Below are positions 1 through 64,000 of a DNA stretch of 64,000 nucleotides, in pieces. The notes beneath the pieces were generated by a model that saw only the letters and a list, made by a program, of their open reading frames with translations, made no database searches and was not told where the DNA came from. Each line of letters starts with the position of its first letter. Within the stretch, counting starts at the first letter, position 1. The position numbers and the translations under genes were made by a program. This DNA is from Chitinophaga filiformis (GTDB lineage Bacteria; Bacteroidota; Bacteroidia; Chitinophagales; Chitinophagaceae). The stretch lies in the NCBI RefSeq assembly GCF_900102545.1, contig NZ_FNBN01000001.1:668477-732476 (forward strand), written 5' to 3'.

Positions 1-190
1 GCAGCGAATGATTGCGTTATATGCATATCCCGATTGTACACAACTGGGAGATTGCACCCACCCGGGGTTATCATCCCAACCGGGGTTACACCCCGCCCGG
101 GGTTGCACCCCGCGCTATAAACACGCAGCTCCTAGCGGAGCGGATCGCAGCGAATGATTGCGTTATATACACCCGGGATTGTACCAAACG
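1..190. repeat. GC-rich hairpin repeats and a direct repeat
   Basis: This gene-less stretch holds ordered repeats. A block starting gcagcgaatgattgcgttat occurs at 1-20 and again at 148-167, with similar sequence following each copy. Between them lie three near-identical short palindromes of the form ggggtt-N-acccc (about 64-78, 82-94 and 99-111). They are followed by gcgctataaacac (112-124) and a second small hairpin gctcc-tagc-ggagc (128-141). The same order of hairpin, gcgctataaacac and second hairpin recurs at 9645-9691, so this is a dispersed element and not random GC-rich DNA. Function is unknown. Confidence 0.7.
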
Positions 191-211
191 GAGACATGGT
201 GCTTATTATTC

Positions 212-1183
212 TCACATCGTCCAGTGTTCACGGCGGATAATATCTTCCAGCCGAGCCTTATCTGCCCCCATCTGGGGTTCCAATCCTAATTGCTGCATCA
301 GGCTGTAGCTGTTAATTACACCCTCCTTGAACCAGGGCATTTCTTTGCTTAACACCATCAGCTTTGCGAATCCCTTCATATGCTCTCCTTTCTGGATCAG
401 GAAATACGCATGGGCGGCCCTGAAATGAGGATAATGATAGAATTCACCAGCTATGTTGTCCCAGGTTGCTTCGGTGACAGCCGGATCGGCTTTCAGTAAC
501 GAGATAGCATATACGGGGGAATGTAGCAGGTCCTGTTCAAAACAGACCAGTTCCGGAATCGTCAGCGATTTCCGGTTGTCGTTCAAAAACCGGATACGCA
601 GTACTTCGTTATATAGTTCGTGGGCACGTTCTTCTTTATGGGTATAATGCAGGATATCCCCCAGCAGGATCTTTGCTTTCAGATGATTAGGCGCCAGGTT
701 AAGGGCTTTCTCGGCACGTTCTTCCGCCTCTTTGTATTTAGTGAGGATGAAATAAGACCTGGCCACTGCCATGTGAAAATTGGCATCCGTAAGATCAGGG
801 CCGGTGGCATGTTCTGCCGCCATCTTCAGGGCATGCTCCGGATAGCGGTCTATATTGAAACGCTCTATTACCTGCCAAAGCTTCATGGAATCACCAATAG
901 AATTGTCTAAGATCTTATAAATGATACCACGCCTATCCCAGATGGATTTCACTTCTTTCCAGGCTTCAAACTCCTCAGGAAAAGCGATGGCGAAAGGGAT
1001 TACTTCATTAGTTTCTTCTGAGCGGACCCTCATACTCATCTCTTCTTTGGGTCTGCTGGTATAACGTGCGGCAGCTGCCAGGAATTCTTTGTCAAATAAC
1101 TCTATATCTGTCAATACCGGGGCAGGAATGCCCTGCCTGTTCCTGTTGTTTCTAAGGCCAAATAAGTTAGCGAAAATGCCCAT
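212..1183 (-). CDS. Tetratricopeptide repeat protein
   Basis: Predicted cytoplasmic protein of 323 residues. I start it at the ATG at 1181-1183 (MGIFANLFGLRNN) because the 12 residues further upstream lack protein-like character. The middle contains TPR helices: a segment near the DANFHMAVARSYF and YKEAEERAEKALNLAPNH stretches matches the TPR pattern of small residues at positions 8, 20 and 27 with a closing Pro. No catalytic motif, signal peptide or membrane segment is visible. TPRs usually bind partner proteins, but the partner cannot be read from the context; the next gene points the other way. It could equally be described as a hypothetical protein with TPRs. Confidence 0.8.
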   Translation of the reverse strand: MGIFANLFGLRNNRNRQGIPAPVLTDIELFDKEFLAAAARYTSRPKEEMSMRVRSEETNEVIPFAIAFPEEFEAWKEVKSIWDRRGIIYKILDNSIGDSMKLWQVIERFNIDRYPEHALKMAAEHATGPDLTDANFHMAVARSYFILTKYKEAEERAEKALNLAPNHLKAKILLGDILHYTHKEERAHELYNEVLRIRFLNDNRKSLTIPELVCFEQDLLHSPVYAISLLKADPAVTEATWDNIAGEFYHYPHFRAAHAYFLIQKGEHMKGFAKLMVLSKEMPWFKEGVINSYSLMQQLGLEPQMGADKARLEDIIRREHWTM

Positions 1184-1333
1184 ATCCGAAAATCTGAAAT
1201 TGTTTTGCAAGATATACAAAATATATACATATTATTTATAATACCATTTGAATAAATTAAAGGGAACAGTCGCCAATTATCTTTAAATTAGGACAGGAAG
1301 CGAAGTATTCAGGATTTATCATATATCAACCAA

Positions 1334-2917
1334 ATGTCAATTTCAAGAAGAGCCTTCTTATCCCAGACAGGGAAAGTAGCCGCTGCCTATCCCGCTATGC
1401 TGGCACTGGGAATGTTACAAAAAGCCCCCGCCCATGCCTTTGACCTGCAGGGCAATGGAAATGGTAAACGTATCATTATCCTCGGAGCAGGACTTGCCGG
1501 TCTGACAGCTGCTTATGAGTTAACGAAGCTGGGATACCAGTGTACCATCCTGGAGGCACGTAACAGAGCCGGTGGACGATGCTGGAGTATCCGTAAGGGT
1601 ACCGTTCATCAGGAAACAGATATCGCCCCGCAGACTGCCGCCTTCGACAGTGATCAGTACTTTAATGCAGGCCCCTCCCGCATTCCGCATCATCATGAGC
1701 TGACTATGCATTACTGCCGGGAACTGGGTGTGCCCATACAGGTATACAATAATGTGAACGAGGCCACCTATTTCTTCAGTGAAGGTAAAGGGCCTCTCTC
1801 CAATAAGAAGATCAGGGCCAGAGAGATCCATAATGACCTGCGCGGTTATACGAGCGAACTACTGGCCAAAGCCATTGATCAACAAAAGATTGATACCGCG
1901 CTGAGTAAAGAGGATACTCAAAAGATCCTGGAATATCTCAGGGCCGAAGGCGGACTGGATATCGACAAGCTGTATAAGGCATCCGACAGACGCGGGTTTA
2001 TTGAATCCCCCGGGGCAGGTGATAAACCAGGCAAGATAGGTGATCCTCACCGGCTGGCGGATATCATTTCCTCCGGACTGGCAGACCCCGACTTCTATAA
2101 CGTGGCGGAGTATACGTATGAACTACAGATGACCATGTTCCAGGCCATCGGTGGTATGGATAATATCGCCAGGGCTTTTGAACAACGGGTAGGTAAGATG
2201 ATCCGCTTCGGATGTGAGGTAACAGATATTCTGAATCAGCCGGAAGGCGTGAAGGTCATTTATAAGGATAAGAAAGGCAGCAACGAACTGCAGGGTGACC
2301 TTTGCATCTGTACGCTGCCATTGCCGGTATTGAGCAATGTCCAGCATAATTTCTCTTCCGATGTGAGCCGCGCTATCGATTATGTACCTTATATGGTCAC
2401 CGGGAAGATCGGCTTACAATTCAAAAGAAGGTTCTGGGAAGAAGATGAGCAGATCTTTGGTGGTATTACTCATACCAACAATGAACTGACACAGATCTTC
2501 TACCCTTCTTACGACTATCTCGGTAAAAAAGGTATCCTGCTGGGTTACTATAACTTTCACGACAAAGCAAAGCGGGTAGGCAATCTCACACATACAGAAC
2601 GGGAGAAACTGGCGCTGGAGAAAGGCAGCCTGATACATCCGCAGTATATGAAAGAGTTTGAAACCTCCTTCTCAGTGAGCTGGCATAAGACTCCCTACAG
2701 CATGGGAGGATGGGCATTGTACACCGGCGCTACCCGGCAAACAAACTACAAGAGCTTATTACAAGCAGACAAACAGGTATACTTCGCAGGTGAACACACT
2801 ACCTACCTGAATGCCTGGATGGCAGGAGCATTTGAATCGGCCAGAAGAACAGTAGCTGATATCCATGCCAGGGTAACAGAACAACGTATCACTTATCCCA
2901 CTGCTACAGGCAGTTGA
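1334..2917 (+). CDS. Tat-exported flavin amine oxidase
   Basis: A 527-residue FAD-dependent amine or L-amino-acid oxidase, expected to oxidise an amine to an imine with release of H2O2. The N-terminus is a twin-arginine signal (SRRAFLSQ, Arg 5-6) followed by a hydrophobic stretch ending APAHA, so the folded flavoprotein should act in the periplasm. The ADP-binding fold shows GAGLAG at residues 51-56, an acidic residue at 74 (ILEARNRAGGR) and the GGR motif at 80-82. The C-terminal FAD-binding stretch YFAGEHTTYLNAWMAGA is typical of the monoamine oxidase family. It begins a same-strand run with an exported aminotransferase (35-nt gap) and a Hint-domain protein (12-nt gap). The substrate is not known; the flavoenzyme class is well supported. 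Confidence 0.9.
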   Translation: MSISRRAFLSQTGKVAAAYPAMLALGMLQKAPAHAFDLQGNGNGKRIIILGAGLAGLTAAYELTKLGYQCTILEARNRAGGRCWSIRKGTVHQETDIAPQTAAFDSDQYFNAGPSRIPHHHELTMHYCRELGVPIQVYNNVNEATYFFSEGKGPLSNKKIRAREIHNDLRGYTSELLAKAIDQQKIDTALSKEDTQKILEYLRAEGGLDIDKLYKASDRRGFIESPGAGDKPGKIGDPHRLADIISSGLADPDFYNVAEYTYELQMTMFQAIGGMDNIARAFEQRVGKMIRFGCEVTDILNQPEGVKVIYKDKKGSNELQGDLCICTLPLPVLSNVQHNFSSDVSRAIDYVPYMVTGKIGLQFKRRFWEEDEQIFGGITHTNNELTQIFYPSYDYLGKKGILLGYYNFHDKAKRVGNLTHTEREKLALEKGSLIHPQYMKEFETSFSVSWHKTPYSMGGWALYTGATRQTNYKSLLQADKQVYFAGEHTTYLNAWMAGAFESARRTVADIHARVTEQRITYPTATGS

Positions 2918-2952
2918 TGACATAGATTTTTTTACAACCAAAACGAATTGCT

Positions 2953-4134
2953 ATGAGTACCACCAACTCCATGAACAGGCGTGACTGGCTGAAGACCACA
3001 GCACTGTTTACCGGAGGATTAACAATGCTTCCTCCGGCCCTCAGCCAGCTGCAGGCAGCACCTGCGGTTCCTGTCGCCAGTACTAGCCCCGCTTATGCCA
3101 ATGACATGGCTATCGGCCCCAAGCTACCTGCCAACTTAAAAGCCAGACTGTTTGCCAACGAGAATCCATTCGGTCCTTCTGCCAATGCGAAAAAGGCTAT
3201 TATGGACAGCATTATGACCAGCTATCAGTATCCCATCAGATTGATGCCGGAGCTGGAAGAGAAGATCTGTGCATATGAAGGCATCACACCGGAAATGCTG
3301 ATGCTCAGTTCCGGTTCTTCTCCCCTGCTTTTAGGTACTGCTGTGAGTCTGTGCAGGGATGGCGGCAACATTGTTACCGCCGATCCTACTTATGACGATC
3401 TTCCTACCCGCTGTGAAAAGGTGAACGCCAAATGGATCAAAGTCCCGCTGACTAAAGAATATACACATGACCTGGATGCTATGGAGAAAGCTATTACACC
3501 AGATACTAAGCTGGTGTACATCTGCAATCCTAATAACCCAACAGGTACAATTGTAGATAGCGATAAGCTGAAAGCATTCTGTGAAAGAGTGTCGCAAAAG
3601 ACGACTGTATTTGTGGACGAGGCATATATAGATTATCTGCCGGATGCCGCTGGCACCACATTGATCAGCAGTGTAAAGAAAGGACAGAATATCATTGTGG
3701 CCCGTACCTTCTCAAAAGTATACGGACTGGCAGGATTGCGGTTAGGTTATATTGTGGCACAACCAGCCACCATAGCGAAACTGCAGCCGCATACATCCTG
3801 CAGCTGGGCGGCGCTCTCTGCACCGGCTATCAGCGGTGCATTGGCCAGTTACCAGGACAAGGCCTATATGCAGGAAATAGTGCAAAAAACAACAGAGAGC
3901 AAACAGTTCCTGTATGATACACTGAAGGCGGAAGGCTACAGTTATATTCCGTCACACACGAACTTCGTCATGTTCCCGCTCAAAATGGACGGTGAACGTT
4001 TTGCGGAGGAAATGCTGAAAAGAAGTGTAGGCTTACGCAACTGGAAGATGAACAACCAGGAATGGTGCAGAATCAGTATCGGACGTATGGATGAAATGCA
4101 GGCATTTGCTGCTGCATTCAAGGAATTATCTTAA
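2953..4134 (+). CDS. Tat-exported class I/II PLP aminotransferase (HisC-like)
   Basis: A 393-residue fold-type I aminotransferase resembling histidinol-phosphate aminotransferase. Visible landmarks are NPNNPTG at about 192-198, DEAY at 222-225, the PLP lysine in TFSKVYGLAGLR (Lys255) and the phosphate/carboxylate arginine that follows. Unlike biosynthetic HisC it carries a twin-arginine signal (MNRRDWLKTTALFTGG) with a long hydrophobic region and a probable cleavage after LQAAP. It is therefore predicted to be exported with its PLP. It sits 35 nt after a Tat flavin amine oxidase and 12 nt before a Hint-domain protein, which suggests one pathway acting on the same extracytoplasmic amino compound. 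A role in histidine synthesis is unlikely because no other his genes are near and the protein is secreted. Confidence 0.9.
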   Translation: MSTTNSMNRRDWLKTTALFTGGLTMLPPALSQLQAAPAVPVASTSPAYANDMAIGPKLPANLKARLFANENPFGPSANAKKAIMDSIMTSYQYPIRLMPELEEKICAYEGITPEMLMLSSGSSPLLLGTAVSLCRDGGNIVTADPTYDDLPTRCEKVNAKWIKVPLTKEYTHDLDAMEKAITPDTKLVYICNPNNPTGTIVDSDKLKAFCERVSQKTTVFVDEAYIDYLPDAAGTTLISSVKKGQNIIVARTFSKVYGLAGLRLGYIVAQPATIAKLQPHTSCSWAALSAPAISGALASYQDKAYMQEIVQKTTESKQFLYDTLKAEGYSYIPSHTNFVMFPLKMDGERFAEEMLKRSVGLRNWKMNNQEWCRISIGRMDEMQAFAAAFKELS

Positions 4135-4146
4135 CTAACAGACTGT

Positions 4147-5130
4147 ATGAAAAAATATCTGCTTACATTAATCTCTTCTGTTTGCATACTGCAGGCAATG
4201 GCGCAATCCCGCCCTATCACTACTGCTGAATATGTGAAGGCAAAGTCGTTTACGGTGAAAGACCTGGATAACGATACTTATGTAAAGTTCAACAATGCCT
4301 ATGTATTAGACCGCTATGAAATGCGGAAACCTTATTTCATTACCGGCGATGATGGTCAGAAAAAAAGGATAGACCTGTACCGGTTGGTAGCGAAAGATAG
4401 CATGCAGGAGATTGCAACTGTCATCTTTTACACCAATGAAAGCGGCAAGCTGTATACTGCTGTAATGCCACTTTTCAACAGCAATGCTGATATCTGGAAC
4501 CAATATTTTGAGGATATTCATGCTATTGATAAAGTTGAGAAGAACTATGTGCTGAAACTGTCTTATGTATTGTCCAAAGAGTTCAGTTATCAGTTGTACA
4601 AAACCATGAACGCAGGTAAGAACGTGAAAGAAGAAGCAGGCACTTATGGTACGGATATCTGTTTCCCGGGAGACCAGCTGGTTACATTAGCCAATGGAAC
4701 GCAGAAAGAATTGCGGGATATCCATCCGGGAGATGAGATCATCAGTCCTGATGCAGCTACTCACCAGACCAGCATTATTCGTGTAAAGGAGCTGGTGAAA
4801 CATACCGCTGAAAACTATGCTATCACGCGTTTGCTGGTTATGCATGCAGCTGAACAGGAAGCCGCAGGTGCACATGTCGTTACCTTGTCAGGCAAGGTAT
4901 TACAGGCAACACCGAACCATCCCGTGCTGACGATTGCAGGTAAAAAGCAGATGGGTACTGTGACAGCAGGCGATCAGCTGCTTTGTATGGATGAACACAC
5001 CAAAACACTCGTCACATATACCGTTGTAAATAAAACAGAAGCTGCCGGGGGCAAGCAGGCTGTCTACAACATTGTAGCAGAAGGCGGAGACGCCTTTATG
5101 ATGAACAATATCATGGTATTACAGAAATAG
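4147..5130 (+). CDS. Secreted protein with C-terminal Hint (hedgehog/intein) domain
   Basis: A 327-residue protein with a Sec signal peptide (MKKYLLTLISSVCILQAMAQ). Residues 21-170 form a domain I do not recognise. From Cys172 a Hint module starts: CFPGDQLVTLANGTQKEL, then the conserved GD of IHPGDEI (195-196), and later TPNHPV (255-260), which matches the intein block B TxxH. The segment ends without the usual C-terminal His-Asn pair or a C-extein. If active it might therefore cleave at its N-side (Cys172, releasing residues 21-171) but not splice. It is the last gene of the amine oxidase/aminotransferase run, 12 nt after the aminotransferase. Whether autoprocessing occurs cannot be judged from the sequence. 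Confidence 0.85.
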   Translation: MKKYLLTLISSVCILQAMAQSRPITTAEYVKAKSFTVKDLDNDTYVKFNNAYVLDRYEMRKPYFITGDDGQKKRIDLYRLVAKDSMQEIATVIFYTNESGKLYTAVMPLFNSNADIWNQYFEDIHAIDKVEKNYVLKLSYVLSKEFSYQLYKTMNAGKNVKEEAGTYGTDICFPGDQLVTLANGTQKELRDIHPGDEIISPDAATHQTSIIRVKELVKHTAENYAITRLLVMHAAEQEAAGAHVVTLSGKVLQATPNHPVLTIAGKKQMGTVTAGDQLLCMDEHTKTLVTYTVVNKTEAAGGKQAVYNIVAEGGDAFMMNNIMVLQK

Positions 5131-5160
5131 AAAAAGAGGGAGCATCAAAAATAAATTTGT

Positions 5161-5248
5161 GTCCTTAGAATTGCTTAAATAACTACCTGTCACCATCAGG
5201 TACCCGAATAAGAAGAGCCTGCATCATGTTTTTGATACAGGCTCTTCT
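5161..5248 (-). terminator. Terminator cassette, copy A of a duplicated 88-nt sequence
   Basis: Downstream of the minus-strand EF-G gene stands an intrinsic terminator (stem agagcctg / caggctct, 5214-5245), plus a second small inverted repeat, acctg...caggt, at 5184-5202. The whole 88-nt block recurs at 19221-19308 with 8 differences. Both copies follow a minus-strand gene in the same orientation. It probably also catches plus-strand transcripts from the Hint gene. Confidence 0.75.
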
Positions 5249-5254
5249 TCTTTG

Positions 5255-7333
5255 TTAGTGTTCCACCAGTATTTTACTGGCAATACTATTCGGTACCAGT
5301 TGATAATCCTGGAATGTAACAGATGCAGCAGCTCTTCCTGAGGAAAGCGTACGCAAGGTGGTCACATATCCGAACAGATCTGACAAGGGTACTTCCGCTT
5401 TGATATACTGGGCACTCGCCTTCATCTCCATTCCACGGATCACACCACGACGCCTGTTCAGATCACCCGTGATAGCGCCGGTATGTTCTTCCGGCAGGGT
5501 CACTTCCACACTCATGAAAGGCTCCAGCAAACGGGGAGCCGCTTTCGCAGCTGCCACACGGAAGCCCATCAGGGCAGCATGTTCAAAGTCCAGCGCATGA
5601 GAGTCTTTCTCATGGATATCGCCGTCCAGCAAGCGCACCCGCATGGATTGTACTGGATAACCCGCCAGCACACCATTCTGCATCGCTTCTTCAAAGCCTT
5701 TCTTCACAGAAGGGATGAACTCACGCGGGATAGCGCCGCCGGTGACTTCATTAATAAACTCCAGACCTGGTTGTCCGTCTTCACGCGGCGACAGTTCAAA
5801 TACGATCTCCGCAAAGTTGCCAGAGCCACCGTTCTGTTTCTTATACACCTCTTTGTGTTGCACTGTGTTGGTGAACACTTCTTTGTAAGCGATCTGCGGT
5901 TGGCCTTTGTTGATCTCCAACTGGTAATTGGTGGCCAGTTTTTCCAGCACCACTTCCAGGTGCAACTCGCCCATTCCTTTGAGGATGGTCTGACCGGAAG
6001 CCGCATCGACGGTTACTGTCAGGGTAGGATCTTCTTCCACCAACTTCGCAAGCGCCTCACCCAGTCTGTTCACATCCTTGGCTACCTTCGCCTCGATAGC
6101 ATAACCCATCATCGGTTCAGGGAAGCTGATCTTCTCCAGCAATACAGGTCTGTCCGGATCGGACAGGGTATCGCCGGTACGCACATCCTTCAGACCTACT
6201 ACCGCACCGATATCACCAGCACTGATCACATCTGCGGTTTCATATTTGTCAGACATGATACGCATCAGACGACTGATACGCACCTTCTTACCGGTACGAC
6301 CATTCCATACAGTATCACCTGTACGTAAAGTACCTGCGTATACTCTCACAAAGGTCAATTTGCCGGCATAATCATCAGAGATGATCTTAAAGGCCAGGGC
6401 AGCAAACGGACTTTCTTCTGTAGTAGTGACCTGCATGCTTTCCTCCGTTTCCGGGTCCGTAACATGTATCTCTTTCACATCTGCCGGAGCAGGGAGATAG
6501 CGGACTACAGCATCCAGCAATGGCTGTACACCTTTATTGCGATAGGCAGCACCTGCCAGTACAGGAATAACCTGCATCTGTAAGGTAGCACTGCGCAAGG
6601 CACGATAGATTTCTTCTACGGATACAGTAGCAGGATCAGTGGTATAGCTTTCAAAAATGCGTTCGTCATATAATGACAGCTCTTCCAGCAATGTAATACG
6701 TGCCTGTTCAGCATCCGCTAGCATATCGGCCGGGATGTCTGTAACGGTATATGTTTTACCATCCTGACTATCCCATACATAAGCCTTCATCGTGATCAGA
6801 TCAATCACACCGGAGAAAGCATCTTCTGCACCAATAGGCAATTGCACGGGCACTGCATTCGTATGTAATACATCACGGATCTCTTTCACGACGCGACGGA
6901 AGTCAGCGCCCTGTCTGTCCATCTTATTGATCATCACAATACGTGGCACATGATAACGATTGGCCTGTTGCCATACCGTTTCAGACTGTGGCTGTACACC
7001 TGATTTCGCACAGAACACCGCAATGGCGCCATCCAGTACACGCAGGGAGCGTTCTACTTCTGCAGTGAAATCAACGTGACCCGGCGTGTCTATAATATTC
7101 ACCTGGTATTTATTACCATCGAGTTGCCACCAGGTAGTGATAGCCGCAGAGGATATGGTGATACCACGTTTCTCTTCCTGCGGATCGCTATCCATGACGG
7201 TATTTCCTTCATCAACACTACCTAACTTGTGTGTAAGTCCTGTGTAATACAGCATGCGTTCTGTAACGGTTGTTTTACCGGCATCCACATGCGCCATGAT
7301 TCCTATATTTCTGAACAGTTCCTGTCGTTTCAT
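5255..7333 (-). CDS. fusA: Elongation factor G-type translational GTPase (orphan paralogue)
   Basis: A 692-residue EF-G-like GTPase that should promote ribosome translocation or recycling. The start is the ATG at 7331-7333 ([22 protein letters not shown]), which fits EF-G N-termini. A longer in-frame reading from 7402 runs through a terminator-like hairpin and is less likely. G motifs are all present: AHVDAGKTT (G1), RGITI (G2), DTPGHVDF (G3), NKMD (G4) and the SAL-like position in domain G. Domains II to V follow, to a normal-length C-terminus. The gene is not next to rpsL, rpsG or tuf, so it is probably a second copy and not the str-operon gene. A strong hairpin with a 7-T run lies in its leader (see the separate entry), suggesting transcriptional attenuation. 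Confidence 0.9.
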
Positions 7334-7354
7334 TTCTATTAATTTTAAAGCAAT

Positions 7355-7387
7355 AAAAAAAGCCTTCCGCTCTGGTAACGGAAGGCT
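7355..7387 (-). promoter_or_regulatory. Terminator-like hairpin in the EF-G leader (candidate attenuator)
   Basis: On the minus strand a 9-bp perfect stem (agccttccg at 7379-7387, loop of 9, cggaaggct at 7361-7369) is followed by seven T residues. It ends about 22 nt before the EF-G start codon. There is no room for a promoter between hairpin and start, so transcripts must read through it. An upstream segment (7412-7418, minus strand ggtaacg) is fully complementary to 7374-7380 (minus strand cgttacc), which overlaps the loop and two stem bases. This allows a competing, antiterminator-like pairing. The signal that would be sensed is unknown. Confidence 0.6.
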
Positions 7388-7603
7388 CGCTGCAATATGC
7401 ATAGCACTATACGTTACCGGACATGCCGTGTAAAGAATATTGTCAATGTTTTGATAATGGCTATCATATTGCGTGTTATAAATGTTGTTAATGAAAATTT
7501 AGTTGAAGCTTAGTGTACGGATATACATATCCCATGTAACAGTTGTTTGTAACTGCTGATGACATGTAACTAAACATTGCTGACTGAAGAATAGGGGGAG
7601 ACA

Positions 7604-7634
7604 AATAAAAAGGCCCCTTCGGATGAAGAGGCCT
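7604..7634 (-). terminator. Intrinsic terminator of the 42-residue peptide gene
   Basis: The stem aggccccctt-like arm 7611-7619 pairs with aagaggcct 7626-7634 with one mismatch, and a T-rich run follows on the minus strand (7604-7610). It lies just after the stop of the small minus-strand gene at 7659 and would end its transcript. Confidence 0.65.
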
Positions 7635-7658
7635 CTGAAGAATATCCAGACACAATAA

Positions 7659-7787
7659 TTAACCTCTCATATCCGGGCAAGGATCTGCCTCCCCGTCTTT
7701 AATTAAGACAATGCAGGTGCTTGCAATTACTGCTCTGATGGCAGCACTTGCGTTGAACGCTGATTGATATGAAAGAATCTTTTTCAT
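7659..7787 (-). CDS. Small peptide of 42 residues, unknown function
   Basis: The ATG at 7785-7787 opens a 42-codon frame: MKKILSYQSAFNASAAIRAV, then an Ile/Val/Cys-containing hydrophobic core, and a polar tail ending in DPCPDMRG. The N-terminus has two lysines and the core is hydrophobic, so it could be a short exported or membrane-bound peptide; no lipobox or processing motif is clear. Two cysteines are present. A matching promoter (TAnnTTTG at 7816-7823) lies upstream and an intrinsic terminator (7604-7634) downstream, so the unit looks like a self-contained monocistronic transcript. No family was recognised. Precursor peptide or toxin-like roles are possible but unsupported. Confidence 0.5.
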   Translation of the reverse strand: MKKILSYQSAFNASAAIRAVIASTCIVLIKDGEADPCPDMRG

Positions 7788-7815
7788 TGTGATTAATGCT
7801 TTTAAATTTCGCGTA

Positions 7816-7846
7816 CAAATGTACGAAGAATTTCGATATAAACAAC
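7816..7846 (-). promoter_or_regulatory. Bacteroidota-type promoter for the 42-residue peptide
   Basis: Minus-strand TACATTTG at 7816-7823 matches the -7 consensus TAnnTTTG. A TTG at 7843-7845, 19 nt upstream, can serve as the -33 element. The -7 box is embedded in the perfect palindrome cgtac-aaat-gtacg (7812-7825), which could also bind a regulator. Confidence 0.5.
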
Positions 7847-8015
7847 AGTGCATATAGTCAGAAGGTAGTTGCATACAACTTCAACTACCTCTTAATTATT
7901 GCAGGAACATTGCTGTTCAAGGATTGTAATAACGTTCACTGGAAGCTTCTGCAATGCTGAATGCTGTATATCTATCTCATTGTCCACAGCTTATTCAAGT
8001 ATATGAGTTTTGCAT

Positions 8016-8759
8016 TTACAGTTGTAATTGAGTATCTACAATATTCAGCTGTCTGTCTTTTTCATTATTGATCATCCATGCTCCCATATTAAACCAGGCA
8101 GCACATTCATCCAATATCCAGGCATCTGAACTACAGACTATTTTATCACCTGTTATCAGGAATTTATCAGGGGAATTTTCAAGATGTATTTCCCAGGGGA
8201 ATTGATGTTTCTCCGCCAGTTCATAACAAAAGCCTTTCAATTTTCCGCTATTGGAAATGGGTGCATCGAAAATCCAGATCGCTTTTGCTACTTCCAATCT
8301 GCGAAGCATTTCACCGATCAATACCAGTACATCTCCGGTTTGATTGATCATTTTATAGGCGCCGTGAACGGATGAGATGTCGCGATAGCATCCGTCCAAT
8401 CCTTTAAATACAAAACCACCGGAATAAGCTGTTTCTAACAGGATTAGCAGATTAAAGCCATCTATATAGATCGTTTTGCTGCGTAATGCTTCAGGAAGTA
8501 GTTCTTTCTGTTTCCGTTGTTGCAGTTGCAGCCCGGAGCAGCTCATTCCCTGTAAAGCCGTCAACTGCCGTTTGACCAGGTTATACCTGTTGCCGACTAA
8601 AGCCAGCGAAGCCTTTATCGGATAGTCTCTGTTGATCAGATAATACATATCTTCCAGCCCCTGCCGTAGTCGATCCTGTGCAGCAGGGTCGCCGAATAAT
8701 GTATGGTCTTCCGGATGCTTTTCTTTGTTTCTGTCGGCTTGTATCCCGTTGTTGTCCAT
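8016..8759 (-). CDS. DUF434 domain protein
   Basis: A cytoplasmic protein of 247 residues, started at the ATG at 8757-8759 because the codon used for a longer reading is TTG. Early in the protein the stretch HPEDHTLFGDPAAQDRLRQGL matches the opening of the DUF434 family. A conserved IDGFNLLILLETAYSGG segment, followed by VFKGLDGCYRDISSVHG, matches the accompanying C-terminal domain found with DUF434. The IDG and later DAP segments resemble nucleotide- or metal-binding loops, but the family has no assigned reaction that I know. It lies 64 nt beyond AlkB on the same strand and may share its transcript. Confidence 0.75.
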   Translation of the reverse strand: MDNNGIQADRNKEKHPEDHTLFGDPAAQDRLRQGLEDMYYLINRDYPIKASLALVGNRYNLVKRQLTALQGMSCSGLQLQQRKQKELLPEALRSKTIYIDGFNLLILLETAYSGGFVFKGLDGCYRDISSVHGAYKMINQTGDVLVLIGEMLRRLEVAKAIWIFDAPISNSGKLKGFCYELAEKHQFPWEIHLENSPDKFLITGDKIVCSSDAWILDECAAWFNMGAWMINNEKDRQLNIVDTQLQL

Positions 8760-8822
8760 AGCAGGCAATCGCAATTTAAGGTGCCAGATTAAGCTTTTTC
8801 CCTGAAGTAATGGCCTGGATAT

Positions 8823-9446
8823 CTAACTAATATAATAAACCGGTTTTCCGGCCTCAGAAATGCGAAATGTGAGATTGATACGGGCACCGATCTTTCTGGA
8901 CGTTTTAGGGATATGATGTTCGTAAAGCTCCTGCATGGCTTCTCCCATCAGCAGGAAGCTGCCATGGGTTAAGGGGATGTCCAGGAGGGCCACTCCCACA
9001 TGATTCTTAGGTCTTACCTTAAAAAGCCTGGTTTCTCCGAAGGTGACAGAGGCTATAGGGTGGTGCCTGCCGTCCTTGGGTAATGTATCACTGTGCCAGG
9101 AAACGGAATCATTTCCGTCCCGGTAGTAGTTCAGCAGCACCCGGTCAAATTCGATACCGCATTCTGCTTCAACTTTAGCTTTGATCTCCAGCAGCTCTGC
9201 CGTCCATTCCAATCCCTTGTCGCCTCCATAATAGGCGGTTAAACGGGGATCCGGGAGGATTCTGTCATACATTTTCCGGGTTCGCTGTTGCCAGGGGGGG
9301 GTGTCTTTGAGTAATTTGAAGTATTTATCTGACTCGGCCTTAGAGAAAAATTGCTCCCAGAGTCTGAGCTCTGTACCGGGTAATTGAAAATCTACATAAC
9401 GCCTTGTCCCCTCATCAAACAGTTCACAATCATCAAAAAGTTGCAT
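8823..9446 (-). CDS. alkB: AlkB-type 2-oxoglutarate/Fe(II) dioxygenase (DNA alkylation repair)
   Basis: A 207-residue dioxygenase that should oxidatively remove alkyl groups from damaged nucleic-acid bases. The iron ligands are visible as HxD in SVSWHSDTL and the distal His in YEHHIPK. The 2-oxoglutarate and substrate signature RxNxTxR is intact in RINLTFR near the C-terminus. A substrate-loop aromatic cluster (LTAYYGG) precedes. I start at the ATG at 9444-9446; the longer reading begins with TTG inside a good -7 promoter box. That promoter would place the transcript start within a few bases of the ATG, making the mRNA nearly leaderless. A 14-bp palindrome covers the upstream promoter region. 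The 247-residue DUF434 gene follows on the same strand. Confidence 0.88.
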   Translation of the reverse strand: MQLFDDCELFDEGTRRYVDFQLPGTELRLWEQFFSKAESDKYFKLLKDTPPWQQRTRKMYDRILPDPRLTAYYGGDKGLEWTAELLEIKAKVEAECGIEFDRVLLNYYRDGNDSVSWHSDTLPKDGRHHPIASVTFGETRLFKVRPKNHVGVALLDIPLTHGSFLLMGEAMQELYEHHIPKTSRKIGARINLTFRISEAGKPVYYIS

Positions 9447-9452
9447 AGGGTA

Positions 9453-9460
9453 CAAAGGTA
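9453..9460 (-). promoter_or_regulatory. -7 box of the alkB promoter
   Basis: Minus-strand TACCTTTG fits TAnnTTTG exactly. The predicted start point is about 9446-9448, directly at the chosen ATG. The -33 position falls within the palindrome at 9470-9502, so binding there would block the polymerase. Confidence 0.45.
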
Positions 9461-9469
9461 CGGGAATAA

Positions 9470-9502
9470 TATCAAAATGCTAAAAATATTAGCATTTTGA
9501 TA
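9470..9502. repeat. 14-bp perfect inverted repeat upstream of alkB (candidate operator)
   Basis: tatcaaaatgctaa (9470-9483) is the exact reverse complement of ttagcattttgata (9489-9502), separated by 5 nt. It covers the -33 zone of the alkB promoter and has no T-run, so an operator is more likely than a terminator. Confidence 0.6.
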
Positions 9503-9530
9503 ACTTCGCCGAGGGATATCCGACACGCTT

Positions 9531-9585
9531 TATACACGGCGTATACACGGGATATACACGACGCATCCCCGACGCATACGTGGAC
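9531..9585. repeat. Tandem 11-bp repeats, five units
   Basis: Consecutive 11-mers read tatacacggcg, tatacacggga, tatacacgacg, catccccgacg, catacgtggac. The exact 11-nt spacing puts each unit about one helical turn from the next. The gacg ending is shared with the 11-mers at 9807-9850 and 37974-38006. Confidence 0.65.
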
Positions 9586-9644
9586 CGATAACATTTTGTG
9601 ACGGACACCACACGGGGCCGGGCCGCCGCCCGCATTTTGTCCCC

Positions 9645-9691
9645 GGGGTTATCACCCCGCGCTATAAACACAAAGACCCCTACCGGGGTCT
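9645..9691. repeat. Dispersed hairpin element, second copy
   Basis: The block ggggttatcacccc (9645-9658), gcgctataaacac (9659-9671) and the hairpin agacccc-tacc-ggggtct (9674-9691) repeats the layout seen at 99-141. The central 13 bases are identical, while the second hairpin differs in sequence but keeps its pairing, which suggests selection on structure. Confidence 0.65.
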
Positions 9692-9806
9692 ATGGACGCG
9701 GATAATCCGGTATTGTTAGTATGTCTTGCTTAGTGAGGGCCTCCAGTCCCGCGGTAATGCCCACATTTTTATGCCAGTTTGACATTAATCGCTTTACCGT
9801 CGGAGA

Positions 9807-9850
9807 TTCGACGCTAGTTCGACGCTTGTTCGACGCTTGTTCGACCACTG
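9807..9850. repeat. Tandem 11-bp repeats, four units (ttcgacgcttg type)
   Basis: Units ttcgacgctag, ttcgacgcttg, ttcgacgcttg, ttcgaccactg lie head to tail in a gene-less stretch (9447-9929). The same unit, in rotated phase ttgttcgacgc, appears downstream of the GH2 gene at 37974-38006. Confidence 0.7.
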
Positions 9851-9929
9851 ATATCGGCCCCAAAAATGCCAGTTTTGCAGCATCACACTGAGAAAGACCT
9901 AGTCCTTCTCCTCTCTTAGCCTTTTTAGC

Positions 9930-9995
9930 TTATCGCGCCCTCAATATAACCAATACAATGATGGCAATAAAGGCGATGATTGTTCCGATATCCAT
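9930..9995 (-). CDS. Possible 21-residue single-span membrane peptide
   Basis: Twelve bases after the lyase stop codon, an ATG (9993-9995) opens MDIGTIIAFIAIIVLVILRA plus Arg and a TAA stop. Nearly the whole peptide is a hydrophobic helix with a basic C-terminus, the layout of small bacterial membrane proteins. The spacing suggests co-transcription with the lyase. It is too short for statistical support and could be chance, though uninterrupted hydrophobicity with a charged end is unusual in random sequence. Confidence 0.35.
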   Translation of the reverse strand: MDIGTIIAFIAIIVLVILRAR

Positions 9996-10007
9996 GTCTC
10001 TATTACT

Positions 10008-11156
10008 TTATAACCATATCAGTGGATGCCGTATGGGCAGATTACGCACCACCTCGGCATTGGACGGCTGGTGGTCCAGTTTTTTCCAGGTATCTAACCA
10101 TTCCTGTTGCTGATACGCCTCAGCGCCAAATACCAGGAAAGGGTGTGCTACCGGCCATTCGTCCCAATACATGACATCTTTTTTATAAGGCCATTTTCCC
10201 TTGTCGGCTACATATGGGTACAGGAAAGTGATCCCTTTTTTAATGCTGCGGCCGTCAGGTAACTGGTATGTCCATAAGTCATTTTCCTTGTCGGAAAGGA
10301 TCTGGCAGGTAGTGACCATGGCATCCAGGTTGAACAGGGAGTACCCGTAAGGCTTCGTTCTGGCCAATTCCAGCGGGAAGCTGCCATCGGCAGCCATCTG
10401 GTTAGGTAGTAGCACCTGTTTGTACCTGTCCCGGCAAAAGCGCAATAAAGCCGTATCACCGGTGAAGCGGGCAAAACAGGCTGTCTGCATCACCCAGCAG
10501 GTGCCGTGATTGTTCTTCGCATTCATCTCATCCTTGCCATACTGATGGGTTGTCAGCCAATGCAGGTAATCTGTAAACCATCCCCGGATACCTTTTAACA
10601 ACCTTTTATCAAAGGCAGGGGCATCCTGCATGACAAATACTCCCTGGGCCACCTCCATGAGGTGGATGGCGTCAATAATACCGATGCCCCTGCCGGAGAA
10701 TCTACCCTTAATAGCCTGGGCATATTGCAGGTTAGGATGCATAAGGGTAGCGGTATCTGTGAACCATGCACGTAAATGCGGCAAGGCTTCCCGAACATAG
10801 ACGGTATTACCCGTAATACGATAGGCAGACGCTAATGCGCCTATGATCCGGCTGAAACGGATCATCGCATGACGATGGGCAACAAAGTTGTCAGGGTTAG
10901 TCATACCATCCTTTTGGATATAAGGACTATCCGGATGAGCAGGATTAGGCCACCAATAATCGCCTTCAGAGTAAAAATCATGCTTACCTCCTACACTGCG
11001 TGAACAGGTTTCTGCTGTTACCGTGACAGGTTTCTGCTGTTTCGCCCAGGCAGCTTCTTTGAGTACCTGCTCACGCAATACATTGACGATGGTTTTATCC
11101 GGTAGATTAAATGCACTGCATATCAGTAGTATCAGTAAAATCGTAACGTGTTTCAT
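10008..11156 (-). CDS. Alginate lyase-family polysaccharide lyase (PF05426, PL38-like)
   Basis: A 382-residue secreted enzyme with a Sec signal (MKHVTILLILLICSAFNL). It should cleave an anionic polysaccharide by beta-elimination. The architecture is the alpha/alpha-toroid of the alginate-lyase superfamily: the early CSRSVGGKHDFYSEGDYWWP segment, the NNHGTCWVMQ motif in the middle (Asn and His used in catalysis in this superfamily) and the later RTKPYGYSLFNLDAM stretch containing the catalytic-type Tyr. The KNNHGTCW context resembles PL38 glucuronan lyases, so polyglucuronate is as plausible a substrate as alginate. No other uronate-use genes are next to it. A possible tiny membrane ORF follows by 12 nt. 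Confidence 0.82.
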   Translation of the reverse strand: MKHVTILLILLICSAFNLPDKTIVNVLREQVLKEAAWAKQQKPVTVTAETCSRSVGGKHDFYSEGDYWWPNPAHPDSPYIQKDGMTNPDNFVAHRHAMIRFSRIIGALASAYRITGNTVYVREALPHLRAWFTDTATLMHPNLQYAQAIKGRFSGRGIGIIDAIHLMEVAQGVFVMQDAPAFDKRLLKGIRGWFTDYLHWLTTHQYGKDEMNAKNNHGTCWVMQTACFARFTGDTALLRFCRDRYKQVLLPNQMAADGSFPLELARTKPYGYSLFNLDAMVTTCQILSDKENDLWTYQLPDGRSIKKGITFLYPYVADKGKWPYKKDVMYWDEWPVAHPFLVFGAEAYQQQEWLDTWKKLDHQPSNAEVVRNLPIRHPLIWL

Positions 11157-11222
11157 GGGTTATCAACATTCTGTTCTACATAATACAAAAACTCCTGTGA
11201 TAATTTTTGCTAAATTGCCCGG

Positions 11223-12062
11223 ATGAGAAAAGGACTACCTATATTTATCCTGACTGCCTGCATATTGGGTGCATTCTCCTGTTCAGGACAGACCCTCAAG
11301 CCGCTTGATGTAGCCAAAGCGATCTTTGACCCAAAAACTACTCCTGATTTTGTCAATCAACATAGTACCGGCGATTATAGCGGCCACCCGAACGGACTGG
11401 ATATGCCTGCAACAGCAAACGCGTCTTTCCTGCTTATCCAGCAGACAGACAGTAATGCAGTAGTCGCGATGAACACCCAGGACAGTAAAGGAAAGACAAC
11501 AGATAAATATCTTTTCTTTACAAAAGACAGTTCCCGCTGGAAAATGTATGCTATGGCAACTCCTACACTTGCCCGCCTGCACGAACATAGAAAGCAGGAA
11601 ATGGAAGCAATATCTTCAGCTCAGCTGGATAGTCTTATCGCTATTTATCAGCACCAGGAGTATTCGCCCTATAAAAGTAAAGAAGAGTTTTTCTTTATAC
11701 TGAATAGCCTGCGCCTGAAGTTAGCTCCTGATGATAGTCTCGTTGCACATTTCCATCGACATAAAGCAACATTTAACCAGCTATTGAAGGAGGTAAATAA
11801 GACGTCAAAATCTCCCGAAACAGAAACTCCGACATTAGTAAATACGCGAACACCAGCGTATAGCCCGCTATTGATCAGCAATGTTACCACTGGTGGATTC
11901 CTGCCTGCTGAATGTATCGACTTTCATATAATGAACGATCAGGTGGGATATCTTTATACTCCTCACAAAAAATATCTGCCTGAATTACGACCAGACAAGG
12001 TCATCATGTTAAGATCGCTGGGAGGCGGATGGTACTTATATAAAGTGAATATCTATTTATAG
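11223..12062 (+). CDS. Secreted or lipid-anchored protein of unknown function
   Basis: A 279-residue protein with an N-terminal signal (MRKGLPIFILTACILGAFSC). Cys20 could be a lipidation site, although the preceding AFS is a weak lipobox. The remainder has no recognisable catalytic or repeat motif. It is rich in polar residues, with a Ser/Thr/Pro-rich linker near residues 197-215 and a compact C-terminal part ending GGGWYLYKVNIYL. It is divergent from the PL38-like lyase with only 66 nt between the start codons, and 89 nt before the GH16 gene, so control with either is possible. I do not recognise the family. Confidence 0.75.
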   Translation: MRKGLPIFILTACILGAFSCSGQTLKPLDVAKAIFDPKTTPDFVNQHSTGDYSGHPNGLDMPATANASFLLIQQTDSNAVVAMNTQDSKGKTTDKYLFFTKDSSRWKMYAMATPTLARLHEHRKQEMEAISSAQLDSLIAIYQHQEYSPYKSKEEFFFILNSLRLKLAPDDSLVAHFHRHKATFNQLLKEVNKTSKSPETETPTLVNTRTPAYSPLLISNVTTGGFLPAECIDFHIMNDQVGYLYTPHKKYLPELRPDKVIMLRSLGGGWYLYKVNIYL

Positions 12063-12151
12063 CATGTTATTTTTTCTCCTGGTATCAAAGTATGTTTTAA
12101 CGGTGTTGTCTAATCTTTAAACATCCATTTAGAAATACAAAAAGGATAACC

Positions 12152-13078
12152 ATGAGAAAAACACAATTGTTAAGCTATTGCCTGTTGGCAATGGCAGGGA
12201 TCACTGCATGCTCAAAGAAAAATGATGCACAGGAACCCAAAAAGAATGAGACAGCTATTGTAGCAGCAGAACCACCTACCGTACAGGTACCCGGTGTTTG
12301 CGAATATGACCTGAACGAGGCTACATTAATCTCACAAGGCTATACGAAAGTATTTGAAGACAACTTCAATACGCTTGACAGTACAAAGTGGGACCGCTGG
12401 AACAGTGGTGCTTATAATAACGAACTGCAGCTGTATACTCCTAAAAACCTTCGCATTGTTGATGGCAAGCTGGTAATTAAACCTGTAAGAGAGAAAGTGA
12501 CCGGGGCTACCGATCCTGATGATCCTACGAAGAAAACATTCAATTTCACTTCCGGCAGAATTGAGTCCAACTATAATTTCAAGGCATCTACGGCTACTCC
12601 CAAAGTGCGTATCTCAGCCCGTATGAAGCTACCTTTGGGTCTTGGTATGTGGCCGGCATTCTGGTCGTACGGTGGTGAATGGCCAACCAATGGTGAACTG
12701 GATATCCTGGAAGGATTTGGAGAAAGAGATCTCTATAACACCAATATCTGGTATGGCGCCCAGGCTGGCACTCCTGATCACGATTACACACTTTCTATGA
12801 CCTATGTAAAGTCGCAGTCCGATCAAACTACCTGCTATCACGTATATGAAGCGATCTGGCAGAAAGATACCGTTACCTTCCTGTTTGATGGAAACATTAT
12901 AAGGAAATTAGTGTCATCAACGCCTGCGGGACAATTCATTCCAAAGTTCTTTAACAGAACACAGCATATTACTTTGAATGCAGCTATTGGCGGGGATCAG
13001 TTTGGAACACTTGATCCGGCAAAAATTGTATTGGGTGATACTTATGTTGACTGGGTGAGAGTGTATACTGCAAAATAA
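12152..13078 (+). CDS. Glycoside hydrolase family 16 lipoprotein (beta-glucanase type)
   Basis: A 308-residue GH16 enzyme that should hydrolyse beta-1,3 or mixed-linked glucans with retention. A lipoprotein signal ends ITAC (Cys20), so it should be anchored to a membrane, possibly the cell surface. The catalytic signature GELDILEGFG contains the nucleophile Glu182, assisting Asp184 and acid/base Glu187. A Trp-rich cleft segment (MWPAFWSYGGEWP) precedes it. The fold ends in the usual YVDWVRVY strand. The family-typical methionine bulge (ExDxxE) is absent, which is the laminarinase/lichenase-like form. A strong terminator follows 8 nt after the stop. Confidence 0.9.
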   Translation: MRKTQLLSYCLLAMAGITACSKKNDAQEPKKNETAIVAAEPPTVQVPGVCEYDLNEATLISQGYTKVFEDNFNTLDSTKWDRWNSGAYNNELQLYTPKNLRIVDGKLVIKPVREKVTGATDPDDPTKKTFNFTSGRIESNYNFKASTATPKVRISARMKLPLGLGMWPAFWSYGGEWPTNGELDILEGFGERDLYNTNIWYGAQAGTPDHDYTLSMTYVKSQSDQTTCYHVYEAIWQKDTVTFLFDGNIIRKLVSSTPAGQFIPKFFNRTQHITLNAAIGGDQFGTLDPAKIVLGDTYVDWVRVYTAK

Positions 13079-13085
13079 TTAAGGT

Positions 13086-13118
13086 AAGACAGCCGGCCTG
13101 GTGGTTGCCGGCTGTCTT
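13086..13118 (+). terminator. Intrinsic terminator after the GH16 gene
   Basis: Perfect 12-bp stem aagacagccggc / gccggctgtctt with a 9-nt loop, starting 8 nt after the GH16 stop codon. The downstream T-run is short (atctt). Confidence 0.75.
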
Positions 13119-13172
13119 ATCTTAATTCGCTTCTTCTGTTATTAATCCAACAGATTCATACTCACAGGTAAT

Positions 13173-13197
13173 AAAAAAACCTGCTAATAAGCAGGTT
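13173..13197 (-). terminator. Intrinsic terminator of the dCTP deaminase unit
   Basis: Stem aacctgc / gcaggtt with a taataa loop, followed on the minus strand by seven T residues. It lies 34 nt past the 66-residue ORF and closes the deaminase transcript. Confidence 0.75.
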
Positions 13198-13230
13198 TCA
13201 ATATTTTATATCTAGTAATCAATTTAGTGA

Positions 13231-13431
13231 TTACTCCATCTTTCTATTAAGGATACTTCTATACAAGTATGCATTTGTATCCATCTGAATGATTTTAGCT
13301 TCAGATCTTTCTTTCGCTGTAGAATTGGTAAGAGTACTACGACTACTCAAGTCTTTGTCACCAGTGTTTCCCTGGTCTAAACATTGTCCAGACGTGTTGA
13401 TATTACTGGTATTATCCTTCTTATCTTTCAT
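13231..13431 (-). CDS. 66-residue protein overlapping the anti-phage deaminase
   Basis: The ORF begins inside the last codons of the upstream deaminase gene: the two share 11 nt (ATGAAAGATAA) in different frames. This arrangement usually means translational coupling. The product is very polar, rich in Ser, Thr, Asn, Asp and Lys, with one Cys. A C-terminal segment near TNAYLYRSILNRK may form a short helix. It has no signal peptide or known domain. A terminator follows. Its position suggests a partner of the deaminase, for example an inhibitor, adaptor or phage sensor, but this is inference. Known AvcID systems use an RNA inhibitor, so a protein here would be different. Confidence 0.65.
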   Translation of the reverse strand: MKDKKDNTSNINTSGQCLDQGNTGDKDLSSRSTLTNSTAKERSEAKIIQMDTNAYLYRSILNRKME

Positions 13432-14995
13432 CAGTTTTAATTAAATGCTTACTTTTCAATTCCTTAATAACTTCCTTTTCTAAAATAGGAATCGCTTGCA
13501 AAGATATGGTTTTCTTCGGCAAGGCATTTTTTTTCTCTGTTACTACCTTTTTCCCCTGGTCCTTCCTTATATGACCAGAAGACATTTTAAAAAGTTCAAG
13601 GAACCGCCTTGGAGAAACTCCATCAAATAAAAGAATCCTGAGTTTATCCTCTTCTGTTTCATTTTCAGTAATAGAATCATAGTGCAACTTCAGCGCCAAA
13701 CTTTTCCGATAAGGTTCAATATAGTAAACCTCTGTAATACCAGCAGCAACAATATGCCTCGCACAATTGTGGCATGGATAGGTTGTGCAATATAATTTGC
13801 CTCCTCTCATCCCTTGCGCACCTTTCTGGCTGCCCTCTATGATAGCATGCATTTCAGCATGAACAGCCCGTGAAAACTCTATCAATTCCTTTAAGCGGGA
13901 GCTTTTTATAACGGCAGTAACCTCTGCTATATCTTCTTTCTTAACAAAGTTCCTTGCCACAAGTTCACTGACCAGGACATCACGTATTAAAGCTTTTTCC
14001 TCATCATTGGAGCACTTGCCTCCCTCAAAATTCATACATCTGTGATCTTCCTGCCCTAATGGATCCTGTACTATTGATTTATATACTCCTCCTTTAAATC
14101 TCGGTACATCATTCCAACCAACCGAGATAATTTCGCCTTTTTCATCTATGATAGAGGCCCCTACCTGCCTACTTAAACATGCTGAATTACCTGCCGCGGC
14201 AAACGCCTGATACATAGCCGTCTCATGGCTTGTCGGAGTTACAATATCTGAGTTAAATATTAAGTTTAAGAAACGTGATATTTTAGATACAATAACAGGA
14301 GGATGAGATTGTTCCAAACGAAGAAAAAAATCTGCCTGAACAAATGTTTCAGAGACTCTTTGACCAAATTTCAATTCTTCGCCTGAATCCCTGTCTATCA
14401 GATTATATATATCCTCCTTTTTCAATCCCTTTTTCTCAAGATTTTTCTCTCGTGTCTGAACATTTGAGAAAACACCAACAAAGTAAAAAAGTTCTGAGTA
14501 AATAAGCCGGAATAATTCCAATTCCTCGTGATTCTTGATAGAATCCACGATATAGCACACCCTTTTTGTTTTAAATGTGTCGTCTTGTGCTTTTAGTTTC
14601 AATTTTTCCCTATGGATAGCAATCTCACTGATGGCCAATTGGGCTAGTATATTAGCTCCATTTTGTTTCCTAAAATCATTTCCCGCATTGATTAACGCTT
14701 CAAGCTCCGCATATTTTGAAGCAAGAACTGTTGACGGTCCCCCATGTGCATTCTTCCTGATAATCGAACTGAGTTTAATAATACGACACTCATAATTATA
14801 CTCATTTTCCAAAATACGCTTAAACTGATCCGCCACGAAATGAATGTCTGTTCCAATTGGACCACACAATCCTATTATAAGCTCTTCTGTATGTGTGGAA
14901 GATATTCTTTCCTTCAACTCCTTTTCCTCAACCTTTTTTCTGGTATTATTAGCTTCATCACTCGACTCAACGATCTTAAGTGCTGGTTCTGGCAT
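13421..14995 (-). CDS. avcD: Anti-phage dCTP deaminase, AvcD/DCD type
   Basis: A 524-residue two-domain protein. Residues 35-250 form a P-loop kinase-like domain beginning IIGLCGPIGTD, with no Lys in the loop, as the family shows a G-x-x-G-T-D variant. Residues 255-475 form a zinc cytidine-deaminase domain with HAE at 379-381 and PCHNC at 407-411. This architecture matches the deaminases that deplete dCTP during phage infection (AvcD of Vibrio and the dCTP deaminase defence proteins). A basic tail of about 50 residues follows. The gene is visibly richer in A and T than its glycosidase neighbours, a sign of transfer. It overlaps a 66-residue ORF by 11 nt and is preceded by 172 nt of untranslated sequence that could hold an inhibitory RNA. 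Activity and phage range are not shown by the sequence. Confidence 0.88.
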   Translation of the reverse strand: MPEPALKIVESSDEANNTRKKVEEKELKERISSTHTEELIIGLCGPIGTDIHFVADQFKRILENEYNYECRIIKLSSIIRKNAHGGPSTVLASKYAELEALINAGNDFRKQNGANILAQLAISEIAIHREKLKLKAQDDTFKTKRVCYIVDSIKNHEELELFRLIYSELFYFVGVFSNVQTREKNLEKKGLKKEDIYNLIDRDSGEELKFGQRVSETFVQADFFLRLEQSHPPVIVSKISRFLNLIFNSDIVTPTSHETAMYQAFAAAGNSACLSRQVGASIIDEKGEIISVGWNDVPRFKGGVYKSIVQDPLGQEDHRCMNFEGGKCSNDEEKALIRDVLVSELVARNFVKKEDIAEVTAVIKSSRLKELIEFSRAVHAEMHAIIEGSQKGAQGMRGGKLYCTTYPCHNCARHIVAAGITEVYYIEPYRKSLALKLHYDSITENETEEDKLRILLFDGVSPRRFLELFKMSSGHIRKDQGKKVVTEKKNALPKKTISLQAIPILEKEVIKELKSKHLIKTDER

Positions 14996-15167
14996 AAGAC
15001 TAAATTTAAATAATTGATTTATTGATTATAATATCCTGTTGCTATAACCATAAAATCATAACATTCATTCCATCAATTATTCTTAGTCGACTACCAATAC
15101 AGTACACAGCACATCGCCAACGGTGTATAAATTCAATGTGAATAAACAAACATTACAGAACTAGTAT

Positions 15168-16118
15168 TCACTTTAATCTTTTTAAGGGTGGACAGGCTGC
15201 TATAATACCATCGTTTGTTATCAGCAGTTCTGTAAATGCAAGGCCAGGAGGCAGACCATTACTACTCTTCTCCCAACTGCCACCATTATTATCAGACTTA
15301 TATATTCCATCCCATTGGCAGGCGATCAGTCTTTCCTCTGTGCGCTGTAACTGAAATGTATATAACTCAGGTAATCCTTTATCTGATTGTATCCAGTGTG
15401 CACCATCATCTTTTGTTTTCAACACAATCGGGCCATAACAAAGTGCAAATATGTATTCACCATCATTGGAGATATTATGCAAAGTATGTGCATTGAAGAT
15501 GGAACGCCAGCTATCACCGTTATCCACAGATAATAAAATACCCTTATTGACACCTGCATAAAGCTTCCCATTCAGCGCTGTAAAACCATTGACCTGCATG
15601 TCTGCTAATACATGCTTCCATGTTTTCCCCTTATTGCGGGAAATGAAGATACCGTCATTAGTACCAGCCAATATAGAAGTACCATAAACATATAAACAGC
15701 GTACCGTCCTATTTGTCAATCCATCGTTGGAAGCATGCCAACCCGCGCCATTATCTGTAGAAACATAGATACCATGTTGATTACTACCTAATACCAGCAC
15801 GTCGCCTATTCCTTCAATAGCATCTATCTTGATATCAGCCGGAAGTCCGGTTCCTGTTTTGTTCCAGCTACGCAAATGATCTTTGCTTACATACACGCCA
15901 TGCCCTTCGGTACCTGCAAAGTACATCCCTTTATGAAATGCAAAGTCATTTACAACAGCTGCAGCAGGGAAACCCTTATCTATGTGTTGCCAGCTTTCGC
16001 CCTGATCAACAGAACGATAGATCCTGCCTGCTACCACAGGTGTATTTTGGCCATGGCTGGCCGGTATGAAGATCATCAGTACAGACAGGAATACCAGTAC
16101 GCTGTTCAGATATTTCAT
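15168..16118 (-). CDS. Secreted BNR/sortilin-like beta-propeller protein
   Basis: A 316-residue protein with a Sec signal (MKYLNSVLVFLSVLMIFI to about ASHG); the ATG at 16116-16118 is preferred over an upstream TTG. The body is built of about six repeats with the Asp-box pattern S-x-D-x-G-x-S/T-W: SVDQGESW, STDNGAGW, SRNKGKTW, SVDNGDSW, KTKDDGAHW and KSDNNGGSW. These form a beta-propeller as in sialidase BNR and Vps10/sortilin proteins. No sialidase catalytic residues are evident, so a binding or structural role is more likely. It follows the GH127 gene by 18 nt on the same strand and is probably co-transcribed with it. Confidence 0.85.
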   Translation of the reverse strand: MKYLNSVLVFLSVLMIFIPASHGQNTPVVAGRIYRSVDQGESWQHIDKGFPAAAVVNDFAFHKGMYFAGTEGHGVYVSKDHLRSWNKTGTGLPADIKIDAIEGIGDVLVLGSNQHGIYVSTDNGAGWHASNDGLTNRTVRCLYVYGTSILAGTNDGIFISRNKGKTWKHVLADMQVNGFTALNGKLYAGVNKGILLSVDNGDSWRSIFNAHTLHNISNDGEYIFALCYGPIVLKTKDDGAHWIQSDKGLPELYTFQLQRTEERLIACQWDGIYKSDNNGGSWEKSSNGLPPGLAFTELLITNDGIIAACPPLKRLK

Positions 16119-16136
16119 GTAATACAATTTATAACG

Positions 16137-18176
16137 TTATCTACCAACTACCGGAAACTGCGAAATCCTGAGTCTTGTACAACCATAAGGCACCAGAATA
16201 ATATCCTCCGCTTCTCCTGTCTCTAATCCATACGTCATAGTATATGGAATAGGCCCGCTCATTTCATTGTATAAATTCCAGGAAGGAATACGTTTTGCTT
16301 TAGTTCTGATCAATACCGGCGCATGTTCCAGCTTCCACGGATAACTAACCGTACTATCTTTTTTTTCCACAATATAACTCTCCTGCAGTTTATCATCAGG
16401 TACTTCTATCAGGCCATAATTCCAGGGAGTGGTAGGGCGTACTTCGAAATAAGTGCCTCCATATTCTATCGGGTCTTTATCATTTGTTACTTTTTTTATC
16501 TCTTCACCTATTTTCAATGCGTAAGTAATAGGACCACGCTCAACAGACATGGAATTTTCATACCATCTGCTTTTGGAGATCTGCATAGGTAGCAACAGTT
16601 CCACTACATCTCCAGCATTCCAGGTACGATCAACCTTTACCACCTGGTTGCCTTCTACTTCTTTCCATACCTGTCCGTTCACTTTCACAGTGGCCTGCTT
16701 ACACCAGGCAGGAATGCGCAGATGAAAAGGGAATGCCACCTTTGTATTTTTCTTTCCGGTGGATAAGGTGAAGCGGATGGATTCTCCAAACGGATAGCTG
16801 GTCTCCTCTTTAAAAGAGATTTCTGTATGATCTCCTACGTAGGTAGTCACTTCGCTGGGCGCATACAGCAATGCAGCAATGCCTTTATCTGCGGTAGCAT
16901 ACCAGAGGTTCTGGGTGAACTTAGGCCAACCCTGATGCATATTGGAAGTGCAGCAGGGATACCCTGAGAGTAGACCATAACAAAGATCTGTACCGCTATG
17001 GTTCACATCAAAATTGCGGGTATACCGGGTAGCCATCACCTGGTTGGCCTGCTGAAAATATTGTCTTTGTATAAAGTCTTCCGCGATCTGCGAAGGCAAC
17101 GCATTGAATGCAATCTTCTCCAGTTGATCTGCATAACTAACATCACCGCTGATCTCCAGTATGCTTTCCAATGTGAACATCATTTCCACAGCTGTACAAA
17201 GTTCAGATCCCTGGGTAGGATTATTGCCATGTAAGGCTTCATCTCCGCCGTACAAGCCATGAGCCATGCCATTATATCTCCGCAGATCTTCAAAGCCTGT
17301 TTTTGTAGCGTCCAGGTATATTTTATCCGGATGTTGCTGATAATATATCACAGGTTCTTTCATACCCTGCGCCAGGTTCACGCCATGAATACTGCCGGGA
17401 CGGCGCAACATATCGCTGTGTAAAAAGGCCGTTGTAAAGTCGAAGGTCTGTTTGTGCATCAGGTTAGCAAGGTCCAGCAGGAACTGGTCGCCGGTAATAT
17501 TATACAACCAGTATATCACCATCAGATTATCTCCGGCACGGTACCTGCCCCAGAAAGACCAATGATCCAGTGGGAAGGTGGGTAATTGTTTCAGCTGATA
17601 CCTGAAATAATTGGTCAGCAGGGTAATGACCCGCTGATCGCCGGTAGCGGAATAGTATTGTTTCAGTACTTTCAGCATGACCATCTTAGGCCACCAGTCA
17701 CGACTATTGTCACGTTGTATACCCGGCTCATAAGGATAATCCCTGGAGGGACCAAAGTAGCCATCTGGCTGCTGGCTTTTGATCGTCCATTCCACCCAGG
17801 GTTTTACCCGGGCGATCAGCATCGTGTCTTTCAGGATGTAGGCCAGCGGCAGCAGTCCGTCAATCCAGTAAGGACCACGTTCCCACTGATCGCCATCACC
17901 ACCCAGCCAGCCATTTCGCGGACCCATTACCAATGGATAAAGCTTATCAAGCTGACCGGTAGCGCCTTCCTTCTGATTGACGAGCATTGTTTTCAGCCAC
18001 CCCTGCGGTTCGATAGCTCCTAAAGGTAGCTCGATGTAAGGTTTCTGATAGAGTGGAGCGCGGTTGCCTGTGTACTGTGAGACCTGCGGGACTTTTTGTT
18101 GTTTCTTCTTCACCTGACCTGTAGCGGTGTAAGAGAGGCCCATAACGAGTAGTGGAATAATAGCAATGTTCTTCAT
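16137..18176 (-). CDS. Glycoside hydrolase family 127 (beta-L-arabinofuranosidase type)
   Basis: A 679-residue secreted enzyme (signal MKNIAIIPLLVMGLSYTATG) of the DUF1680/GH127 superfamily, which releases beta-L-arabinofuranose from glycans. The zinc-cysteine catalytic site described for GH127 can be traced: Glu325-Leu-Cys327 (SELCTAVEMM) and the paired Cys408-Cys409 in GYPCCTSN, one of which would be the nucleophile. The N-terminal half is an alpha/alpha-barrel and the C-terminal third is beta-sandwich. It is followed by a BNR propeller gene 18 nt later. GH146 and related families share the fold, so the exact linkage is uncertain. Confidence 0.87.
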   Translation of the reverse strand: MKNIAIIPLLVMGLSYTATGQVKKKQQKVPQVSQYTGNRAPLYQKPYIELPLGAIEPQGWLKTMLVNQKEGATGQLDKLYPLVMGPRNGWLGGDGDQWERGPYWIDGLLPLAYILKDTMLIARVKPWVEWTIKSQQPDGYFGPSRDYPYEPGIQRDNSRDWWPKMVMLKVLKQYYSATGDQRVITLLTNYFRYQLKQLPTFPLDHWSFWGRYRAGDNLMVIYWLYNITGDQFLLDLANLMHKQTFDFTTAFLHSDMLRRPGSIHGVNLAQGMKEPVIYYQQHPDKIYLDATKTGFEDLRRYNGMAHGLYGGDEALHGNNPTQGSELCTAVEMMFTLESILEISGDVSYADQLEKIAFNALPSQIAEDFIQRQYFQQANQVMATRYTRNFDVNHSGTDLCYGLLSGYPCCTSNMHQGWPKFTQNLWYATADKGIAALLYAPSEVTTYVGDHTEISFKEETSYPFGESIRFTLSTGKKNTKVAFPFHLRIPAWCKQATVKVNGQVWKEVEGNQVVKVDRTWNAGDVVELLLPMQISKSRWYENSMSVERGPITYALKIGEEIKKVTNDKDPIEYGGTYFEVRPTTPWNYGLIEVPDDKLQESYIVEKKDSTVSYPWKLEHAPVLIRTKAKRIPSWNLYNEMSGPIPYTMTYGLETGEAEDIILVPYGCTRLRISQFPVVGR

Positions 18177-18267
18177 ATAAAGTGCTTAGAATAAAAATAA
18201 GAGGACGGGTAATCCTCCGGCATGAAGAACTAAAATATAAATAATTGCCTGCTTATCAGAACAGAAT

Positions 18268-19086
18268 TTATGGATGGTGAATGCCATCTACGGCTTGATT
18301 AAAATAACTGATGATCTTCTCTTTATAAGCTTCCTTGTGCGGTGATTTCATCATCAGGATATGATCAGCATTTTCAACGGTCCACAGTTCTGTAGGCACC
18401 GGACTATTCCGCCTGAGTCTTTCGCCCATTTCCACAGACACCAGCTCGTCTGCATAAGAATAAATAAGCAGCAGGGATTTCAGGTTCTTCGCATCTTTGA
18501 TACGGTCTATCACCCTGACCTTCCTCGCATACCGGGGCATCAGATAATTCAGGACCTTCAATATTTTATATGCAAGCGGATATCTGAACCAGAACTCTTC
18601 CGGTGTGGTAACAGCACTTTCAATAATAGCAAATTCAAATGGATGCTGGTTGTCGGCAAATGCAACGATGCCCCATTGCCCGCCTAAAGAAATGCCATGG
18701 TAACCAACAGGAAGATCAGGAATGATCTCTTTTGCTTCTTTACCGATAGCAATAATATCTTCAAAATAAGAGAAGCTTCCGTTCGTGCTTTCACCAAAGC
18801 CATTAAAGTCAAAGACAAGGGTATGAAAACCATTGTCTCTTAGCAGATCCGTATATCCATTCTTGAGGAAATATGCTTTTGCTTCTCTTTTCATCGGATG
18901 TCCCAGCACGATCGTAGCCTTAGCTGTTTCTGTTCTTGCTGCGGCAAAAAGCGCCTGTATCATACCACCAGACCTACTCTTAACAGCAATAGGCTGCCAG
19001 TCGCGTTTTTCCAGCTCCGTCAACGGGCTTTGCCATTTTACCATATACGTTCCGACGAAAGGCCATTTGATAATCTTAAAAAGCAT
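18268..19086 (-). CDS. Alpha/beta hydrolase
   Basis: A 272-residue hydrolase started at the ATG at 19084-19086 (MLFKIIKWPFVGTYM); the longer reading would include 26 residues of unlikely leader. The nucleophile elbow is GISLGG (Ser in YHGISLGGQWG), the acid is in LLLIYSYADELV and the histidine in VENADHILMM. This completes a Ser-Asp-His triad. An FDFNGFGES motif corresponds to the oxyanion strand region. There is no clear signal peptide, though the first residues are hydrophobic. The substrate cannot be read. A homologous layout occurs in serine aminopeptidase-like (Hydrolase_4) proteins. Confidence 0.8.
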   Translation of the reverse strand: MLFKIIKWPFVGTYMVKWQSPLTELEKRDWQPIAVKSRSGGMIQALFAAARTETAKATIVLGHPMKREAKAYFLKNGYTDLLRDNGFHTLVFDFNGFGESTNGSFSYFEDIIAIGKEAKEIIPDLPVGYHGISLGGQWGIVAFADNQHPFEFAIIESAVTTPEEFWFRYPLAYKILKVLNYLMPRYARKVRVIDRIKDAKNLKSLLLIYSYADELVSVEMGERLRRNSPVPTELWTVENADHILMMKSPHKEAYKEKIISYFNQAVDGIHHP

Positions 19087-19220
19087 AGTTCTCTTTTTGG
19101 GTATCCAAAGCTGGTAAACGATCTGGTGAAATTCTACAAATAAAAGATAACTACAAATCCCCAAATCCGGGGGCCCTATTCTATCTAATGCAAAAGAGGA
19201 AAACTCAAAAGTAAAAATAA

Positions 19221-19308
19221 GCGCTGAGAATCGCTTAAATGACTACCTGACTCCATCAGGTACCCGAATAAAAAGAGCCTGCATCATGTTTTTGATACAG
19301 GCTCTTCT
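19221..19308 (-). terminator. Terminator cassette, copy B of the duplicated 88-nt sequence
   Basis: This block matches 5161-5248 with 8 differences over 88 nt and holds the same agagcctg / caggctct hairpin with a T-run on the minus strand (attcgggtacc beyond it). It lies directly downstream of the minus-strand lipoprotein gene at 19327, as copy A lies downstream of the EF-G gene. Confidence 0.75.
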
Positions 19309-19326
19309 GATTATCAAAGTGAGGCG

Positions 19327-19824
19327 TTATTCCGTCACGGTGAACGATACTTCATTTACTTTGGTAAGACCACTCATACCGCTGTCCTGGTAGGTTACTT
19401 TATACGTTCCGGGAGCAGTGATCCTGTAGCCTGTCAGCAGGTCGATCTCGGAAGATACCTTACCCTTTGCAGGTACTTTGATGTAAGCATCTGCAGGGGG
19501 TGGCATGATCCTTTTAGCCATGATACCCTTGTACTGTACAGGCTCGCCTTTGCTGTCCTGGATCTCAAAGTAAGAGTTCATGAACTTCTCAAATGGGGTA
19601 TGCCATTTACAGAACTGCAATTCCTTGCCGGAATTATTGTTGACTGTAAATTTCAGCATAACAGGGCTACCCACTTTTACTTTTTCAGGTACAGACATAG
19701 TGGTTACGAGTTCCTCTGCAGTTGACGGGGCAGATGTTGTAGTGGCTGCTTTCTGCGCATGTTTGCAGGCAGTGAATGAAAAAACGGACAGACAAGCTGC
19801 CAAAGTGATAAGCTGGTTTCGCAT
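19327..19824 (-). CDS. Lipoprotein resembling the N-terminal domain of M35-type metallopeptidases
   Basis: A 165-residue lipoprotein; the signal ends FTAC (Cys20). The body is one Ig-like beta-sandwich: VKVGSPVMLKFTVNNNSG, FCKWHTPFEKFMNSYFEI, VQYKGIMAKRIMPPPADAYIKVP and GTYKVTYQDS. This order of segments recalls the propeptide-like domain that precedes peptidyl-Lys metalloendopeptidases (M35) in bacteria. No HExxH peptidase follows, so it is a stand-alone domain. Roles as an inhibitor or as a binding module are possible. The family similarity is from memory of its motif order and is moderate in certainty. Confidence 0.7.
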   Translation of the reverse strand: MRNQLITLAACLSVFSFTACKHAQKAATTTSAPSTAEELVTTMSVPEKVKVGSPVMLKFTVNNNSGKELQFCKWHTPFEKFMNSYFEIQDSKGEPVQYKGIMAKRIMPPPADAYIKVPAKGKVSSEIDLLTGYRITAPGTYKVTYQDSGMSGLTKVNEVSFTVTE

Positions 19825-19962
19825 TTAAATAAATTGAGGGAGGAAAATTAAATGAAATAATTTAATTATTCTTATCTAGCCGTCAGGTTTAGCGTTAAGG
19901 CTTCGTGAAAATTGAAAGTTTCTTACACCTGCACAGCGGAAAGAAATGACGATTTTTGATAC

Positions 19963-20493
19963 ATGGAATTCAATACAATCATCGAGGGAGCACATGGTGT
20001 ATCTTTAAGAAACCTGGAACCGGCAGATGCGGATCCCATGTCAGTGCTGGCCAATAATCCGGCGATTGCCCGCAATTTAAGGAATGCATTTCCCCATCCT
20101 TATACACGGGAGGATGCCCTCTTTTACATCGAAAAGGCCCGGGAGGGCGCATGGGGATACTGTCAGGCCATTCATTATCAGGACATATTTGCGGGCGTTA
20201 TCAGCCTGGTACCACAGCAGGATGTGTACCGGCATACTGCAGAGATAGGGTATTGGCTGGGAGAGCCTTACTGGCATAAAGGCATTATGACGGAAGCGAT
20301 CCGTCTTGTGTGCCATCATGCTTTCCGTCAGACGGGTATCATCCGCATTTACGCAGGTGTGTTTTCCTACAACCGGCATTCCGCAGCGGCGCTGGAAAAG
20401 AATGGATTTGTACTGGAAGGGATTAAAAAGAAAGCTGTATTAAAGTATAACGAACTATTTGACGAGCATTTTTATGCACTATTAAAATCTTGA
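19963..20493 (+). CDS. GNAT-family N-acetyltransferase (RimJ/RimL type)
   Basis: A 176-residue acetyltransferase that should transfer an acetyl group from acetyl-CoA to an amine. The RimJ/RimL-like layout is seen in VSLRNLEPADADPM at the N-terminus, the AEIGYWLGEPYWHKGIMTEAIRLV pantothenate-binding region (motif A, glycine-rich turn GIMTEA) and NRHSAAALEKNGFVLEG (motif B). The next gene begins one base after the stop and an AraC regulator follows, so the three form an operon. The acetylated target is not known. Confidence 0.9.
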   Translation: MEFNTIIEGAHGVSLRNLEPADADPMSVLANNPAIARNLRNAFPHPYTREDALFYIEKAREGAWGYCQAIHYQDIFAGVISLVPQQDVYRHTAEIGYWLGEPYWHKGIMTEAIRLVCHHAFRQTGIIRIYAGVFSYNRHSAAALEKNGFVLEGIKKKAVLKYNELFDEHFYALLKS

Positions 20494-20494
20494 C

Positions 20495-21406
20495 ATGCAG
20501 GAGATCTTAGAGAAAATACGACACAGAACAGGCATCGATCTGGTTACCATCCTGGCAGAAGAGCTTTCAGGATCAGCATTGAATTCGCTGTTACTGGAAG
20601 TTTTTGACCGGAAAGCCAGGCAGCTGAAACCTTCACAGCTCTTACAGCAATACCGCATGAACAGGTTTGTACAGCCGGCGGCTGTAGACGTACTGCAAGT
20701 TCGGGCTAAAGAGTTAAGTACACTACAATGGCTGCAGCAATGCGGTTTTGTGCCGTTGGAGCTTTCCCCTGTTTCACCGTTGGGAACCTGTGCAGCCGTG
20801 GGGCCTGTTAGTCAGAAGAAAATTATCAGCGCCATCAGGGGCACAGAAGTATTGTCTGACGCAACAAATGCGATAGCCTTGCATATTGCTGATCAGAAGA
20901 AGAGAAAGAAAAATACCGATCTGCTGAAGTTTTGTACTACCCACCGGCATGTACGTACACCGCCGGTAAAGGTCAAAGGACATAGTCCGCATTTTACCAT
21001 TGCCTGTTGTGTCAGTGCAGGCATAGATACCGGCAATCTGGCTTTCGAGATAAATGCTGTCAGAGAACATTTTCTTGCATTACAATCCGTGCTGCTACAG
21101 GTATTTCAGACCGAAGTAAAATACTTTAAATTACAACCAAGAGCAGGATATAAACAGGGCGATCAGCTGGCGGGCAGGATATTTGATGAGATCAAAAACA
21201 TGTTCCCTGTTGTAGTAGATACAACGGCAGTGCCAAATGATTATTACCAGGGCATCCAATACAAAGCTGTTATCAACGTGCATGGGGAAGAAATAGAAAT
21301 TGCAGATGGAGGATTTGTAAACTGGACACAACAGCTATTGGAGAATAAAAAGGAACGGTGTTTTATATCCGGTTTAGGTATCGACTATCTTAGTCAAATA
21401 ATGTAA
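20495..21406 (+). CDS. Unknown protein, possibly class II tRNA synthetase-like
   Basis: A 303-residue cytoplasmic protein. Several features recall a degenerate class II aminoacyl-tRNA synthetase core of the HisRS/HisZ kind: a SPVSPLGT segment, HRHVR at a position where motif 2 has an Arg, and SGLGIDYL near the end where motif 3 has a glycine-rich strand. No family is certain, and key catalytic residues are not all evident, so it may have lost aminoacylation. It lies 1 nt after a GNAT gene and 3 nt before an AraC regulator. An amino-acid or peptide-modifying role together with the acetyltransferase is conceivable but not shown. Confidence 0.6.
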   Translation: MQEILEKIRHRTGIDLVTILAEELSGSALNSLLLEVFDRKARQLKPSQLLQQYRMNRFVQPAAVDVLQVRAKELSTLQWLQQCGFVPLELSPVSPLGTCAAVGPVSQKKIISAIRGTEVLSDATNAIALHIADQKKRKKNTDLLKFCTTHRHVRTPPVKVKGHSPHFTIACCVSAGIDTGNLAFEINAVREHFLALQSVLLQVFQTEVKYFKLQPRAGYKQGDQLAGRIFDEIKNMFPVVVDTTAVPNDYYQGIQYKAVINVHGEEIEIADGGFVNWTQQLLENKKERCFISGLGIDYLSQIM

Positions 21407-21409
21407 GGC

Positions 21410-22228
21410 ATGATAAAAAGAGGTCAGCTTTTAACAGAAGACGCAAAGGAGCATTTCTTTAAAATTGCTTATCCTTATGCTCCTTTCCAGGAGTATGTTG
21501 ACTACTATTTTGAAATCAGCACCAGTACTGATGCCGCTGACTTCTATATCAACGGTCTGCCATCTTCCAATACACTGATTGCTTTTAACCTGAATAAGCA
21601 GTCATGGTGTTCGCTGAGGGATGGAGGTGATACGCCCACCATTTTCAGCCATGCGCACCTGTTAGGACATACATCTATATTGCATACCGGCATTTATGCC
21701 GGCGGCATGCATACTTTCTTTGTAAAGCTAAAGCCCGGTATCGCAGCATTACTATTCAGAGAAGAGGCGGCATCGTTTGTCAATACGCATATAGACCTTT
21801 CCTGCTTATGGAAAAAGGAGTTATCGTTAGAGCAGTTAGTGGAAGCGGGTAGCTTCAGGGAAAGGATAACATTGTTTCAGCATGTGCTGTTGAAACAATT
21901 TGTCAATGATCGTCACCACATAAAAGTGCAACGGCTACATCAGATGATGAAGGCCTTTCACTCGCTGCAGCTAAAAGGGGAAAAGGAAATAGAAAAAATA
22001 TGTCAGGCTAGCTGGGTGAGTTATGCATCAGCCAGAAGGGATTTTTTGAAGTACATCGGATTTACACCTAAATATTGTCAACGGATCAGCAGGCTAAAGC
22101 GTGCGCTGAAAGAATATAAAAAGCAGGGGTATCATTTCTATTATGAAGATTTTGGCTACACTGATTTTTCCCATTTCGCAAAAGATAGCAGGCAAATAAC
22201 AGGACGTCCTCCATCCTTATTAATATAA
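21410..22228 (+). CDS. AraC-family transcription regulator
   Basis: A 272-residue protein with an N-terminal cupin-like sensor segment (FQEYVDYYFEI..., LLGHTSILHTGIY, FVKLKPGIAALLF) of the DUF6597 kind. An AraC-type double helix-turn-helix follows in the last 100 residues (ISRLKRALKEYKKQG, YYEDFGYTDFSHFAKDSRQITGRPP). The first helix-turn-helix is less clear but present (ICQASWVSYASARRDFLKYIGF). It overlaps no gene but follows the synthetase-like gene by 3 nt, making it the third member of the operon. It probably controls the operon. Confidence 0.85.
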   Translation: MIKRGQLLTEDAKEHFFKIAYPYAPFQEYVDYYFEISTSTDAADFYINGLPSSNTLIAFNLNKQSWCSLRDGGDTPTIFSHAHLLGHTSILHTGIYAGGMHTFFVKLKPGIAALLFREEAASFVNTHIDLSCLWKKELSLEQLVEAGSFRERITLFQHVLLKQFVNDRHHIKVQRLHQMMKAFHSLQLKGEKEIEKICQASWVSYASARRDFLKYIGFTPKYCQRISRLKRALKEYKKQGYHFYYEDFGYTDFSHFAKDSRQITGRPPSLLI

Positions 22229-22513
22229 GATGATCGTTGATGAAAAATATTTTTATGAATTAGAAATATGCCTTAACTTAACAATACAACCGTGCATTGC
22301 GCTATTCGAATTACACCTCAAAGAAACACCTTAAAATAACATTCTACCATTAACGTTCACCAGACAACATTTATAAGCTGCTTGTTTTTACATAACAACG
22401 TTTAACGCGTCAGGCAATATCCATGAACTCAATGCCCGGTAGCTATTAACCGGAAGGGAAAGTATTTTTTCTCACCACTCGTCAGCATCATATCCAAACC
22501 ATTAATTCTTTTA
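22229..22513. other. Intergenic region, 285 nt
   Basis: The region is AT-rich with a small hairpin ccggt...accgg at about 22437-22455. I see no ORF, no RNA gene, and no clear TAnnTTTG box. It should contain the promoter of the gene starting at 22514. Confidence 0.4.
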
Positions 22514-23245
22514 ATGATGAAAAACTCTATTATCAACACTCCCGATCAGCATGGGTTTATATTGAATGGCACAGGGGCATTGTACATATGCCATCTGCCT
22601 ATGTTCAATATGAAAAACCATATGTACCAGGTAACCCTGGAAGTTACTATTTCACCTGAAGCGAAAGCAGCCTATCTGAAAGACCGGCAAACCAATCCCG
22701 GCAATTATTATGTATTAGGCAACCTACAAACTGATCTGTTCACTATTCCGGATGTCATGCTGGGCAAAACCCAAAACTTCCAGGCAGACATTTTCAGGGG
22801 CATGCCTGCAGATCCCAACAAAGACAAGCCGCTTATCCACAATGTAACAACAACGATCACAAGGATTGTATATGCACGTCATTTCGATTATACCATCCCT
22901 TATCCTGATGATATGACTTATATCATTTTCGGGAATGAGAAAGAAGCCTTTATCGATCACTATCTGACAGAAGAAGACGACTTTCTGCATATTATGTCGC
23001 TGTACAAAGTTCCTGACTGGTTACCCATTGATCAACTGGCCATCTCAGCCAATGTAGGTTTTATTGGCTTACCGTCTACTCCCATGCCGGAAAATCCACC
23101 ACTGGCCACCGGCAGTTATAAAGTGACTTTCCAGGGACAGGGTCAGGTGTATGAATTGCAGGTCGGAGATGAAATTTTCTTCGACACGGAAATCGTGAAC
23201 ATGCCTGCCGAGCAAACGGCCATGAAAGGCTTCTATGTTTATTAA
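22514..23245 (+). CDS. Unknown protein encoded before a PLP decarboxylase
   Basis: A 243-residue protein without signal peptide or known domain. Composition is that of a soluble beta-rich protein with many Pro and Asp. Segments such as VTTTITRIVYARHFDYTIPYPDD and YKVTFQGQGQVYELQVGDEIFFDTEIVN look like strand-turn-strand. It precedes the PLP decarboxylase gene by 45 nt on the same strand with no terminator between, so they are probably co-expressed. Function cannot be assigned from the sequence. Confidence 0.72.
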   Translation: MMKNSIINTPDQHGFILNGTGALYICHLPMFNMKNHMYQVTLEVTISPEAKAAYLKDRQTNPGNYYVLGNLQTDLFTIPDVMLGKTQNFQADIFRGMPADPNKDKPLIHNVTTTITRIVYARHFDYTIPYPDDMTYIIFGNEKEAFIDHYLTEEDDFLHIMSLYKVPDWLPIDQLAISANVGFIGLPSTPMPENPPLATGSYKVTFQGQGQVYELQVGDEIFFDTEIVNMPAEQTAMKGFYVY

Positions 23246-23290
23246 GGAAGACCATTACTTCACATTCACACCCAATCAAACGTTACCGTC

Positions 23291-25486
23291 ATGAAACAGC
23301 CTTTAAGCTCTCAGCAAATCTTTGCGCGTAACCTGACGCAGCAACATGAAGAACTTTTATCCAAGCTTAAGAGAAAGGGAACCGGTTCCGATGATCTTGC
23401 CGGTTGGTTCCTGGGACCTAAGGCAGAAAATACAGAACTCCTGAAAGAGCTGATCCGGCAGGCGTTGGACAATCATTGTAATGACCGTAAGAACCTTTAT
23501 CCCAATGATCCGGTATATGTGACAGAAGAGATGAAACAAACACCGGAATACCAGGAAACCGTAAGAATACTGAAAGACAAACTGGACATACTGCTGCAAC
23601 AGCTGAAAGGCTCTGTACCTTTCTGGAGTTACCGCTGGCAGTCGCATATGAACTGGGACACTACTCTACCCAGCATGGCCGGTTATTTCGGCACTATGCT
23701 GTACAATCCTAACAATGTTGCTGCAGAGGCATCTCCGGTTACAACAGTGCTGGAAATGATTGTTGGTGATGAACTGTGCAAGATGCTGGGATATAACATT
23801 TCAGGCGAATCGAAGACACAGGGGCCTAAAGCCTGGGGACATATTACCTGCGATGGCTCCATTGCCAATAACGAAGCGATGTGGGCGGCACGTAACCTGA
23901 AGTATTATCCCATCAGCCTTGCTGCTGCTATCAAAAACGAGCCGTTACTACAGAAAGCCGGCGCTTTGAAAATAAGACTGGCGGATGGTTCTGTTACGAC
24001 TATTGCCCAGGCAGACAGCTGGGATCTGCTGAATCTTTCTGTTGATGAAGTATTAAGTCTGCCAGATAGGCTCAACTCAGAATTTCACATCAACCTGGAT
24101 CTGCTTAATGATGTCATGAACGACTACAGCATCCAGAATATCGGGTTTGATGGTCTCAATAAGTATATCGATAGCGGTATCAAATCGCCTGTGCTGATGG
24201 CTGCATCCACCTGTCACTATTCGTGGCCTAAATCGGCCGCAGTACTGGGCATTGGCGCCAATAACCTGATCAAGATCTATGTGGATGAAAATGCACGGCT
24301 ACACATAGGCCGTTTAAAAGAAGAGCTGCAAAATGCCCTGGACAACCGTATGCCCGTACTGATGGTAGTGGCAGTCATAGGTACTACAGAAGAAAGTGCG
24401 GTAGATCCGTTGAAAGATATTGTAGAGGTAAGGGAAGAGTTCAGGAAAAAAGGATTGAACTTCGTTATCCACTCTGATGCAGCCTGGGGTGGTTATTTTA
24501 CGGCTATTCTCCGGCAACCGGAACGTCAGATATCCAACAGGTTTGTATTATATACGCCTACACTGACCATGAATGCGTATGTGACAGAACAGTATGCACA
24601 TATTCACCAGTCAGACTCTATTACCATAGATCCGCATAAAGCAGGATATATTCCTTATCCGGCAGGAGGACTATGTTATAAGAACGGGGCGATGCGAAAC
24701 CTGGTAGCATTCGCAGCACCTGTTGTATATCATGGTGGTGTAGACCCAACTGTGGGCATCTATGGACTGGAAGGCTCCAAGCCTGGCGCCGCTGCAGCAG
24801 CCGCGTATATGAGTCACCAGGTGATCCCGCTGGACCAGAGCGGTTATGGTCAGATCCTCGGTAAATGTCTCTTTAACAGCAAACGCCTATACAGTGCCTT
24901 TATAACAATGGCAGAACCGGATGATCCGTTCATCATTGTACCATTCCAACGGCTGCCGGCAGAGAAAAATGGCGAAGGACCTGATAAGATCAAACAACAA
25001 TATGAGTTCATCAAAGAAGAGATTGTGCCTAAGACCAATGAACAGATCATGGCCAATCCGCAAGCTGTGGCCTTATTACCGGAACTGGGCAGTGATCAGA
25101 TCATTATTACCTACACTTTCAACTTCAAAGAAAACGGTGTGCTTAACAAGAGTGTAGATAAACTGAATGAGCTTAACCTGAACATCTTCCAGGCATTAAG
25201 CTTGTCGCCGGGCGATCATGATCATCCATCCAAAACCCCGATGTATTTAACACAATCACAGTTTGACAATGAATCGTACGGCAAGTCATTTGTCGATGAT
25301 TATAAAAAACGATTGGGTCTGTCCATTGATAACGATGAACCGGTAAATATCCTGATCTCTACAACCATGAACCCATGGTTGACAGATACGTCTGAAGGTA
25401 ACTTCATCCCCGAGCTGGTGAAGGCTTTACGTCAGACAGTATTGGAGCAGGTAGAAAAGCTGGTTGGTGCACTCGAAGAAGCATAA
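23291..25486 (+). CDS. PLP-dependent group II amino acid decarboxylase
   Basis: A 731-residue decarboxylase, longer than the roughly 620 residues usual for tyrosine decarboxylases of lactic bacteria. PLP landmarks are visible: DGSIANNEAMWAARN (substrate and cofactor contact), VHSDAAWGGYF (Asp that pairs with the pyridine nitrogen) and the lysine motif SITIDPHKAGYIPYPAGG. The DPHKxGYxPYxAGG pattern is typical of tyrosine and glutamate type decarboxylases of family PF00282. It would release CO2 from an amino acid to give an amine; which amino acid is uncertain. It is paired with the unknown gene upstream. A hairpin terminator follows. Confidence 0.9.
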   Translation: MKQPLSSQQIFARNLTQQHEELLSKLKRKGTGSDDLAGWFLGPKAENTELLKELIRQALDNHCNDRKNLYPNDPVYVTEEMKQTPEYQETVRILKDKLDILLQQLKGSVPFWSYRWQSHMNWDTTLPSMAGYFGTMLYNPNNVAAEASPVTTVLEMIVGDELCKMLGYNISGESKTQGPKAWGHITCDGSIANNEAMWAARNLKYYPISLAAAIKNEPLLQKAGALKIRLADGSVTTIAQADSWDLLNLSVDEVLSLPDRLNSEFHINLDLLNDVMNDYSIQNIGFDGLNKYIDSGIKSPVLMAASTCHYSWPKSAAVLGIGANNLIKIYVDENARLHIGRLKEELQNALDNRMPVLMVVAVIGTTEESAVDPLKDIVEVREEFRKKGLNFVIHSDAAWGGYFTAILRQPERQISNRFVLYTPTLTMNAYVTEQYAHIHQSDSITIDPHKAGYIPYPAGGLCYKNGAMRNLVAFAAPVVYHGGVDPTVGIYGLEGSKPGAAAAAAYMSHQVIPLDQSGYGQILGKCLFNSKRLYSAFITMAEPDDPFIIVPFQRLPAEKNGEGPDKIKQQYEFIKEEIVPKTNEQIMANPQAVALLPELGSDQIIITYTFNFKENGVLNKSVDKLNELNLNIFQALSLSPGDHDHPSKTPMYLTQSQFDNESYGKSFVDDYKKRLGLSIDNDEPVNILISTTMNPWLTDTSEGNFIPELVKALRQTVLEQVEKLVGALEEA

Positions 25487-25514
25487 GGATCGGTTAAAAA
25501 GGGTGTCATAAAAA

Positions 25515-25545
25515 CGAGAAGCCACATCAATGCGATGTGGCTTTC
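25515..25545 (+). terminator. Intrinsic terminator after the decarboxylase
   Basis: Stem agccacatc (25520-25528) / gatgtggct (25534-25542) with a 5-nt loop and a short T-rich tail (ttctg). It lies 33 nt after the decarboxylase stop. Confidence 0.6.
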
Positions 25546-25667
25546 TGATATGCCAAGATTCAATAAAAGACAGTAGCGTTTGTCACCGAAGTTTGGGCGA
25601 AACCCTCACCGATTATGTGGTATGTCCCCGTATTGCATATCCGATCGTCATAGGAGGAAACCATACT

Positions 25668-26075
25668 ATGACAAAAAGAACAGACAAAATTATCTACCTG
25701 GCAAGTACCGTCTTTGTGGCACTGTTTTCTGCACTGGGGGCCTGGGGTTTACTTGCGTTACCCTTTTTTATTGACACGGTGAATGCTATGGGATATCCTC
25801 GTTATTTCAGGATCACACTGGCGGTATTCAAGATACTCGGCGGTATTGTAATATTGCTGCCGGTTCCCGCCAGAATGAAAGAATGGGTTTATGCCGGGAT
25901 TGGCATTAATGTCATATCGGCTATTATTTCATTTTGTGCCATCCAGGCGCCGGTGTCCAGCTTTGTATCGCCTGTTATTGCGTTGCTGGCGTTAATCATT
26001 TCTTACGTTTACTTTTGCAGAACAGCTCAGGTGTCCCCCCTGGGCACTTTCGATCGTCATGAAAGGGTACAATAA
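25668..26075 (+). CDS. DoxX-like small membrane protein
   Basis: A 135-residue integral membrane protein with four hydrophobic segments. The ATG at 25668 is set by an excellent ribosome-binding site (aggagg at 25652-25657, 10 nt upstream). Such a site is rare in Bacteroidota, and the 46 in-frame residues before it look random. The pattern YRITLAVFKILGGIVILLPVPARMKEW matches DoxX-like proteins. It opens a run with a YCII/DGPF protein and an ECF42-like sigma factor. DoxX-like proteins commonly accompany that sigma group. Its role may be redox or membrane stress, which is inferred from the neighbours. Confidence 0.78.
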   Translation: MTKRTDKIIYLASTVFVALFSALGAWGLLALPFFIDTVNAMGYPRYFRITLAVFKILGGIVILLPVPARMKEWVYAGIGINVISAIISFCAIQAPVSSFVSPVIALLALIISYVYFCRTAQVSPLGTFDRHERVQ

Positions 26076-26086
26076 AATTCATAGTA

Positions 26087-26431
26087 ATGAAAGAGTTCGT
26101 ATTAATTTTCAGGACCAGCAACCATGCTGATTTTAAACCATCGCCAGAGCAGATGCAGGAAAGAATGAACTGGCTGGCGGGGATTGCTTCTCAGAACAAA
26201 CTGGTTGATAAAGGCAATTCCCTCTCTCCTGTCAGTGCCAGGACGGTGAGGTCAGGTAATGTTGTAACGGACGGCCCTTTTACAGAGATCAAGGAGTTTG
26301 TTGCCGGTTATGTGATTGTCAGAGCTGAAAGTATTGATGACGCGGTGGAACTGGCTAAAGACAATCCTGTATTGAAGTCTGGTGGCAATGTGGAAGTCAG
26401 GGAAGTGTTAAAACGCGATAGCAACAATTAA
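26087..26431 (+). CDS. YCII-related (DGPF) domain protein
   Basis: A 114-residue cytoplasmic protein with the DGPF motif (VTDGPFTEIKEFVAGYVIV), plus the beta-alpha-beta layout of the dimeric YCII fold. Proteins of this kind are the regular genomic partners of ECF42 sigma factors, and the sigma gene indeed follows by 5 nt. The catalytic role of DGPF proteins is not established; they may be stress-response enzymes under the sigma factor. It lies 11 nt after the DoxX-like gene and belongs to the same operon. Confidence 0.88.
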   Translation: MKEFVLIFRTSNHADFKPSPEQMQERMNWLAGIASQNKLVDKGNSLSPVSARTVRSGNVVTDGPFTEIKEFVAGYVIVRAESIDDAVELAKDNPVLKSGGNVEVREVLKRDSNN

Positions 26432-26436
26432 CGCCA

Positions 26437-27684
26437 ATGGAAGGAAAGGTAACATCTCAACAGCTTTTGCCCCATCTGTTCAGGTTGGAGTACGCTAAAA
26501 TGACGGCCGTGATATGCCGTCATTTTGGCTTGCAACATATAGAGATAGCTGAAGATATTGCCAGTGAAACATTCCTGAAGGCAACGGAGGTCTGGGGTGT
26601 AAATGGGATCCCTGATAATCCGACGGCCTGGCTTTATACCGTGGCAAGAAACAAAACTAAGGACTTTCTCAAAAGGCAGAAGATCTTCGACACACAGGTG
26701 AAAGAGAATATCCAGGCAGATGAGCGGCAACCTGCACCTGATATCGAATTCACACAGCAGCTATTTAATGATAGCCAACTGGCCATGATCTTCGCTGTTT
26801 GTAACCCGGCTAATTCTCCCGGGTCGCAGATCTGTCTGGCGTTGCAAATCCTTTGTGGTTTTAGTGTGGAAGAAATAGCGGATGCTTTTCTTACAAAAAC
26901 CGAAACTATCAAAAAGCGATTGCTGAGAGCGAGAACAAATCTTCGTAATGACGATTTCAGGATTACGACTTTACAGGAGGATGTGATTCAACCCAGGCTT
27001 GACACGGTGCTCAGAACTTTATACCTGTTATTTAATGAAGGATATTTTTCTGCATCTAATAATCATGTTATCCGGAAAGAGCTCTGCTCGGAAGCTATCC
27101 GGCTTACGCTTATATTGACAGAGCATCCATTAACTAATGGTACGAAGGTGAATGCGCTTCTTGCGCTGATGTGTTATCAGAGTTCACGACTGGATGCAAG
27201 AGCTGATGAAGCAGGGGAAACCATTCTGTTTGAACAACAGGATAAGGAGTTGTGGAGCAGAGAGCTGATTGACAAGGGGAATTACTACCTGGTGAATGCC
27301 TGCTCAGGGAATGAAGTGTCGAAATATCATCTGGAAGCGGGTATTGCGTATTGGCATACAACACCGACTGACAGTAAGAAATGGGAGCATATTCTGCAGT
27401 TATATAATGAGCTTATATTGATTGAATATTCTCCGATGACTGCGCTGAACAGGACGTTCGCTTTTGCGAAAGTGTATGGGTATGATAAGGGGATTGCAGA
27501 AGCGGAGAAGTTGCAACTGGAGGCTAATAGTTATTATCATTCGCTGCTGGGATATTTGTATGCGGGCAGGGATGTTAATAGAGCTATTAGCCATTATAAT
27601 ACAGCGATTAGATTGACCAAGTCAGCGGCGGAGAAGAAGACGTTGAGGAAGGAGGTAGAGCGGTTGAAGTCATCGTTTTCCTAA
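26437..27684 (+). CDS. ECF sigma factor, ECF42-like, with C-terminal TPR-like extension
   Basis: A 415-residue sigma factor. Sigma region 2 (residues 1-85) shows DIASETFLKATEVWG and NPTAWLYTVARNKTKDFLKR. Region 4 (about 130-185) contains CGFSVEEIADAFLTKTETIKKRLLRAR. A long extension of about 230 residues follows with helices and TPR-like repeats (SYYHSLLGYLYAGRDVNRAISHYNTAIRL). This layout and the adjacent DGPF protein define the ECF42 group (also called SigJ-like, DUF6596), which acts without an anti-sigma factor; the extension is thought to control activity. No anti-sigma gene is seen nearby. It is the third gene of the operon. Confidence 0.88.
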   Translation: MEGKVTSQQLLPHLFRLEYAKMTAVICRHFGLQHIEIAEDIASETFLKATEVWGVNGIPDNPTAWLYTVARNKTKDFLKRQKIFDTQVKENIQADERQPAPDIEFTQQLFNDSQLAMIFAVCNPANSPGSQICLALQILCGFSVEEIADAFLTKTETIKKRLLRARTNLRNDDFRITTLQEDVIQPRLDTVLRTLYLLFNEGYFSASNNHVIRKELCSEAIRLTLILTEHPLTNGTKVNALLALMCYQSSRLDARADEAGETILFEQQDKELWSRELIDKGNYYLVNACSGNEVSKYHLEAGIAYWHTTPTDSKKWEHILQLYNELILIEYSPMTALNRTFAFAKVYGYDKGIAEAEKLQLEANSYYHSLLGYLYAGRDVNRAISHYNTAIRLTKSAAEKKTLRKEVERLKSSFS

Positions 27685-27685
27685 A

Positions 27686-28495
27686 TCAAGTGATCGATAT
27701 AAAATACTCAGAAACGTTGGTTATGATGCTTTCAATATTCCCTTTGTAAAAACCAGCCCCGTTCATACATCCACATTCTACAATAAAATATTCATCCCCA
27801 CATAAACAAACATCCATCACGAATACATCATGAGGGGTATACTCCTGGCATCTCTGTTCCGCAAAAGTTATTACAGCAGCAGGACATCCTTCTTCCTTCC
27901 TTAGTTTAAAATACTCCCTGTACTTAGAGGCAGCAACAACTTTCTTATTGACAATCCACAGCCGCCATTCATATTGTATATTATATGGCTCTGATACTAC
28001 AATCTTACTTTCAGCGGATAAAGTACTATTTTCTACCCCTATAAGCATGTTGAACCATCCTTCTATTTCATCAAATCGTTTTGTTTCACCGGCAAAGGAT
28101 TTACTATCATCATCAGGACGAATAAACAGCAATTTATCAGCAGTATGCTGCCTGCTTTCCATGAGCTCCTTAAAAGTGCAGATACTTGCTTCATAGTTTA
28201 GCATATACTGCCCCCACTGACCGTTATAATTCTCAATTGAGAACTTATGCTTATCAAAGAAGATTCCTTCACGTAGTGTGTCATCCTCATAAGCTAATGC
28301 ATTAAAAGTGGTTGATCCATAAATGATAGACCTGCAACTTCTATCAAATTGGGGAAGTTCTGCGGTAAAAGGAATAATATCTAATGCTATAAAAGGCACT
28401 CCGATCTTTCCACAGGCCATCTTCATTCCTTCAAAATCTGCCTGACTTGTCAGGTTCCGTTGTACAACCCATTGAATGCGCTTATACTTTTCCAT
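27686..28495 (-). CDS. ATP-grasp domain protein (DUF4343-like)
   Basis: A 269-residue cytoplasmic protein. The central and C-terminal parts carry an ATP-grasp-like pattern: LLFIRPDDDSKSFAGETKRFDE, EPYNIQYEWRLWIVNKKVVAASKY and the metal-binding segment DVFVMDVCLCGDEYFIVECGCMNGAGFY, with the Asp/Glu/Asn residues expected for Mg-ATP. It resembles the DUF4343 family, whose substrates are mostly unknown carboxylate-amine ligations. It is convergent with the sigma factor gene (only 1 nt between stops) and divergent from the nitrilase gene. Confidence 0.78.
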   Translation of the reverse strand: MEKYKRIQWVVQRNLTSQADFEGMKMACGKIGVPFIALDIIPFTAELPQFDRSCRSIIYGSTTFNALAYEDDTLREGIFFDKHKFSIENYNGQWGQYMLNYEASICTFKELMESRQHTADKLLFIRPDDDSKSFAGETKRFDEIEGWFNMLIGVENSTLSAESKIVVSEPYNIQYEWRLWIVNKKVVAASKYREYFKLRKEEGCPAAVITFAEQRCQEYTPHDVFVMDVCLCGDEYFIVECGCMNGAGFYKGNIESIITNVSEYFISIT

Positions 28496-28556
28496 AGGAG
28501 GGATTTATCAGCGAAAATAAGAATATGCATTAAATTACACCCACAATCACTCCATT

Positions 28557-29513
28557 ATGCTGCCAATTAAAATAGCTACTGCACAGTTTGAAAACCGAAG
28601 TAACGACAAAGCTTATAACCTGAGTATCATCCGTTCCCTTTCTGCACAAGCGAAATCTCAGGGCGCACAGGTGATCGCTTTCCATGAATGCGCTATCACC
28701 GGTTATACTTTTGCCCGGCACCTGGACAGGCAACAGCTAACTGACGTTGCGGAATTCATTCCGGATGGTGAAAGCATACAGGCTTTAATTGCCATTGCAA
28801 AAGAACTGGATATTGTAATCCTGGCAGGGTTGTTTGAAAAAACAGATGACGGTAACCTGTATAAAGCTTATGTATGTGTGGACAAAACAGGCCTGCTGGC
28901 TAAATACCGCAAGCTGCATCCTTTCATTAACCCACATCTTACACCGGGCGACGAATATGTTGTATTTGACCTGTTGGGATGGAAATGCGGTGTATTGATC
29001 TGCTATGACAATAACATCATTGAAAATGTCAGAGCCACTGCTTTACTGGGCGCTGATATTATTTTCATGCCACATGTGACTATGTGTACGCCATCTACCA
29101 GGCCGGGAGCAGGATTTGTGGATCCGGCATTATGGGCTGCCCGCGAGACGGACCCGACGTCCCTGCGTGCGGAATTCGACGGATTAAAAGGCCGCAGCTG
29201 GCTGATGAAATGGCTGCCGGCAAGAGCATATGATAATGGCATTTACGCTATCTTTTCCAATCCTATTGGCATGGACGATGATCAGTTAAAGAATGGCTGC
29301 TCTATGATACTTGATCCATTCGGAGATGTGATTGCAGAATGCAGGCGCTTAGGCGATGATATTGCTATTGCGACACTTACACCAGAGAAGCTCACGCAAT
29401 CCGGTGGCCACCGGTACAGGAATGCAAGAAGGCCTGAGTTGTATGGAGACATCCTTTCTGCTCCCCATCAATCGGTACAGAAAGTGGTCTGGATGCAGGC
29501 GACCGAAGAATAA
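28557..29513 (+). CDS. Nitrilase-superfamily carbon-nitrogen hydrolase
   Basis: A 318-residue enzyme hydrolysing a nitrile or amide bond. The Glu-Lys-Cys triad is traceable: Glu in VIAFHECAITGYTF, Lys in LAKYRKLHPF and Cys in GVLICYDNNI. The substrate-binding stretch GADIIFMPHVTM follows. A signal peptide is absent, so it is cytoplasmic. Branch assignment (amidase, beta-ureidopropionase or similar) needs comparison. A terminator hairpin serves the end of this gene and the converging lipoprotein gene. Confidence 0.88.
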   Translation: MLPIKIATAQFENRSNDKAYNLSIIRSLSAQAKSQGAQVIAFHECAITGYTFARHLDRQQLTDVAEFIPDGESIQALIAIAKELDIVILAGLFEKTDDGNLYKAYVCVDKTGLLAKYRKLHPFINPHLTPGDEYVVFDLLGWKCGVLICYDNNIIENVRATALLGADIIFMPHVTMCTPSTRPGAGFVDPALWAARETDPTSLRAEFDGLKGRSWLMKWLPARAYDNGIYAIFSNPIGMDDDQLKNGCSMILDPFGDVIAECRRLGDDIAIATLTPEKLTQSGGHRYRNARRPELYGDILSAPHQSVQKVVWMQATEE

Positions 29514-29520
29514 AATCATT

Positions 29521-29548
29521 AAAAAGGTCGCCCGAAAGCGGGCGACCT
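29521..29548 (-). terminator. Terminator between convergent genes
   Basis: Stem aggtcgcccg (29525-29534) / cgggcgacct (29539-29548) with a 4-nt loop. The five A residues before it become a T-run on the minus strand, so it mainly ends the lipoprotein transcript coming from 30281. Confidence 0.75.
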
Positions 29549-29567
29549 GATACATTATCACTGTTTC

Positions 29568-30281
29568 CTATTGCATTGTCAGGGGGCGGCGCAGAATCTG
29601 CACCACGAGTGTGTCTTTATTATTCTGCTGACTTAATTTAGATGTTACATTACGATCGAAAAGCATGGCAGGGCCTGCAAGGTGTTTGAAGTCGGTCAAC
29701 TCCATTGGCACTCCAAATGGCGAAGGCTCCCACCAGGTTGATGTAGCTGTAGCCACTACATATGCAAAATAATATTGCCCATTTACAATCCTCACAGGGA
29801 ACTTCCTCCTGTACTTACACGGAGCAGTGTAATAAGTCGGGCACTCTGACGCGGGACCACCCAATTGCGCCAGATTGATGATTGAGTCAGCCACATTCGT
29901 ATTAGGATAAGGACTGTCTTGTGTATAATCTACTGCCGCAAGCATCATTAATGTATCGTTTTTGCTAATGATCTCTGTTTTTATGTTGCCCAGTAACACG
30001 TTTTTCTCATCCTGGAATTCCAGGGTATATGAGGAAAGGTGCGCTCCTGAGCCGGTTGCAGCATCTAATATGTAAGAGGAGGCCTGTCCCCTGCGTGTCA
30101 AATAGTCCTTTATGAGCGCTTTATCATATATCGGCGCACCACCAGTATACATAACAGTTTCATCCACCGTTACTACATCGCTGGGGCTGTATGATTTTTT
30201 GGAATCAGGAGAGTTTCCGTCGTCTTTACTGCAGGCAAATGCACAGGCACATATCACTACTAAAATCAGTATCTTTTTCAT
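29568..30281 (-). CDS. Lipoprotein of unknown function
   Basis: A 237-residue lipoprotein with the signal MKKILILVVICACAFACSK; Cys17 follows the lipobox-like AFAC. The mature part begins with an acidic linker (KDDGNSPDSKK) and then a beta-rich domain. Two Cys near CPTYYTAPC may form a disulfide. I recognise no family. It lies alone between terminators and is convergent with the nitrilase gene. Confidence 0.75.
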   Translation of the reverse strand: MKKILILVVICACAFACSKDDGNSPDSKKSYSPSDVVTVDETVMYTGGAPIYDKALIKDYLTRRGQASSYILDAATGSGAHLSSYTLEFQDEKNVLLGNIKTEIISKNDTLMMLAAVDYTQDSPYPNTNVADSIINLAQLGGPASECPTYYTAPCKYRRKFPVRIVNGQYYFAYVVATATSTWWEPSPFGVPMELTDFKHLAGPAMLFDRNVTSKLSQQNNKDTLVVQILRRPLTMQ

Positions 30282-30450
30282 GGTTTAATCAGGCTTTACT
30301 TTTAAACTTGTTTAAAGGTGAATTCGCGAATATTTACAGTAAAGACAGGAGACATTAAAAAACTCCTACGCGGTGACAGTGTTTTTTTTAAAAAAAGTTC
30401 CACAGGATAAGTATAGGGGTCCTTCCGTATGATTATCTATATAATAAAAG

Positions 30451-30487
30451 AAAAGGACAGCATAGCCCAGTGCCATGCTGTCCTTCC
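30451..30487 (-). terminator. Intrinsic terminator of the pectate lyase gene
   Basis: Stem aaggacagcat (30453-30463) / atgctgtcctt (30475-30485), loop of 11, followed on the minus strand by a T-rich run. It lies about 20 nt after the lyase stop codon. Confidence 0.7.
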
Positions 30488-30505
30488 ATTCATCTGATAA
30501 TATGG

Positions 30506-32527
30506 TTATTCTACAACCAGTTTATAGTTAGATTTAAATCCTTTGTTACCTATTACAGTTACATAATACAATCCCGGCTTTCTGTTACTCAGATTCAACA
30601 CCACTTTCTGAGCGCCTCCGGCAACAGATCTGATAGTAACAGGATTATCAACCGTACGGCCCTGTGCATCATATATTTTTACAACAGCCTGCTCGTTTTT
30701 GCTCAATGTTATATTTATCGTTGCACTGCCGCTGGTAGGGTTCGGATAGATACCTGTAGATATCTGACCTTCACCTATATGATCAGGCATTGATAAAGCG
30801 GTGGTATTTGCTGTCAGACCAGCGCAATTTGCCGCAGATGGTGCATTTCCTGTTATCTCAATCCAGTCAATATCAGCGGTGGCGCTGGATGCTACTGATT
30901 GCAGACGAATAGTATTAGCACCAGCTTTTAGTGACACCGTAGCGGTTGTATTTGCAAATACTGTACTCCCACTCGTTCTGGGGAACGGCTGGGCGTTATT
31001 AACAGTTGTACCGTTTATGATCAGCGCCATGGTATAAGTATTACTGCTGCTGCTATTCACATAACGCCAGTTAAGCGCATAAGTACCTGCAACAGGTGCA
31101 TTCACCATCCAGTTCACTCCTTTACCAGCGGAATTGGTCAGGTTAATTACCTTACCATTGCTGGCGCCACCGTTACTACTAATAGCGCCTTCATATACGC
31201 AGAGTCCCTGAGCAGTCGTTGCATTGTCTTCAATTCGGATGGTATTGGAGCCACCTGGATCCTGTGCCTGGAAGTTTGCGGTGACGGATTTATTGCCATT
31301 CATTGTTATGCTTACGGAAGTAGCTGTTCCTGACGCAGCGCCACTCCATCCTGTAAAAGTATATCCAGATGCAGGTGTTGCAGTTACAGTTACCACTGCT
31401 CCGGAATCATACGTTCCTGCCCCTGTTACAGTGCCACCAGCTGTGGGCACTGTCGCTGTACTGAGTGTATAGGTAGTGGGATTAGGGTTAGGATTAGTGC
31501 CACAGGTGGGACTTGTTAACGTAGCACCTGCACTGGCGCTAACAAGACCTTTCACCTGCGCAGCGGGTGTTACAGTCAGGGAATAAGGAGGCGTGAATGC
31601 CGTACCGCTACCTGCAGTATTACCGGAGGTATTGGTAAAGATATTATTCCGGGAAGTGATAGCAGTAAAGGTGTTATCCATCAGATCAATGGGGCTGGTT
31701 ACATTTTCAAATACATTACTTTCAACCAGCAGATCTGCTTCAAAGCCGGCCATTACACATTGTGATGCAACAGTACTGTTGAACAGATTGTTGACTACAT
31801 GCACCTTTCCAAACCGCACCCTTGGCATACGGGCCTTGCAACCCTGCGCCCACCAGCAATACTGCATAGTGATACGCAGCTTACCTCTGTCGCCCGTAGC
31901 GCCATCGCTGGACCCGAAAAGATTAGAGAACCTGTGATCATCTGAACCGCCAGATCCGCCAGGTCTTGGAGCTTTGTTGTAGATGAACTTACACCAGGTG
32001 ACAGAAATATAATCCGAAGCGTTCTTAATATCGAGGTTACCATCTACTCCGTCCTGAAATTCGCAGTGATCCACCCAGATATTAGTACTCGCATCCACGG
32101 TAACATTATCCCAACCATCAGTGTCATAAGCACCAGGACCTTCAAATGTGATGTTTCTGAAAATAATATTAGAACATCTTTTCACACTCAATATACCTGA
32201 ACCGTCTTTTGTCTGATCGCTTGATACTAAGCGGGAACCTGGTAAACCATAAATCGTCTTTCCTGACTGATCCTGGAAACTGATACGTCCTCCCGCAGGG
32301 AAAGTGATAGTGCCGGATATATGGACAACTTTCACAGCAGAAGAAGTAACAGCAGTTTTAAAATCATTGTAGTTGGTGACAACTGTGGCAGCGGCTGTTC
32401 CGCCACCTGTTACGCCACCATTTTGACTTGCCCAGCCAACTAAATTACATTGTTGGCTATGCGCAGATAAACCGGCAAGGCATATTACAGCACTTAATGC
32501 CAGTGAGAGTAAACGGCTTGATTGCAT
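30506..32527 (-). CDS. Pectate lyase (PL1) with InlB-like repeat, CBM and type IX sorting domain
   Basis: A 673-residue secreted lyase that should cleave polygalacturonate by beta-elimination. After a Sec signal (to about SAHS), a right-handed beta-helix spans residues 30-330: IWVDHCEFQDGVDGNLDIKNASDYISVTWCKF (Ca-binding Asp residues) and RMPRVRFGKVHVVNN (catalytic Arg region of the PL1 family). Next comes a divergent InlB-type repeat (PASGYTFTGWSGAAS...SVTANF, about 350-425). A CBM6/35-like beta-sandwich follows (IRIEDNATTAQGLC..., about 430-565). The end is a type IX secretion sorting domain (GIYPNPTSGSATINITL...GLYYVTVIGNKGFKSNYKLVV). Export therefore goes through the Por secretion system to the surface or medium. 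Confidence 0.93.
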   Translation of the reverse strand: MQSSRLLSLALSAVICLAGLSAHSQQCNLVGWASQNGGVTGGGTAAATVVTNYNDFKTAVTSSAVKVVHISGTITFPAGGRISFQDQSGKTIYGLPGSRLVSSDQTKDGSGILSVKRCSNIIFRNITFEGPGAYDTDGWDNVTVDASTNIWVDHCEFQDGVDGNLDIKNASDYISVTWCKFIYNKAPRPGGSGGSDDHRFSNLFGSSDGATGDRGKLRITMQYCWWAQGCKARMPRVRFGKVHVVNNLFNSTVASQCVMAGFEADLLVESNVFENVTSPIDLMDNTFTAITSRNNIFTNTSGNTAGSGTAFTPPYSLTVTPAAQVKGLVSASAGATLTSPTCGTNPNPNPTTYTLSTATVPTAGGTVTGAGTYDSGAVVTVTATPASGYTFTGWSGAASGTATSVSITMNGNKSVTANFQAQDPGGSNTIRIEDNATTAQGLCVYEGAISSNGGASNGKVINLTNSAGKGVNWMVNAPVAGTYALNWRYVNSSSSNTYTMALIINGTTVNNAQPFPRTSGSTVFANTTATVSLKAGANTIRLQSVASSATADIDWIEITGNAPSAANCAGLTANTTALSMPDHIGEGQISTGIYPNPTSGSATINITLSKNEQAVVKIYDAQGRTVDNPVTIRSVAGGAQKVVLNLSNRKPGLYYVTVIGNKGFKSNYKLVVE

Positions 32528-32739
32528 AGGGTTTGTTTTATGATATTGGTTAAAAAAAACTCATAAAGTGGAACGGCAGTTAAAATGCCACAGCGCTGGG
32601 CCAACGTAATTGTTCACAGTGTCAAGTTCCTTCTTTTTTGCTGTTTTTTCTTTTCCTGATGATAATTTATTTACGCAATCGTTGCCGGAAATATTGAGCA
32701 GTATACAGGTTCTAAAGATGCAAACTCATGCTATATAAA

Positions 32740-32766
32740 AAAGAAACAGCCCGGAAACGGGCCGTA
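32740..32766 (-). terminator. Terminator of the 54-residue membrane protein gene
   Basis: Short stem gcccg-gaaa-cgggc (32749-32762) followed on the minus strand by a T-rich run (gtttctttttt). It lies 33 nt after the small gene at 32795. Confidence 0.5.
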
Positions 32767-32794
32767 ACTTCTCCTTTCATTTTTTACCCTCCTA

Positions 32795-32959
32795 TTATTG
32801 TTTCTTTTTATGCGGCTGCATTAAATTTTCAGGTGATTGTTTATAGGAATCAATGACTGTTTTAGTGGCTCTGCTACGAGTCATTATTGATCCCAGATAA
32901 ATGATCAATACGACAATAACGACTATCGGCCATATTCTCTGTTTGAGAATTTCCTTCAT
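32795..32959 (-). CDS. Small single-span membrane protein, 54 residues
   Basis: The ATG at 32957-32959 gives MKEILKQRIWPIVVIVVLII then a short basic and polar tail (TRSRATKTVIDSYKQSPENLMQPHKKKQ). One transmembrane helix at residues 9-25 and a positively charged tail are clear; an upstream reading starts with TTG and adds 14 unlikely residues. No family is recognised. A short terminator follows, so it is probably monocistronic. Confidence 0.55.
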   Translation of the reverse strand: MKEILKQRIWPIVVIVVLIIYLGSIMTRSRATKTVIDSYKQSPENLMQPHKKKQ

Positions 32960-33472
32960 TGTTTGCAGGATAATTTGGTTATGTATGACGCGAAGAGACA
33001 ATAGCTTTACAGGCAGCTGTTAGTCCTGCCGTGTATGATTGAATGAATAGTTATGATGTATTAAAGCTTCAGGCTATTGCCGTGCAGTTTATCAAATAAG
33101 GTTTTGTTAGAAAATAGCGTTCAAGATTGATTAATGATGTACTATGGTTATGGTTTTCTGAGTGTATACTTTTTTGAGGTCAGTCTTGATGTTAAATATA
33201 CTGATTATTTACGTACAGAATGAAAAAAATTTAACCTAATTATTTTAGAATGAAGTAGTTATTATTAATCCATTTTATCAAATGTGAGGGAAACTTAATT
33301 TATCATAGAGGGTAAACTTAGAAGGAAAGTTATTTTAAATATCTTTAAAAGAAAATTCGCTTTGATTGACAGGAAGAAAAAGCAGATCAATTGAATGGTG
33401 GATAACATCTGTTCAAATCCTATTTATTAAATTCGGCGATGTAAACAGAATTTCTAATTTAAATTGAAATAT
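32960..33472. other. AT-rich intergenic region, 513 nt
   Basis: No ORF with protein-like content is seen here. The sequence is AT-rich and contains two similar short stretches, gggaaactta near 33289 and gggtaaactta near 33310. It must include the promoter of the YceI gene. No clear hairpin or RNA gene was seen. Confidence 0.4.
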
Positions 33473-34144
33473 ATGAAGCAAACAGTACCTGCTTTTATCC
33501 TGCTGCTTACCCTGGCCGCATGTGGTGGCGCCTCAACTGACAAGGCGAAAACAGAAGAAAAGAAAGAAGCGGCCGCAACTACCGGCGCAGCTTATACTAT
33601 TGACACAACAGCTACTACTGTCCAGTGGCGTGCTACTCACAAAGGTGGATTTGCTCCACGCTTTGGAAGCATTAAAGTCGTAGATGGTAGCCTCAATGTT
33701 GAAAACGGCGCTGTTACCGGTGGTAGCTTTGATGTAAACATGAACACACTGCTTACAGATCCAGCATCTGTTACCGAGCCTGATAAGAAATCAACTGATC
33801 TGGATGGTCATCTGAAAAGCCCTGACTTTTTCGATGCAGCCAAGCATCCAACTGCTAAATTCGTTATCACCAGCGTTGCTCCATATGACAGCACCAAGGA
33901 GAAAAGCCTTCTTCCTGGCGCTACCAATCTTATCAGCGGTAACCTGACCCTGAAAGACAGTACGCTGAACATCACTTTCCCTGCACAAATCACTGTTGCT
34001 GAAAATGACGTTACTGCTAATGCAAAATTTGTGATTGACAGAACTGCATGGGGTATTAACTACAAAACAGAGGGTAGCCCTGAGAACTGGGTGATCAGCA
34101 AAGATGTTGAAATTGGTTTCAGCCTGAAGGCTGTGAAGAAATAA
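33473..34144 (+). CDS. YceI-family lipoprotein
   Basis: A 223-residue lipoprotein: the signal ends TLAAC and the Cys is followed by GGAST. After a Lys/Glu/Ala linker (residues 22-42) there is a YceI fold: YTIDTTATTVQWRATHKGGFAPRFGSIKVVDGSLNVENGAVTG (strand pattern) and the typical DGHLKSPDFFDAAKHPTAKFVITS. The C-terminal GINYKTEG...ISKDVEIGFSLKAV is also family-typical. YceI proteins bind polyisoprenoid-like lipids in a beta-barrel; this one is tethered and probably periplasmic. The ATG at 33473 is preferred over an upstream TTG. A strong terminator follows. Confidence 0.92.
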   Translation: MKQTVPAFILLLTLAACGGASTDKAKTEEKKEAAATTGAAYTIDTTATTVQWRATHKGGFAPRFGSIKVVDGSLNVENGAVTGGSFDVNMNTLLTDPASVTEPDKKSTDLDGHLKSPDFFDAAKHPTAKFVITSVAPYDSTKEKSLLPGATNLISGNLTLKDSTLNITFPAQITVAENDVTANAKFVIDRTAWGINYKTEGSPENWVISKDVEIGFSLKAVKK

Positions 34145-34163
34145 TATTTGACGAAGTTGGCAA

Positions 34164-34200
34164 ACAAAACAGCCTGGCATTATGTCAGGCTGTTTTGTTT
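34164..34200 (+). terminator. Intrinsic terminator after the YceI gene
   Basis: Stem of 13 bp (34164-34176 / 34186-34198, core cagcctg / caggctg) followed by ttt. It lies 19 nt after the YceI stop codon. Confidence 0.8.
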
Positions 34201-34292
34201 ATTCGTTCTGAGCATCTCATAAATGACTAACGACTTCCGAATAGAAAGAAAGTGTATCGTACTTAGAATACACCCTCCTATACAGCGCCTCC

Positions 34293-35036
34293 TCAGGCCA
34301 TATTAACCTCTTCCACCAAAAACGCTACCTGGTAGAACGTATTTACCTGAGCAATGGGCTTTAAGCGAATATAAAAGTTCTCAGTAAACTCTTTAAACGC
34401 TTTGAATTCATGCATGGGAACGTTGAATTCATCAAATAATATAATATCCCCTTTTTTGAGTAAAGGATAAAGCTGGCTTAAAACGAAAATAGTAGCAGAA
34501 TACAAATCTGCATCACAATGTATTATTCTGATTTCAGCGTTCTTTATCTGCTCACTATAGCGCTCAATAAAGCCCGGTAAAGTATTTTGAAACAGCCCTT
34601 TGAAGAAAAGCCCTCTTTTATCTGAGATCTCAGGAATAGCATTACTCATGGATCCTTTCTTGAAATGCATGCCCCAGTCCTCCGGTAAGCCTTCAAAAGT
34701 ATCAAAGCCCGCAAAAAAGGATTGTTCATTTTTATTTCGTTCAAGCCACCACTTAAATGAGAACCCGGCGGCAACTCCAAATTCCAGATAGCTAACCTTT
34801 GATTGTTCTAATTGATAGTGATTTTTAACCTGATCGTACAATTCATACCGTAAAGAATAGTCCCTTGTTAGTTTCAAGGGGCTTTTAATAATGAGCTCCT
34901 TTTTATTTTTCAGTATCCACATGTTCAATTCCGTCAGATATGAAGAAAACAGGAAGAATTTTCTAAAAGGATATAGAACCAGGCTAACTGGAAATAAAAG
35001 AAGGAAATTCTTTATGATTTGTACGATTTTTAACAT
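34293..35036 (-). CDS. TylF/MycF-type SAM-dependent methyltransferase
   Basis: A 247-residue class I methyltransferase of the macrocin O-methyltransferase family. The SAM loop is VSYLEFGVAAGFSFKWW, followed by FAGFDTFEGLPEDWG. The metal/substrate part is IRIIHCDADLYSATIFVLSQLYPLLKKGDIILFDEF, with the Asp residues used for Mg in this family. The N-terminus (1-35) is hydrophobic and could associate with a membrane. Family members methylate sugar hydroxyls in natural products or polysaccharides. No biosynthetic cluster is near, so it is an isolated gene and the acceptor is unknown. Confidence 0.85.
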   Translation of the reverse strand: MLKIVQIIKNFLLLFPVSLVLYPFRKFFLFSSYLTELNMWILKNKKELIIKSPLKLTRDYSLRYELYDQVKNHYQLEQSKVSYLEFGVAAGFSFKWWLERNKNEQSFFAGFDTFEGLPEDWGMHFKKGSMSNAIPEISDKRGLFFKGLFQNTLPGFIERYSEQIKNAEIRIIHCDADLYSATIFVLSQLYPLLKKGDIILFDEFNVPMHEFKAFKEFTENFYIRLKPIAQVNTFYQVAFLVEEVNMA

Positions 35037-35154
35037 GATCTAGCTGTTGTGGGCTATTATTCTTTCGGTTTAAAATTGCGTATAAAGATATAGTTTATAG
35101 GAGAAAATATTATGCAATCCAAAATAATGTAACACGCAATTGATGTGTAGGCAT

Positions 35155-35188
35155 AAAGCAAAAAAGGAGATCATTTCTGATCTCCTTT
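35155..35188 (-). terminator. Intrinsic terminator of the tRNA-Pro transcript
   Basis: Stem aaaggagatca (35163-35173) / tgatctccttt (35178-35188), loop of 4, followed on the minus strand by at least five T residues. It starts 4 nt after the tRNA 3' end. Confidence 0.7.
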
Positions 35189-35191
35189 CTG

Positions 35192-35265
35192 TCGGGGCGG
35201 CAGGATTCGAACCTGCGACCTCCTGCTCCCAAAGCAGGCGCGATACCGGGCTACGCTACGCCCCG
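35192..35265 (-). tRNA. tRNA-Pro (anticodon TGG)
   Basis: The minus strand folds as a cloverleaf: acceptor stem cggggcg / cgccccg (35259-35265 with 35193-35199), D arm, anticodon stem cctgc / gcagg with loop ttTGGga, and T arm gcagg-ttcgaat-cctgc. The discriminator base is A at 35192. No encoded CCA is seen. The length is 74 nt. It is a stand-alone gene with its own terminator. Confidence 0.95.
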
Positions 35266-35446
35266 AACCCGTTAAACATCTCGCTTTGTTGCCATCGCTT
35301 TCGATGTTTGGGATTGCAAAGGTAGACGATTTTTTGATATAACCAAAAATGATTCAAAAAAAATATCAGATTTTTTAAAATAACTTTCGGACGCGGTCAG
35401 TGAGACGCATTCCCCCAAAGGGAAAATGTGCATGTACACTCGAGAA

Positions 35447-37912
35447 ATGAAGAACACTATGAGCCTTGCTAAACTATTCTGGCTGGGTAGCCTGGCGCTC
35501 GCCCTCCAATCCTATGGACAAACAAAAAAATTGCCGCTGGTAAGAGAACAACTCTTCGACGACAACTGGCGGTTTAAAAAAGACAGTCTGACCGGAGCGG
35601 AACAACCTGACTATCCTGACGCCGGCTGGCGGATGCTGCACCTGCCGCATGACTGGGCGATAGAAGATCTCCCCGGACAAAACGACAGCACCATCATCGG
35701 TCCATTCTATAAGTACAGTCCGGCGAAAGAAGAAGGGGCCTACGTTGTGGGGGGCACCGCCTGGTACCGCAAGCAATTTATCTTACCGGCCCTTCCTTCC
35801 GGGCAAACCGTTGCCATTCGCTTCGATGGAGTGTACATGGACAGCGATGTCTGGATCAACGGACATCACCTCGGTAACCACCCATATGGTTATACGCCCT
35901 TTACATACGACCTGACGCCTTACCTCTCAGCTCCCGGACAAAAGAACATATTGGCCGTCCGGGTAAAAAATGAAGGACTCAATTCACGCTGGTATACCGG
36001 GGCGGGTATCTACCGGCATGTGCACCTGATAATGCCTCCTCCCGTACACCTGATAAAAGACGGCATCTTCATTACCACTCAGGAAGCCGGGAAACAAAAA
36101 GCCGTGATACAGGTAGCCGCAGCGATGACAGGTAGCGGAACAGGCGCCGCTAACCGAATGTTCCAGATCCGTCTGAAAGACAGTACCGGCCAGGTGGTTG
36201 CCTATGCATCACAGCCTGTTAGTATTCTGACAGACGACACTACCACCGTCATCAAACAACTCACTGTGAACAACCCGGCCTTATGGTCGCCGGGAAGACC
36301 TTACCTGTATACCACGGAAATCAGACTGCTGGATACCACGAATGCCAAGCAAACCAGTGCCGCAGACCAACTGGAGATTAAAACCGGTATCCGGAAGATC
36401 AGCATTAATGCCACCAAAGGACTGACCATCAATGGAGAGAAAGTGCTGCTGAAAGGAGGTTGCCTCCATCATGACAACGGCCTGTTAGGAGCTGCCGCCT
36501 TTGACCGGGCAGAAGAAAGGAAAGTAGAACTGATGAAGGCTTATGGGTTCAATGCCATCCGCACCAGCCATAACCCTCCTTCTGAGAAATTCCTGGAAAC
36601 CTGCGACAGGCTGGGTATGCTGGTAATCGACGAGGCTTTTGACATGTGGATGGACCAGAAACATCCGCAGGACTATCACCGGTTTTTTAAAGCATGGTGG
36701 CAGCGCGATCTGCAAAGTATGGTACTACGCGACAGGAATCATCCGAGCATTATTATGTGGAGTATTGGTAATGAAATACCCGAACGGGCAGATAGTGCAG
36801 GACTCATACTCACCCGGCAGATGGTGAAAGCAATTCGCCGCCTGGACAGTACCCGTGCTATTACAGAAGCCGAGAACGATTTCTGGGAAAGACCCTATAA
36901 ATGGACCGCCACAGATGCCTCCTTTGCATTGCTGGACGTTGCAGGATATAACTACCAATGGCGGAACTATGCAATAGACGAAAGACGTGTGCCTGGTCGT
37001 GTGATGTATGGATCAGAAACCGTTCCGGCAGAATTATACCATGCCTGGAACCAGGTGCAGGGACTTCCTTTTGTGATCGGCGATTTCGTCTGGACTGCCA
37101 TGGATTACCTGGGAGAAGCAGGTATAGGGCATAGTACCTACACCGGCAATGGCTCCGGAAGGCTCACCTACCCCTGGTTCAATGCCTGGTGTGGCGATAT
37201 AGATCTGATTGGTAATAAAAAACCTCAATCCTATTTCCGGGATGTGGTGTGGGGCAAAAGCACAGTGGAAATGCTGGTGCATGCTCCCATCCCTGAGGGA
37301 TCGAAAGAAAAAGTCAGCTGGTGGGGATGGCCGGATGAAGTACCTTCCTGGACATGGCCCGGCATGAATGGTAAAAACATGCAGGTACGGGTCTTTACGA
37401 GAGGAGAAAAAGTAGAGCTTGTATTGAACGACTTCCGGGTGGCGACAAAAAACGTAACTGATAGTACACCGCTCACGGCCACTTTTGACATTCCTTATAC
37501 ACCCGGCGTACTGACGGCCTTTGTATATGATCGCAAAGGCAATGAGATCGGCGTCAAAACCCTGGCGATGACCAATCCGCCACAGGCCATCAAGCTGACG
37601 GCCGACCGTACACAGATAGCTGCAGACGCTAACGAATTGGTATATGTGAATGTGGATATTGTAGATGACCTGGGAAGGGTGGTACCGAATGCAAATGTAC
37701 CATTGAAGCTCACCGTCGGCGGACCAGCCACGCTGGCAGCTGCGGGTAGTGCCTGTCCAAACTGTCCGGCCAGTTTCCAACAATCGGCTCTGACCACCTT
37801 CAGAGGACGCGGATTAGCCATTTTAAGGGCAAATGGACGGTCAGGCAGTATAACACTCCAGATTGAAGGTCAGGGGCTAAAAATGGCTAAAATCAGCATC
37901 CGGGCAAAATAA
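35447..37912 (+). CDS. Glycoside hydrolase family 2 (beta-galactosidase type, DUF4982)
   Basis: An 821-residue secreted enzyme with signal MKNTMSLAKLFWLGSLALALQ (ending SYGQ). Order of parts: N-terminal jelly-roll (DGVYMDSDVWINGHHLGNHPYGYTPF), Ig-like domain, TIM barrel with the acid/base Glu in SIGNEIPER and the nucleophile Glu in VMYGSETVP, then a DUF4982-like domain (GNKKPQSYFRDVVWG...TRGEKVELVLND) and a C-terminal Ig-like region. It retains the classical HNPP and IRTSHNPPS motif. It should remove beta-galactosyl or related residues from oligosaccharides in the periplasm or at the surface. The ATG at 35447 is preferred; another ATG at 35426 would add 7 residues. A tandem repeat begins directly after its stop. 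Confidence 0.92.
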   Translation: MKNTMSLAKLFWLGSLALALQSYGQTKKLPLVREQLFDDNWRFKKDSLTGAEQPDYPDAGWRMLHLPHDWAIEDLPGQNDSTIIGPFYKYSPAKEEGAYVVGGTAWYRKQFILPALPSGQTVAIRFDGVYMDSDVWINGHHLGNHPYGYTPFTYDLTPYLSAPGQKNILAVRVKNEGLNSRWYTGAGIYRHVHLIMPPPVHLIKDGIFITTQEAGKQKAVIQVAAAMTGSGTGAANRMFQIRLKDSTGQVVAYASQPVSILTDDTTTVIKQLTVNNPALWSPGRPYLYTTEIRLLDTTNAKQTSAADQLEIKTGIRKISINATKGLTINGEKVLLKGGCLHHDNGLLGAAAFDRAEERKVELMKAYGFNAIRTSHNPPSEKFLETCDRLGMLVIDEAFDMWMDQKHPQDYHRFFKAWWQRDLQSMVLRDRNHPSIIMWSIGNEIPERADSAGLILTRQMVKAIRRLDSTRAITEAENDFWERPYKWTATDASFALLDVAGYNYQWRNYAIDERRVPGRVMYGSETVPAELYHAWNQVQGLPFVIGDFVWTAMDYLGEAGIGHSTYTGNGSGRLTYPWFNAWCGDIDLIGNKKPQSYFRDVVWGKSTVEMLVHAPIPEGSKEKVSWWGWPDEVPSWTWPGMNGKNMQVRVFTRGEKVELVLNDFRVATKNVTDSTPLTATFDIPYTPGVLTAFVYDRKGNEIGVKTLAMTNPPQAIKLTADRTQIAADANELVYVNVDIVDDLGRVVPNANVPLKLTVGGPATLAAAGSACPNCPASFQQSALTTFRGRGLAILRANGRSGSITLQIEGQGLKMAKISIRAK

Positions 37913-37918
37913 GTGTGC

Positions 37919-38006
37919 TTGTTCTCTCCGTCTTCTCTGCTTGTTCTCTGCTTGTTCTCTGCTTGTTCTCTGCTTGTTCGACGCATCTTCGACGCTTGTT
38001 CGACGC
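37919..38006. repeat. Tandem 11-bp repeats, eight units
   Basis: Head-to-tail 11-mers start 7 nt after the GH2 stop: ttgttctctcc, gtcttctctgc, three copies of ttgttctctgc, ttgttcgacgc, atcttcgacgc and ttgttcgacgc. The last form is the same unit as at 9807-9850. No coding meaning is apparent. Confidence 0.75.
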
Positions 38007-38059
38007 TCATACTCTCATGGCTATTCCGGCCTCCCTCTTCCTATCTTGATTTAGATAGA

Positions 38060-38091
38060 TTGGGATTTCCCGATATGTTTGAATAATTTTG
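38060..38091 (+). promoter_or_regulatory. Promoter of the Bcr/CflA exporter gene
   Basis: TAATTTTG at 38084-38091 matches the TAnnTTTG -7 consensus, with a TTGG at 38060-38063 as a -33 candidate 20 nt upstream. The predicted start is about 38096, giving a 14-nt leader. Confidence 0.5.
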
Positions 38092-38109
38092 CACCCTTAA
38101 ACGTGGATA

Positions 38110-39351
38110 ATGGAAGCTAATATGACGACCCGCCAGTATTGGTCACTGATACTTATATTGGGATTAATGACGGCCCTTGGGCCATTTTCAATTGATATGT
38201 ACCTTTCCGGCTATCAGGCTATTGCGGAAGACCTGCACACGACGACAGCCAGGATCGGACTTTCACTTGCCAGCTATTTCATCGGTATATCTGCCGGGCA
38301 ATTACTATACGGTCCATTACTGGACCGCTTTGGCAGGAAGAAACCGCTCTATGTGGGATTGATCGTTTACATCCTGGCTTCTGCCGGTTGTATCGTTGCC
38401 AGATCACTGGATTTCTTCGTAGCAGTACGTTTTATACAGGCTGTAGGCAGTTGCGCCGCTACTGTGGCATCTGTAGCAATGGTGCGGGATTTCTTCCCGA
38501 TAAAAGACAGCGCAAAAGTATTTGCCCTGCTCATGCTGGTAGTGGGCGCTTCTCCCATGCTGGCGCCGACCATAGGGGGCTACATCACAGCAGCCTGGGG
38601 CTGGCAGATTATATTTGTCGTGCTGGGACTCATGGGATTGCTCCTGATGCTGGCCTGCTTTTTCTTCCTGCCGGAAAGCCATCAGCCGGATACTTCCATG
38701 TCCCTGAAACCAGGTCCTATCATTAATGGTTTCTGGTCAGTAATGAGAGAGCCGCAGTTTTACACTTATGCATTGACGGGAGCACTCGCCTTTTCAGGAT
38801 TGTTCGTATATGTGTCTTCTTCACCTGTAGTGTTCATGGATATTTTCCATGTATCTGAACGGCACTTCGGCTGGATCTTCGCAGGTCTGTCTGTTGGATT
38901 TATTGGCTCCAGCCAGTTGAACAGCCTGACTTTACGTTATTTCCGCAGTGAGCAGATCATCCGCATTGCCCTGTTTGGACAAGCATTTGTCGCGATTGTA
39001 TTCTGTATCGGCACCTATATGGGATGGCTGGGATTAGGTACTACCATTTTCATGCTGTTCCTTTTCCTGAGCTGCCTGGGATTTGTTAATCCGAATGCTT
39101 CTGCACTCAGTATCGCACCTTTTAAAAAGAATGCGGGAACTGCCGCGGCGCTCATGGGCGCACTGCAAATGGGTATTGGCGGACTCGCATCCACAATAAG
39201 CAGCCTGTTTGATATGAGCACCGCTGTGCCTATGACCGTTATCATGGCCGCTACTGCTGTGTTGTCGCTGACAATGCTGCTGGCAGGAAGCACACGCATC
39301 ACTAATCCTGTTTTACTGCACGAGGGAGGAGACGCTGTGGTCATTCACTAA
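38110..39351 (+). CDS. MFS drug-resistance transporter, Bcr/CflA family
   Basis: A 413-residue inner-membrane exporter with 12 predicted membrane segments. It carries the Bcr/CflA signature in the first helices (LGPFSIDMYLSGYQAIAEDL) and the motif A loop GPLLDRFGRKKPLYVG between TM2 and TM3, which contains the DRFGRKK charge relay. The motif C-like AATVASVAMVRDFF is also present. Such pumps export bicyclomycin, chloramphenicol or small metabolites using proton motive force. The start at 38110 fits a promoter 14 nt upstream; a later ATG at 38122 is possible. The next gene begins 32 nt after its stop. Confidence 0.92.
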   Translation: MEANMTTRQYWSLILILGLMTALGPFSIDMYLSGYQAIAEDLHTTTARIGLSLASYFIGISAGQLLYGPLLDRFGRKKPLYVGLIVYILASAGCIVARSLDFFVAVRFIQAVGSCAATVASVAMVRDFFPIKDSAKVFALLMLVVGASPMLAPTIGGYITAAWGWQIIFVVLGLMGLLLMLACFFFLPESHQPDTSMSLKPGPIINGFWSVMREPQFYTYALTGALAFSGLFVYVSSSPVVFMDIFHVSERHFGWIFAGLSVGFIGSSQLNSLTLRYFRSEQIIRIALFGQAFVAIVFCIGTYMGWLGLGTTIFMLFLFLSCLGFVNPNASALSIAPFKKNAGTAAALMGALQMGIGGLASTISSLFDMSTAVPMTVIMAATAVLSLTMLLAGSTRITNPVLLHEGGDAVVIH

Positions 39352-39383
39352 AAGATGCTATCTTGCAGTCAGCCATATATCCT

Positions 39384-40136
39384 ATGAAAAAGACTTTCTT
39401 ATTTCTGCTTGCCCTATTGAGCTTTCAATGTAACAGGCATACTGCCAATAAGAACTTCGATCTGAAGATCAATGTAGATATTGGTAACTACAAGTATACA
39501 AGTCATCCTGTTACGGAAGCGGAGTTTCATGTTTTGAAGGCGAATATCGCGAAAACATGGCCGCAGCAGATACTGACCAGCAGCAGGACTACAACGGGGA
39601 GTAATCAGGAAGCCACTTCGGTGTTGCCATCAAAATATTCTATAGAAGAGTATATCCGTATCGCCAACGATATGGAAACTTTCAAAAAAGCACTCGTTGC
39701 TCCCGGTCAATATCTGAAAAGTACTGCGGCTTCACCGGAAATAGCCGTGCTGGAATACAACAAGGTGTTTGCGTCTTTATCTGATGAATGCATCGCCGAA
39801 CCTGTCAACTATAGTGATCTGATCACTACTGCTATGCAGCCCATTCTGGCCGACAACAATATCAAACTGGAGATCTGTTATGGTTTCAAACAGATCTCCA
39901 CCTTTGAAACCAAGTATACCATCTACGCCAAACTGGACCACACACTGCATACGGTCACTTTCTCCAATACCAAAGGATGTACTCCTGATAACACTTCCAT
40001 TTACCTGTTGCTGAATAAAATACTGATGAGCACTGAGATAAAAGAGCGCCTGGTCAGATACAGCGATCATAACAGCCTCATATTTGTGCAGCCGGCCAGG
40101 TATGAAAGACTGGCAAGAAGACTTGCACAACCCTGA
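39384..40136 (+). CDS. Unknown lipoprotein
   Basis: A 250-residue protein started at the ATG at 39384, whose signal MKKTFLFLLALLSFQC ends in a weak lipobox (SFQC). No known domain is seen. The stretch DLKINVDIGNYKYTSHPV gives way to helices, with a Cys pair (residues about 132 and 160) that might bridge. It lies 32 nt after the exporter gene and 72 nt before the ATP-grasp gene, all on one strand, so the three may share a transcript. No function is proposed. Confidence 0.7.
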   Translation: MKKTFLFLLALLSFQCNRHTANKNFDLKINVDIGNYKYTSHPVTEAEFHVLKANIAKTWPQQILTSSRTTTGSNQEATSVLPSKYSIEEYIRIANDMETFKKALVAPGQYLKSTAASPEIAVLEYNKVFASLSDECIAEPVNYSDLITTAMQPILADNNIKLEICYGFKQISTFETKYTIYAKLDHTLHTVTFSNTKGCTPDNTSIYLLLNKILMSTEIKERLVRYSDHNSLIFVQPARYERLARRLAQP

Positions 40137-40208
40137 TACGACTGCCTCCACTGCTGCCAGGTGAATGTAAAATTTTATACATTCACGTTATAAACACGTT
40201 AGAAAAAG

Positions 40209-41276
40209 ATGACCATGTCAATAACCGGAACCCCAGTCGCCCTGCTCTATCAGGCGCAGCAGCCACCTGCCAGAAATGGCATTCTTAAGCCTATGAAACC
40301 CGGAGGCTATTCAGACAGCGGTGCAGATATTGCTTATGCGCTGCGCGAAAAACAGGTGCCTATAAGTACGCCTGCCATCCATCCACAACTCTCCATCGAC
40401 CTGGATTGGGTATTTCCCGACACGGAAGCCGGTATACTACATGCCCTGGCTAAAGGTGCGCAGGTATTGTGGCTCAATACGATCTTATTTAACGGGCATC
40501 CTGTGGAAGCATTTCTGAAAAAAGGTATTGCTGCAGTCGGACAACTGCCCCATAATACAGACCTGTATGACGATAAGTGGATCACCAATAAACTACTGCA
40601 AAAAAATAACCTCCCTATTCCACCAGCCGTTCTGATCAGCAAAGACAATATGTACGATTATCAGCTGTCTTTTTCCTTTCCGGTAGTGGCCAAGCCTATA
40701 CGCGGCAGGGGAAGCGAAGGTGTTATCGTTGCCAATACCCAGGAAGAACTGGATGCGATACTGGAAGAAATGCTGGCCGGAGAAAAATATGGTAGTGCTG
40801 TTTATGTAGAGAAATTCCTCGAGGGACAGGAAGTAACGGTGACGGTAATGCCGCCAGGTAAATATGAGATCAAAGGGGTATGCCAGGAAAAGATCAACTA
40901 CTGGAGCCTGCCGGCCGTAGAACGTTTCAATCACCAGAATGGCGTAGCTCCTTACAACGGTGCTGTTGCTGTTGTTCATAACAGCAGGGTGTTGGACGAT
41001 GCACAACTGCAATCTCAAAAGATCATTGCACTCTGTAAACAATGCGAATCTGCTGCGGCGCTGGTAGGAGCGAGAGCACCTGTAAGAATAGACTGCCGGC
41101 AGGATGAGCAGGGAAATTACTTCATCTTCGACCTGAATATGAAACCGAATATGACCGGAGCTGCTCGTCCACACCGGCAAGACCAGGACAGTCTATCAGC
41201 ATTGGCAGCTCGGAAAATAGGCTGGACCTTTCCAGACCTGCTGGTCAATATGCTGCGGCAGCAATGGCGTCTATAG
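40209..41276 (+). CDS. D-alanine--D-alanine ligase-like ATP-grasp enzyme
   Basis: A 355-residue ATP-grasp enzyme. The ATP-binding loop is FPVVAKPIRGRGSEGVIVANTQEEL, the central strand VYVEKFLEGQEVTVTV and the metal site VRIDCRQDEQGNYFIFDLNMKPNMTG (Asp, Glu-like and Asn positions). The order and spacing resemble D-Ala-D-Ala ligases, although the N-terminal domain is divergent and the canonical ligase serine motif is not obvious. It may ligate other amino acids or short peptides. There are two possible start codons (40209 and 40215). Confidence 0.78.
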   Translation: MTMSITGTPVALLYQAQQPPARNGILKPMKPGGYSDSGADIAYALREKQVPISTPAIHPQLSIDLDWVFPDTEAGILHALAKGAQVLWLNTILFNGHPVEAFLKKGIAAVGQLPHNTDLYDDKWITNKLLQKNNLPIPPAVLISKDNMYDYQLSFSFPVVAKPIRGRGSEGVIVANTQEELDAILEEMLAGEKYGSAVYVEKFLEGQEVTVTVMPPGKYEIKGVCQEKINYWSLPAVERFNHQNGVAPYNGAVAVVHNSRVLDDAQLQSQKIIALCKQCESAAALVGARAPVRIDCRQDEQGNYFIFDLNMKPNMTGAARPHRQDQDSLSALAARKIGWTFPDLLVNMLRQQWRL

Positions 41277-41320
41277 GGCACCTGCGCGTTTGCAGCAACC
41301 ATGCTGACAGACAACAGCGC

Positions 41321-41617
41321 CTATTTGATCTTCAGCTTCTGCAGCATTTCTCCGGTAAAGGCATCAGAAGAAGCGCCATAACCCGTTACCAATACACCCT
41401 TGATACCGTTGGTGGATTCTATGGCATATACGGCCGCTTCATCTGACGGATCCGTATTGCCTTCATAACGATACACATCTACGATGTTGAAATCATTCAC
41501 GCCAATTTTATTCCCCTCATTTACCAGGTAATCTCCTTCCAGGTTAAAATCAACGGTAAATCCCTGCCGTTTCAGGGAATTAATTGCATTGGAGACAGTG
41601 TCATAATGATATTCCAT
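41321..41617 (-). CDS. Small conserved protein (phosphoribosylpyrophosphate synthetase-like by name only)
   Basis: A 98-residue cytoplasmic protein. Its layout (MEYHYDTVSNAINSLKRQGF..., GVNDFNIVDVYRYEGNTDPSDEAAVYAIES, GVLVTGYGASSD) matches a small Bacteroidota family commonly labelled phosphoribosylpyrophosphate synthetase. The catalytic parts of a real PRPP synthetase are absent, so that name is not reliable. It is convergent with the ATP-grasp gene and 27 nt from the next gene on the minus strand. Confidence 0.65.
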   Translation of the reverse strand: MEYHYDTVSNAINSLKRQGFTVDFNLEGDYLVNEGNKIGVNDFNIVDVYRYEGNTDPSDEAAVYAIESTNGIKGVLVTGYGASSDAFTGEMLQKLKIK

Positions 41618-41644
41618 ATCTGTTATTTTAGATAATAGTAATTG

Positions 41645-42130
41645 TTAATTGAGGCCTGCCGGACTTTTCTTCCATATGGCCTGTATCTTCAACAGCTTAA
41701 TCAGATAAATGATCAGCAACACAAGTTCCAGCCTGAAAGAAGCGATATAGCTGCCGGTGCCGAACATTGTATAGAAACCTACAAACAGGCAAACAAGAAT
41801 ACCCACCGCTGCATCAACCAGCCCTATTTCAATGGCCCAATCCTTTTCAAGCAATAAACCATAAGCAACAGCTCCTTTTAAAAGGAACAATACGACTACT
41901 GCCAAGGTGATGAAAGAACTACGGTCTGAGCTTTCCAATCCATACAAAGCTACCCTGTAATCGTTCTCCATCAGGAATGCCAGTGGGTACATTGCCAGCG
42001 CTGCTACTCCTGTGAATAAAAAGAGATAACTGAATATCTTCAACCACCAGGTTAACAGCGTTCTTCTTCTTGGCAGCAACAGTTCTTCCAGGTCATCCAG
42101 TTTGTCGGCGATGATAGACTTGTCTTTCAT
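41645..42130 (-). CDS. Multi-span membrane protein of unknown function
   Basis: A 161-residue membrane protein with a soluble, acidic and basic N-terminus (LDDLEELLLPRRRTLLTWW) and about four hydrophobic helices. No family motif is seen. It precedes the small protein gene (41617) by 27 nt, so the two may be co-transcribed. Charge distribution suggests the N-terminus is cytoplasmic. Confidence 0.65.
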   Translation of the reverse strand: MKDKSIIADKLDDLEELLLPRRRTLLTWWLKIFSYLFLFTGVAALAMYPLAFLMENDYRVALYGLESSDRSSFITLAVVVLFLLKGAVAYGLLLEKDWAIEIGLVDAAVGILVCLFVGFYTMFGTGSYIASFRLELVLLIIYLIKLLKIQAIWKKSPAGLN

Positions 42131-42640
42131 ACACTCGGGTATTAAGGGTTACTCCAGACAAATATACGAACTACCGCTGCAGCCTGCCGTAAAAAAAGGA
42201 CCGTTCCTGGAGAGAAACGGCCATTAACAATCAAGCTCCACTGTATGAATAAAAGGAAGGATATACTTTGAAAATAATATCGTAGCTCATCACATTCCAT
42301 ACTGGCATTCCATAGTCGATAGACTAATAGTTCATAGTAAAACACCGGTTAATATTCCTGGCTAGTTTAACTATGTCTGATTGGGCTGATGTTCATTGTT
42401 AAGCGCTATCTTCTATGAACTATTGCCTATCGTCTACAGATTGCTCACTATCCTTATAAGCTACTGACTGACTTCCGTCACACACTGCCAAAACCCTCGT
42501 TCATCCTCTTTACCTATGAGTTTTACTGTCTGTTGATCCCTGTTTTTTACTGTTCGTTGATTTCTCTACAAAACTACCCTCATAGCGCCTGAATGTCAAT
42601 TGCCTAATCACCTGTTCTGTTGTACTTTTTATGGAGAACT
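42131..42640. other. Gene-less region with an inverted and a direct repeat, 510 nt
   Basis: No ORF is seen. Present are an A-run followed by a weak hairpin (42191-42223, possibly a terminator on the minus strand for the kinase/regulator operon), an imperfect inverted repeat of about 25 bp (42312-42337 with 42413-42437) and a direct repeat ttttactgt-N-gttgat (42521-42537 and 42545-42561). The spacing of the inverted repeat permits a long hairpin RNA. Confidence 0.5.
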
Positions 42641-44080
42641 TTATAACGTATGCCGCTTCACAATACCGAGTTTCTTCATCTTTGAAGCGAGTGTGGAAGG
42701 CGGCAGGTTCAGTAATTCTGCTGCTCCACCCGGACCGGATATTTTGTGATTACACTTTTTCAGTACGCTAAGTATATGTTCTCTTTCTAATTCTACAATT
42801 GTCTTAATATCTTTTTCGGCAGTAACTACTACCGTTTCTTTCTTGGCAGATACCGGCAGCGATACTTCTTTGATCATGCTGTCACGTGCCAGCAACACAC
42901 TTCTCTCTATCAGGTTCTGCAGCTCACGTACATTACCTGGCCAGCTGTAGTCCACCAGTTGCTTCAATACTGCCGGCACTATTCCATCCACCACTTTTCC
43001 TGTTGCCGCAGCATACAAACGGATGAAATGATTGATGAGTAGCGGAATATCTTCCCGGCGCTCGCGTAGCGCTGACAGCATGATAGGGAACACATGCAAC
43101 CTGTAATACAGATCGAGGCGGAAGCGCCCTTCAGCGATCTCTTTTTCCAGGTTACGGTTGGTCGCTGCAATGATGCGTACATTGACTTTCAGGGGTCCGT
43201 TACCACCGATCCTTTCAATCTCCTTTTCCTGTAAAACACGCAATAGCTTTACCTGCAGATCGGCCGGCATATCCCCTATTTCATCCAGGAAAATAGTACC
43301 ACCATCTGCTCGTTCAAACTTCCCGATCCTTTTCTCGAGTGCACCGGTAAAAGCGCCTTTCTCATGACCGAAAAGTTCTGATTCTATCAAGTGCACAGGC
43401 AAGGCCGCACAGTTCACTTTGACGAGTGGTTTTGCTTTACGGGGCGATAACTTATGAATACAATTCGCCACGCCTTCTTTACCGGTTCCGGTTTCTCCCA
43501 ATATCAGCACAGAGGTATCCAGCGGAGCTACCTGGCGGATCAGTTCAAATACCCGTAACATGGGAGTGCTTTGCCCGATAATGCCTTCAAAGTTGGGAAT
43601 AGGCGGCAGCTTGTCTTGTTGCGCCTCCACCACTTTATCCGGCTGGAACGCAGGCAGACGCGGAGGTTCCATCAGCTGTTCGCTACCTGGCTGTATATTT
43701 AACGCACGATGATGTTCATAACGATAGCGGGCAATATCCAATGTTACCAGCAGGTCTTTCTCCCGGAATGGCTTCACTATAAAACCATAGGGCTGGGTTA
43801 TTTTTGCTGCTTCCAGCACCTGGCGGTTGCAATTGGCAGAGAGGTACACAAAAGGTATGTTTGCTTTATTCAGTTCTACTGCCAGGTCTATGCCTGTCTG
43901 GTCTCCTTTCAGGTAGATGTCCAGCAATACGAGGTCTGGCCTTTCCGTTTCTATGATCTCCAACGCCCGGTGTACAGAACGGGCCACGCCTGAGACCTTA
44001 TAGCCAGCGCGCTCCAGCGTTAACCGTATGTCGCCCGCAACAATCAGCTCGTCTTCTACGATCATAATTTTTTCTTCCAT
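42641..44080 (-). CDS. Sigma-54-dependent response regulator (NtrC family)
   Basis: A 479-residue regulator with three domains. The receiver domain holds the phospho-acceptor Asp54 in DLVLLDIYLKGD and a conserved Lys in FIVKPF. The AAA+ domain (about 165-400) has Walker A GETGTGKEG and the sigma-54 contact loop GHEKGAFTGAL, then GTIFLDEIGDMP. A short Fis-type helix-turn-helix ends the protein. It should activate sigma-54 promoters when phosphorylated, presumably by one of the three kinases encoded upstream; its ATG is 1 nt after the stop of the second-nearest kinase gene. No sigma-54 target was identified in the window. Confidence 0.95.
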   Translation of the reverse strand: MEEKIMIVEDELIVAGDIRLTLERAGYKVSGVARSVHRALEIIETERPDLVLLDIYLKGDQTGIDLAVELNKANIPFVYLSANCNRQVLEAAKITQPYGFIVKPFREKDLLVTLDIARYRYEHHRALNIQPGSEQLMEPPRLPAFQPDKVVEAQQDKLPPIPNFEGIIGQSTPMLRVFELIRQVAPLDTSVLILGETGTGKEGVANCIHKLSPRKAKPLVKVNCAALPVHLIESELFGHEKGAFTGALEKRIGKFERADGGTIFLDEIGDMPADLQVKLLRVLQEKEIERIGGNGPLKVNVRIIAATNRNLEKEIAEGRFRLDLYYRLHVFPIMLSALRERREDIPLLINHFIRLYAAATGKVVDGIVPAVLKQLVDYSWPGNVRELQNLIERSVLLARDSMIKEVSLPVSAKKETVVVTAEKDIKTIVELEREHILSVLKKCNHKISGPGGAAELLNLPPSTLASKMKKLGIVKRHTL

Positions 44081-44081
44081 A

Positions 44082-46178
44082 CTAAGCAGTTTTGTTTACT
44101 AATTTCAGTAAGCCGGGAACTTTTTCCCTGGTATGTTGTGGTTTAAATATCATAATGACGGATACTCCATCCTTATTCTTAACGGATAGTTTTCCCTCCA
44201 GTTGCTCGCTTAATGTTTCCATGAGGGTGATGCCCATGGAAGCATGTCTCCTTTTTTCAAAATCTGCCGGTAGTCCTTTCCCGTCGTCTTTCACTGAGAG
44301 CAGGACATTATTATCTGCGATATAATGCAGGTTAACTGTTATGGTTCCTTCACTACCGGCCGGGAATGCGTATTTGAATGAATTGGTGATAGCCTCATTC
44401 AGGATCAGCCCGATTGGGACGGCCTGACAAACCTCCAGGTATACATCGGCTATCTGCAAATCAAAAGAAATCTGCTGTAATCCGGCAAAGCTATCTCTAA
44501 AATATGCAACAAGTTCCCTGATATATATATCCATATCAACTACGGCCATACTTCCGGACAGGTACAATTTCTGATGAATGAGAGAAATGGCCTGCATCCG
44601 GTGCCGGCTTTCCTGGATGGCCGCCAGCGCATTTTCATCGTCCAGGTGGGCCGCTTGTGCGTTCAGCAGCCGCATGATGATCTGCAGGTTATCCCTCACC
44701 CGGTGATGGATTTCCTTTACGAGCCATTCCTTCTCTGCCACCAGTTTGCGTTGTGTGCAAAGCAATACATGCAGGGATTTATGTTGCTCATGGATCTCCC
44801 GCTGCTGTAAATGCAATTGCCGGTTGACGTTCTGTTTCAGCTGATAACGGTTATAACCCAGTATCAGTAATATCACCAGCATCAATGTGCCTCCTATGAT
44901 CACATTTCCTTCCAGGCGGGCCCGTTGCAGATCGTTCTTTTGCAGCAGTCCCTGGCGGGTCAGCAATTGTATGCTCTGTTCCTTCAGCAACAGGTCCTGG
45001 TCTTTTTTCTCGATTTCATATTGCATCTGCAGCTGTGCGATCTCCCTTGTTTTTTCTTCACCGTAGAGAGAATCCTGCAGCGATTTATACTGTTGATAAT
45101 AGACGATCGCATCAGCATAATTTCCCAACGCAGAATCTGCCCGGAAAAGGTACTTGTAATCATTTAACAGCTCGTAAGTATACCCACCGTTTTTACAATA
45201 GATCTCATAGTTTTTCCCGTACCACTTTACTTGTTCATAATCTTTTGTTGCCAGGAAATATTTGATCATAGCCACATATATTCCATCCTGCATATAGTGG
45301 GAGGCGCCGAACAGCCTGGATAAACATTTTAACTTTTTCACACGGGCATAAGCTTCTTCATACCGGCCCAGGCTGAGATAGCTGTTAACCAGTCCCGCTG
45401 ACAAAGTGATCTTGTCTTCATCAGAAGTAATATGGTAGTGTTTCTCCATATCGTTCAATATGTGAATAGCCTCCTCCGATCTGCCCAGGCTTTGCAGCGT
45501 GTTGGCAATGTTCGGAAGCAAGGTCAGAATAGAAGTCGTATCATTCCATTTCTTTGCTACGCCCAATGATTTTTTAAAATATGTCAATGCCTGTGCATAG
45601 TCTGCCAGGTGATAGAATGTAAGTCCTAACCTGTTGTAAATGGTACAAAGCATCAGGGTGGTGTCCTGTTGACTTTCTGCAGTTTTTACCGCCAGAAAAC
45701 CATTCTTCAGGGCTATTTTATAGTTACCCATCTGGCCGTGTACATTTCCCAGCAGGTCATAAATACCCTGCAAATTGGGATACTGTATCTCCTTATAAAT
45801 AGCCAGTGCCTCTTCCAGTGCTGACAGCGCTGGTGCCAGCACACCCCGGTGATTATGGCAGTCGCCCAACATCTGTAACGCCATTGCCTCTTTCAGCTTG
45901 TTAGCAGCTGTTTTATACAGTGCAACAGCCTTTTCATAACAGGCAATTTTTTGTGTCAGTCCATCCTCCGAATAGGTATCATATCCTCTTGCCATTTCCA
46001 TCCAGGCATCTCCGATCCCTTCGGGCACAGGATGCTGCACCTTCTGCCGGGTAGAAAGTGACTGTATCAAATTTAGTTGTGCAACTACTACAGTGGGCCA
46101 GGAACATAATATCACAAAATAGAGCCGCAGTACCCATGTATAGCAACTGCTAATATGGTCCCCATGTCTTTCAGGCAT
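44082..46178 (-). CDS. TPR sensor histidine kinase (HisKA_2), paralogue A
   Basis: A 698-residue kinase: an N-terminal signal or membrane segment, a TPR region (about 60-360, e.g. YKIALKNGFLAVKTAESQ, YYQQYKSLQDSLYGEEKTR), a single membrane helix (GGTLMLVILLILGYNRY), then a HisKA_2 dimerisation/phospho-acceptor domain and a HATPase. The His box reads EIHHRVRDNLQ, where its two paralogues have RVKNNLQ. The nucleotide-binding boxes are NEAITNSFKYAF and DDGKGLP. It is separated from the response regulator by 1 nt and overlaps paralogue B by 8 nt (ATGCCTGA). It probably senses a periplasmic signal through the TPRs. Confidence 0.92.
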   Translation of the reverse strand: MPERHGDHISSCYTWVLRLYFVILCSWPTVVVAQLNLIQSLSTRQKVQHPVPEGIGDAWMEMARGYDTYSEDGLTQKIACYEKAVALYKTAANKLKEAMALQMLGDCHNHRGVLAPALSALEEALAIYKEIQYPNLQGIYDLLGNVHGQMGNYKIALKNGFLAVKTAESQQDTTLMLCTIYNRLGLTFYHLADYAQALTYFKKSLGVAKKWNDTTSILTLLPNIANTLQSLGRSEEAIHILNDMEKHYHITSDEDKITLSAGLVNSYLSLGRYEEAYARVKKLKCLSRLFGASHYMQDGIYVAMIKYFLATKDYEQVKWYGKNYEIYCKNGGYTYELLNDYKYLFRADSALGNYADAIVYYQQYKSLQDSLYGEEKTREIAQLQMQYEIEKKDQDLLLKEQSIQLLTRQGLLQKNDLQRARLEGNVIIGGTLMLVILLILGYNRYQLKQNVNRQLHLQQREIHEQHKSLHVLLCTQRKLVAEKEWLVKEIHHRVRDNLQIIMRLLNAQAAHLDDENALAAIQESRHRMQAISLIHQKLYLSGSMAVVDMDIYIRELVAYFRDSFAGLQQISFDLQIADVYLEVCQAVPIGLILNEAITNSFKYAFPAGSEGTITVNLHYIADNNVLLSVKDDGKGLPADFEKRRHASMGITLMETLSEQLEGKLSVKNKDGVSVIMIFKPQHTREKVPGLLKLVNKTA

Positions 46179-47577
46179 AGTTCGTGATTTCCTCCTTAAA
46201 TTCTGCTGGTCCGGTAAAAGCTTGTTTTTCCCGGTATTTAAAGTTGACCGTAATTATTACACCGTTATGGTGCTGTATGTTCAATGTGCCCTCCAATTGT
46301 TCACTCAATGTATTTATCAGCGTCATTCCCATTGACTTTTTACGGAGCGTCCCGCCGTCGGCAGGGAAACCCTTCCCGTTATCTGCCACAACAAGTGTCA
46401 GTTGCTGATCGCCTGTTTGCTGCAGGGAAACGAGGATCGTACCATTGCCAGTAAACGCATATTTAATGGCATTGGTAATTGCTTCATTCAGGATCAGCCC
46501 CACAGGTACGGCCTGCGATACATCCAGCTTTACGGGTGCGATCTGCAGGTCGAAACTGATCCTGTTCATACCCGGAAAGCCATCCTTGAGATAGATCACC
46601 AGCTCATGGATGTAGGTATGCATGTCTATCAGCGCCATATTCTCCGACTGGTAAAGCTTCTGATGGATCAGGGAGATGGCCTGCATCCGGTACCTGCTTT
46701 CCCTGATGGCATTCAGTGCATCCTTATCATCCAGGAAGGCGGCCTGTGTATTCAACAAGCTCATAACAATCTGGAGGTTATTCTTCACCCGGTGATGGAT
46801 CTCTTTCAAGAGCCACTCCTTTTCTTCCAGCAGTTTATCCTGGGTGCTGATCAGCTCCTGCAGGGAGAGATTCTGCTTATAAATTTCCTCCTGCTGCTGT
46901 TTCATCTGCCTGTTGCTACGTAATTTCAACTGGTACCGGTTATATCCCAGCAACAATAATAGCAGCAACATACCCGCTCCACCAAAGATCACATTTCTGA
47001 TAAACCAGGCACTTTGCAGTCTTGCGTCCTGCAACTGCGCTTCCCGGGTCAGCAGCTCGATGTTCTGTTGTTTCAGTTTCAGCGTCTGGTCTTTCTGTTC
47101 CGTTTTAAACTGTGCCTCCAGCTGGTTCAGTTGATGATGCTTTATTATTTTAAATAAGGAATCATGCAATGCTTTATACAACTGGTAGTGCCGGATAGCA
47201 TCCTGGTAATGGCCCATTGCAGAATCAGCCTTAAACCAGGTGGCATAACTCCGGGCCAGCACCTCCAGCCGACCGTCTCTTTCCGCTGCAGCTACCAGCG
47301 CGGCAGAATATCGCCTTACAGCCTCATATTGTTTTTTATCGTGATAATACCTGATCAATCCTGTATATATGGTTATGCTATCAGTCACTTTGTTTTCCCT
47401 CTCCATAAAAGATGCATAGCGTGCCTCTGCCTTCCCCAGGACAATATTATCTCCTGTATCCGGCAACTTGTTTAAAAGCTGTTGCAGCTTTACTTCTGAT
47501 GGAAGTAGTTTGTTCAGTGCCACGCACTGTAACAAGCAGCCCATCACGCAATAGGAAAGCAACAGTAGCCTAATCAT
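46171..47577 (-). CDS. Sensor histidine kinase (HisKA_2), paralogue B, shortened
   Basis: A 468-residue kinase closely related to A and C in its kinase core (EIHHRVKNNLQIVMSLLNTQ..., NEAITNAIKYAFTG, ADNGKGFP). It has only about 150 residues outside the membrane, against some 400 in the others. The TPRs retained are those next to the membrane (RYYHDKKQYEAVRRYSAALVAA, HYQDAIRHYQLYKALHDSLF). This looks like loss of most repeats after duplication, not a broken gene, since the frame and start are intact. It could still dimerise or act as a modulator. Its stop overlaps the start of A. Confidence 0.9.
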   Translation of the reverse strand: MIRLLLLSYCVMGCLLQCVALNKLLPSEVKLQQLLNKLPDTGDNIVLGKAEARYASFMERENKVTDSITIYTGLIRYYHDKKQYEAVRRYSAALVAAAERDGRLEVLARSYATWFKADSAMGHYQDAIRHYQLYKALHDSLFKIIKHHQLNQLEAQFKTEQKDQTLKLKQQNIELLTREAQLQDARLQSAWFIRNVIFGGAGMLLLLLLLGYNRYQLKLRSNRQMKQQQEEIYKQNLSLQELISTQDKLLEEKEWLLKEIHHRVKNNLQIVMSLLNTQAAFLDDKDALNAIRESRYRMQAISLIHQKLYQSENMALIDMHTYIHELVIYLKDGFPGMNRISFDLQIAPVKLDVSQAVPVGLILNEAITNAIKYAFTGNGTILVSLQQTGDQQLTLVVADNGKGFPADGGTLRKKSMGMTLINTLSEQLEGTLNIQHHNGVIITVNFKYREKQAFTGPAEFKEEITNYA

Positions 47578-47755
47578 AAATTAATTATTTTAATACGTCT
47601 CTCCTACGACCAATGTTTTCTATTATTTGCGCTAATTGTTCTTGTCTTATATTGGGACGGCTAGCTGGCATTGTATTTTAAAGATTGGCTTGATTGCTTG
47701 AGGGACAGGAAAAGTACAACATTTTTTACGTCCAGGCAATGTCTTATCCCGCCGC

Positions 47756-50023
47756 TTATCCGATTTGTTGTTTAAATGACACAATCACCGATACACCTTC
47801 ATCCTCCCGGATGCTGATAGTGCCCTCCAGTTGTTCTGCAAGCGTTTCCATCAGGCGGGTGCCCATAGAGCCTTGTGTAAACACATCAAATCCCGGCAGG
47901 AACCCCTGTCCGTTGTCGGAAACACTGAGTATTAACTGGCCGTCCAGTGTGCGAAGTAAGGATACAATAATAGTTCCCTGCTCATTCCCACCGAAGGCAT
48001 ACTTAATAGCATTTGTAAGTGCTTCATTGAGTATGAGGCCAACGGGTACCGCCTGGGATACGTCCAGCTGTACCGGGGCAATCTGCAGATCAAAATAAAT
48101 CCGCTGTATACCTTCAAAATTATCTTTCAGGTAAGCGATCAGCTCACGGATATAGGTTGGCATATCTATCAATGCCATATTTTCTGACTGATATAATTTC
48201 TGATGGATCAGGGAAATTGCTTGCATGCGGTGTTTACTCTCACTGATGGCCCTCACGGCATCCGCATCGTGCAGGTAAGCTGCCTGGGTATTCAGCAGGC
48301 TCATAACAATTTGCAGGTTATTCTTTACCCGGTGGTGGATCTCTTTTACCAGCCATTCCTTTTCCTCCAGCAGCTTGTCCTGCGTGGTGATCAGTTCCTG
48401 CAGGGCAAGGTTTTGTTTATAAATTTCATCCTGTTTCTGCTGCAATTGTTTATTGTTCTGCTGTTTCATCAGGTAACGGTTAAAGCCCAGTCCCAGCAGC
48501 AGCAATAGCATAAAGGCCCCGAAGATGATCACATTGCGCGTAAGCCTGGCCTGGTTCAGCGCTGACTGCTGCAATTGTCCCTGCCGGGTCAGCAGTTGAA
48601 TATTCTGTTGTTGCAGCCGGATATCCTTGTCTTTTTTATCGATGTCAAACTGCACCTGTAACCTGGCAATCTGGCCAGCTTTCGCTACATGAAATAACGA
48701 ATCGTTCATTAGCTTATATTCCTGGTAATGTTTGATGGCGGCGGGATAATTCTTCAATGCGGAATCTGCCTGGAACCAGCATAAATAGTTATGGGATAAG
48801 ACATTGACCAATCCTATATTTCTACAAACGTCATCCTGCAATGAACAATAGTAGGACGCTTCCACGTACTGTCGGTTGGCAAGGTAGTACATGACCAATG
48901 CATCATAGATCATTGTCTGATAATAATTGTATGCCGACATCTGCCGCGAGAAGCTTTGCAGCTGTGGAATAAACGCCTTTGCCTTGTCATACTGACCCAT
49001 TGCCGTATAACATTTCACCATATTGGCAGAGATCCAGAGGCGATCTTTAAAGATCGGTCGCCGGTATATTTCAACGATCTTGTTCAATAATGCCAGCGCA
49101 GCTTCCGGTTGCCCGGTCTGAAGATAGGTACCGACAATATTGGTGCTCACGACCAGGAAAGAAACGGTGTCTTTGTAGCGGTTGGCAATTTTCAGCGCCG
49201 CACGCAGGCTTTCCATTGCCTCTTTATAGTCGCCCAGCTGATAATAAGTAATCCCCAACCTATTGTAAATAGTGCAGAGCTGCAAGCTGCTGTCATGCTG
49301 TTCTTCCGCCGTTTTTACGGCCATGAGCCCGTAAGTCATACCCAGGCTGTAGTCGCCCGAACTCGTAGCTATAATCCCCAGCAGGTCATACACTCCCTGG
49401 AGGTCTTTCTTTCCTGTCTCCTTATAAAGTACAAGCGATTTATTTAAAAGGACGACCGCCTCCCTGAATTTACCCCAGCAGTGGTAACAATCACCTGTCA
49501 TTTTCAGGGCATAGGCCTCATTCTTCTTATCACCGGCGCTATGGTACAGGGCCGTCGCCTGCTCATACAGATGGATTCTTTCTTTCAGCGGCGGTTCTTC
49601 ATCAATTGAAAAGTAGTTGCCGTACTCCATTAATACATCGCCAAGGTCGCCTGGCAGGTCGGCAGACTGTAAGATGGTCCGTGCTTTCAGAATGGCAGCT
49701 TTTCCATCCTCGGGCATCCCTTTTTCCCTGTACACTTTCGAGTAGTAATAAAGACATCTGGCCTCCAAACGAGGATCTTTCACATGCGCATTAATCCGGG
49801 AGGCCCGTTCTACATATAATTGTCCGCTGTCCAGATCGGCTGTCTTTTCACCATTCCGGTCCACATAAGCATGGGCAAGTTGTAAGAGGATATTGATCTT
49901 TAGTGTATCTGTATTGGCTTTCAACAGCTTTTGCTGTAATATAGGGACAGAGGGTTCAGGCTGGCCCATACACGATAGTATGCCCCAAAGCATCATATGG
50001 AAGACCAGCGATAGCCTATACAT
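47756..50023 (-). CDS. TPR sensor histidine kinase (HisKA_2), paralogue C
   Basis: A 755-residue kinase, the first in transcription order. A signal segment is followed by about eight TPRs (e.g. GKFREAVVLLNKSLVLYKET, GDYKEAMESLRAALKIANRY, GQYDKAKAFIPQLQSFSRQ). A membrane helix (NVIIFGAFMLLLLLGLGFN) precedes a coiled linker with EEKEWLVKEIHHRVKNNLQ and the HATPase domain (NEALTNAIKYAFGG, SDNGQGFLPG). Identity to B is high across the kinase core, indicating recent tandem duplication. It is 178 nt upstream of B with no obvious terminator, so all four genes may be one operon. Confidence 0.92.
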   Translation of the reverse strand: MYRLSLVFHMMLWGILSCMGQPEPSVPILQQKLLKANTDTLKINILLQLAHAYVDRNGEKTADLDSGQLYVERASRINAHVKDPRLEARCLYYYSKVYREKGMPEDGKAAILKARTILQSADLPGDLGDVLMEYGNYFSIDEEPPLKERIHLYEQATALYHSAGDKKNEAYALKMTGDCYHCWGKFREAVVLLNKSLVLYKETGKKDLQGVYDLLGIIATSSGDYSLGMTYGLMAVKTAEEQHDSSLQLCTIYNRLGITYYQLGDYKEAMESLRAALKIANRYKDTVSFLVVSTNIVGTYLQTGQPEAALALLNKIVEIYRRPIFKDRLWISANMVKCYTAMGQYDKAKAFIPQLQSFSRQMSAYNYYQTMIYDALVMYYLANRQYVEASYYCSLQDDVCRNIGLVNVLSHNYLCWFQADSALKNYPAAIKHYQEYKLMNDSLFHVAKAGQIARLQVQFDIDKKDKDIRLQQQNIQLLTRQGQLQQSALNQARLTRNVIIFGAFMLLLLLGLGFNRYLMKQQNNKQLQQKQDEIYKQNLALQELITTQDKLLEEKEWLVKEIHHRVKNNLQIVMSLLNTQAAYLHDADAVRAISESKHRMQAISLIHQKLYQSENMALIDMPTYIRELIAYLKDNFEGIQRIYFDLQIAPVQLDVSQAVPVGLILNEALTNAIKYAFGGNEQGTIIVSLLRTLDGQLILSVSDNGQGFLPGFDVFTQGSMGTRLMETLAEQLEGTISIREDEGVSVIVSFKQQIG

Positions 50024-50149
50024 AAGTTAAATAGTTTTTGTCCCTGCAGCCGTAGGTAGCTACAATAATCCGATATTGTTTTTAATAATTCTTTCTATTC
50101 GATAATATGTACAAGAGAATCGATAAAACGGCAGTTGCCGTGAGAGGAT

Positions 50150-50605
50150 TTATTCAATAGTACGCAGGAACTCGAGCAATAATTTGTCTTTCAGCATGCC
50201 GGTATAAAGGGCTTTCGTTCTGTAAGAAGTATCCAGCACCACCCAGGCAGGATATGCTGCATGATGTTGCATCAGCTTCGCGGCCAGCGCATGTACACCT
50301 TGGGTACCGTAGGGGATAAAGGAATAAGTAGTATCATTAAACACAATGGGTTGGCGACTTTCAGCATTCAGGGCTACATAGTAGTATTTCTCAGATAACA
50401 GTTGCTGCACTGCCGGGGAACGTTCGATCTGCCTATCCTGCATTTTGCAGTAACTGCACCAGTCGGTATAGATCTTAATGACTATAGGTTTCGGATGTAC
50501 TGCCATACTATCCTGCAGATAGGTAAAAGTAACCGGCCCTTGTTGAGCAAGGAGCGGTGCTGTTAGCAATATATATATGATGCAGATGAAAAACTTGCGT
50601 ATCAT
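50150..50605 (-). CDS. Exported thioredoxin-fold protein
   Basis: A 151-residue protein with signal MIRKFFICIIYILLTAPLLA. The active-site motif is WCSYC (IYTDWCSYCKMQ), a CxxC that could reduce or isomerise disulfides or deliver metal in the periplasm. The cis-Pro is probably in QHHAAYPAWVVL. The sequence resembles thioredoxin-like (DUF255-type) proteins. Its start codon overlaps the stop of the TonB receptor by one base (TAATG), so both are translated together. The receptor plug has a CxxC pair that this thioredoxin could maintain. Confidence 0.85.
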   Translation of the reverse strand: MIRKFFICIIYILLTAPLLAQQGPVTFTYLQDSMAVHPKPIVIKIYTDWCSYCKMQDRQIERSPAVQQLLSEKYYYVALNAESRQPIVFNDTTYSFIPYGTQGVHALAAKLMQHHAAYPAWVVLDTSYRTKALYTGMLKDKLLLEFLRTIE

Positions 50606-52896
50606 TATTTGAACAGGTTATATCTCACTCCCAGAAATCCCCTGATACCCTGCAGCGGCGCATAGTTATATTCAGTGTCGAATGTATAACCATTGGGATT
50701 ATTCACCGGATCATTCACATGTTTATCAAAGGGATCAAAAGGTCTCATCAATGCATATTTAGGTACATAGTTCAGCAGATTCTTTACACCACCGTATACC
50801 TCCCATCCTTTGGCAAACTTCTTTGTGACCTGTGCGTTGGCCAGCAGGAACCACGGTGAATATTCGGGCCTGTAGTCTTTAGGTTGTATGGGCAGGCGCA
50901 TAGGGCCATTCCAGTTGCCGGTAAGATCAATTCCAAAACCAGCCGGCAGACTATAGCTGATAGTAAAAGTACCAGACCATTTAGGCGCATCTATTTGCCT
51001 GCTTTTTACCGGGATACCTGCCGCATTTTCATCTATCTGGTATACATCCATGTAAGTGATACCGGCAAGCACTTTCAGTGGGAAAGCAAAGGCGGCATCC
51101 ACATTCAGCGAGGCACCTTGTGAAACTGCATGTCCGCGTAGATTATCATAGATGATCTTATCAGGGTCGGTATCGAAATCACCAGTGATCTTATTGGTGA
51201 AATAAGAGTAGAAGCCGGTAGCATCGAGGTTGATGAAGGCGGTATTCATCGGGATCTTCAGCACATAGTTCAGGTTCGCGTTGTAAGATTTCTCAGGTTT
51301 CAGCGCTTCTGCTATGACTACCTGCCGGGAGCCGGTCAGTGCCGCATGATCTTCCGTAAACAGGTTCACTACACGGAAGCCAGTACCCAGGCTGGCCCTG
51401 AGCGTATTATTCGCGTCAGGCGTCCACTTATAGGCGATACGGGGAGAATGGATACTACCGTGATTTTTGTCATGGTCGTAGCGATACCCCAGCAGCAGTT
51501 TATGTTTTCTGGCAAAAGACCACTCGTCCTGTACAAAGGCACCCGGTAGAGGCGTTTTAGCGGGCATGTTAAGCTTACCATCTTCTGAAAGTGTAGCGGG
51601 TGTGTTATCGTCATACCAGGTGTAGCGGTAAGAGATGCCGGTCAGCAGGTTATGCTTTTCACCCAATTGTTTATCCCAGTAGAGTTGTGTAAATCCTACA
51701 TGTTGTGTAGCCATGTAGGGCACTCGACCATAGTAAGAGTTCTGTTCATGCCTGTTGTAAGAGTATTGCAGCATGATCTTTTCTTTTACCGGAAGCTGGT
51801 ACATACCGATCAGTTCTACTCTTTTGGTATAAATGCTTTCTCCGTAGATGCTGTCGCTACCGCGCCAGGCTTTCGTCCAGCGCATATCGCCACCCCAGCG
51901 GTCCTCATATACATATCTGGCAGCGATACTGGCCTGCCGGTTTTCCTTACGGCGGAAGGACCATTTATTAAAAACGGAGATACGGTTTTGTATGGTCAGG
52001 TCGGTGAAGCCGTCGCCGTTATTATCTTTTGGGTGCTGATAGTTGAACCAGCTGACGCCAAATAAGCCGGAGGCTTTGCCTGCATTGACTTTCATGGCGG
52101 CGTCTATATTATACTCTCCCCAGCTGGAACTAAATATGTCTGCGCTGACGAGGGGAGCGTTTAATGGGTTTCTCGTGATCACGTTCACAATACCTCCCAT
52201 TGCTTCAGAGCCGTATAAGGAGGAGCCAGGGCCTTTTACTACTTCAATACGTTCCACCATGCTCATAGGAATACCACTCAGGCCATATACGGTCGACAAG
52301 GCACTTACGATCGGCATACCATCTATCAGGATCATGGTGTATGCGCCTTCCATCCCGTTGATGTGAATGTCGCCTGTATTACAAACGTTACAGTTCAGCT
52401 GAGGCCTTACGCCATTTACCATACCGATGGACTCTAACAGGGAGGGGGAGGGATTTTTCTGAAAATATTTAGGGGTATAGACTTCTACTGGCACCGGACT
52501 TTCTGTCCTGCTAACCGGCTTCAGGGTACCGGTCACTACGACATCATTCAGTTTGGTTACGTCCTGCTGCAGTCTTATCTGCAGGGAGATCTTTCCAGCT
52601 GCGGTAACCGTCACTTTCCTGGAGTAGGACATAAAGCCTGTAGCGGAGGATTTTAGCGTATAAGTGCCTGCTTTCACATTGTTCAACCTGAAATAGCCGG
52701 TAGAGTCGGTGGCTACACCTGCCTTGTTTTCTGCCAGGTACACGTTGGCCAGGTAGACTGGTTGTCCTTCAGACAGTACATATCCGCTGATGGTACCTGT
52801 GGAAGATTGCGCTGTCCCTGCCGAGGGAAACGCCAGGCAAACAACGGATATCAATAAAGATATTTTTAAATATGCAAAAGTATAAGTACGGATCAT
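50605..52896 (-). CDS. TonB-dependent outer-membrane receptor with regulatory-like front domain
   Basis: A 763-residue receptor: signal to about residue 29 (SAGTAQ), a carboxypeptidase-regulatory-like beta-sandwich (GTISGYVLSEGQPVYLANVYL..., 33-110), a plug with LNDVVVTGT and IHINGMEGAYTMILIDGMP, VERIEVVKGPGSSLYGSEAMGGIVNVITR, then a 22-strand barrel ending GVRYNLFK. Unusual is the Cys pair NCNVCNTGD in the plug, which may bind a metal or form a disulfide. It lacks a SusD partner and is followed by an overlapping thioredoxin gene. It probably imports a siderophore, metal or small cofactor; copper is one possibility but not shown. Confidence 0.9.
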   Translation of the reverse strand: MIRTYTFAYLKISLLISVVCLAFPSAGTAQSSTGTISGYVLSEGQPVYLANVYLAENKAGVATDSTGYFRLNNVKAGTYTLKSSATGFMSYSRKVTVTAAGKISLQIRLQQDVTKLNDVVVTGTLKPVSRTESPVPVEVYTPKYFQKNPSPSLLESIGMVNGVRPQLNCNVCNTGDIHINGMEGAYTMILIDGMPIVSALSTVYGLSGIPMSMVERIEVVKGPGSSLYGSEAMGGIVNVITRNPLNAPLVSADIFSSSWGEYNIDAAMKVNAGKASGLFGVSWFNYQHPKDNNGDGFTDLTIQNRISVFNKWSFRRKENRQASIAARYVYEDRWGGDMRWTKAWRGSDSIYGESIYTKRVELIGMYQLPVKEKIMLQYSYNRHEQNSYYGRVPYMATQHVGFTQLYWDKQLGEKHNLLTGISYRYTWYDDNTPATLSEDGKLNMPAKTPLPGAFVQDEWSFARKHKLLLGYRYDHDKNHGSIHSPRIAYKWTPDANNTLRASLGTGFRVVNLFTEDHAALTGSRQVVIAEALKPEKSYNANLNYVLKIPMNTAFINLDATGFYSYFTNKITGDFDTDPDKIIYDNLRGHAVSQGASLNVDAAFAFPLKVLAGITYMDVYQIDENAAGIPVKSRQIDAPKWSGTFTISYSLPAGFGIDLTGNWNGPMRLPIQPKDYRPEYSPWFLLANAQVTKKFAKGWEVYGGVKNLLNYVPKYALMRPFDPFDKHVNDPVNNPNGYTFDTEYNYAPLQGIRGFLGVRYNLFK

Positions 52897-53070
52897 TTCT
52901 TAATATTATTTAGCCTTATCTAAATTATTATTTTAGACAAATCTAATTATTTATTCAGAAAGTTGTACTCCTTAAGTTAATAATCTGGCATTTTTCAGAG
53001 AAAGTAAAGTGAATATCAAGCCTTACCGGTATAACTATACCGGCAACGTACAAGGCATTTGAAGCGGAAT

Positions 53071-54066
53071 TTATTGTTTCCGGCTCAGTAATTCCTGGAC
53101 CAGGGGAATGTAAGCGCTTTTAGGGAAGTTGGTTTTGAAATAATAGAACAGCTCTATCTGGGCAGCATTTCCCTTATGGTGATCGGGGATATTAGCCAGG
53201 AATTCATTGCCTGCCACCATTTCATGCAGATTGGCGGGGGCGTAGGCGAAAAGCCTGTAGGACTCGTCGAAGCGCTGCCAGAAGTCCATCATACTGGCGC
53301 CGCCCCGGATATATCCTTTTTTAATGAGGTAGCACTTTTTAGCGATCAGCTGGTCCACACCGGGGCTGGAGACATATTTTACATCAAAGGGATCATACAG
53401 GTCTGAGGCGTCCTGGACAATCTGTTTCAGTTCCTTTTCATTCAGGGCTTTGTTTTTTCTGTCGGCGGGATTTTCCAGGCGTTTGCCTACGCTGTTGAGC
53501 AGGTAGTATACCAGCCGGCTTTCCAGGGTAGTGACCATACTTTCATAGAATCCTACTGATACCTGCCCTTTTCTGAGGTGCACCAGTAAGGGCGCTTTCA
53601 GATCAAAGAGGGTGGAGCGCATCCCCCAGAGGGCTCCATTCACAGATCTGGCCGTATCCATGACGCGGTCCATAGCGCTGCTCAGCTGGTCAGGTGAAAA
53701 GGGAGTATCATTATTGAACAGGTCGTGTCCGGCGGCATTGCTGCCAGAATAGATCTTTTTGTCTGCGCTGCCTTCCCGGCTGATGCCAATATCCACGGAA
53801 TCGCCTGGTTCTACATAGAGGACTGACTTAACGTATTTGTTCTCTACGGTGATATAACCGGGTGCATCCATTGGCACTGTCAGGGTAAACTGGTGATTGG
53901 TTACTTTTCCGGCGCTTTGTTTATAGAGTGAGTTGAAATATGTTCCGATAGGCTTGTAGACAAATACATCAATACTATCGGGAGCATCCGGTACTTTTCC
54001 TGTAATAACAACCTGTTGCGCGAATGCGGTGAATGGAATCAATAGGATAAATAGTACTTTTCTCAT
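53071..54066 (-). CDS. DUF4369-like protein lacking a thioredoxin domain
   Basis: A 331-residue exported protein (start MRKVLFILLIPFTAFAQQ at 54066, preferred over a reading 15 residues longer). The N-terminal third resembles DUF4369 (VVITGKVPDAPDSIDVFVYKP...GYITVENKYVKSVLYVEPGDSVDI), the domain that precedes thioredoxin in Bacteroidota TlpA-like proteins. The rest is helical and the protein ends at about the point where such proteins start their thioredoxin domain (KSAYIPLVQELLSRKQ). It is either a natural stand-alone form or a truncated TlpA relative. The sequence shows no frameshift downstream. Confidence 0.65.
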   Translation of the reverse strand: MRKVLFILLIPFTAFAQQVVITGKVPDAPDSIDVFVYKPIGTYFNSLYKQSAGKVTNHQFTLTVPMDAPGYITVENKYVKSVLYVEPGDSVDIGISREGSADKKIYSGSNAAGHDLFNNDTPFSPDQLSSAMDRVMDTARSVNGALWGMRSTLFDLKAPLLVHLRKGQVSVGFYESMVTTLESRLVYYLLNSVGKRLENPADRKNKALNEKELKQIVQDASDLYDPFDVKYVSSPGVDQLIAKKCYLIKKGYIRGGASMMDFWQRFDESYRLFAYAPANLHEMVAGNEFLANIPDHHKGNAAQIELFYYFKTNFPKSAYIPLVQELLSRKQ

Positions 54067-54572
54067 ATCATTTTCTTTCAAATCGGACCCTCTTGAGCTG
54101 CCGGGTAACATTTAAGTTGGCACATTAATATTACACAAAAAAAAGAAATCCCCGGGATGAATATACCGGGGAGCCTGCTTTTTTTATAATCCTTCATCAT
54201 TTTTCGTCTATGGAAACTTACACATTGATGGATAATATAGCAGGAAAGTATAGGGCATAGGATATAAGGGTCTCGTTTTGAATGTGAATTAATTGTAATA
54301 CAAAGCTACACTCCGGCTGTCTTCCGGAAACTGACAACCATCATTCCTTATCGTGATACTGGTCTGGTAATCCGGTTTCTCAGGGGTAATTAATAGTTCT
54401 GGGGAGAAATAGGCGGCAGAGGCATCGCCTCATGATAACTTTATGCAGGTGGGCTAGTTCGGGAGGCTTATATCGAGAAGGCTGAAAAGGGGAAAGCACC
54501 CCTTCGTAAAGGAATGCTATGTCAATTTTGCGGGTAGGGTGACTGACGAACACCTGTATTTAGTGAGGGGAA
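54067..54572. other. Gene-less region with a bidirectional hairpin, 506 nt
   Basis: A hairpin tccccgg / ccgggga (54149-54155 / 54166-54172) has T-runs on both sides (minus strand via aaaaaaaag; plus strand tgcttttttt at 54176-54184) and would stop transcripts in either direction. The remainder (54186-54572) has no ORF and no RNA gene that I can see. Confidence 0.5.
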
Positions 54573-54971
54573 TTAGTAGCTGGCCTGTCCGATATCCAGC
54601 CTGTTGATCTTTCCGGCTGCATTGATATGGAACTTAAAATAGGTCTTGAAATCGCCCCATTGATCACTGTGAAATTTACCATAGAGATCCAGTCCGTTGT
54701 TTTCCACCTTATCGATGCTGGTGAAGCGTTCATGTCCCAGGGCCTTTTCGAAGAAACTTCTGAAGTTCATTTTATTCCCATCGTCGTATAACGCTGCGTC
54801 TGCGGTGAATAAAGCGAACCAGGCTTTGCTATCGGCAGTTTGCAGTGCGTCGATTGCTTTTTTAACGGTGGTATTAGTCAGTTTATCAGTGTTCATTGTA
54901 TTGGATTTACTTTGTCCTTTAACGGTCAATGTGCATATCATCAATGCCATTGTATAGATGAAGATCCTCAT
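54573..54971 (-). CDS. SnoaL/NTF2-like exported protein
   Basis: A 132-residue protein with a short signal (MRIFIYTMALMICTLTVKGQ). The rest is a single alpha+beta cone of the SnoaL/NTF2 type: KAIDALQTADSKAWFALFTADAALYDDG (helix then strand), FFEKALGHERFTSIDKVENNGL and GDFKTYFKFHINAAGKINRLDIGQ. Ligand or reaction is unknown. Its ATG follows the stop of the DoxX-like gene directly (TAAATG), so the two are translated as a unit. It is the last gene of the AraC/SDR run. Confidence 0.78.
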   Translation of the reverse strand: MRIFIYTMALMICTLTVKGQSKSNTMNTDKLTNTTVKKAIDALQTADSKAWFALFTADAALYDDGNKMNFRSFFEKALGHERFTSIDKVENNGLDLYGKFHSDQWGDFKTYFKFHINAAGKINRLDIGQASY

Positions 54972-55325
54972 TTAGTGGGTTTTAGCGAGTGGGTGCTGTA
55001 AAAAGATAGCGACCAGGTTCATCATGAGGAAGGGCAGTTCAATAGCAGCGCCTTTGAGATCTTTTAAAGATAACTGCAGACAGAGTACCAGTAAAATGGC
55101 GGCCGCCATGAGGAAGTTTCCTGCTACGAAGGTCCTTGGGAATAAGATCAGCACTGCACTTAACAATGTTACGATCCCATTGATCAATACAGCGGGCCTG
55201 TTGAAGTGAAAACGGCTCAGCATCTCTACCATTTCCGGCTTACCGGAGATCATTGCCCATCCCTGCTTTACACCCATGAACACAATTACCAGGACCAGGG
55301 CTGTATTTAATATTCTGACGAACAT
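54972..55325 (-). CDS. DoxX-like small membrane protein
   Basis: A 117-residue membrane protein with four hydrophobic helices. The motif GWAMISGKPEMVEMLSRFHF after the first helix and PAVLINGIVTLLSAVLILFPRTF fit the DoxX-like family. It adjoins the SnoaL-like gene with no gap and follows the first SDR gene by 34 nt. DoxX proteins are often coupled to redox or stress enzymes, consistent with the neighbouring SDR oxidoreductases. Confidence 0.75.
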   Translation of the reverse strand: MFVRILNTALVLVIVFMGVKQGWAMISGKPEMVEMLSRFHFNRPAVLINGIVTLLSAVLILFPRTFVAGNFLMAAAILLVLCLQLSLKDLKGAAIELPFLMMNLVAIFLQHPLAKTH

Positions 55326-55359
55326 GCTACTATTTTTTAAGTGAATGGCGGGCGGAGTC

Positions 55360-56112
55360 TTAGTTTGTGGCTCCGCCGTTTACCAACAAATGCTGACCAG
55401 ATACGAAAGAAGACAGATCACTTGCGAAGAATTCAGCGATGTTAGCCACATCTTCCACTTCTGCCAACCGGCCCATCGGACAGCTGTCCAGCAGTTGTTT
55501 TCTCAATTCAGGATATGCCGCAGGATCCACGAAGATACCGGAATGGTCTACCGCGAAAGGAATGATCGAGTTCACTGTCACCCCTCTGTAACCGATCTCT
55601 TTTGACAGGATGTCTACCAGGTAACGCGGAGTTGTTTTGCTACCGCCATATACAGCCATACCTGGAACGGGGAAGGAAGTGGTGCTGGATGCGATATAAA
55701 TGATACGTCCATTATCTTCTACATGTTTTGCAGCCTGCTGCATGGTGAAATAAGAACCTTTGGTATTGATAGAGAACACGCGGTCAAACTGTTCTTCTGT
55801 GAAGTCAGTTACCGGGGTTTCTACCAGCTCAATACCTGCGTTTGCCACTATGATATCGAGCTTTCCGAAAGCAGCTTTTGCTTCTGCAAACAGGCGTTCG
55901 ATATCTTTTACTTTACTCACATCTGCCTGTACTGCGATCACATTAGCGCCCATGGCTTTGATATTGCTTACTACTTCTTCTGCGGATGCTTTATCTCTGG
56001 AATAGTTGATGACGATGTCTGCGCCCAGTGCAGCATAACGTTCTGCGATGGCTTTACCTAATCCTCTTGCTGATCCTGTGATGAGTGCTACCTTACCTTT
56101 TAAGCTATTCAT
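55360..56112 (-). CDS. Short-chain dehydrogenase/reductase (SDR), copy 1
   Basis: A 250-residue classical SDR. The cofactor motif is TGSARGLG (TGxxxGxG), followed by NNAG-equivalent VANAGIE and the catalytic Tyr/Lys pair in AVYGGSKTT with Ser at SIASSTTSF. The sequence INYSRDKAS after the second strand suggests NADP preference. It ends GQHLLVNGGATN. It is followed by a DoxX-like gene and preceded by a second SDR gene of similar sequence. The ATG chosen (56110-56112) is the second of two; the first adds three residues. The substrate is unknown. Confidence 0.9.
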   Translation of the reverse strand: MNSLKGKVALITGSARGLGKAIAERYAALGADIVINYSRDKASAEEVVSNIKAMGANVIAVQADVSKVKDIERLFAEAKAAFGKLDIIVANAGIELVETPVTDFTEEQFDRVFSINTKGSYFTMQQAAKHVEDNGRIIYIASSTTSFPVPGMAVYGGSKTTPRYLVDILSKEIGYRGVTVNSIIPFAVDHSGIFVDPAAYPELRKQLLDSCPMGRLAEVEDVANIAEFFASDLSSFVSGQHLLVNGGATN

Positions 56113-56162
56113 GATTGACATTTATTAAAATTGTTACTGTTTATTGTTAATTGATGTTTTAT

Positions 56163-56903
56163 TTAAGCCATACCACCGTTTACGCCTATGTTTTGTCCGG
56201 TGATCCAGGCTGCGGCATCACTTGCCAGGAACGCCACTACTTCTGCAATTTCTTCAGGCTTACCGAGACGGTTAAAAGCAGCCATAGATGCCAGGCGGTC
56301 TATTACTTCCTGTGATTTTCCGTTCATAAATAAATCGGTGCTGGTTGGGCCAGGAGAAACAGAGTTCACATTGATACCTCTGGCGCCCATTTCTTTTGAG
56401 AATACGCGGGTTAATTGTTCTACTGCTGATTTAGTAGCTACGTAAGTTGCGTAGGTAGGTATCATCACACGGTTTACAGTAGTGGAGAAGTTGATGATAG
56501 ATCCTTTATCGGCCAGCTTGGTGGCCGCTTCACGGAGTGTATTAAACGTTCCTTTTACATTTATATCGAACTGACGTTCGAAGTCTTCATCTGTGGTATC
56601 CTTGATGGGTTTTAGGATCATGATGCCGGCATTGTTCACCAGTACATCAATCCTGCCATAATGTGCGATGGCTGCATCGAACAGGTTCTTTACATCGGCG
56701 CTCTTGCTGACATCTGCCTGTACAGCGATAGCGTCGCCACCTTTTTCTTTGATGTCTGCTACAACCTGGTCAGCAGCGTCTTTACCACCGGCATAGTTGA
56801 CAATAATTTTCGCTCCTTCTGATGAAAGTTTGTGTGCAATGGCAGCGCCGATACCTCTTGAAGCGCCTGTTACTAAGATTACTTTGTTTGTTAGTGTGTT
56901 CAT
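56163..56903 (-). CDS. Short-chain dehydrogenase/reductase (SDR), copy 2
   Basis: A 246-residue classical SDR starting MNTLTNKVILVTGASRGIGA. It has TGASRGIG, VLVNNAGIM, Ser in IINFSTTVN, and the Tyr-Lys pair in TYVATKSAVE. It resembles copy 1 over its whole length, so the pair probably arose by duplication. It is 51 nt upstream of copy 1 and lies downstream of an AraC-type regulator on the same strand. Confidence 0.9.
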   Translation of the reverse strand: MNTLTNKVILVTGASRGIGAAIAHKLSSEGAKIIVNYAGGKDAADQVVADIKEKGGDAIAVQADVSKSADVKNLFDAAIAHYGRIDVLVNNAGIMILKPIKDTTDEDFERQFDINVKGTFNTLREAATKLADKGSIINFSTTVNRVMIPTYATYVATKSAVEQLTRVFSKEMGARGINVNSVSPGPTSTDLFMNGKSQEVIDRLASMAAFNRLGKPEEIAEVVAFLASDAAAWITGQNIGVNGGMA

Positions 56904-56997
56904 GTTGCTCTGTTTTTGTTTGTCGTTGTTGACATAACAAAGATGGAACATAAACACGCCCTAAAATTGCAAGATTTACACTATTAGTTGCAAAAAT

Positions 56998-57945
56998 CTA
57001 AGACACCCCTGTTCCGAGGTGTTTTCTGTATAAAACAGGGGTGGTATCGGTGTATTTCTTGAAATAGTTACTGAAGTGTGCGGTCTCCGCAAACCCAAGC
57101 TGGTCTGCGATCTGCTTAATAGGAGTAGCGGAATTCTGTAATAATGACTTCGCTTCTGTAATGGTCTTATCAATGATCCAGGTACTGACAGATTTACCTG
57201 TTTTCGTTTTAATCACGTTATTCAGGTAATTGGGGTGTAGGTTTTGTTCGTTTGCATAGTCCTGTGCCCTGAAAACGCGTTTAGCCTTTCCGGTGCTTAG
57301 TTCACGGTAATGCTTTTCCAGGGTTCTTTTGAAGTTCTTCACAATCTGGGAGCTGCGGTTACCTTCGTAGATCGGGTTGTAGTCTTCCCAGAAGTATTCT
57401 TTTATCTTTAATAATAGTACTACAAACAGGTTCCCGATCATCTTATTCTTATAAGGAGAGTTCGAGAAGTACTCTTTATAGATCTGGAGGTATAATGGTT
57501 CAAATTCGGCAAATACCTCTGGTTGTAATACTCTTGCAGGGACAGTTTCTGCCAGCAGGAAAGGGAATTCCTCAAATATGTTAGCATGGACGTTCTCCTT
57601 CAGGAAAGACTCACTCATGGTCACCAGATAGACCTCCTTCAGGCAATGCCATTCAAAAGACTTATAGTGCCCCGGATTGGTAAAGTATATAGTATGCGGT
57701 TTTGTACAGAACTCCAGATCGTCTGTAGTATATCTCCCTTCCCCATCCTTTATAAACAGAAAAGAGTAAAAATTGGCCCTGTATACGCAGGATTTAAAGG
57801 GCAGTTCCCCATGGATGTCCATCAGCTTGTGGATCGTAAAGTCGTTCTTTGGGTCGATCAGGTCTACCGGTAAGCCGAGATACTCGTAATTCTCGATCAG
57901 ATTATTAAAAACGGGGGGCCTGTCTGTTGTTTTCTGCCTAGTCAT
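56998..57945 (-). CDS. AraC-family transcription regulator
   Basis: A 315-residue regulator. The N-terminal part is a cupin-like sensor (SCVYRANFYSFLFIKDGEGRYTTDDLEF, PHTIYFTNPGHYKSFEW). The C-terminal 100 residues form the double helix-turn-helix: AQDYANEQNLHPNYLNNVIKTKTGKSVSTW and IKQIADQLGFAETAHFSNYFKKYTDTTPVLYRK. It is directly upstream of the SDR/SDR/DoxX/SnoaL genes on the same strand and probably controls them. Confidence 0.9.
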   Translation of the reverse strand: MTRQKTTDRPPVFNNLIENYEYLGLPVDLIDPKNDFTIHKLMDIHGELPFKSCVYRANFYSFLFIKDGEGRYTTDDLEFCTKPHTIYFTNPGHYKSFEWHCLKEVYLVTMSESFLKENVHANIFEEFPFLLAETVPARVLQPEVFAEFEPLYLQIYKEYFSNSPYKNKMIGNLFVVLLLKIKEYFWEDYNPIYEGNRSSQIVKNFKRTLEKHYRELSTGKAKRVFRAQDYANEQNLHPNYLNNVIKTKTGKSVSTWIIDKTITEAKSLLQNSATPIKQIADQLGFAETAHFSNYFKKYTDTTPVLYRKHLGTGVS

Positions 57946-58020
57946 GGTAACGGAGGAGGTTTAGATAGGGTTAAAGTTACAAAAGGTTTAAGCCATCTTG
58001 CAACATATAACCCCTAATCA

Positions 58021-58317
58021 TTATAAGACCTCTCTTGCGCTGGCTGCCGGGGTCAATATTTCAATCTGGGGAGGGGAGATTAGGCCGCTGTCATCCCGCT
58101 GTTGTTGGAAGACTTTGAAGGAAGGCGTATTTAATACTGCAGTCTGGATGTCTTCGTTTTTGTAATGGGAGATATGGGTGAAGATGTTTTCGTTGGTGTA
58201 GACGGTGTATTGGAAGTCGTTCATTTTCCTGAAATCCTGCATAAAGGTTTGGATATTCTGCAGGTTCTGGGCTACGAAGGATGGTTTTACTGTGTAAGTT
58301 ACTTTTACTGCTATCAT
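58021..58317 (-). CDS. Small dimeric alpha/beta-barrel protein (ABM-like)
   Basis: A 98-residue protein with the beta-alpha-beta pattern of antibiotic-biosynthesis monooxygenase-like folds: IAVKVTYTVKPSFVAQNLQNIQTFM, NDFQYTVYTNENIFTHISHYKNEDI and LNTPSFKVFQQQ. It has no signal peptide. The active residues cannot be named. It lies upstream of the AraC regulator gene on the same strand, 75 nt away. Confidence 0.6.
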   Translation of the reverse strand: MIAVKVTYTVKPSFVAQNLQNIQTFMQDFRKMNDFQYTVYTNENIFTHISHYKNEDIQTAVLNTPSFKVFQQQRDDSGLISPPQIEILTPAASAREVL

Positions 58318-58986
58318 GTTTTTTTACGTTTTATATAGAGATAGACAGTCGTGGGTATAAAAACGTGACGGGATCTCCAAAGTTTTATTGCTGTCTAGTA
58401 ACCAGGATCGTTTAGGGCTGAGTTAAATTGCAGGTGTATCGCAGTAGAGTACATAGTTTACCTGTAGGCCACTGCCCTATATACAGCTTTTTTCGCCAAA
58501 AGAGTTCTGTCTGCGCAACAGAACTCTTTTGGTTTTTATAGGGATCGGTTGCTATGATTTTTTATCCGTGATCTCCAAAGTTTGAGATTTTATTCCTAAG
58601 TAAAAGGATTCCTATCGATCATATCTTTGTTTTAGAGAGTCAACGAGCTCTCACCATTAATTGAAAAAACATCATATGCTACCATTGCTATCGTTAAAGA
58701 AGATATTCATGAAAAATAAACTTGTTACCCGTAAACGATTCACCGCATAATATATTTTTATATCCACGCCATAGGGCAACCTATGAGGAGATGGCTTTGA
58801 GAAACCTGTAATCCATATTATGCCAATGACTTACTCCGGTAATTATTTAATATAAAAATATTGTCCTGGCCAGGATAGGCCCCTTTATGGGGGTATTCAA
58901 TGGGGAAGCCGAAAACCATTAGAAAAGAGTAGGCGTTAATCCAAATACATAAGTTTAGCCTTTTGATTTATAAAGGCGCTAAGATT
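58318..58986. other. Gene-less region, 669 nt, with a strong plus-strand hairpin
   Basis: No annotated gene lies here. Contents: the direct repeat gatctccaaagttt at about 58372 and 58569, a -7-like TATCTTTG at 58622-58629 on the plus strand, the hairpin at 58496-58532 and the leader of the DUF6520 gene. The 24-codon frame MLPLLSLKKIFMKNK... at 58677-58751 is too short to call. Confidence 0.45.
58496..58540 (+). terminator. Orphan intrinsic terminator on the plus strand
   Basis: Perfect 15-bp stem ccaaaagagttctgt / acagaactcttttgg with a 7-nt loop and a T-run (ttttta) after it. No plus-strand gene ends upstream, the nearest being far away, so it implies an unannotated short plus-strand transcript starting after about 58318. 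Confidence 0.65.
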
Positions 58987-59253
58987 ATGAAGAAAGCAAA
59001 AATCGTTTTATCTGCGGTTGCATTGTTCGCAGTAGTTGGTGGTGCGTTTGCATTTAAAGCTACAAAATATCAATCTCGTAACGTATATAGTTCATACGCT
59101 ACTACTACTAATGGACAGCCAACAATTTTATGTAGTACAACTAATCTTCATGCAGGTCCTAATGGTAACCCTACTACAACATATACGACAGTGTTGGCAG
59201 GAGGTCTTTGCCCAGCTCCTGTTGCAACATTTACAGTGGTTGCAGACATCTAA
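58987..59253 (+). CDS. DUF6520-type exported small protein
   Basis: An 88-residue protein with a signal-like N-terminus (MKKAKIVLSAVALFAVVGGA) ending FAFK. The mature part is Thr/Asn/Ser-rich with two Cys (residues 52 and 74). The length, basic signal and Thr-rich body fit the DUF6520 family of Bacteroidota, whose role is unknown. It is monocistronic, with a terminator 60 nt downstream. Confidence 0.72.
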   Translation: MKKAKIVLSAVALFAVVGGAFAFKATKYQSRNVYSSYATTTNGQPTILCSTTNLHAGPNGNPTTTYTTVLAGGLCPAPVATFTVVADI

Positions 59254-59313
59254 ACATCAATTATGTTTGAATTAGGTAATTAATTCAACATACACTAGAT
59301 AACTGTATTAGTA

Positions 59314-59346
59314 ATAAAGGGTGCCCTTAATGAGAGCACCCTTTAT
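59314..59346 (+). terminator. Intrinsic terminator after the DUF6520 gene
   Basis: Stem ataaagggtgc (59314-59324) / gcaccctttat (59336-59346), loop of 11, with a weak T-rich tail. It lies about 60 nt after the stop codon. Confidence 0.65.
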
Positions 59347-59383
59347 CATTTGCAATAAGATCAGCTTTTTTTTTATTAAACTG

Positions 59384-62095
59384 TTATGGAATTAATCCAG
59401 AACTATCGATCCCCAAGCCACTATCATATTCTCTCAAATTGATAGCTATCCCTCGCGTCATCCAATACGGCGGCTTACAATCCTTCAAATAATAGTCAAA
59501 GAATTGTTGCATTCTTATTGTAAAATCAAGTTGATTATTGGGATCTAAAATATCATGCCCCTCTTTATCGTATTCCAACAGCCATACCTTTTTGCGTGCG
59601 CGTCGCATATTTAGATAGAGCTCTAAACCTTGTGAATAACTTATAGCTCCATCATCTTTATTGTGCACGATTAGCAGCGGAGTTGTCATTTTTCCAATAT
59701 GGAAAATTGGGGAATTTTCAATAAAAATGTCGGGATGCTCCCAAGGGAATACTCGCAAATTGCGTTGACCCACATCAGATGAAGCTTGATTATTAATTCC
59801 ACCTACACGTATGCTTCCATACTCGCTTATTAAATCAGTAGGTCCAGCCATCTGACATGCCGCTGCAAAGATATTCGTTTGAGTAGCAAGAACATTAGTT
59901 TCATATCCTCCAAAACTCTGTCCTTGAATGCCCAACTTCTCTTTATTGATGTATTTTCTCATTGATAGATAATTGACCGCCGACGTTACAACATCTACTA
60001 TACTCTGCGCCGTCTTTCCTGGCCTATAATAGATATCTGGTTCGAAAATTAAATATCCTCTACTAACATACCAAGCGATATCTATATTGTGACCTGACAA
60101 CCTCGGCATTCTAAAAACATTCAAGCCATCACTTCGCCGCTCGTAATAATTTAGGATAACTGGGTATTTTCTTGAGGAATCGAAATTTTCAGGCTTATAC
60201 AAAATCCCACTACAAACAAACCCATCGGGCAATTTCCAGCGAACCAATTCTGAAGTCATCCAATTATAAGTGGCTTGAGGCTTTAGTTTTGTAACTTCTT
60301 TAAAGTCTCTAAAATCAGATGTAAAGAATAAATTGGGAGCCTCATCTATGCTCATTCTCCTGACGATAAAGATATTAGTTGATTTTGATTTTATTGGCTT
60401 ATAACTCAAACTTCCAGGATCCTCACATGCTTGAGATGTATTTAGGCTAGTCGAAGATGCAAAATAGTAAGCATACGAATCCATTATTCTTTTCTTAGGA
60501 TTTGATAATTTATTCAAATCAATGGACCAAAAACCATTTTCTTTATTCACTGGATTAAACGCAGATAAAAGCAACTCATTAGGATAAATATAAAGTGGAT
60601 TTTTATTTTCAGCAATTGTTCTGAATATAATTGAGTTTTTCTTGCCAAACCCTCTAGTAATATTAACAGGTTCCAATCGCCCAAATGGGTCAATTTTCCA
60701 GATATCATATTGCCCATAAATCAGAAGAGCCTCTTGATTGCTGACCCAATTTGAAACTCCATAAGGCCATTGAACATCCCGAAGTCTATCAGCCTCTCCT
60801 CTTTGTGATTTACACAAAGGCTCGTCGATCTTTGATGAAATACTATAACTGCGATTCTCATCAATACTATAACACCAATATTCCTTCATCGTGGCATCAA
60901 ACCAAACCACGAATTTCTCCGTAGGAGACAATAATACATTATTATAAGCCGGATATCCAGATGCAAAAACTTCTCTTTTTCTCCCATCTTTTAAAGTCAC
61001 TAAAAACAGCCGCTTAATCTGACCATTCCAATAAAATTCGTCATCCATTACTCTAGTACTAACCAAAGCAAAGCCATCACCTACACAGCCATACTCCACA
61101 AATAAACTATCATCTTCTAGTTGAACAATATTCTTAGTATTAATATTTACAACGGCCATGTAATTGCCATTCTCTAGTTCATCAAGCCGCCGCTTTTGCA
61201 TTTCAGGAATTCCCAAGTCTTTATAGTTCCATACTGTCACTGCATTTGTAATTTTACGGATGTCACGCTGAAAAATCTGCTCCTTATTTTTTTTTAGACA
61301 GAAAACAACGGCTGCCTCGCCTTTACTAAAAGATACAGGAAAATCACCAACTGAAAAATCACCATTAATTCCATTGAATGATTTATCAGCTAAAATGATG
61401 GGAGCAGGCATTCCCTTCTTAAAATATTTCAGTTCATTACCATTAGATTTAGTAATGAAAGCGATCTGGCTTCCGGTATTATCAAAGCTTAAAAATCCGC
61501 TATTTTTACTTTCTGGAATTAATTCTTCTTTCCACGAATTTAAATCAAGCCAAACCAATCCTTTCGCAGTCCTAATAACCAAATCGTTCCCAAGACCATT
61601 AAACCAACTATTATCAGCACCGAAATAGGACCTGCTTTTCCCTGTAGAAAGGTTCTTTACGACTAAACAATCAGGATTCCCTTTAACTATATAACACATC
61701 CATTTCCCCAATCCATTATCCGGTATAGAATAAGATCTAACATTCGATATATACTCAATCCTCTTATTTGAAAAAGTTAATATTACTAAGCTATCTGAAG
61801 GCAGCAACGCTAAAAACGTTTTGCTATCTTGGCTTATTTTTGGATACATTGCATTGTAAAATGCAAAATATAAAGGTCCCATGAGCTCCTTTATCACTAC
61901 AAAATTTTGAAAATCTTCTTTCCCATACTGGTACACAACATATTTACCATCATTGCTTAGAATACAACTCTTTCCGGACAACTCATGCAAGGATTCCCAA
62001 TTATCGCACGCAGCTTTGTCTATGACATTCTTTTGAGCCCAAACATTTTCGCTTATAACGAACAGTAGAAAGTAAATAACAAATATTCTCATCAT
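59384..62095 (-). CDS. S9-family prolyl oligopeptidase-like serine peptidase
   Basis: A 903-residue exported protein, started at one of the adjacent ATGs near 62090-62095 (MMRIFVIYFLLFVISENVWA signal). A beta-propeller-like region fills residues 30-600. The C-terminal hydrolase domain has GIQGQSFGGYETN (nucleophile Ser), the Asp in NKDDGAISYSQ and the His in YDKEGHDIL, giving the Ser-Asp-His triad of S9 peptidases. It probably degrades peptides in the periplasm. The gene is markedly AT-richer than the glycosidase genes to the left. Confidence 0.87.
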   Translation of the reverse strand: MMRIFVIYFLLFVISENVWAQKNVIDKAACDNWESLHELSGKSCILSNDGKYVVYQYGKEDFQNFVVIKELMGPLYFAFYNAMYPKISQDSKTFLALLPSDSLVILTFSNKRIEYISNVRSYSIPDNGLGKWMCYIVKGNPDCLVVKNLSTGKSRSYFGADNSWFNGLGNDLVIRTAKGLVWLDLNSWKEELIPESKNSGFLSFDNTGSQIAFITKSNGNELKYFKKGMPAPIILADKSFNGINGDFSVGDFPVSFSKGEAAVVFCLKKNKEQIFQRDIRKITNAVTVWNYKDLGIPEMQKRRLDELENGNYMAVVNINTKNIVQLEDDSLFVEYGCVGDGFALVSTRVMDDEFYWNGQIKRLFLVTLKDGRKREVFASGYPAYNNVLLSPTEKFVVWFDATMKEYWCYSIDENRSYSISSKIDEPLCKSQRGEADRLRDVQWPYGVSNWVSNQEALLIYGQYDIWKIDPFGRLEPVNITRGFGKKNSIIFRTIAENKNPLYIYPNELLLSAFNPVNKENGFWSIDLNKLSNPKKRIMDSYAYYFASSTSLNTSQACEDPGSLSYKPIKSKSTNIFIVRRMSIDEAPNLFFTSDFRDFKEVTKLKPQATYNWMTSELVRWKLPDGFVCSGILYKPENFDSSRKYPVILNYYERRSDGLNVFRMPRLSGHNIDIAWYVSRGYLIFEPDIYYRPGKTAQSIVDVVTSAVNYLSMRKYINKEKLGIQGQSFGGYETNVLATQTNIFAAACQMAGPTDLISEYGSIRVGGINNQASSDVGQRNLRVFPWEHPDIFIENSPIFHIGKMTTPLLIVHNKDDGAISYSQGLELYLNMRRARKKVWLLEYDKEGHDILDPNNQLDFTIRMQQFFDYYLKDCKPPYWMTRGIAINLREYDSGLGIDSSGLIP

Positions 62096-62297
62096 TTTGC
62101 TATGATTTAAAGCATATAGCATCCGGTTCAAATCACCGCTTGTAAAACACAATTAATTATGCAGAAAGCTTTAACCTCCTTCATTGGCTATCGCCAATAT
62201 AGATAGACAAAGTAGTTAATGTAAGAAATTAAGCCAGAAACATAACCGCAGTGGCTTTAATTTTTTTACAGTCCATGAGTTAACTAAAATTTTGTAT

Positions 62298-64000
62298 CTA
62301 CTTCCAAGTTGGCTTATTAGATTCCATTTTATCCAAAGTAGTTTTGAGAACATCATCATTGGGTTCAATATCGATAGCTTTACGTTCCCATTCTATTGCT
62401 TGATCCTTTAAACCCAGTTTAAATAACAGATTAGCATAAGTATCAACGAAATAGGCATCTTTTACCTTCTCCATGCTGATTTTACTCATCTGCAACGCTG
62501 TTTTTAAACTATTGTTATTACTGGATCGCTCAAAGGCAAACCAAGCAATATTATTTAACAATGTAGGCCCTATCCAGCTTCTCTCCCGACCATAGTTCTT
62601 ATACCAACCATCCACTACTTCATCAAATAGCTTCACGTCCTGATTATTAACTGCGTAAAGCACTTTAGATTGAAGTATAGCCTCTTCGCCAAACACTCCA
62701 TACTTTGGTATAACTTTTTTCTCTATGAAAGACCACTTAAGAGAATCTATATTTGAATTGAAGGAATCAATATAAGTCCTTGACAGGACTTTAACTATAT
62801 AAGAGTCAGCAACATCAGCGCCTAATAAAATGTTAATTTTCCGCCTATTCTTCAACAGAATTTCAAATCCATAATCTGTATCAGTCTGAACAAACTTCAA
62901 AATATATTTCAAATTACTTGAACTGAGAGGTTGTTCAACTTTGTGCAGATAGTCATTCATCAACATTCTAACCATTTCATAGTCTTTGTTGGCATTTGCC
63001 ATAATAGTAAGATTCCTAAGAAATGTCGAATCATTCCTGCCCGCTCTATACTCTTTTATACGGTCTGAATACCTCATAACAACTTGTTCCGCCACTTCCA
63101 ATTTTAAATCATTTACATCACGATTCCATGTCGAGGGCCATATTTTTTCATTTATTTTTTTTACTATTGGCAATGGCACTTTTATTAAAGCCCTGTCATA
63201 GGTAATCAAGCCATTCTGCTCAGATTCAACATCAGTCAATTGGGTATAAATTGACGCTGATAGCCCTTCTTGTTTTAACGAATTAATCGAATCCACCATA
63301 TTCCTATACTTGCTTTTCATTACTTCTGGTTGAACAACTCCATCATATCCCCAACCAGCTACAAGATCGTCCCACAAATGATCCTCCACTGGCACTCCAA
63401 TTCCACCAAACTCGCCAAGTACTCTCGCTTTACCTGGCATTGGAAGTGCATTACGAGGGATGGGATAAGAATGTACATCTGTCATATCTGAAGAAATATA
63501 TGCATTGGGAGATGGGCTTCTCAATTGATCATCAACATATAATAACTCTCCTGAGTGACCATTTACTAAGCGAGAAGGATCTAATTTTTTAACCTTCTCA
63601 GTAATACGCTGCTGGTCGTATTGTCCCCATTTTTCATTAAAAATGATCCATGTCGTAATACATGGATGACTATAAAGCTGATTAATAGTTTCGTCTATCT
63701 GCGTTTCAAAAAAAGACTTAGCTTCATTCCCAAGTTTCTGATTAGGGCTTACAAAATCTTGCCACACCAACATTCCAAGCCTGTCCGCATGAAAATACCA
63801 GCGTGCTGGTTCTATTTTCATATGTTTCCGAATGGTATTAAATCCCATAGCTTTTGAAGCCTTTATATCGAACATTAGAGCTTCATCTGTTGGCGAGGTA
63901 TATAATCCCTCCGGCCAGTATCCTTGGTCTAGTATACCAAGATTGTATGTATACTTATTATTTAGAAAGATGCGATCATATCCTTTTTCATCTTTCCTAA
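62298..64000 (-). CDS. Glycoside hydrolase family 2 with thioredoxin-type helical tail (5' end outside window)
   Basis: The reading frame stays open to the window end (translation continues upstream with QGYWPEGLYTSPTDEALM, a GH2 core sequence), so the N-terminal part is missing. The TIM barrel shows the acid/base Glu in WIIFNEKWGQ and a nucleophile Glu in RVLGEFGGIG. After the barrel (about YTQLTDVESEQNGLITYDR) comes a helical tail of some 280 residues, including RNLTIMANANKDYEMVRML and a TPR-like end DTYANLLFKLGLKDQAIEWERKA. Such helical domains normally follow thioredoxin folds in Bacteroidota proteins. The sequence is AT-rich like the adjacent peptidase gene. Confidence 0.85.
   Translation of the reverse strand, partial: RKDEKGYDRIFLNNKYTYNLGILDQGYWPEGLYTSPTDEALMFDIKASKAMGFNTIRKHMKIEPARWYFHADRLGMLVWQDFVSPNQKLGNEAKSFFETQIDETINQLYSHPCITTWIIFNEKWGQYDQQRITEKVKKLDPSRLVNGHSGELLYVDDQLRSPSPNAYISSDMTDVHSYPIPRNALPMPGKARVLGEFGGIGVPVEDHLWDDLVAGWGYDGVVQPEVMKSKYRNMVDSINSLKQEGLSASIYTQLTDVESEQNGLITYDRALIKVPLPIVKKINEKIWPSTWNRDVNDLKLEVAEQVVMRYSDRIKEYRAGRNDSTFLRNLTIMANANKDYEMVRMLMNDYLHKVEQPLSSSNLKYILKFVQTDTDYGFEILLKNRRKINILLGADVADSYIVKVLSRTYIDSFNSNIDSLKWSFIEKKVIPKYGVFGEEAILQSKVLYAVNNQDVKLFDEVVDGWYKNYGRERSWIGPTLLNNIAWFAFERSSNNNSLKTALQMSKISMEKVKDAYFVDTYANLLFKLGLKDQAIEWERKAIDIEPNDDVLKTTLDKMESNKPTWK

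What the first reader, a model, noticed from the sequence alone, without database searches (positions are those of the whole stretch)
1334..5130. Exported oxidase/aminotransferase/Hint operon
Two cofactor enzymes that normally sit in the cytoplasm both carry twin-arginine signals and are followed by a secreted Hint-domain protein. All three lie within 4 kb with 35- and 12-nt gaps. A periplasmic oxidase and transaminase acting on the same amino group, with a self-processing partner, is not a pathway I know. The Hint module has Cys172 and TPNHP but ends without the final Asn/Cys pair.
Basis: partly seen in the sequence, partly recalled or inferred. Interest (0 to 1): 0.6.

Follow-up and report, generated by a model that had tools for sequence, protein, structure and literature searches.

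The report
Exported amino-acid oxidase–transaminase–Hint operon
Many Bacteroidota carry a conserved three-gene cassette that appears to send an amino-acid oxidase, a transaminase and a hedgehog-like self-cutting protein out of the cytoplasm together; the parts have known relatives, but the combination and the front half of the self-cutting protein matched nothing found here.

Summary
Window 1334-5130 encodes, with 35- and 12-nt gaps: a twin-arginine L-amino-acid oxidase (LAAO) close to Rhodococcus opacus LAAO, a twin-arginine HisC-like aminotransferase (AAT), and a protein with a signal-peptide-like start, a ~150-residue N-domain and a C-terminal Hint domain. The grouping is not accidental: the same 16 of 244 family genomes hold both LAAO and Hint protein, and 76 of 80 loci from public genomes show all three genes, the other 4 running off their contigs. 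Among 395 phylum genomes the N-domain occurs in 11, always fused to Hint and beside an AAT; one of these lacks LAAO. No fourth gene is generally shared.

The Hint model matches the Hedgehog autoprocessing domain (Z 21.1, tied with inteins). Cys172 and TPNHP are invariant in 74 relatives; the intein His-Asn end is replaced by x-Gln-Lys (Asp/Glu-Lys in divergent members).

Most likely: a periplasmic amino-acid oxidation module whose Hint precursor cuts before Cys172 to release or transfer the N-domain. In four plasmid records from other phyla such LAAOs sit beside cytochrome c and/or Rid genes, so their export is not unusual. Conservation and fold are computed; export, cleavage and catalysis are inferred. 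The N-domain's role is unknown.

The parts
1334..2917 (+). L-amino-acid oxidase (LAAO), flavin amine oxidase family, 527 aa, with N-terminal twin-arginine signal (SRRAFL)
   Evidence: PF01593 205.4 bits over cut-off 19.8; PDB 2jae L-amino acid oxidase E 1.4e-100; residues aligned to 2jae R84/Y371/W426/W467 conserved (numbering and roles recalled); invariant RR in A3
2953..4134 (+). class I/II PLP aminotransferase (AAT), HisC/PtaA-like, 393 aa, with twin-arginine signal (NRRDWL)
   Evidence: PF00155 178.8 bits; NCBIfam hisC 248.8 bits, below its cut-off 276.55, PtaA 218.8, below 500; Lys255, Asp222, Arg373 and RR in 71 of 71
4147..5130 (+). precursor protein: signal-peptide-like start + N-domain + C-terminal Hint domain, 327 aa
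4147..4203 (+). putative Sec signal peptide of the Hint precursor (residues 1-19, ending AMA|Q)
   Evidence: read from sequence, no predictor run; helix 2-18 in the model at low confidence; Q20 invariant in A1
4204..4659 (+). N-domain (residues 20-171), uncharacterised; strands followed by two long helices in the model
   Evidence: no Pfam match; no confident fold match: Foldseek best E 0.31, VIA best Z 4.6; median identity to window 67% versus 50% for the Hint part
4660..5127 (+). Hint (hedgehog/intein) domain, residues 172-327
   Evidence: PF01079; Foldseek best E 1.0e-9; VIA 1at0 Z 21.1, rmsd 1.6, 137 aligned, 172..327 to 258..401
4660..4662 (+). Cys172, predicted N-S acyl shift nucleophile
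   Evidence: 74 of 74 Cys; aligned range starts at residue 258 of Hh-C17 (that this is the catalytic Cys is recalled)
4909..4923 (+). TPNHP, block B TxxH motif (Thr255, His258)
   Evidence: 74 of 74
5122..5127 (+). C-terminal Gln326-Lys327, at the place of the intein Asn and the residue after it
   Evidence: 74 of 74 QK; 73 of 79 ORFs end exactly there; intein alignment

Best explanation
The three genes are one conserved periplasmic amino-acid-oxidation module of Bacteroidota. The LAAO, exported folded with FAD by Tat, oxidises free L-alpha-amino acids (perhaps aromatic ones such as Trp) to imino/keto acids plus peroxide. The AAT, exported with PLP by Tat, exchanges amino groups between the resulting keto acids and other amino acids in the same compartment. 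The third protein is exported by Sec as a precursor; its Hint domain folds, makes a thioester at Cys172 and cuts the chain there in the hedgehog manner (no splicing, because the intein His-Asn end is missing). This releases, or transfers to a nucleophile, the N-domain, which is the conserved payload and serves as the dedicated partner of the enzymes, most likely of the AAT. Shown by computation: family assignments, conservation of the gene set, correlated divergence, active-site residues, Hint fold of the model. Inferred: export, chemistry, cleavage, and the partner role of the N-domain.
For: Same 16 of 244 family genomes have LAAO (E<=1e-60) and Hint protein; AAT beside Hint in 16 of 16, all three in order in 15 of 16, the 16th cut by a contig end. 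In 80 genome-contig loci, 76 show all three genes in order (74 by ORFs; L077 by tblastn; L114 with LAAO cut by the contig end) and the other 4 run off the contig; these loci overlap in part with the family sample. In 395 phylum genomes: LAAO in 10, all 10 with the Hint protein; N-domain in 11, all 11 fused to Hint and beside an AAT. Distance matrices correlate r 0.88-0.90 over 71 of 80 loci. No fourth gene family is found in more than 14 of the 80 loci or 5 of 16. LAAO and AAT keep residues expected to bind an alpha-carboxylate (LAAO R116/Y406, AAT R373; roles recalled). Hint residues and fold. The lao gene of G. diazotrophicus, which its authors aligned to R. opacus LAAO, is required for indole-3-acetate from Trp (PMC5053998, abstract and passages).
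Against: No cleavage, export or activity has been measured. G426 has AAT and Hint but no LAAO at E<=1e-10, so LAAO is not indispensable. Two genomes have the order AAT-LAAO-Hint and two loci carry a second AAT, so order and number are not absolute. The correlated distances may largely reflect common descent; no control pair was computed. A few loci show frame breaks or a stop (L078, L110; L098), which may be assembly errors or decay. The N-domain has no detected relative, so its partner role rests only on linkage and conservation.
Confidence: 0.5

Rival explanations
1. The module is an extracytoplasmic route from tryptophan to indole-3-pyruvate (and on to auxin or other indoles) for life on plants; LAAO and AAT are alternative entry enzymes to the same keto acid and the Hint protein is accessory. 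This would be a special case of the best explanation, not exclusive of it.
For: G. diazotrophicus lao-cccA-ridA is implicated in IAA synthesis by lao insertions (PMC5053998, abstract and passages); [quoted passage not shown] some carriers have rhizosphere names (ecology recalled).
Against: Substrate cannot be told from sequence here; carriers such as Hymenobacter and Adhaeribacter are not mainly plant-associated (recalled); the three genes include no decarboxylase.
Confidence: 0.2
2. The enzymes tailor a larger exported molecule (a peptide, siderophore or a residue on the cell envelope) rather than free amino acids, as PtaA does for pyoverdine, and the Hint N-domain holds or presents that molecule.
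For: AAT scores 218.8 bits to the PtaA model; PtaA is a Tat-exported transaminase also present in species without pyoverdine (PMC6206403 passages).
Against: PtaA score is under the curated cut-off of 500; no further gene family is generally shared next to the cassette (at most 14 of 80 loci), though the flanks were not annotated one by one.
Confidence: 0.15
3. Peroxide weapon or signal: LAAO makes hydrogen peroxide outside the cytoplasm, AAT recycles keto acids to refill its substrate pool, and the Hint protein anchors or regulates the oxidase.
For: LAAO releases peroxide (stated in PMC5053998 passages); cytochrome c relatives of the three plasmid ones were found near only 1 of 96 cassette loci (L136), Rid relatives near none (tblastn E<=1e-3), so oxygen may be the acceptor.
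Against: The AAT-Hint pair without LAAO (G426) makes little sense for a peroxide device. Linked catalase or immunity genes were not looked for.
Confidence: 0.1
4. The Hint domain is no longer an autoprocessing enzyme but a structural fold; the protein is secreted whole.
For: The C-terminal His-Asn is missing; no activity shown.
Against: Cys172, Thr255 and His258 are invariant in 74 of 74 and the Cys and TxxH are kept in the divergent L140-L142; a purely structural Hint would not be expected to hold these.
Confidence: 0.15

Closest known systems
Hedgehog proteins (Hh-C17 Hint autoprocessing domain, 1at0)
   Same: N-terminal payload and C-terminal Hint; CFPG motif A shared with a Sonic hedgehog chain (E 6.2e-4); TxxH; model aligns 172..327 to Hh 258..401 at Z 21.1.
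   Different: N-domain has no Pfam match; the protein ends where the Hint core ends, so no sterol-recognition region; Ile, not Gly, before the Cys; ends Q-K.
Inteins and bacterial intein-like (BIL) domains
   Same: Same fold (Z about 20, tied) and N-terminal Cys plus TxxH.
   Different: No C-terminal His-Asn and no C-extein; x-Gln-Lys instead, so splicing is not expected.
lao-cccA-ridA operon of Gluconacetobacter diazotrophicus (PMC5053998, abstract and passages)
   Same: LAAO aligned by its authors to R. opacus LAAO, in a three-gene unit. In four plasmid records LAAOs 39-47% identical to ours have twin-arginine starts and cytochrome c and/or Rid neighbours.
   Different: AAT and Hint protein instead of cytochrome c and RidA.
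PtaA / PvdN, Tat-exported PLP enzymes of pyoverdine tailoring (PMC6206403, passages)
   Same: PLP enzyme moved folded by Tat, active in the periplasm (for ours inferred).
   Different: AAT is under the PtaA cut-off (218.8 vs 500).
Bacterial proteins with C-terminal Hint-like domain, some with signal peptides (PMC2362128, section 12 and passages)
   Same: Possibly secreted N-terminus plus C-terminal Hint in bacteria.
   Different: Those share two conserved cysteines in the N-region; our N-domain has no invariant Cys. No enzyme partners are mentioned in what I read.

Membership tests
HINT superfamily | Hint fold | tested here: met
   PF01079 over cut-off; Foldseek best E 1.0e-9; VIA Z 21.1, on a predicted model
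HINT superfamily | N-terminal nucleophile Cys and block-B TxxH | tested here: met
   C172, T255, H258 in 74 of 74
HINT superfamily | autocatalytic N-S acyl shift | not testable with these tools
   needs protein chemistry
Intein / BIL-A | C-terminal His-Asn (recalled) | tested here: not met
   V-x-Q-K in 79 of 79 genome-contig loci with a Hint ORF called; Asp/Glu-Lys in the divergent L140-L142
Hedgehog | Hedge N-domain | tested here: not met
   no Pfam match to residues 21-171 even at E 10
Hedgehog | sterol/adduct recognition region after Hint (recalled) | tested here: not met
   ORF ends at residue 327, aligned to Hh 401; 73 of 79 end exactly there, the rest 1-4 residues later
L-amino-acid oxidase, R. 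opacus type | FAD amine oxidase domain | tested here: met
   PF01593 205.4 bits vs 19.8; 2jae E 1.4e-100
L-amino-acid oxidase, R. opacus type | active-site Arg84, Tyr371, Trp426, Trp467 (recalled) | tested here: met
   aligned to R116, Y406, W460, W495, taking chain index + 1 as the published number; 71, 71, 71 and 70 (1 gap) of 71
L-amino-acid oxidase, R. opacus type | oxidase activity | not testable with these tools
   needs assay
HisC (TIGR01141) | curated score cut-off | tested here: not met
   248.8 vs 276.55 bits
PtaA (NF051461) | curated score cut-off | tested here: not met
   218.8 vs 500 bits
PLP aminotransferase class I/II | Schiff-base Lys and carboxylate Arg (positions assigned by motif, recalled) | tested here: met
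   K255 and R373 in 71 of 71
lao-cccA-ridA operon | cytochrome c and RidA neighbours | tested here: not met
   tblastn of three cytochrome c and two Rid proteins from the plasmid loci: one cytochrome c hit near 1 of 96 cassette loci (L136), none in window 1-20000, no Rid hit (E<=1e-3)
Tat substrates | twin-arginine motif | tested here: met
   RR in 70 of 71 LAAO (1 gap) and 71 of 71 AAT; export itself not tested

The most novel reading that the evidence does not exclude
The Hint domain is an amine-accepting conjugating enzyme, a bacterial counterpart of hedgehog: the Cys172 thioester is attacked by an amine, so the N-domain ends up amide-linked. The conserved C-terminal Lys327 sits where inteins have their +1 nucleophile, after a Gln in the Asn position, so either its own side chain takes the N-domain (an isopeptide-branched protein) or it activates an external amine such as an amino acid or aminolipid, linking the processing step to the amino-group chemistry of the two partner enzymes.
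Probability: 0.1. Interest if true: 0.87.

Novelty: new variant of a known kind. Interest (0 to 1): 0.6.

Why it matters
If the reading is right, hedgehog-like autoprocessing is used by free-living bacteria as a fixed part of a periplasmic amino-acid metabolic unit, not in splicing or toxins. That would give a small, genetically tractable bacterial system for hedgehog-type chemistry, a first role for an orphan secreted domain, and an example of an oxidase and a transaminase sharing the periplasm. It may also explain how some root-associated Bacteroidota handle tryptophan and related compounds outside the cytoplasm.

Tried and rejected
Accidental grouping: rejected by conservation. Piece of a larger conserved cluster: no fourth gene family is in more than 14 of 80 loci or 5 of 16; flanking genes were clustered but not annotated one by one, and one family of 8 loci spans several genera at scattered positions. 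Intein: rejected on the missing His-Asn and C-extein. N-domain as a known fold: Foldseek best E 0.31, VIA best Z 4.6 with a PLK1 polo-box and CyanoP tied, PDB profile search best E 0.24; all treated as no result, and this does not show that the fold is new. Viral structure library with the whole model: 115 matches at E<=0.001, 50 listed, many aligned over 160-190 columns and several named Hint; not followed. Plasmid records: no relative of the Hint protein at E<=0.01. Another PF01079 Hint in the same genome at E<=0.01: none besides this one. Sigma-70-type promoter and terminator scans gave counts no better than shuffles (8 vs 7.3 and 4 vs 3.9). Paper searches for the combination: L-amino acid oxidase + Hint domain 0 papers; Hint domain + Bacteroidetes + aminotransferase 0; intein-like/aminotransferase/amine oxidase/operon/Chitinophaga, at least 4 of 5, 0; Hint domain/Chitinophaga/Mucilaginibacter/Hymenobacter, at least 2 of 4, 253 papers, the 6 listed having no 'hint domain'. 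R. opacus LAAO with Arg84: 0. These cover only the open-access library, so an earlier description elsewhere is possible.

Rows dropped: A4 holds the window and 73 of 80 loci (left out by choice as likely redundant, not measured: L061, L062, L063, L066, L069, L109; L098 for a stop). The distance set is 71 of 80 loci (left out L077, L078, L098, L110, L111, L114, L115, L124, L125 as incomplete or short ORFs). A3 has 15 of 16 LAAOs (G122 on a contig end). The 16 family genomes and the 80 loci share contigs, so they are not two independent samples. The genome-contig scan kept the best 80 of 119 relatives, so distant carriers, also outside Bacteroidota, are not excluded.
Full report
What is there. 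The window carries three + strand genes at 1334-2917, 2953-4134 and 4147-5130, with gaps of 35 and 12 nt. The first is a flavin amine oxidase (PF01593, 205.4 bits) whose closest solved relative is the L-amino-acid oxidase 2jae (Rhodococcus opacus, species recalled), E 1.4e-100 over residues 37-517. The second is a class I/II aminotransferase (PF00155) near HisC and PtaA but under both curated cut-offs (248.8 vs 276.55; 218.8 vs 500). The third has a signal-peptide-like start (by eye), an N-domain with no Pfam match and a Hint domain (PF01079, E 5.7e-9). The flanking genes, a TPR protein at 212-1219 (-) and a gene at 5255-7402 (-) that reads as an elongation-factor-G-like GTPase (by eye), lie on the other strand.

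Is the grouping real? Searching 244 genomes of the family, the Hint protein (E<=0.001) was found in 16 and the LAAO (E<=1e-60) in the same 16. AAT is directly upstream of Hint in 16 of 16; the full order LAAO-AAT-Hint is seen in 15 of 16, and in the 16th (G122) the contig ends inside AAT and LAAO lies at another contig end. A scan of public genomes with the Hint alignment gave 119 relatives, of which the best 80 were returned. Their titles name Chitinophaga, Mucilaginibacter, Hymenobacter, Adhaeribacter, Pontibacter, Pedobacter, Rufibacter, Chryseolinea and other Bacteroidota (placement recalled), except one MAG labelled Williamsia (L079), whose sequence lies inside the contig of G077, a genome of the window's own family, so the label is probably wrong. 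Of these 80, 74 show the three ORFs in order; L077 does so by tblastn; L114 does with LAAO cut by the contig end; L111, L115 and L125 lack LAAO and L124 lacks both enzymes because the contig stops there. There is no counterexample among the 80. Some frames are broken: AAT and LAAO in L078, LAAO in L110, a stop in Hint of L098. Identity of the Hint proteins to the window falls to 53% in this set. The two samples share contigs and are not independent.

Wider sample. In 395 genomes of the phylum, LAAO (E<=1e-80) occurs in 10, the Hint alignment (E<=1e-10) in 12 and the N-domain (E<=0.001) in 11, spread over four family labels (f1, f3, f10, f24). All 10 LAAO genomes have the Hint protein. The two extra Hint hits are G402, a different protein that matches in the Hint part only, and G426, which has AAT-Hint but no LAAO at E<=1e-10. 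All 11 N-domains are fused to Hint and lie beside an AAT. In the divergent G485 and G603 (Hint 27-29% identical) the order is AAT-LAAO-Hint; G380 has two AATs in tandem before Hint, and L131 has a further AAT after it. So content persists even when order changes, the AAT-Hint pair is the most constant part, and AAT is the likeliest direct partner of the Hint protein (inference, resting on one genome without LAAO). No flanking gene family is in more than 14 of 80 loci or 5 of 16. Distance matrices of the three proteins correlate at r 0.888, 0.896 and 0.881 over 71 of 80 loci; common descent alone may explain much of that, and no control pair was computed.

The enzymes. Aligned to 2jae, LAAO residues R116, Y406, W460 and W495 fall on chain positions 83, 370, 425 and 466, which I take as R84, Y371, W426 and W467 and recall as the substrate-binding residues of that enzyme; a paper search for them found nothing. 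They are conserved in 71, 71, 71 and 70 (1 gap) of 71. AAT keeps K255, D222, Y225, R263 and R373 in 71 of 71, by motif the PLP lysine and the alpha-carboxylate arginine among them (recalled). Both enzymes therefore should act on alpha-amino acids with a free carboxylate. Twin arginines are present in 70 of 71 LAAOs (one gap) and 71 of 71 AATs, and the genome has TatC. A cruder pattern on raw ORF calls missed the motif in four ORFs (L078, L087, L110, L130), which are broken or have misplaced starts (L087 shows RR in the alignment).

Precedents for export. Among plasmid records, LAAOs with E<=1e-60 occur in 35, all under 60% identical and 38-48% in the 15 listed. In the four inspected, the neighbours are c-type cytochrome (Mesorhizobium, Deinococcus, Paracoccus), Rid (Paracoccus, Metabacillus) and TatA/TatC (Metabacillus), with twin-arginine starts (in Paracoccus upstream of the annotated start) and two Rid proteins with signal-like N-termini. 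No AAT or Hint relative lies within about 5 kb in these four (tblastn E<=1e-3). In the other direction, relatives of those cytochromes were found near only 1 of 96 cassette loci (L136) and of those Rid proteins near none. In Gluconacetobacter diazotrophicus, insertions in lao of a lao-cccA-ridA cluster abolish indole-3-acetate (PMC5053998, abstract and passages). PvdN and PtaA are PLP enzymes moved by Tat (PMC6206403, passages). So Tat export is ordinary for such enzymes; what is new is that Bacteroidota pair this LAAO with an AAT and a Hint precursor.

The Hint protein. AlphaFold2 with 74 sequences gave mean pLDDT 86.8 but pTM 0.52: two well-predicted domains joined by a weak stretch at about 151-170, so their arrangement is uncertain. 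Residues 172-327 match hedgehog Hh-C17 (1at0) at Z 21.1, rmsd 1.6 over 137 residues, with inteins and a BIL domain tied at about 20. Motif A resembles a Sonic hedgehog chain (E 6.2e-4). C172, F173, P174, T255-P-N-H-P259, H219, N320, V324, Q326 and K327 are invariant in 74 of 74. The Cys and TxxH are also kept in the divergent L140-L142, whose ends read D-K, E-K and D-K. In 73 of 79 ORFs the protein ends exactly at this Lys, in the rest 1-4 residues later. The alignment to an intein puts Leu-Gln where inteins have His-Asn (block G recalled). Hedgehog uses only the first N-S acyl shift, and BIL domains mostly give cleaved products (PMC7664689 passages). By analogy, this Hint should cut before Cys172 and not splice. 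Cleavage has not been shown.

The N-domain. It is more conserved than the Hint part (median identity to the window 67% vs 50%), as expected if it is the payload. Its own model (pLDDT 84.4, pTM 0.76) has six strands followed by two long helices. Foldseek (best E 0.31) and VIA (best Z 4.6) give nothing reliable. It contains no invariant cysteine, so it does not fit the two-cysteine bacterial Hint group of PMC2362128 (section 12).

Mechanism and rivals. I favour a periplasmic amino-acid oxidation/transamination module with a hedgehog-like precursor that supplies a partner domain (0.5). Auxin/indole production (0.2) could be a special case of the same chemistry; tailoring of a larger exported molecule (0.15), an inactive Hint (0.15) and a peroxide device (0.1) remain; these odds are not exclusive. 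The boldest reading is that Lys327, at the intein +1 position, or an external amine takes the N-domain from the thioester (0.1).

Limits. Everything is computed from sequence. The literature searched is open access only, mostly as listings and passages. Carriers beyond the best 80 loci and the sampled genomes were not seen.

Noticed in passing
window 1-25 and 147-171: A 25-nt direct repeat (one difference between copies) occurs twice within 171 nt; its 21-nt core has these two exact matches and no other in this genome assembly.
   Followed up: partly
L142 (G426) 9003-11124: AAT-Hint pair in a genome without a LAAO match at E<=1e-10, with another Tat-type AAT about 5.6 kb away; suggests AAT is the core partner of the Hint protein.
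   Followed up: partly
L131 9416-10585 and L143 5944-8386: Second Tat-type AAT beside the cassette (after Hint in L131, two in tandem before Hint in L143); these AATs are 46-57% identical to the window AAT.
   Followed up: no
L078, L110, L098: Broken frames in LAAO and AAT (L078) and LAAO (L110), and a stop in Hint (L098); assembly error or decay.
   Followed up: no
L163, L166: Rid-family proteins beside LAAOs in Metabacillus and Paracoccus plasmids have N-termini that look like Sec signals, i.e. possibly periplasmic imine deaminases.
   Followed up: partly
L136 near 14532: A weak cytochrome c match (30% identical, E 7.7e-7) about 3.5 kb downstream of the cassette, the only one among 96 cassette loci.
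   Followed up: no
window 4147-5130, residue 280: Cys280 in the Hint domain is invariant in 74 of 74 aligned proteins but absent from others such as L024; role unknown.
   Followed up: no
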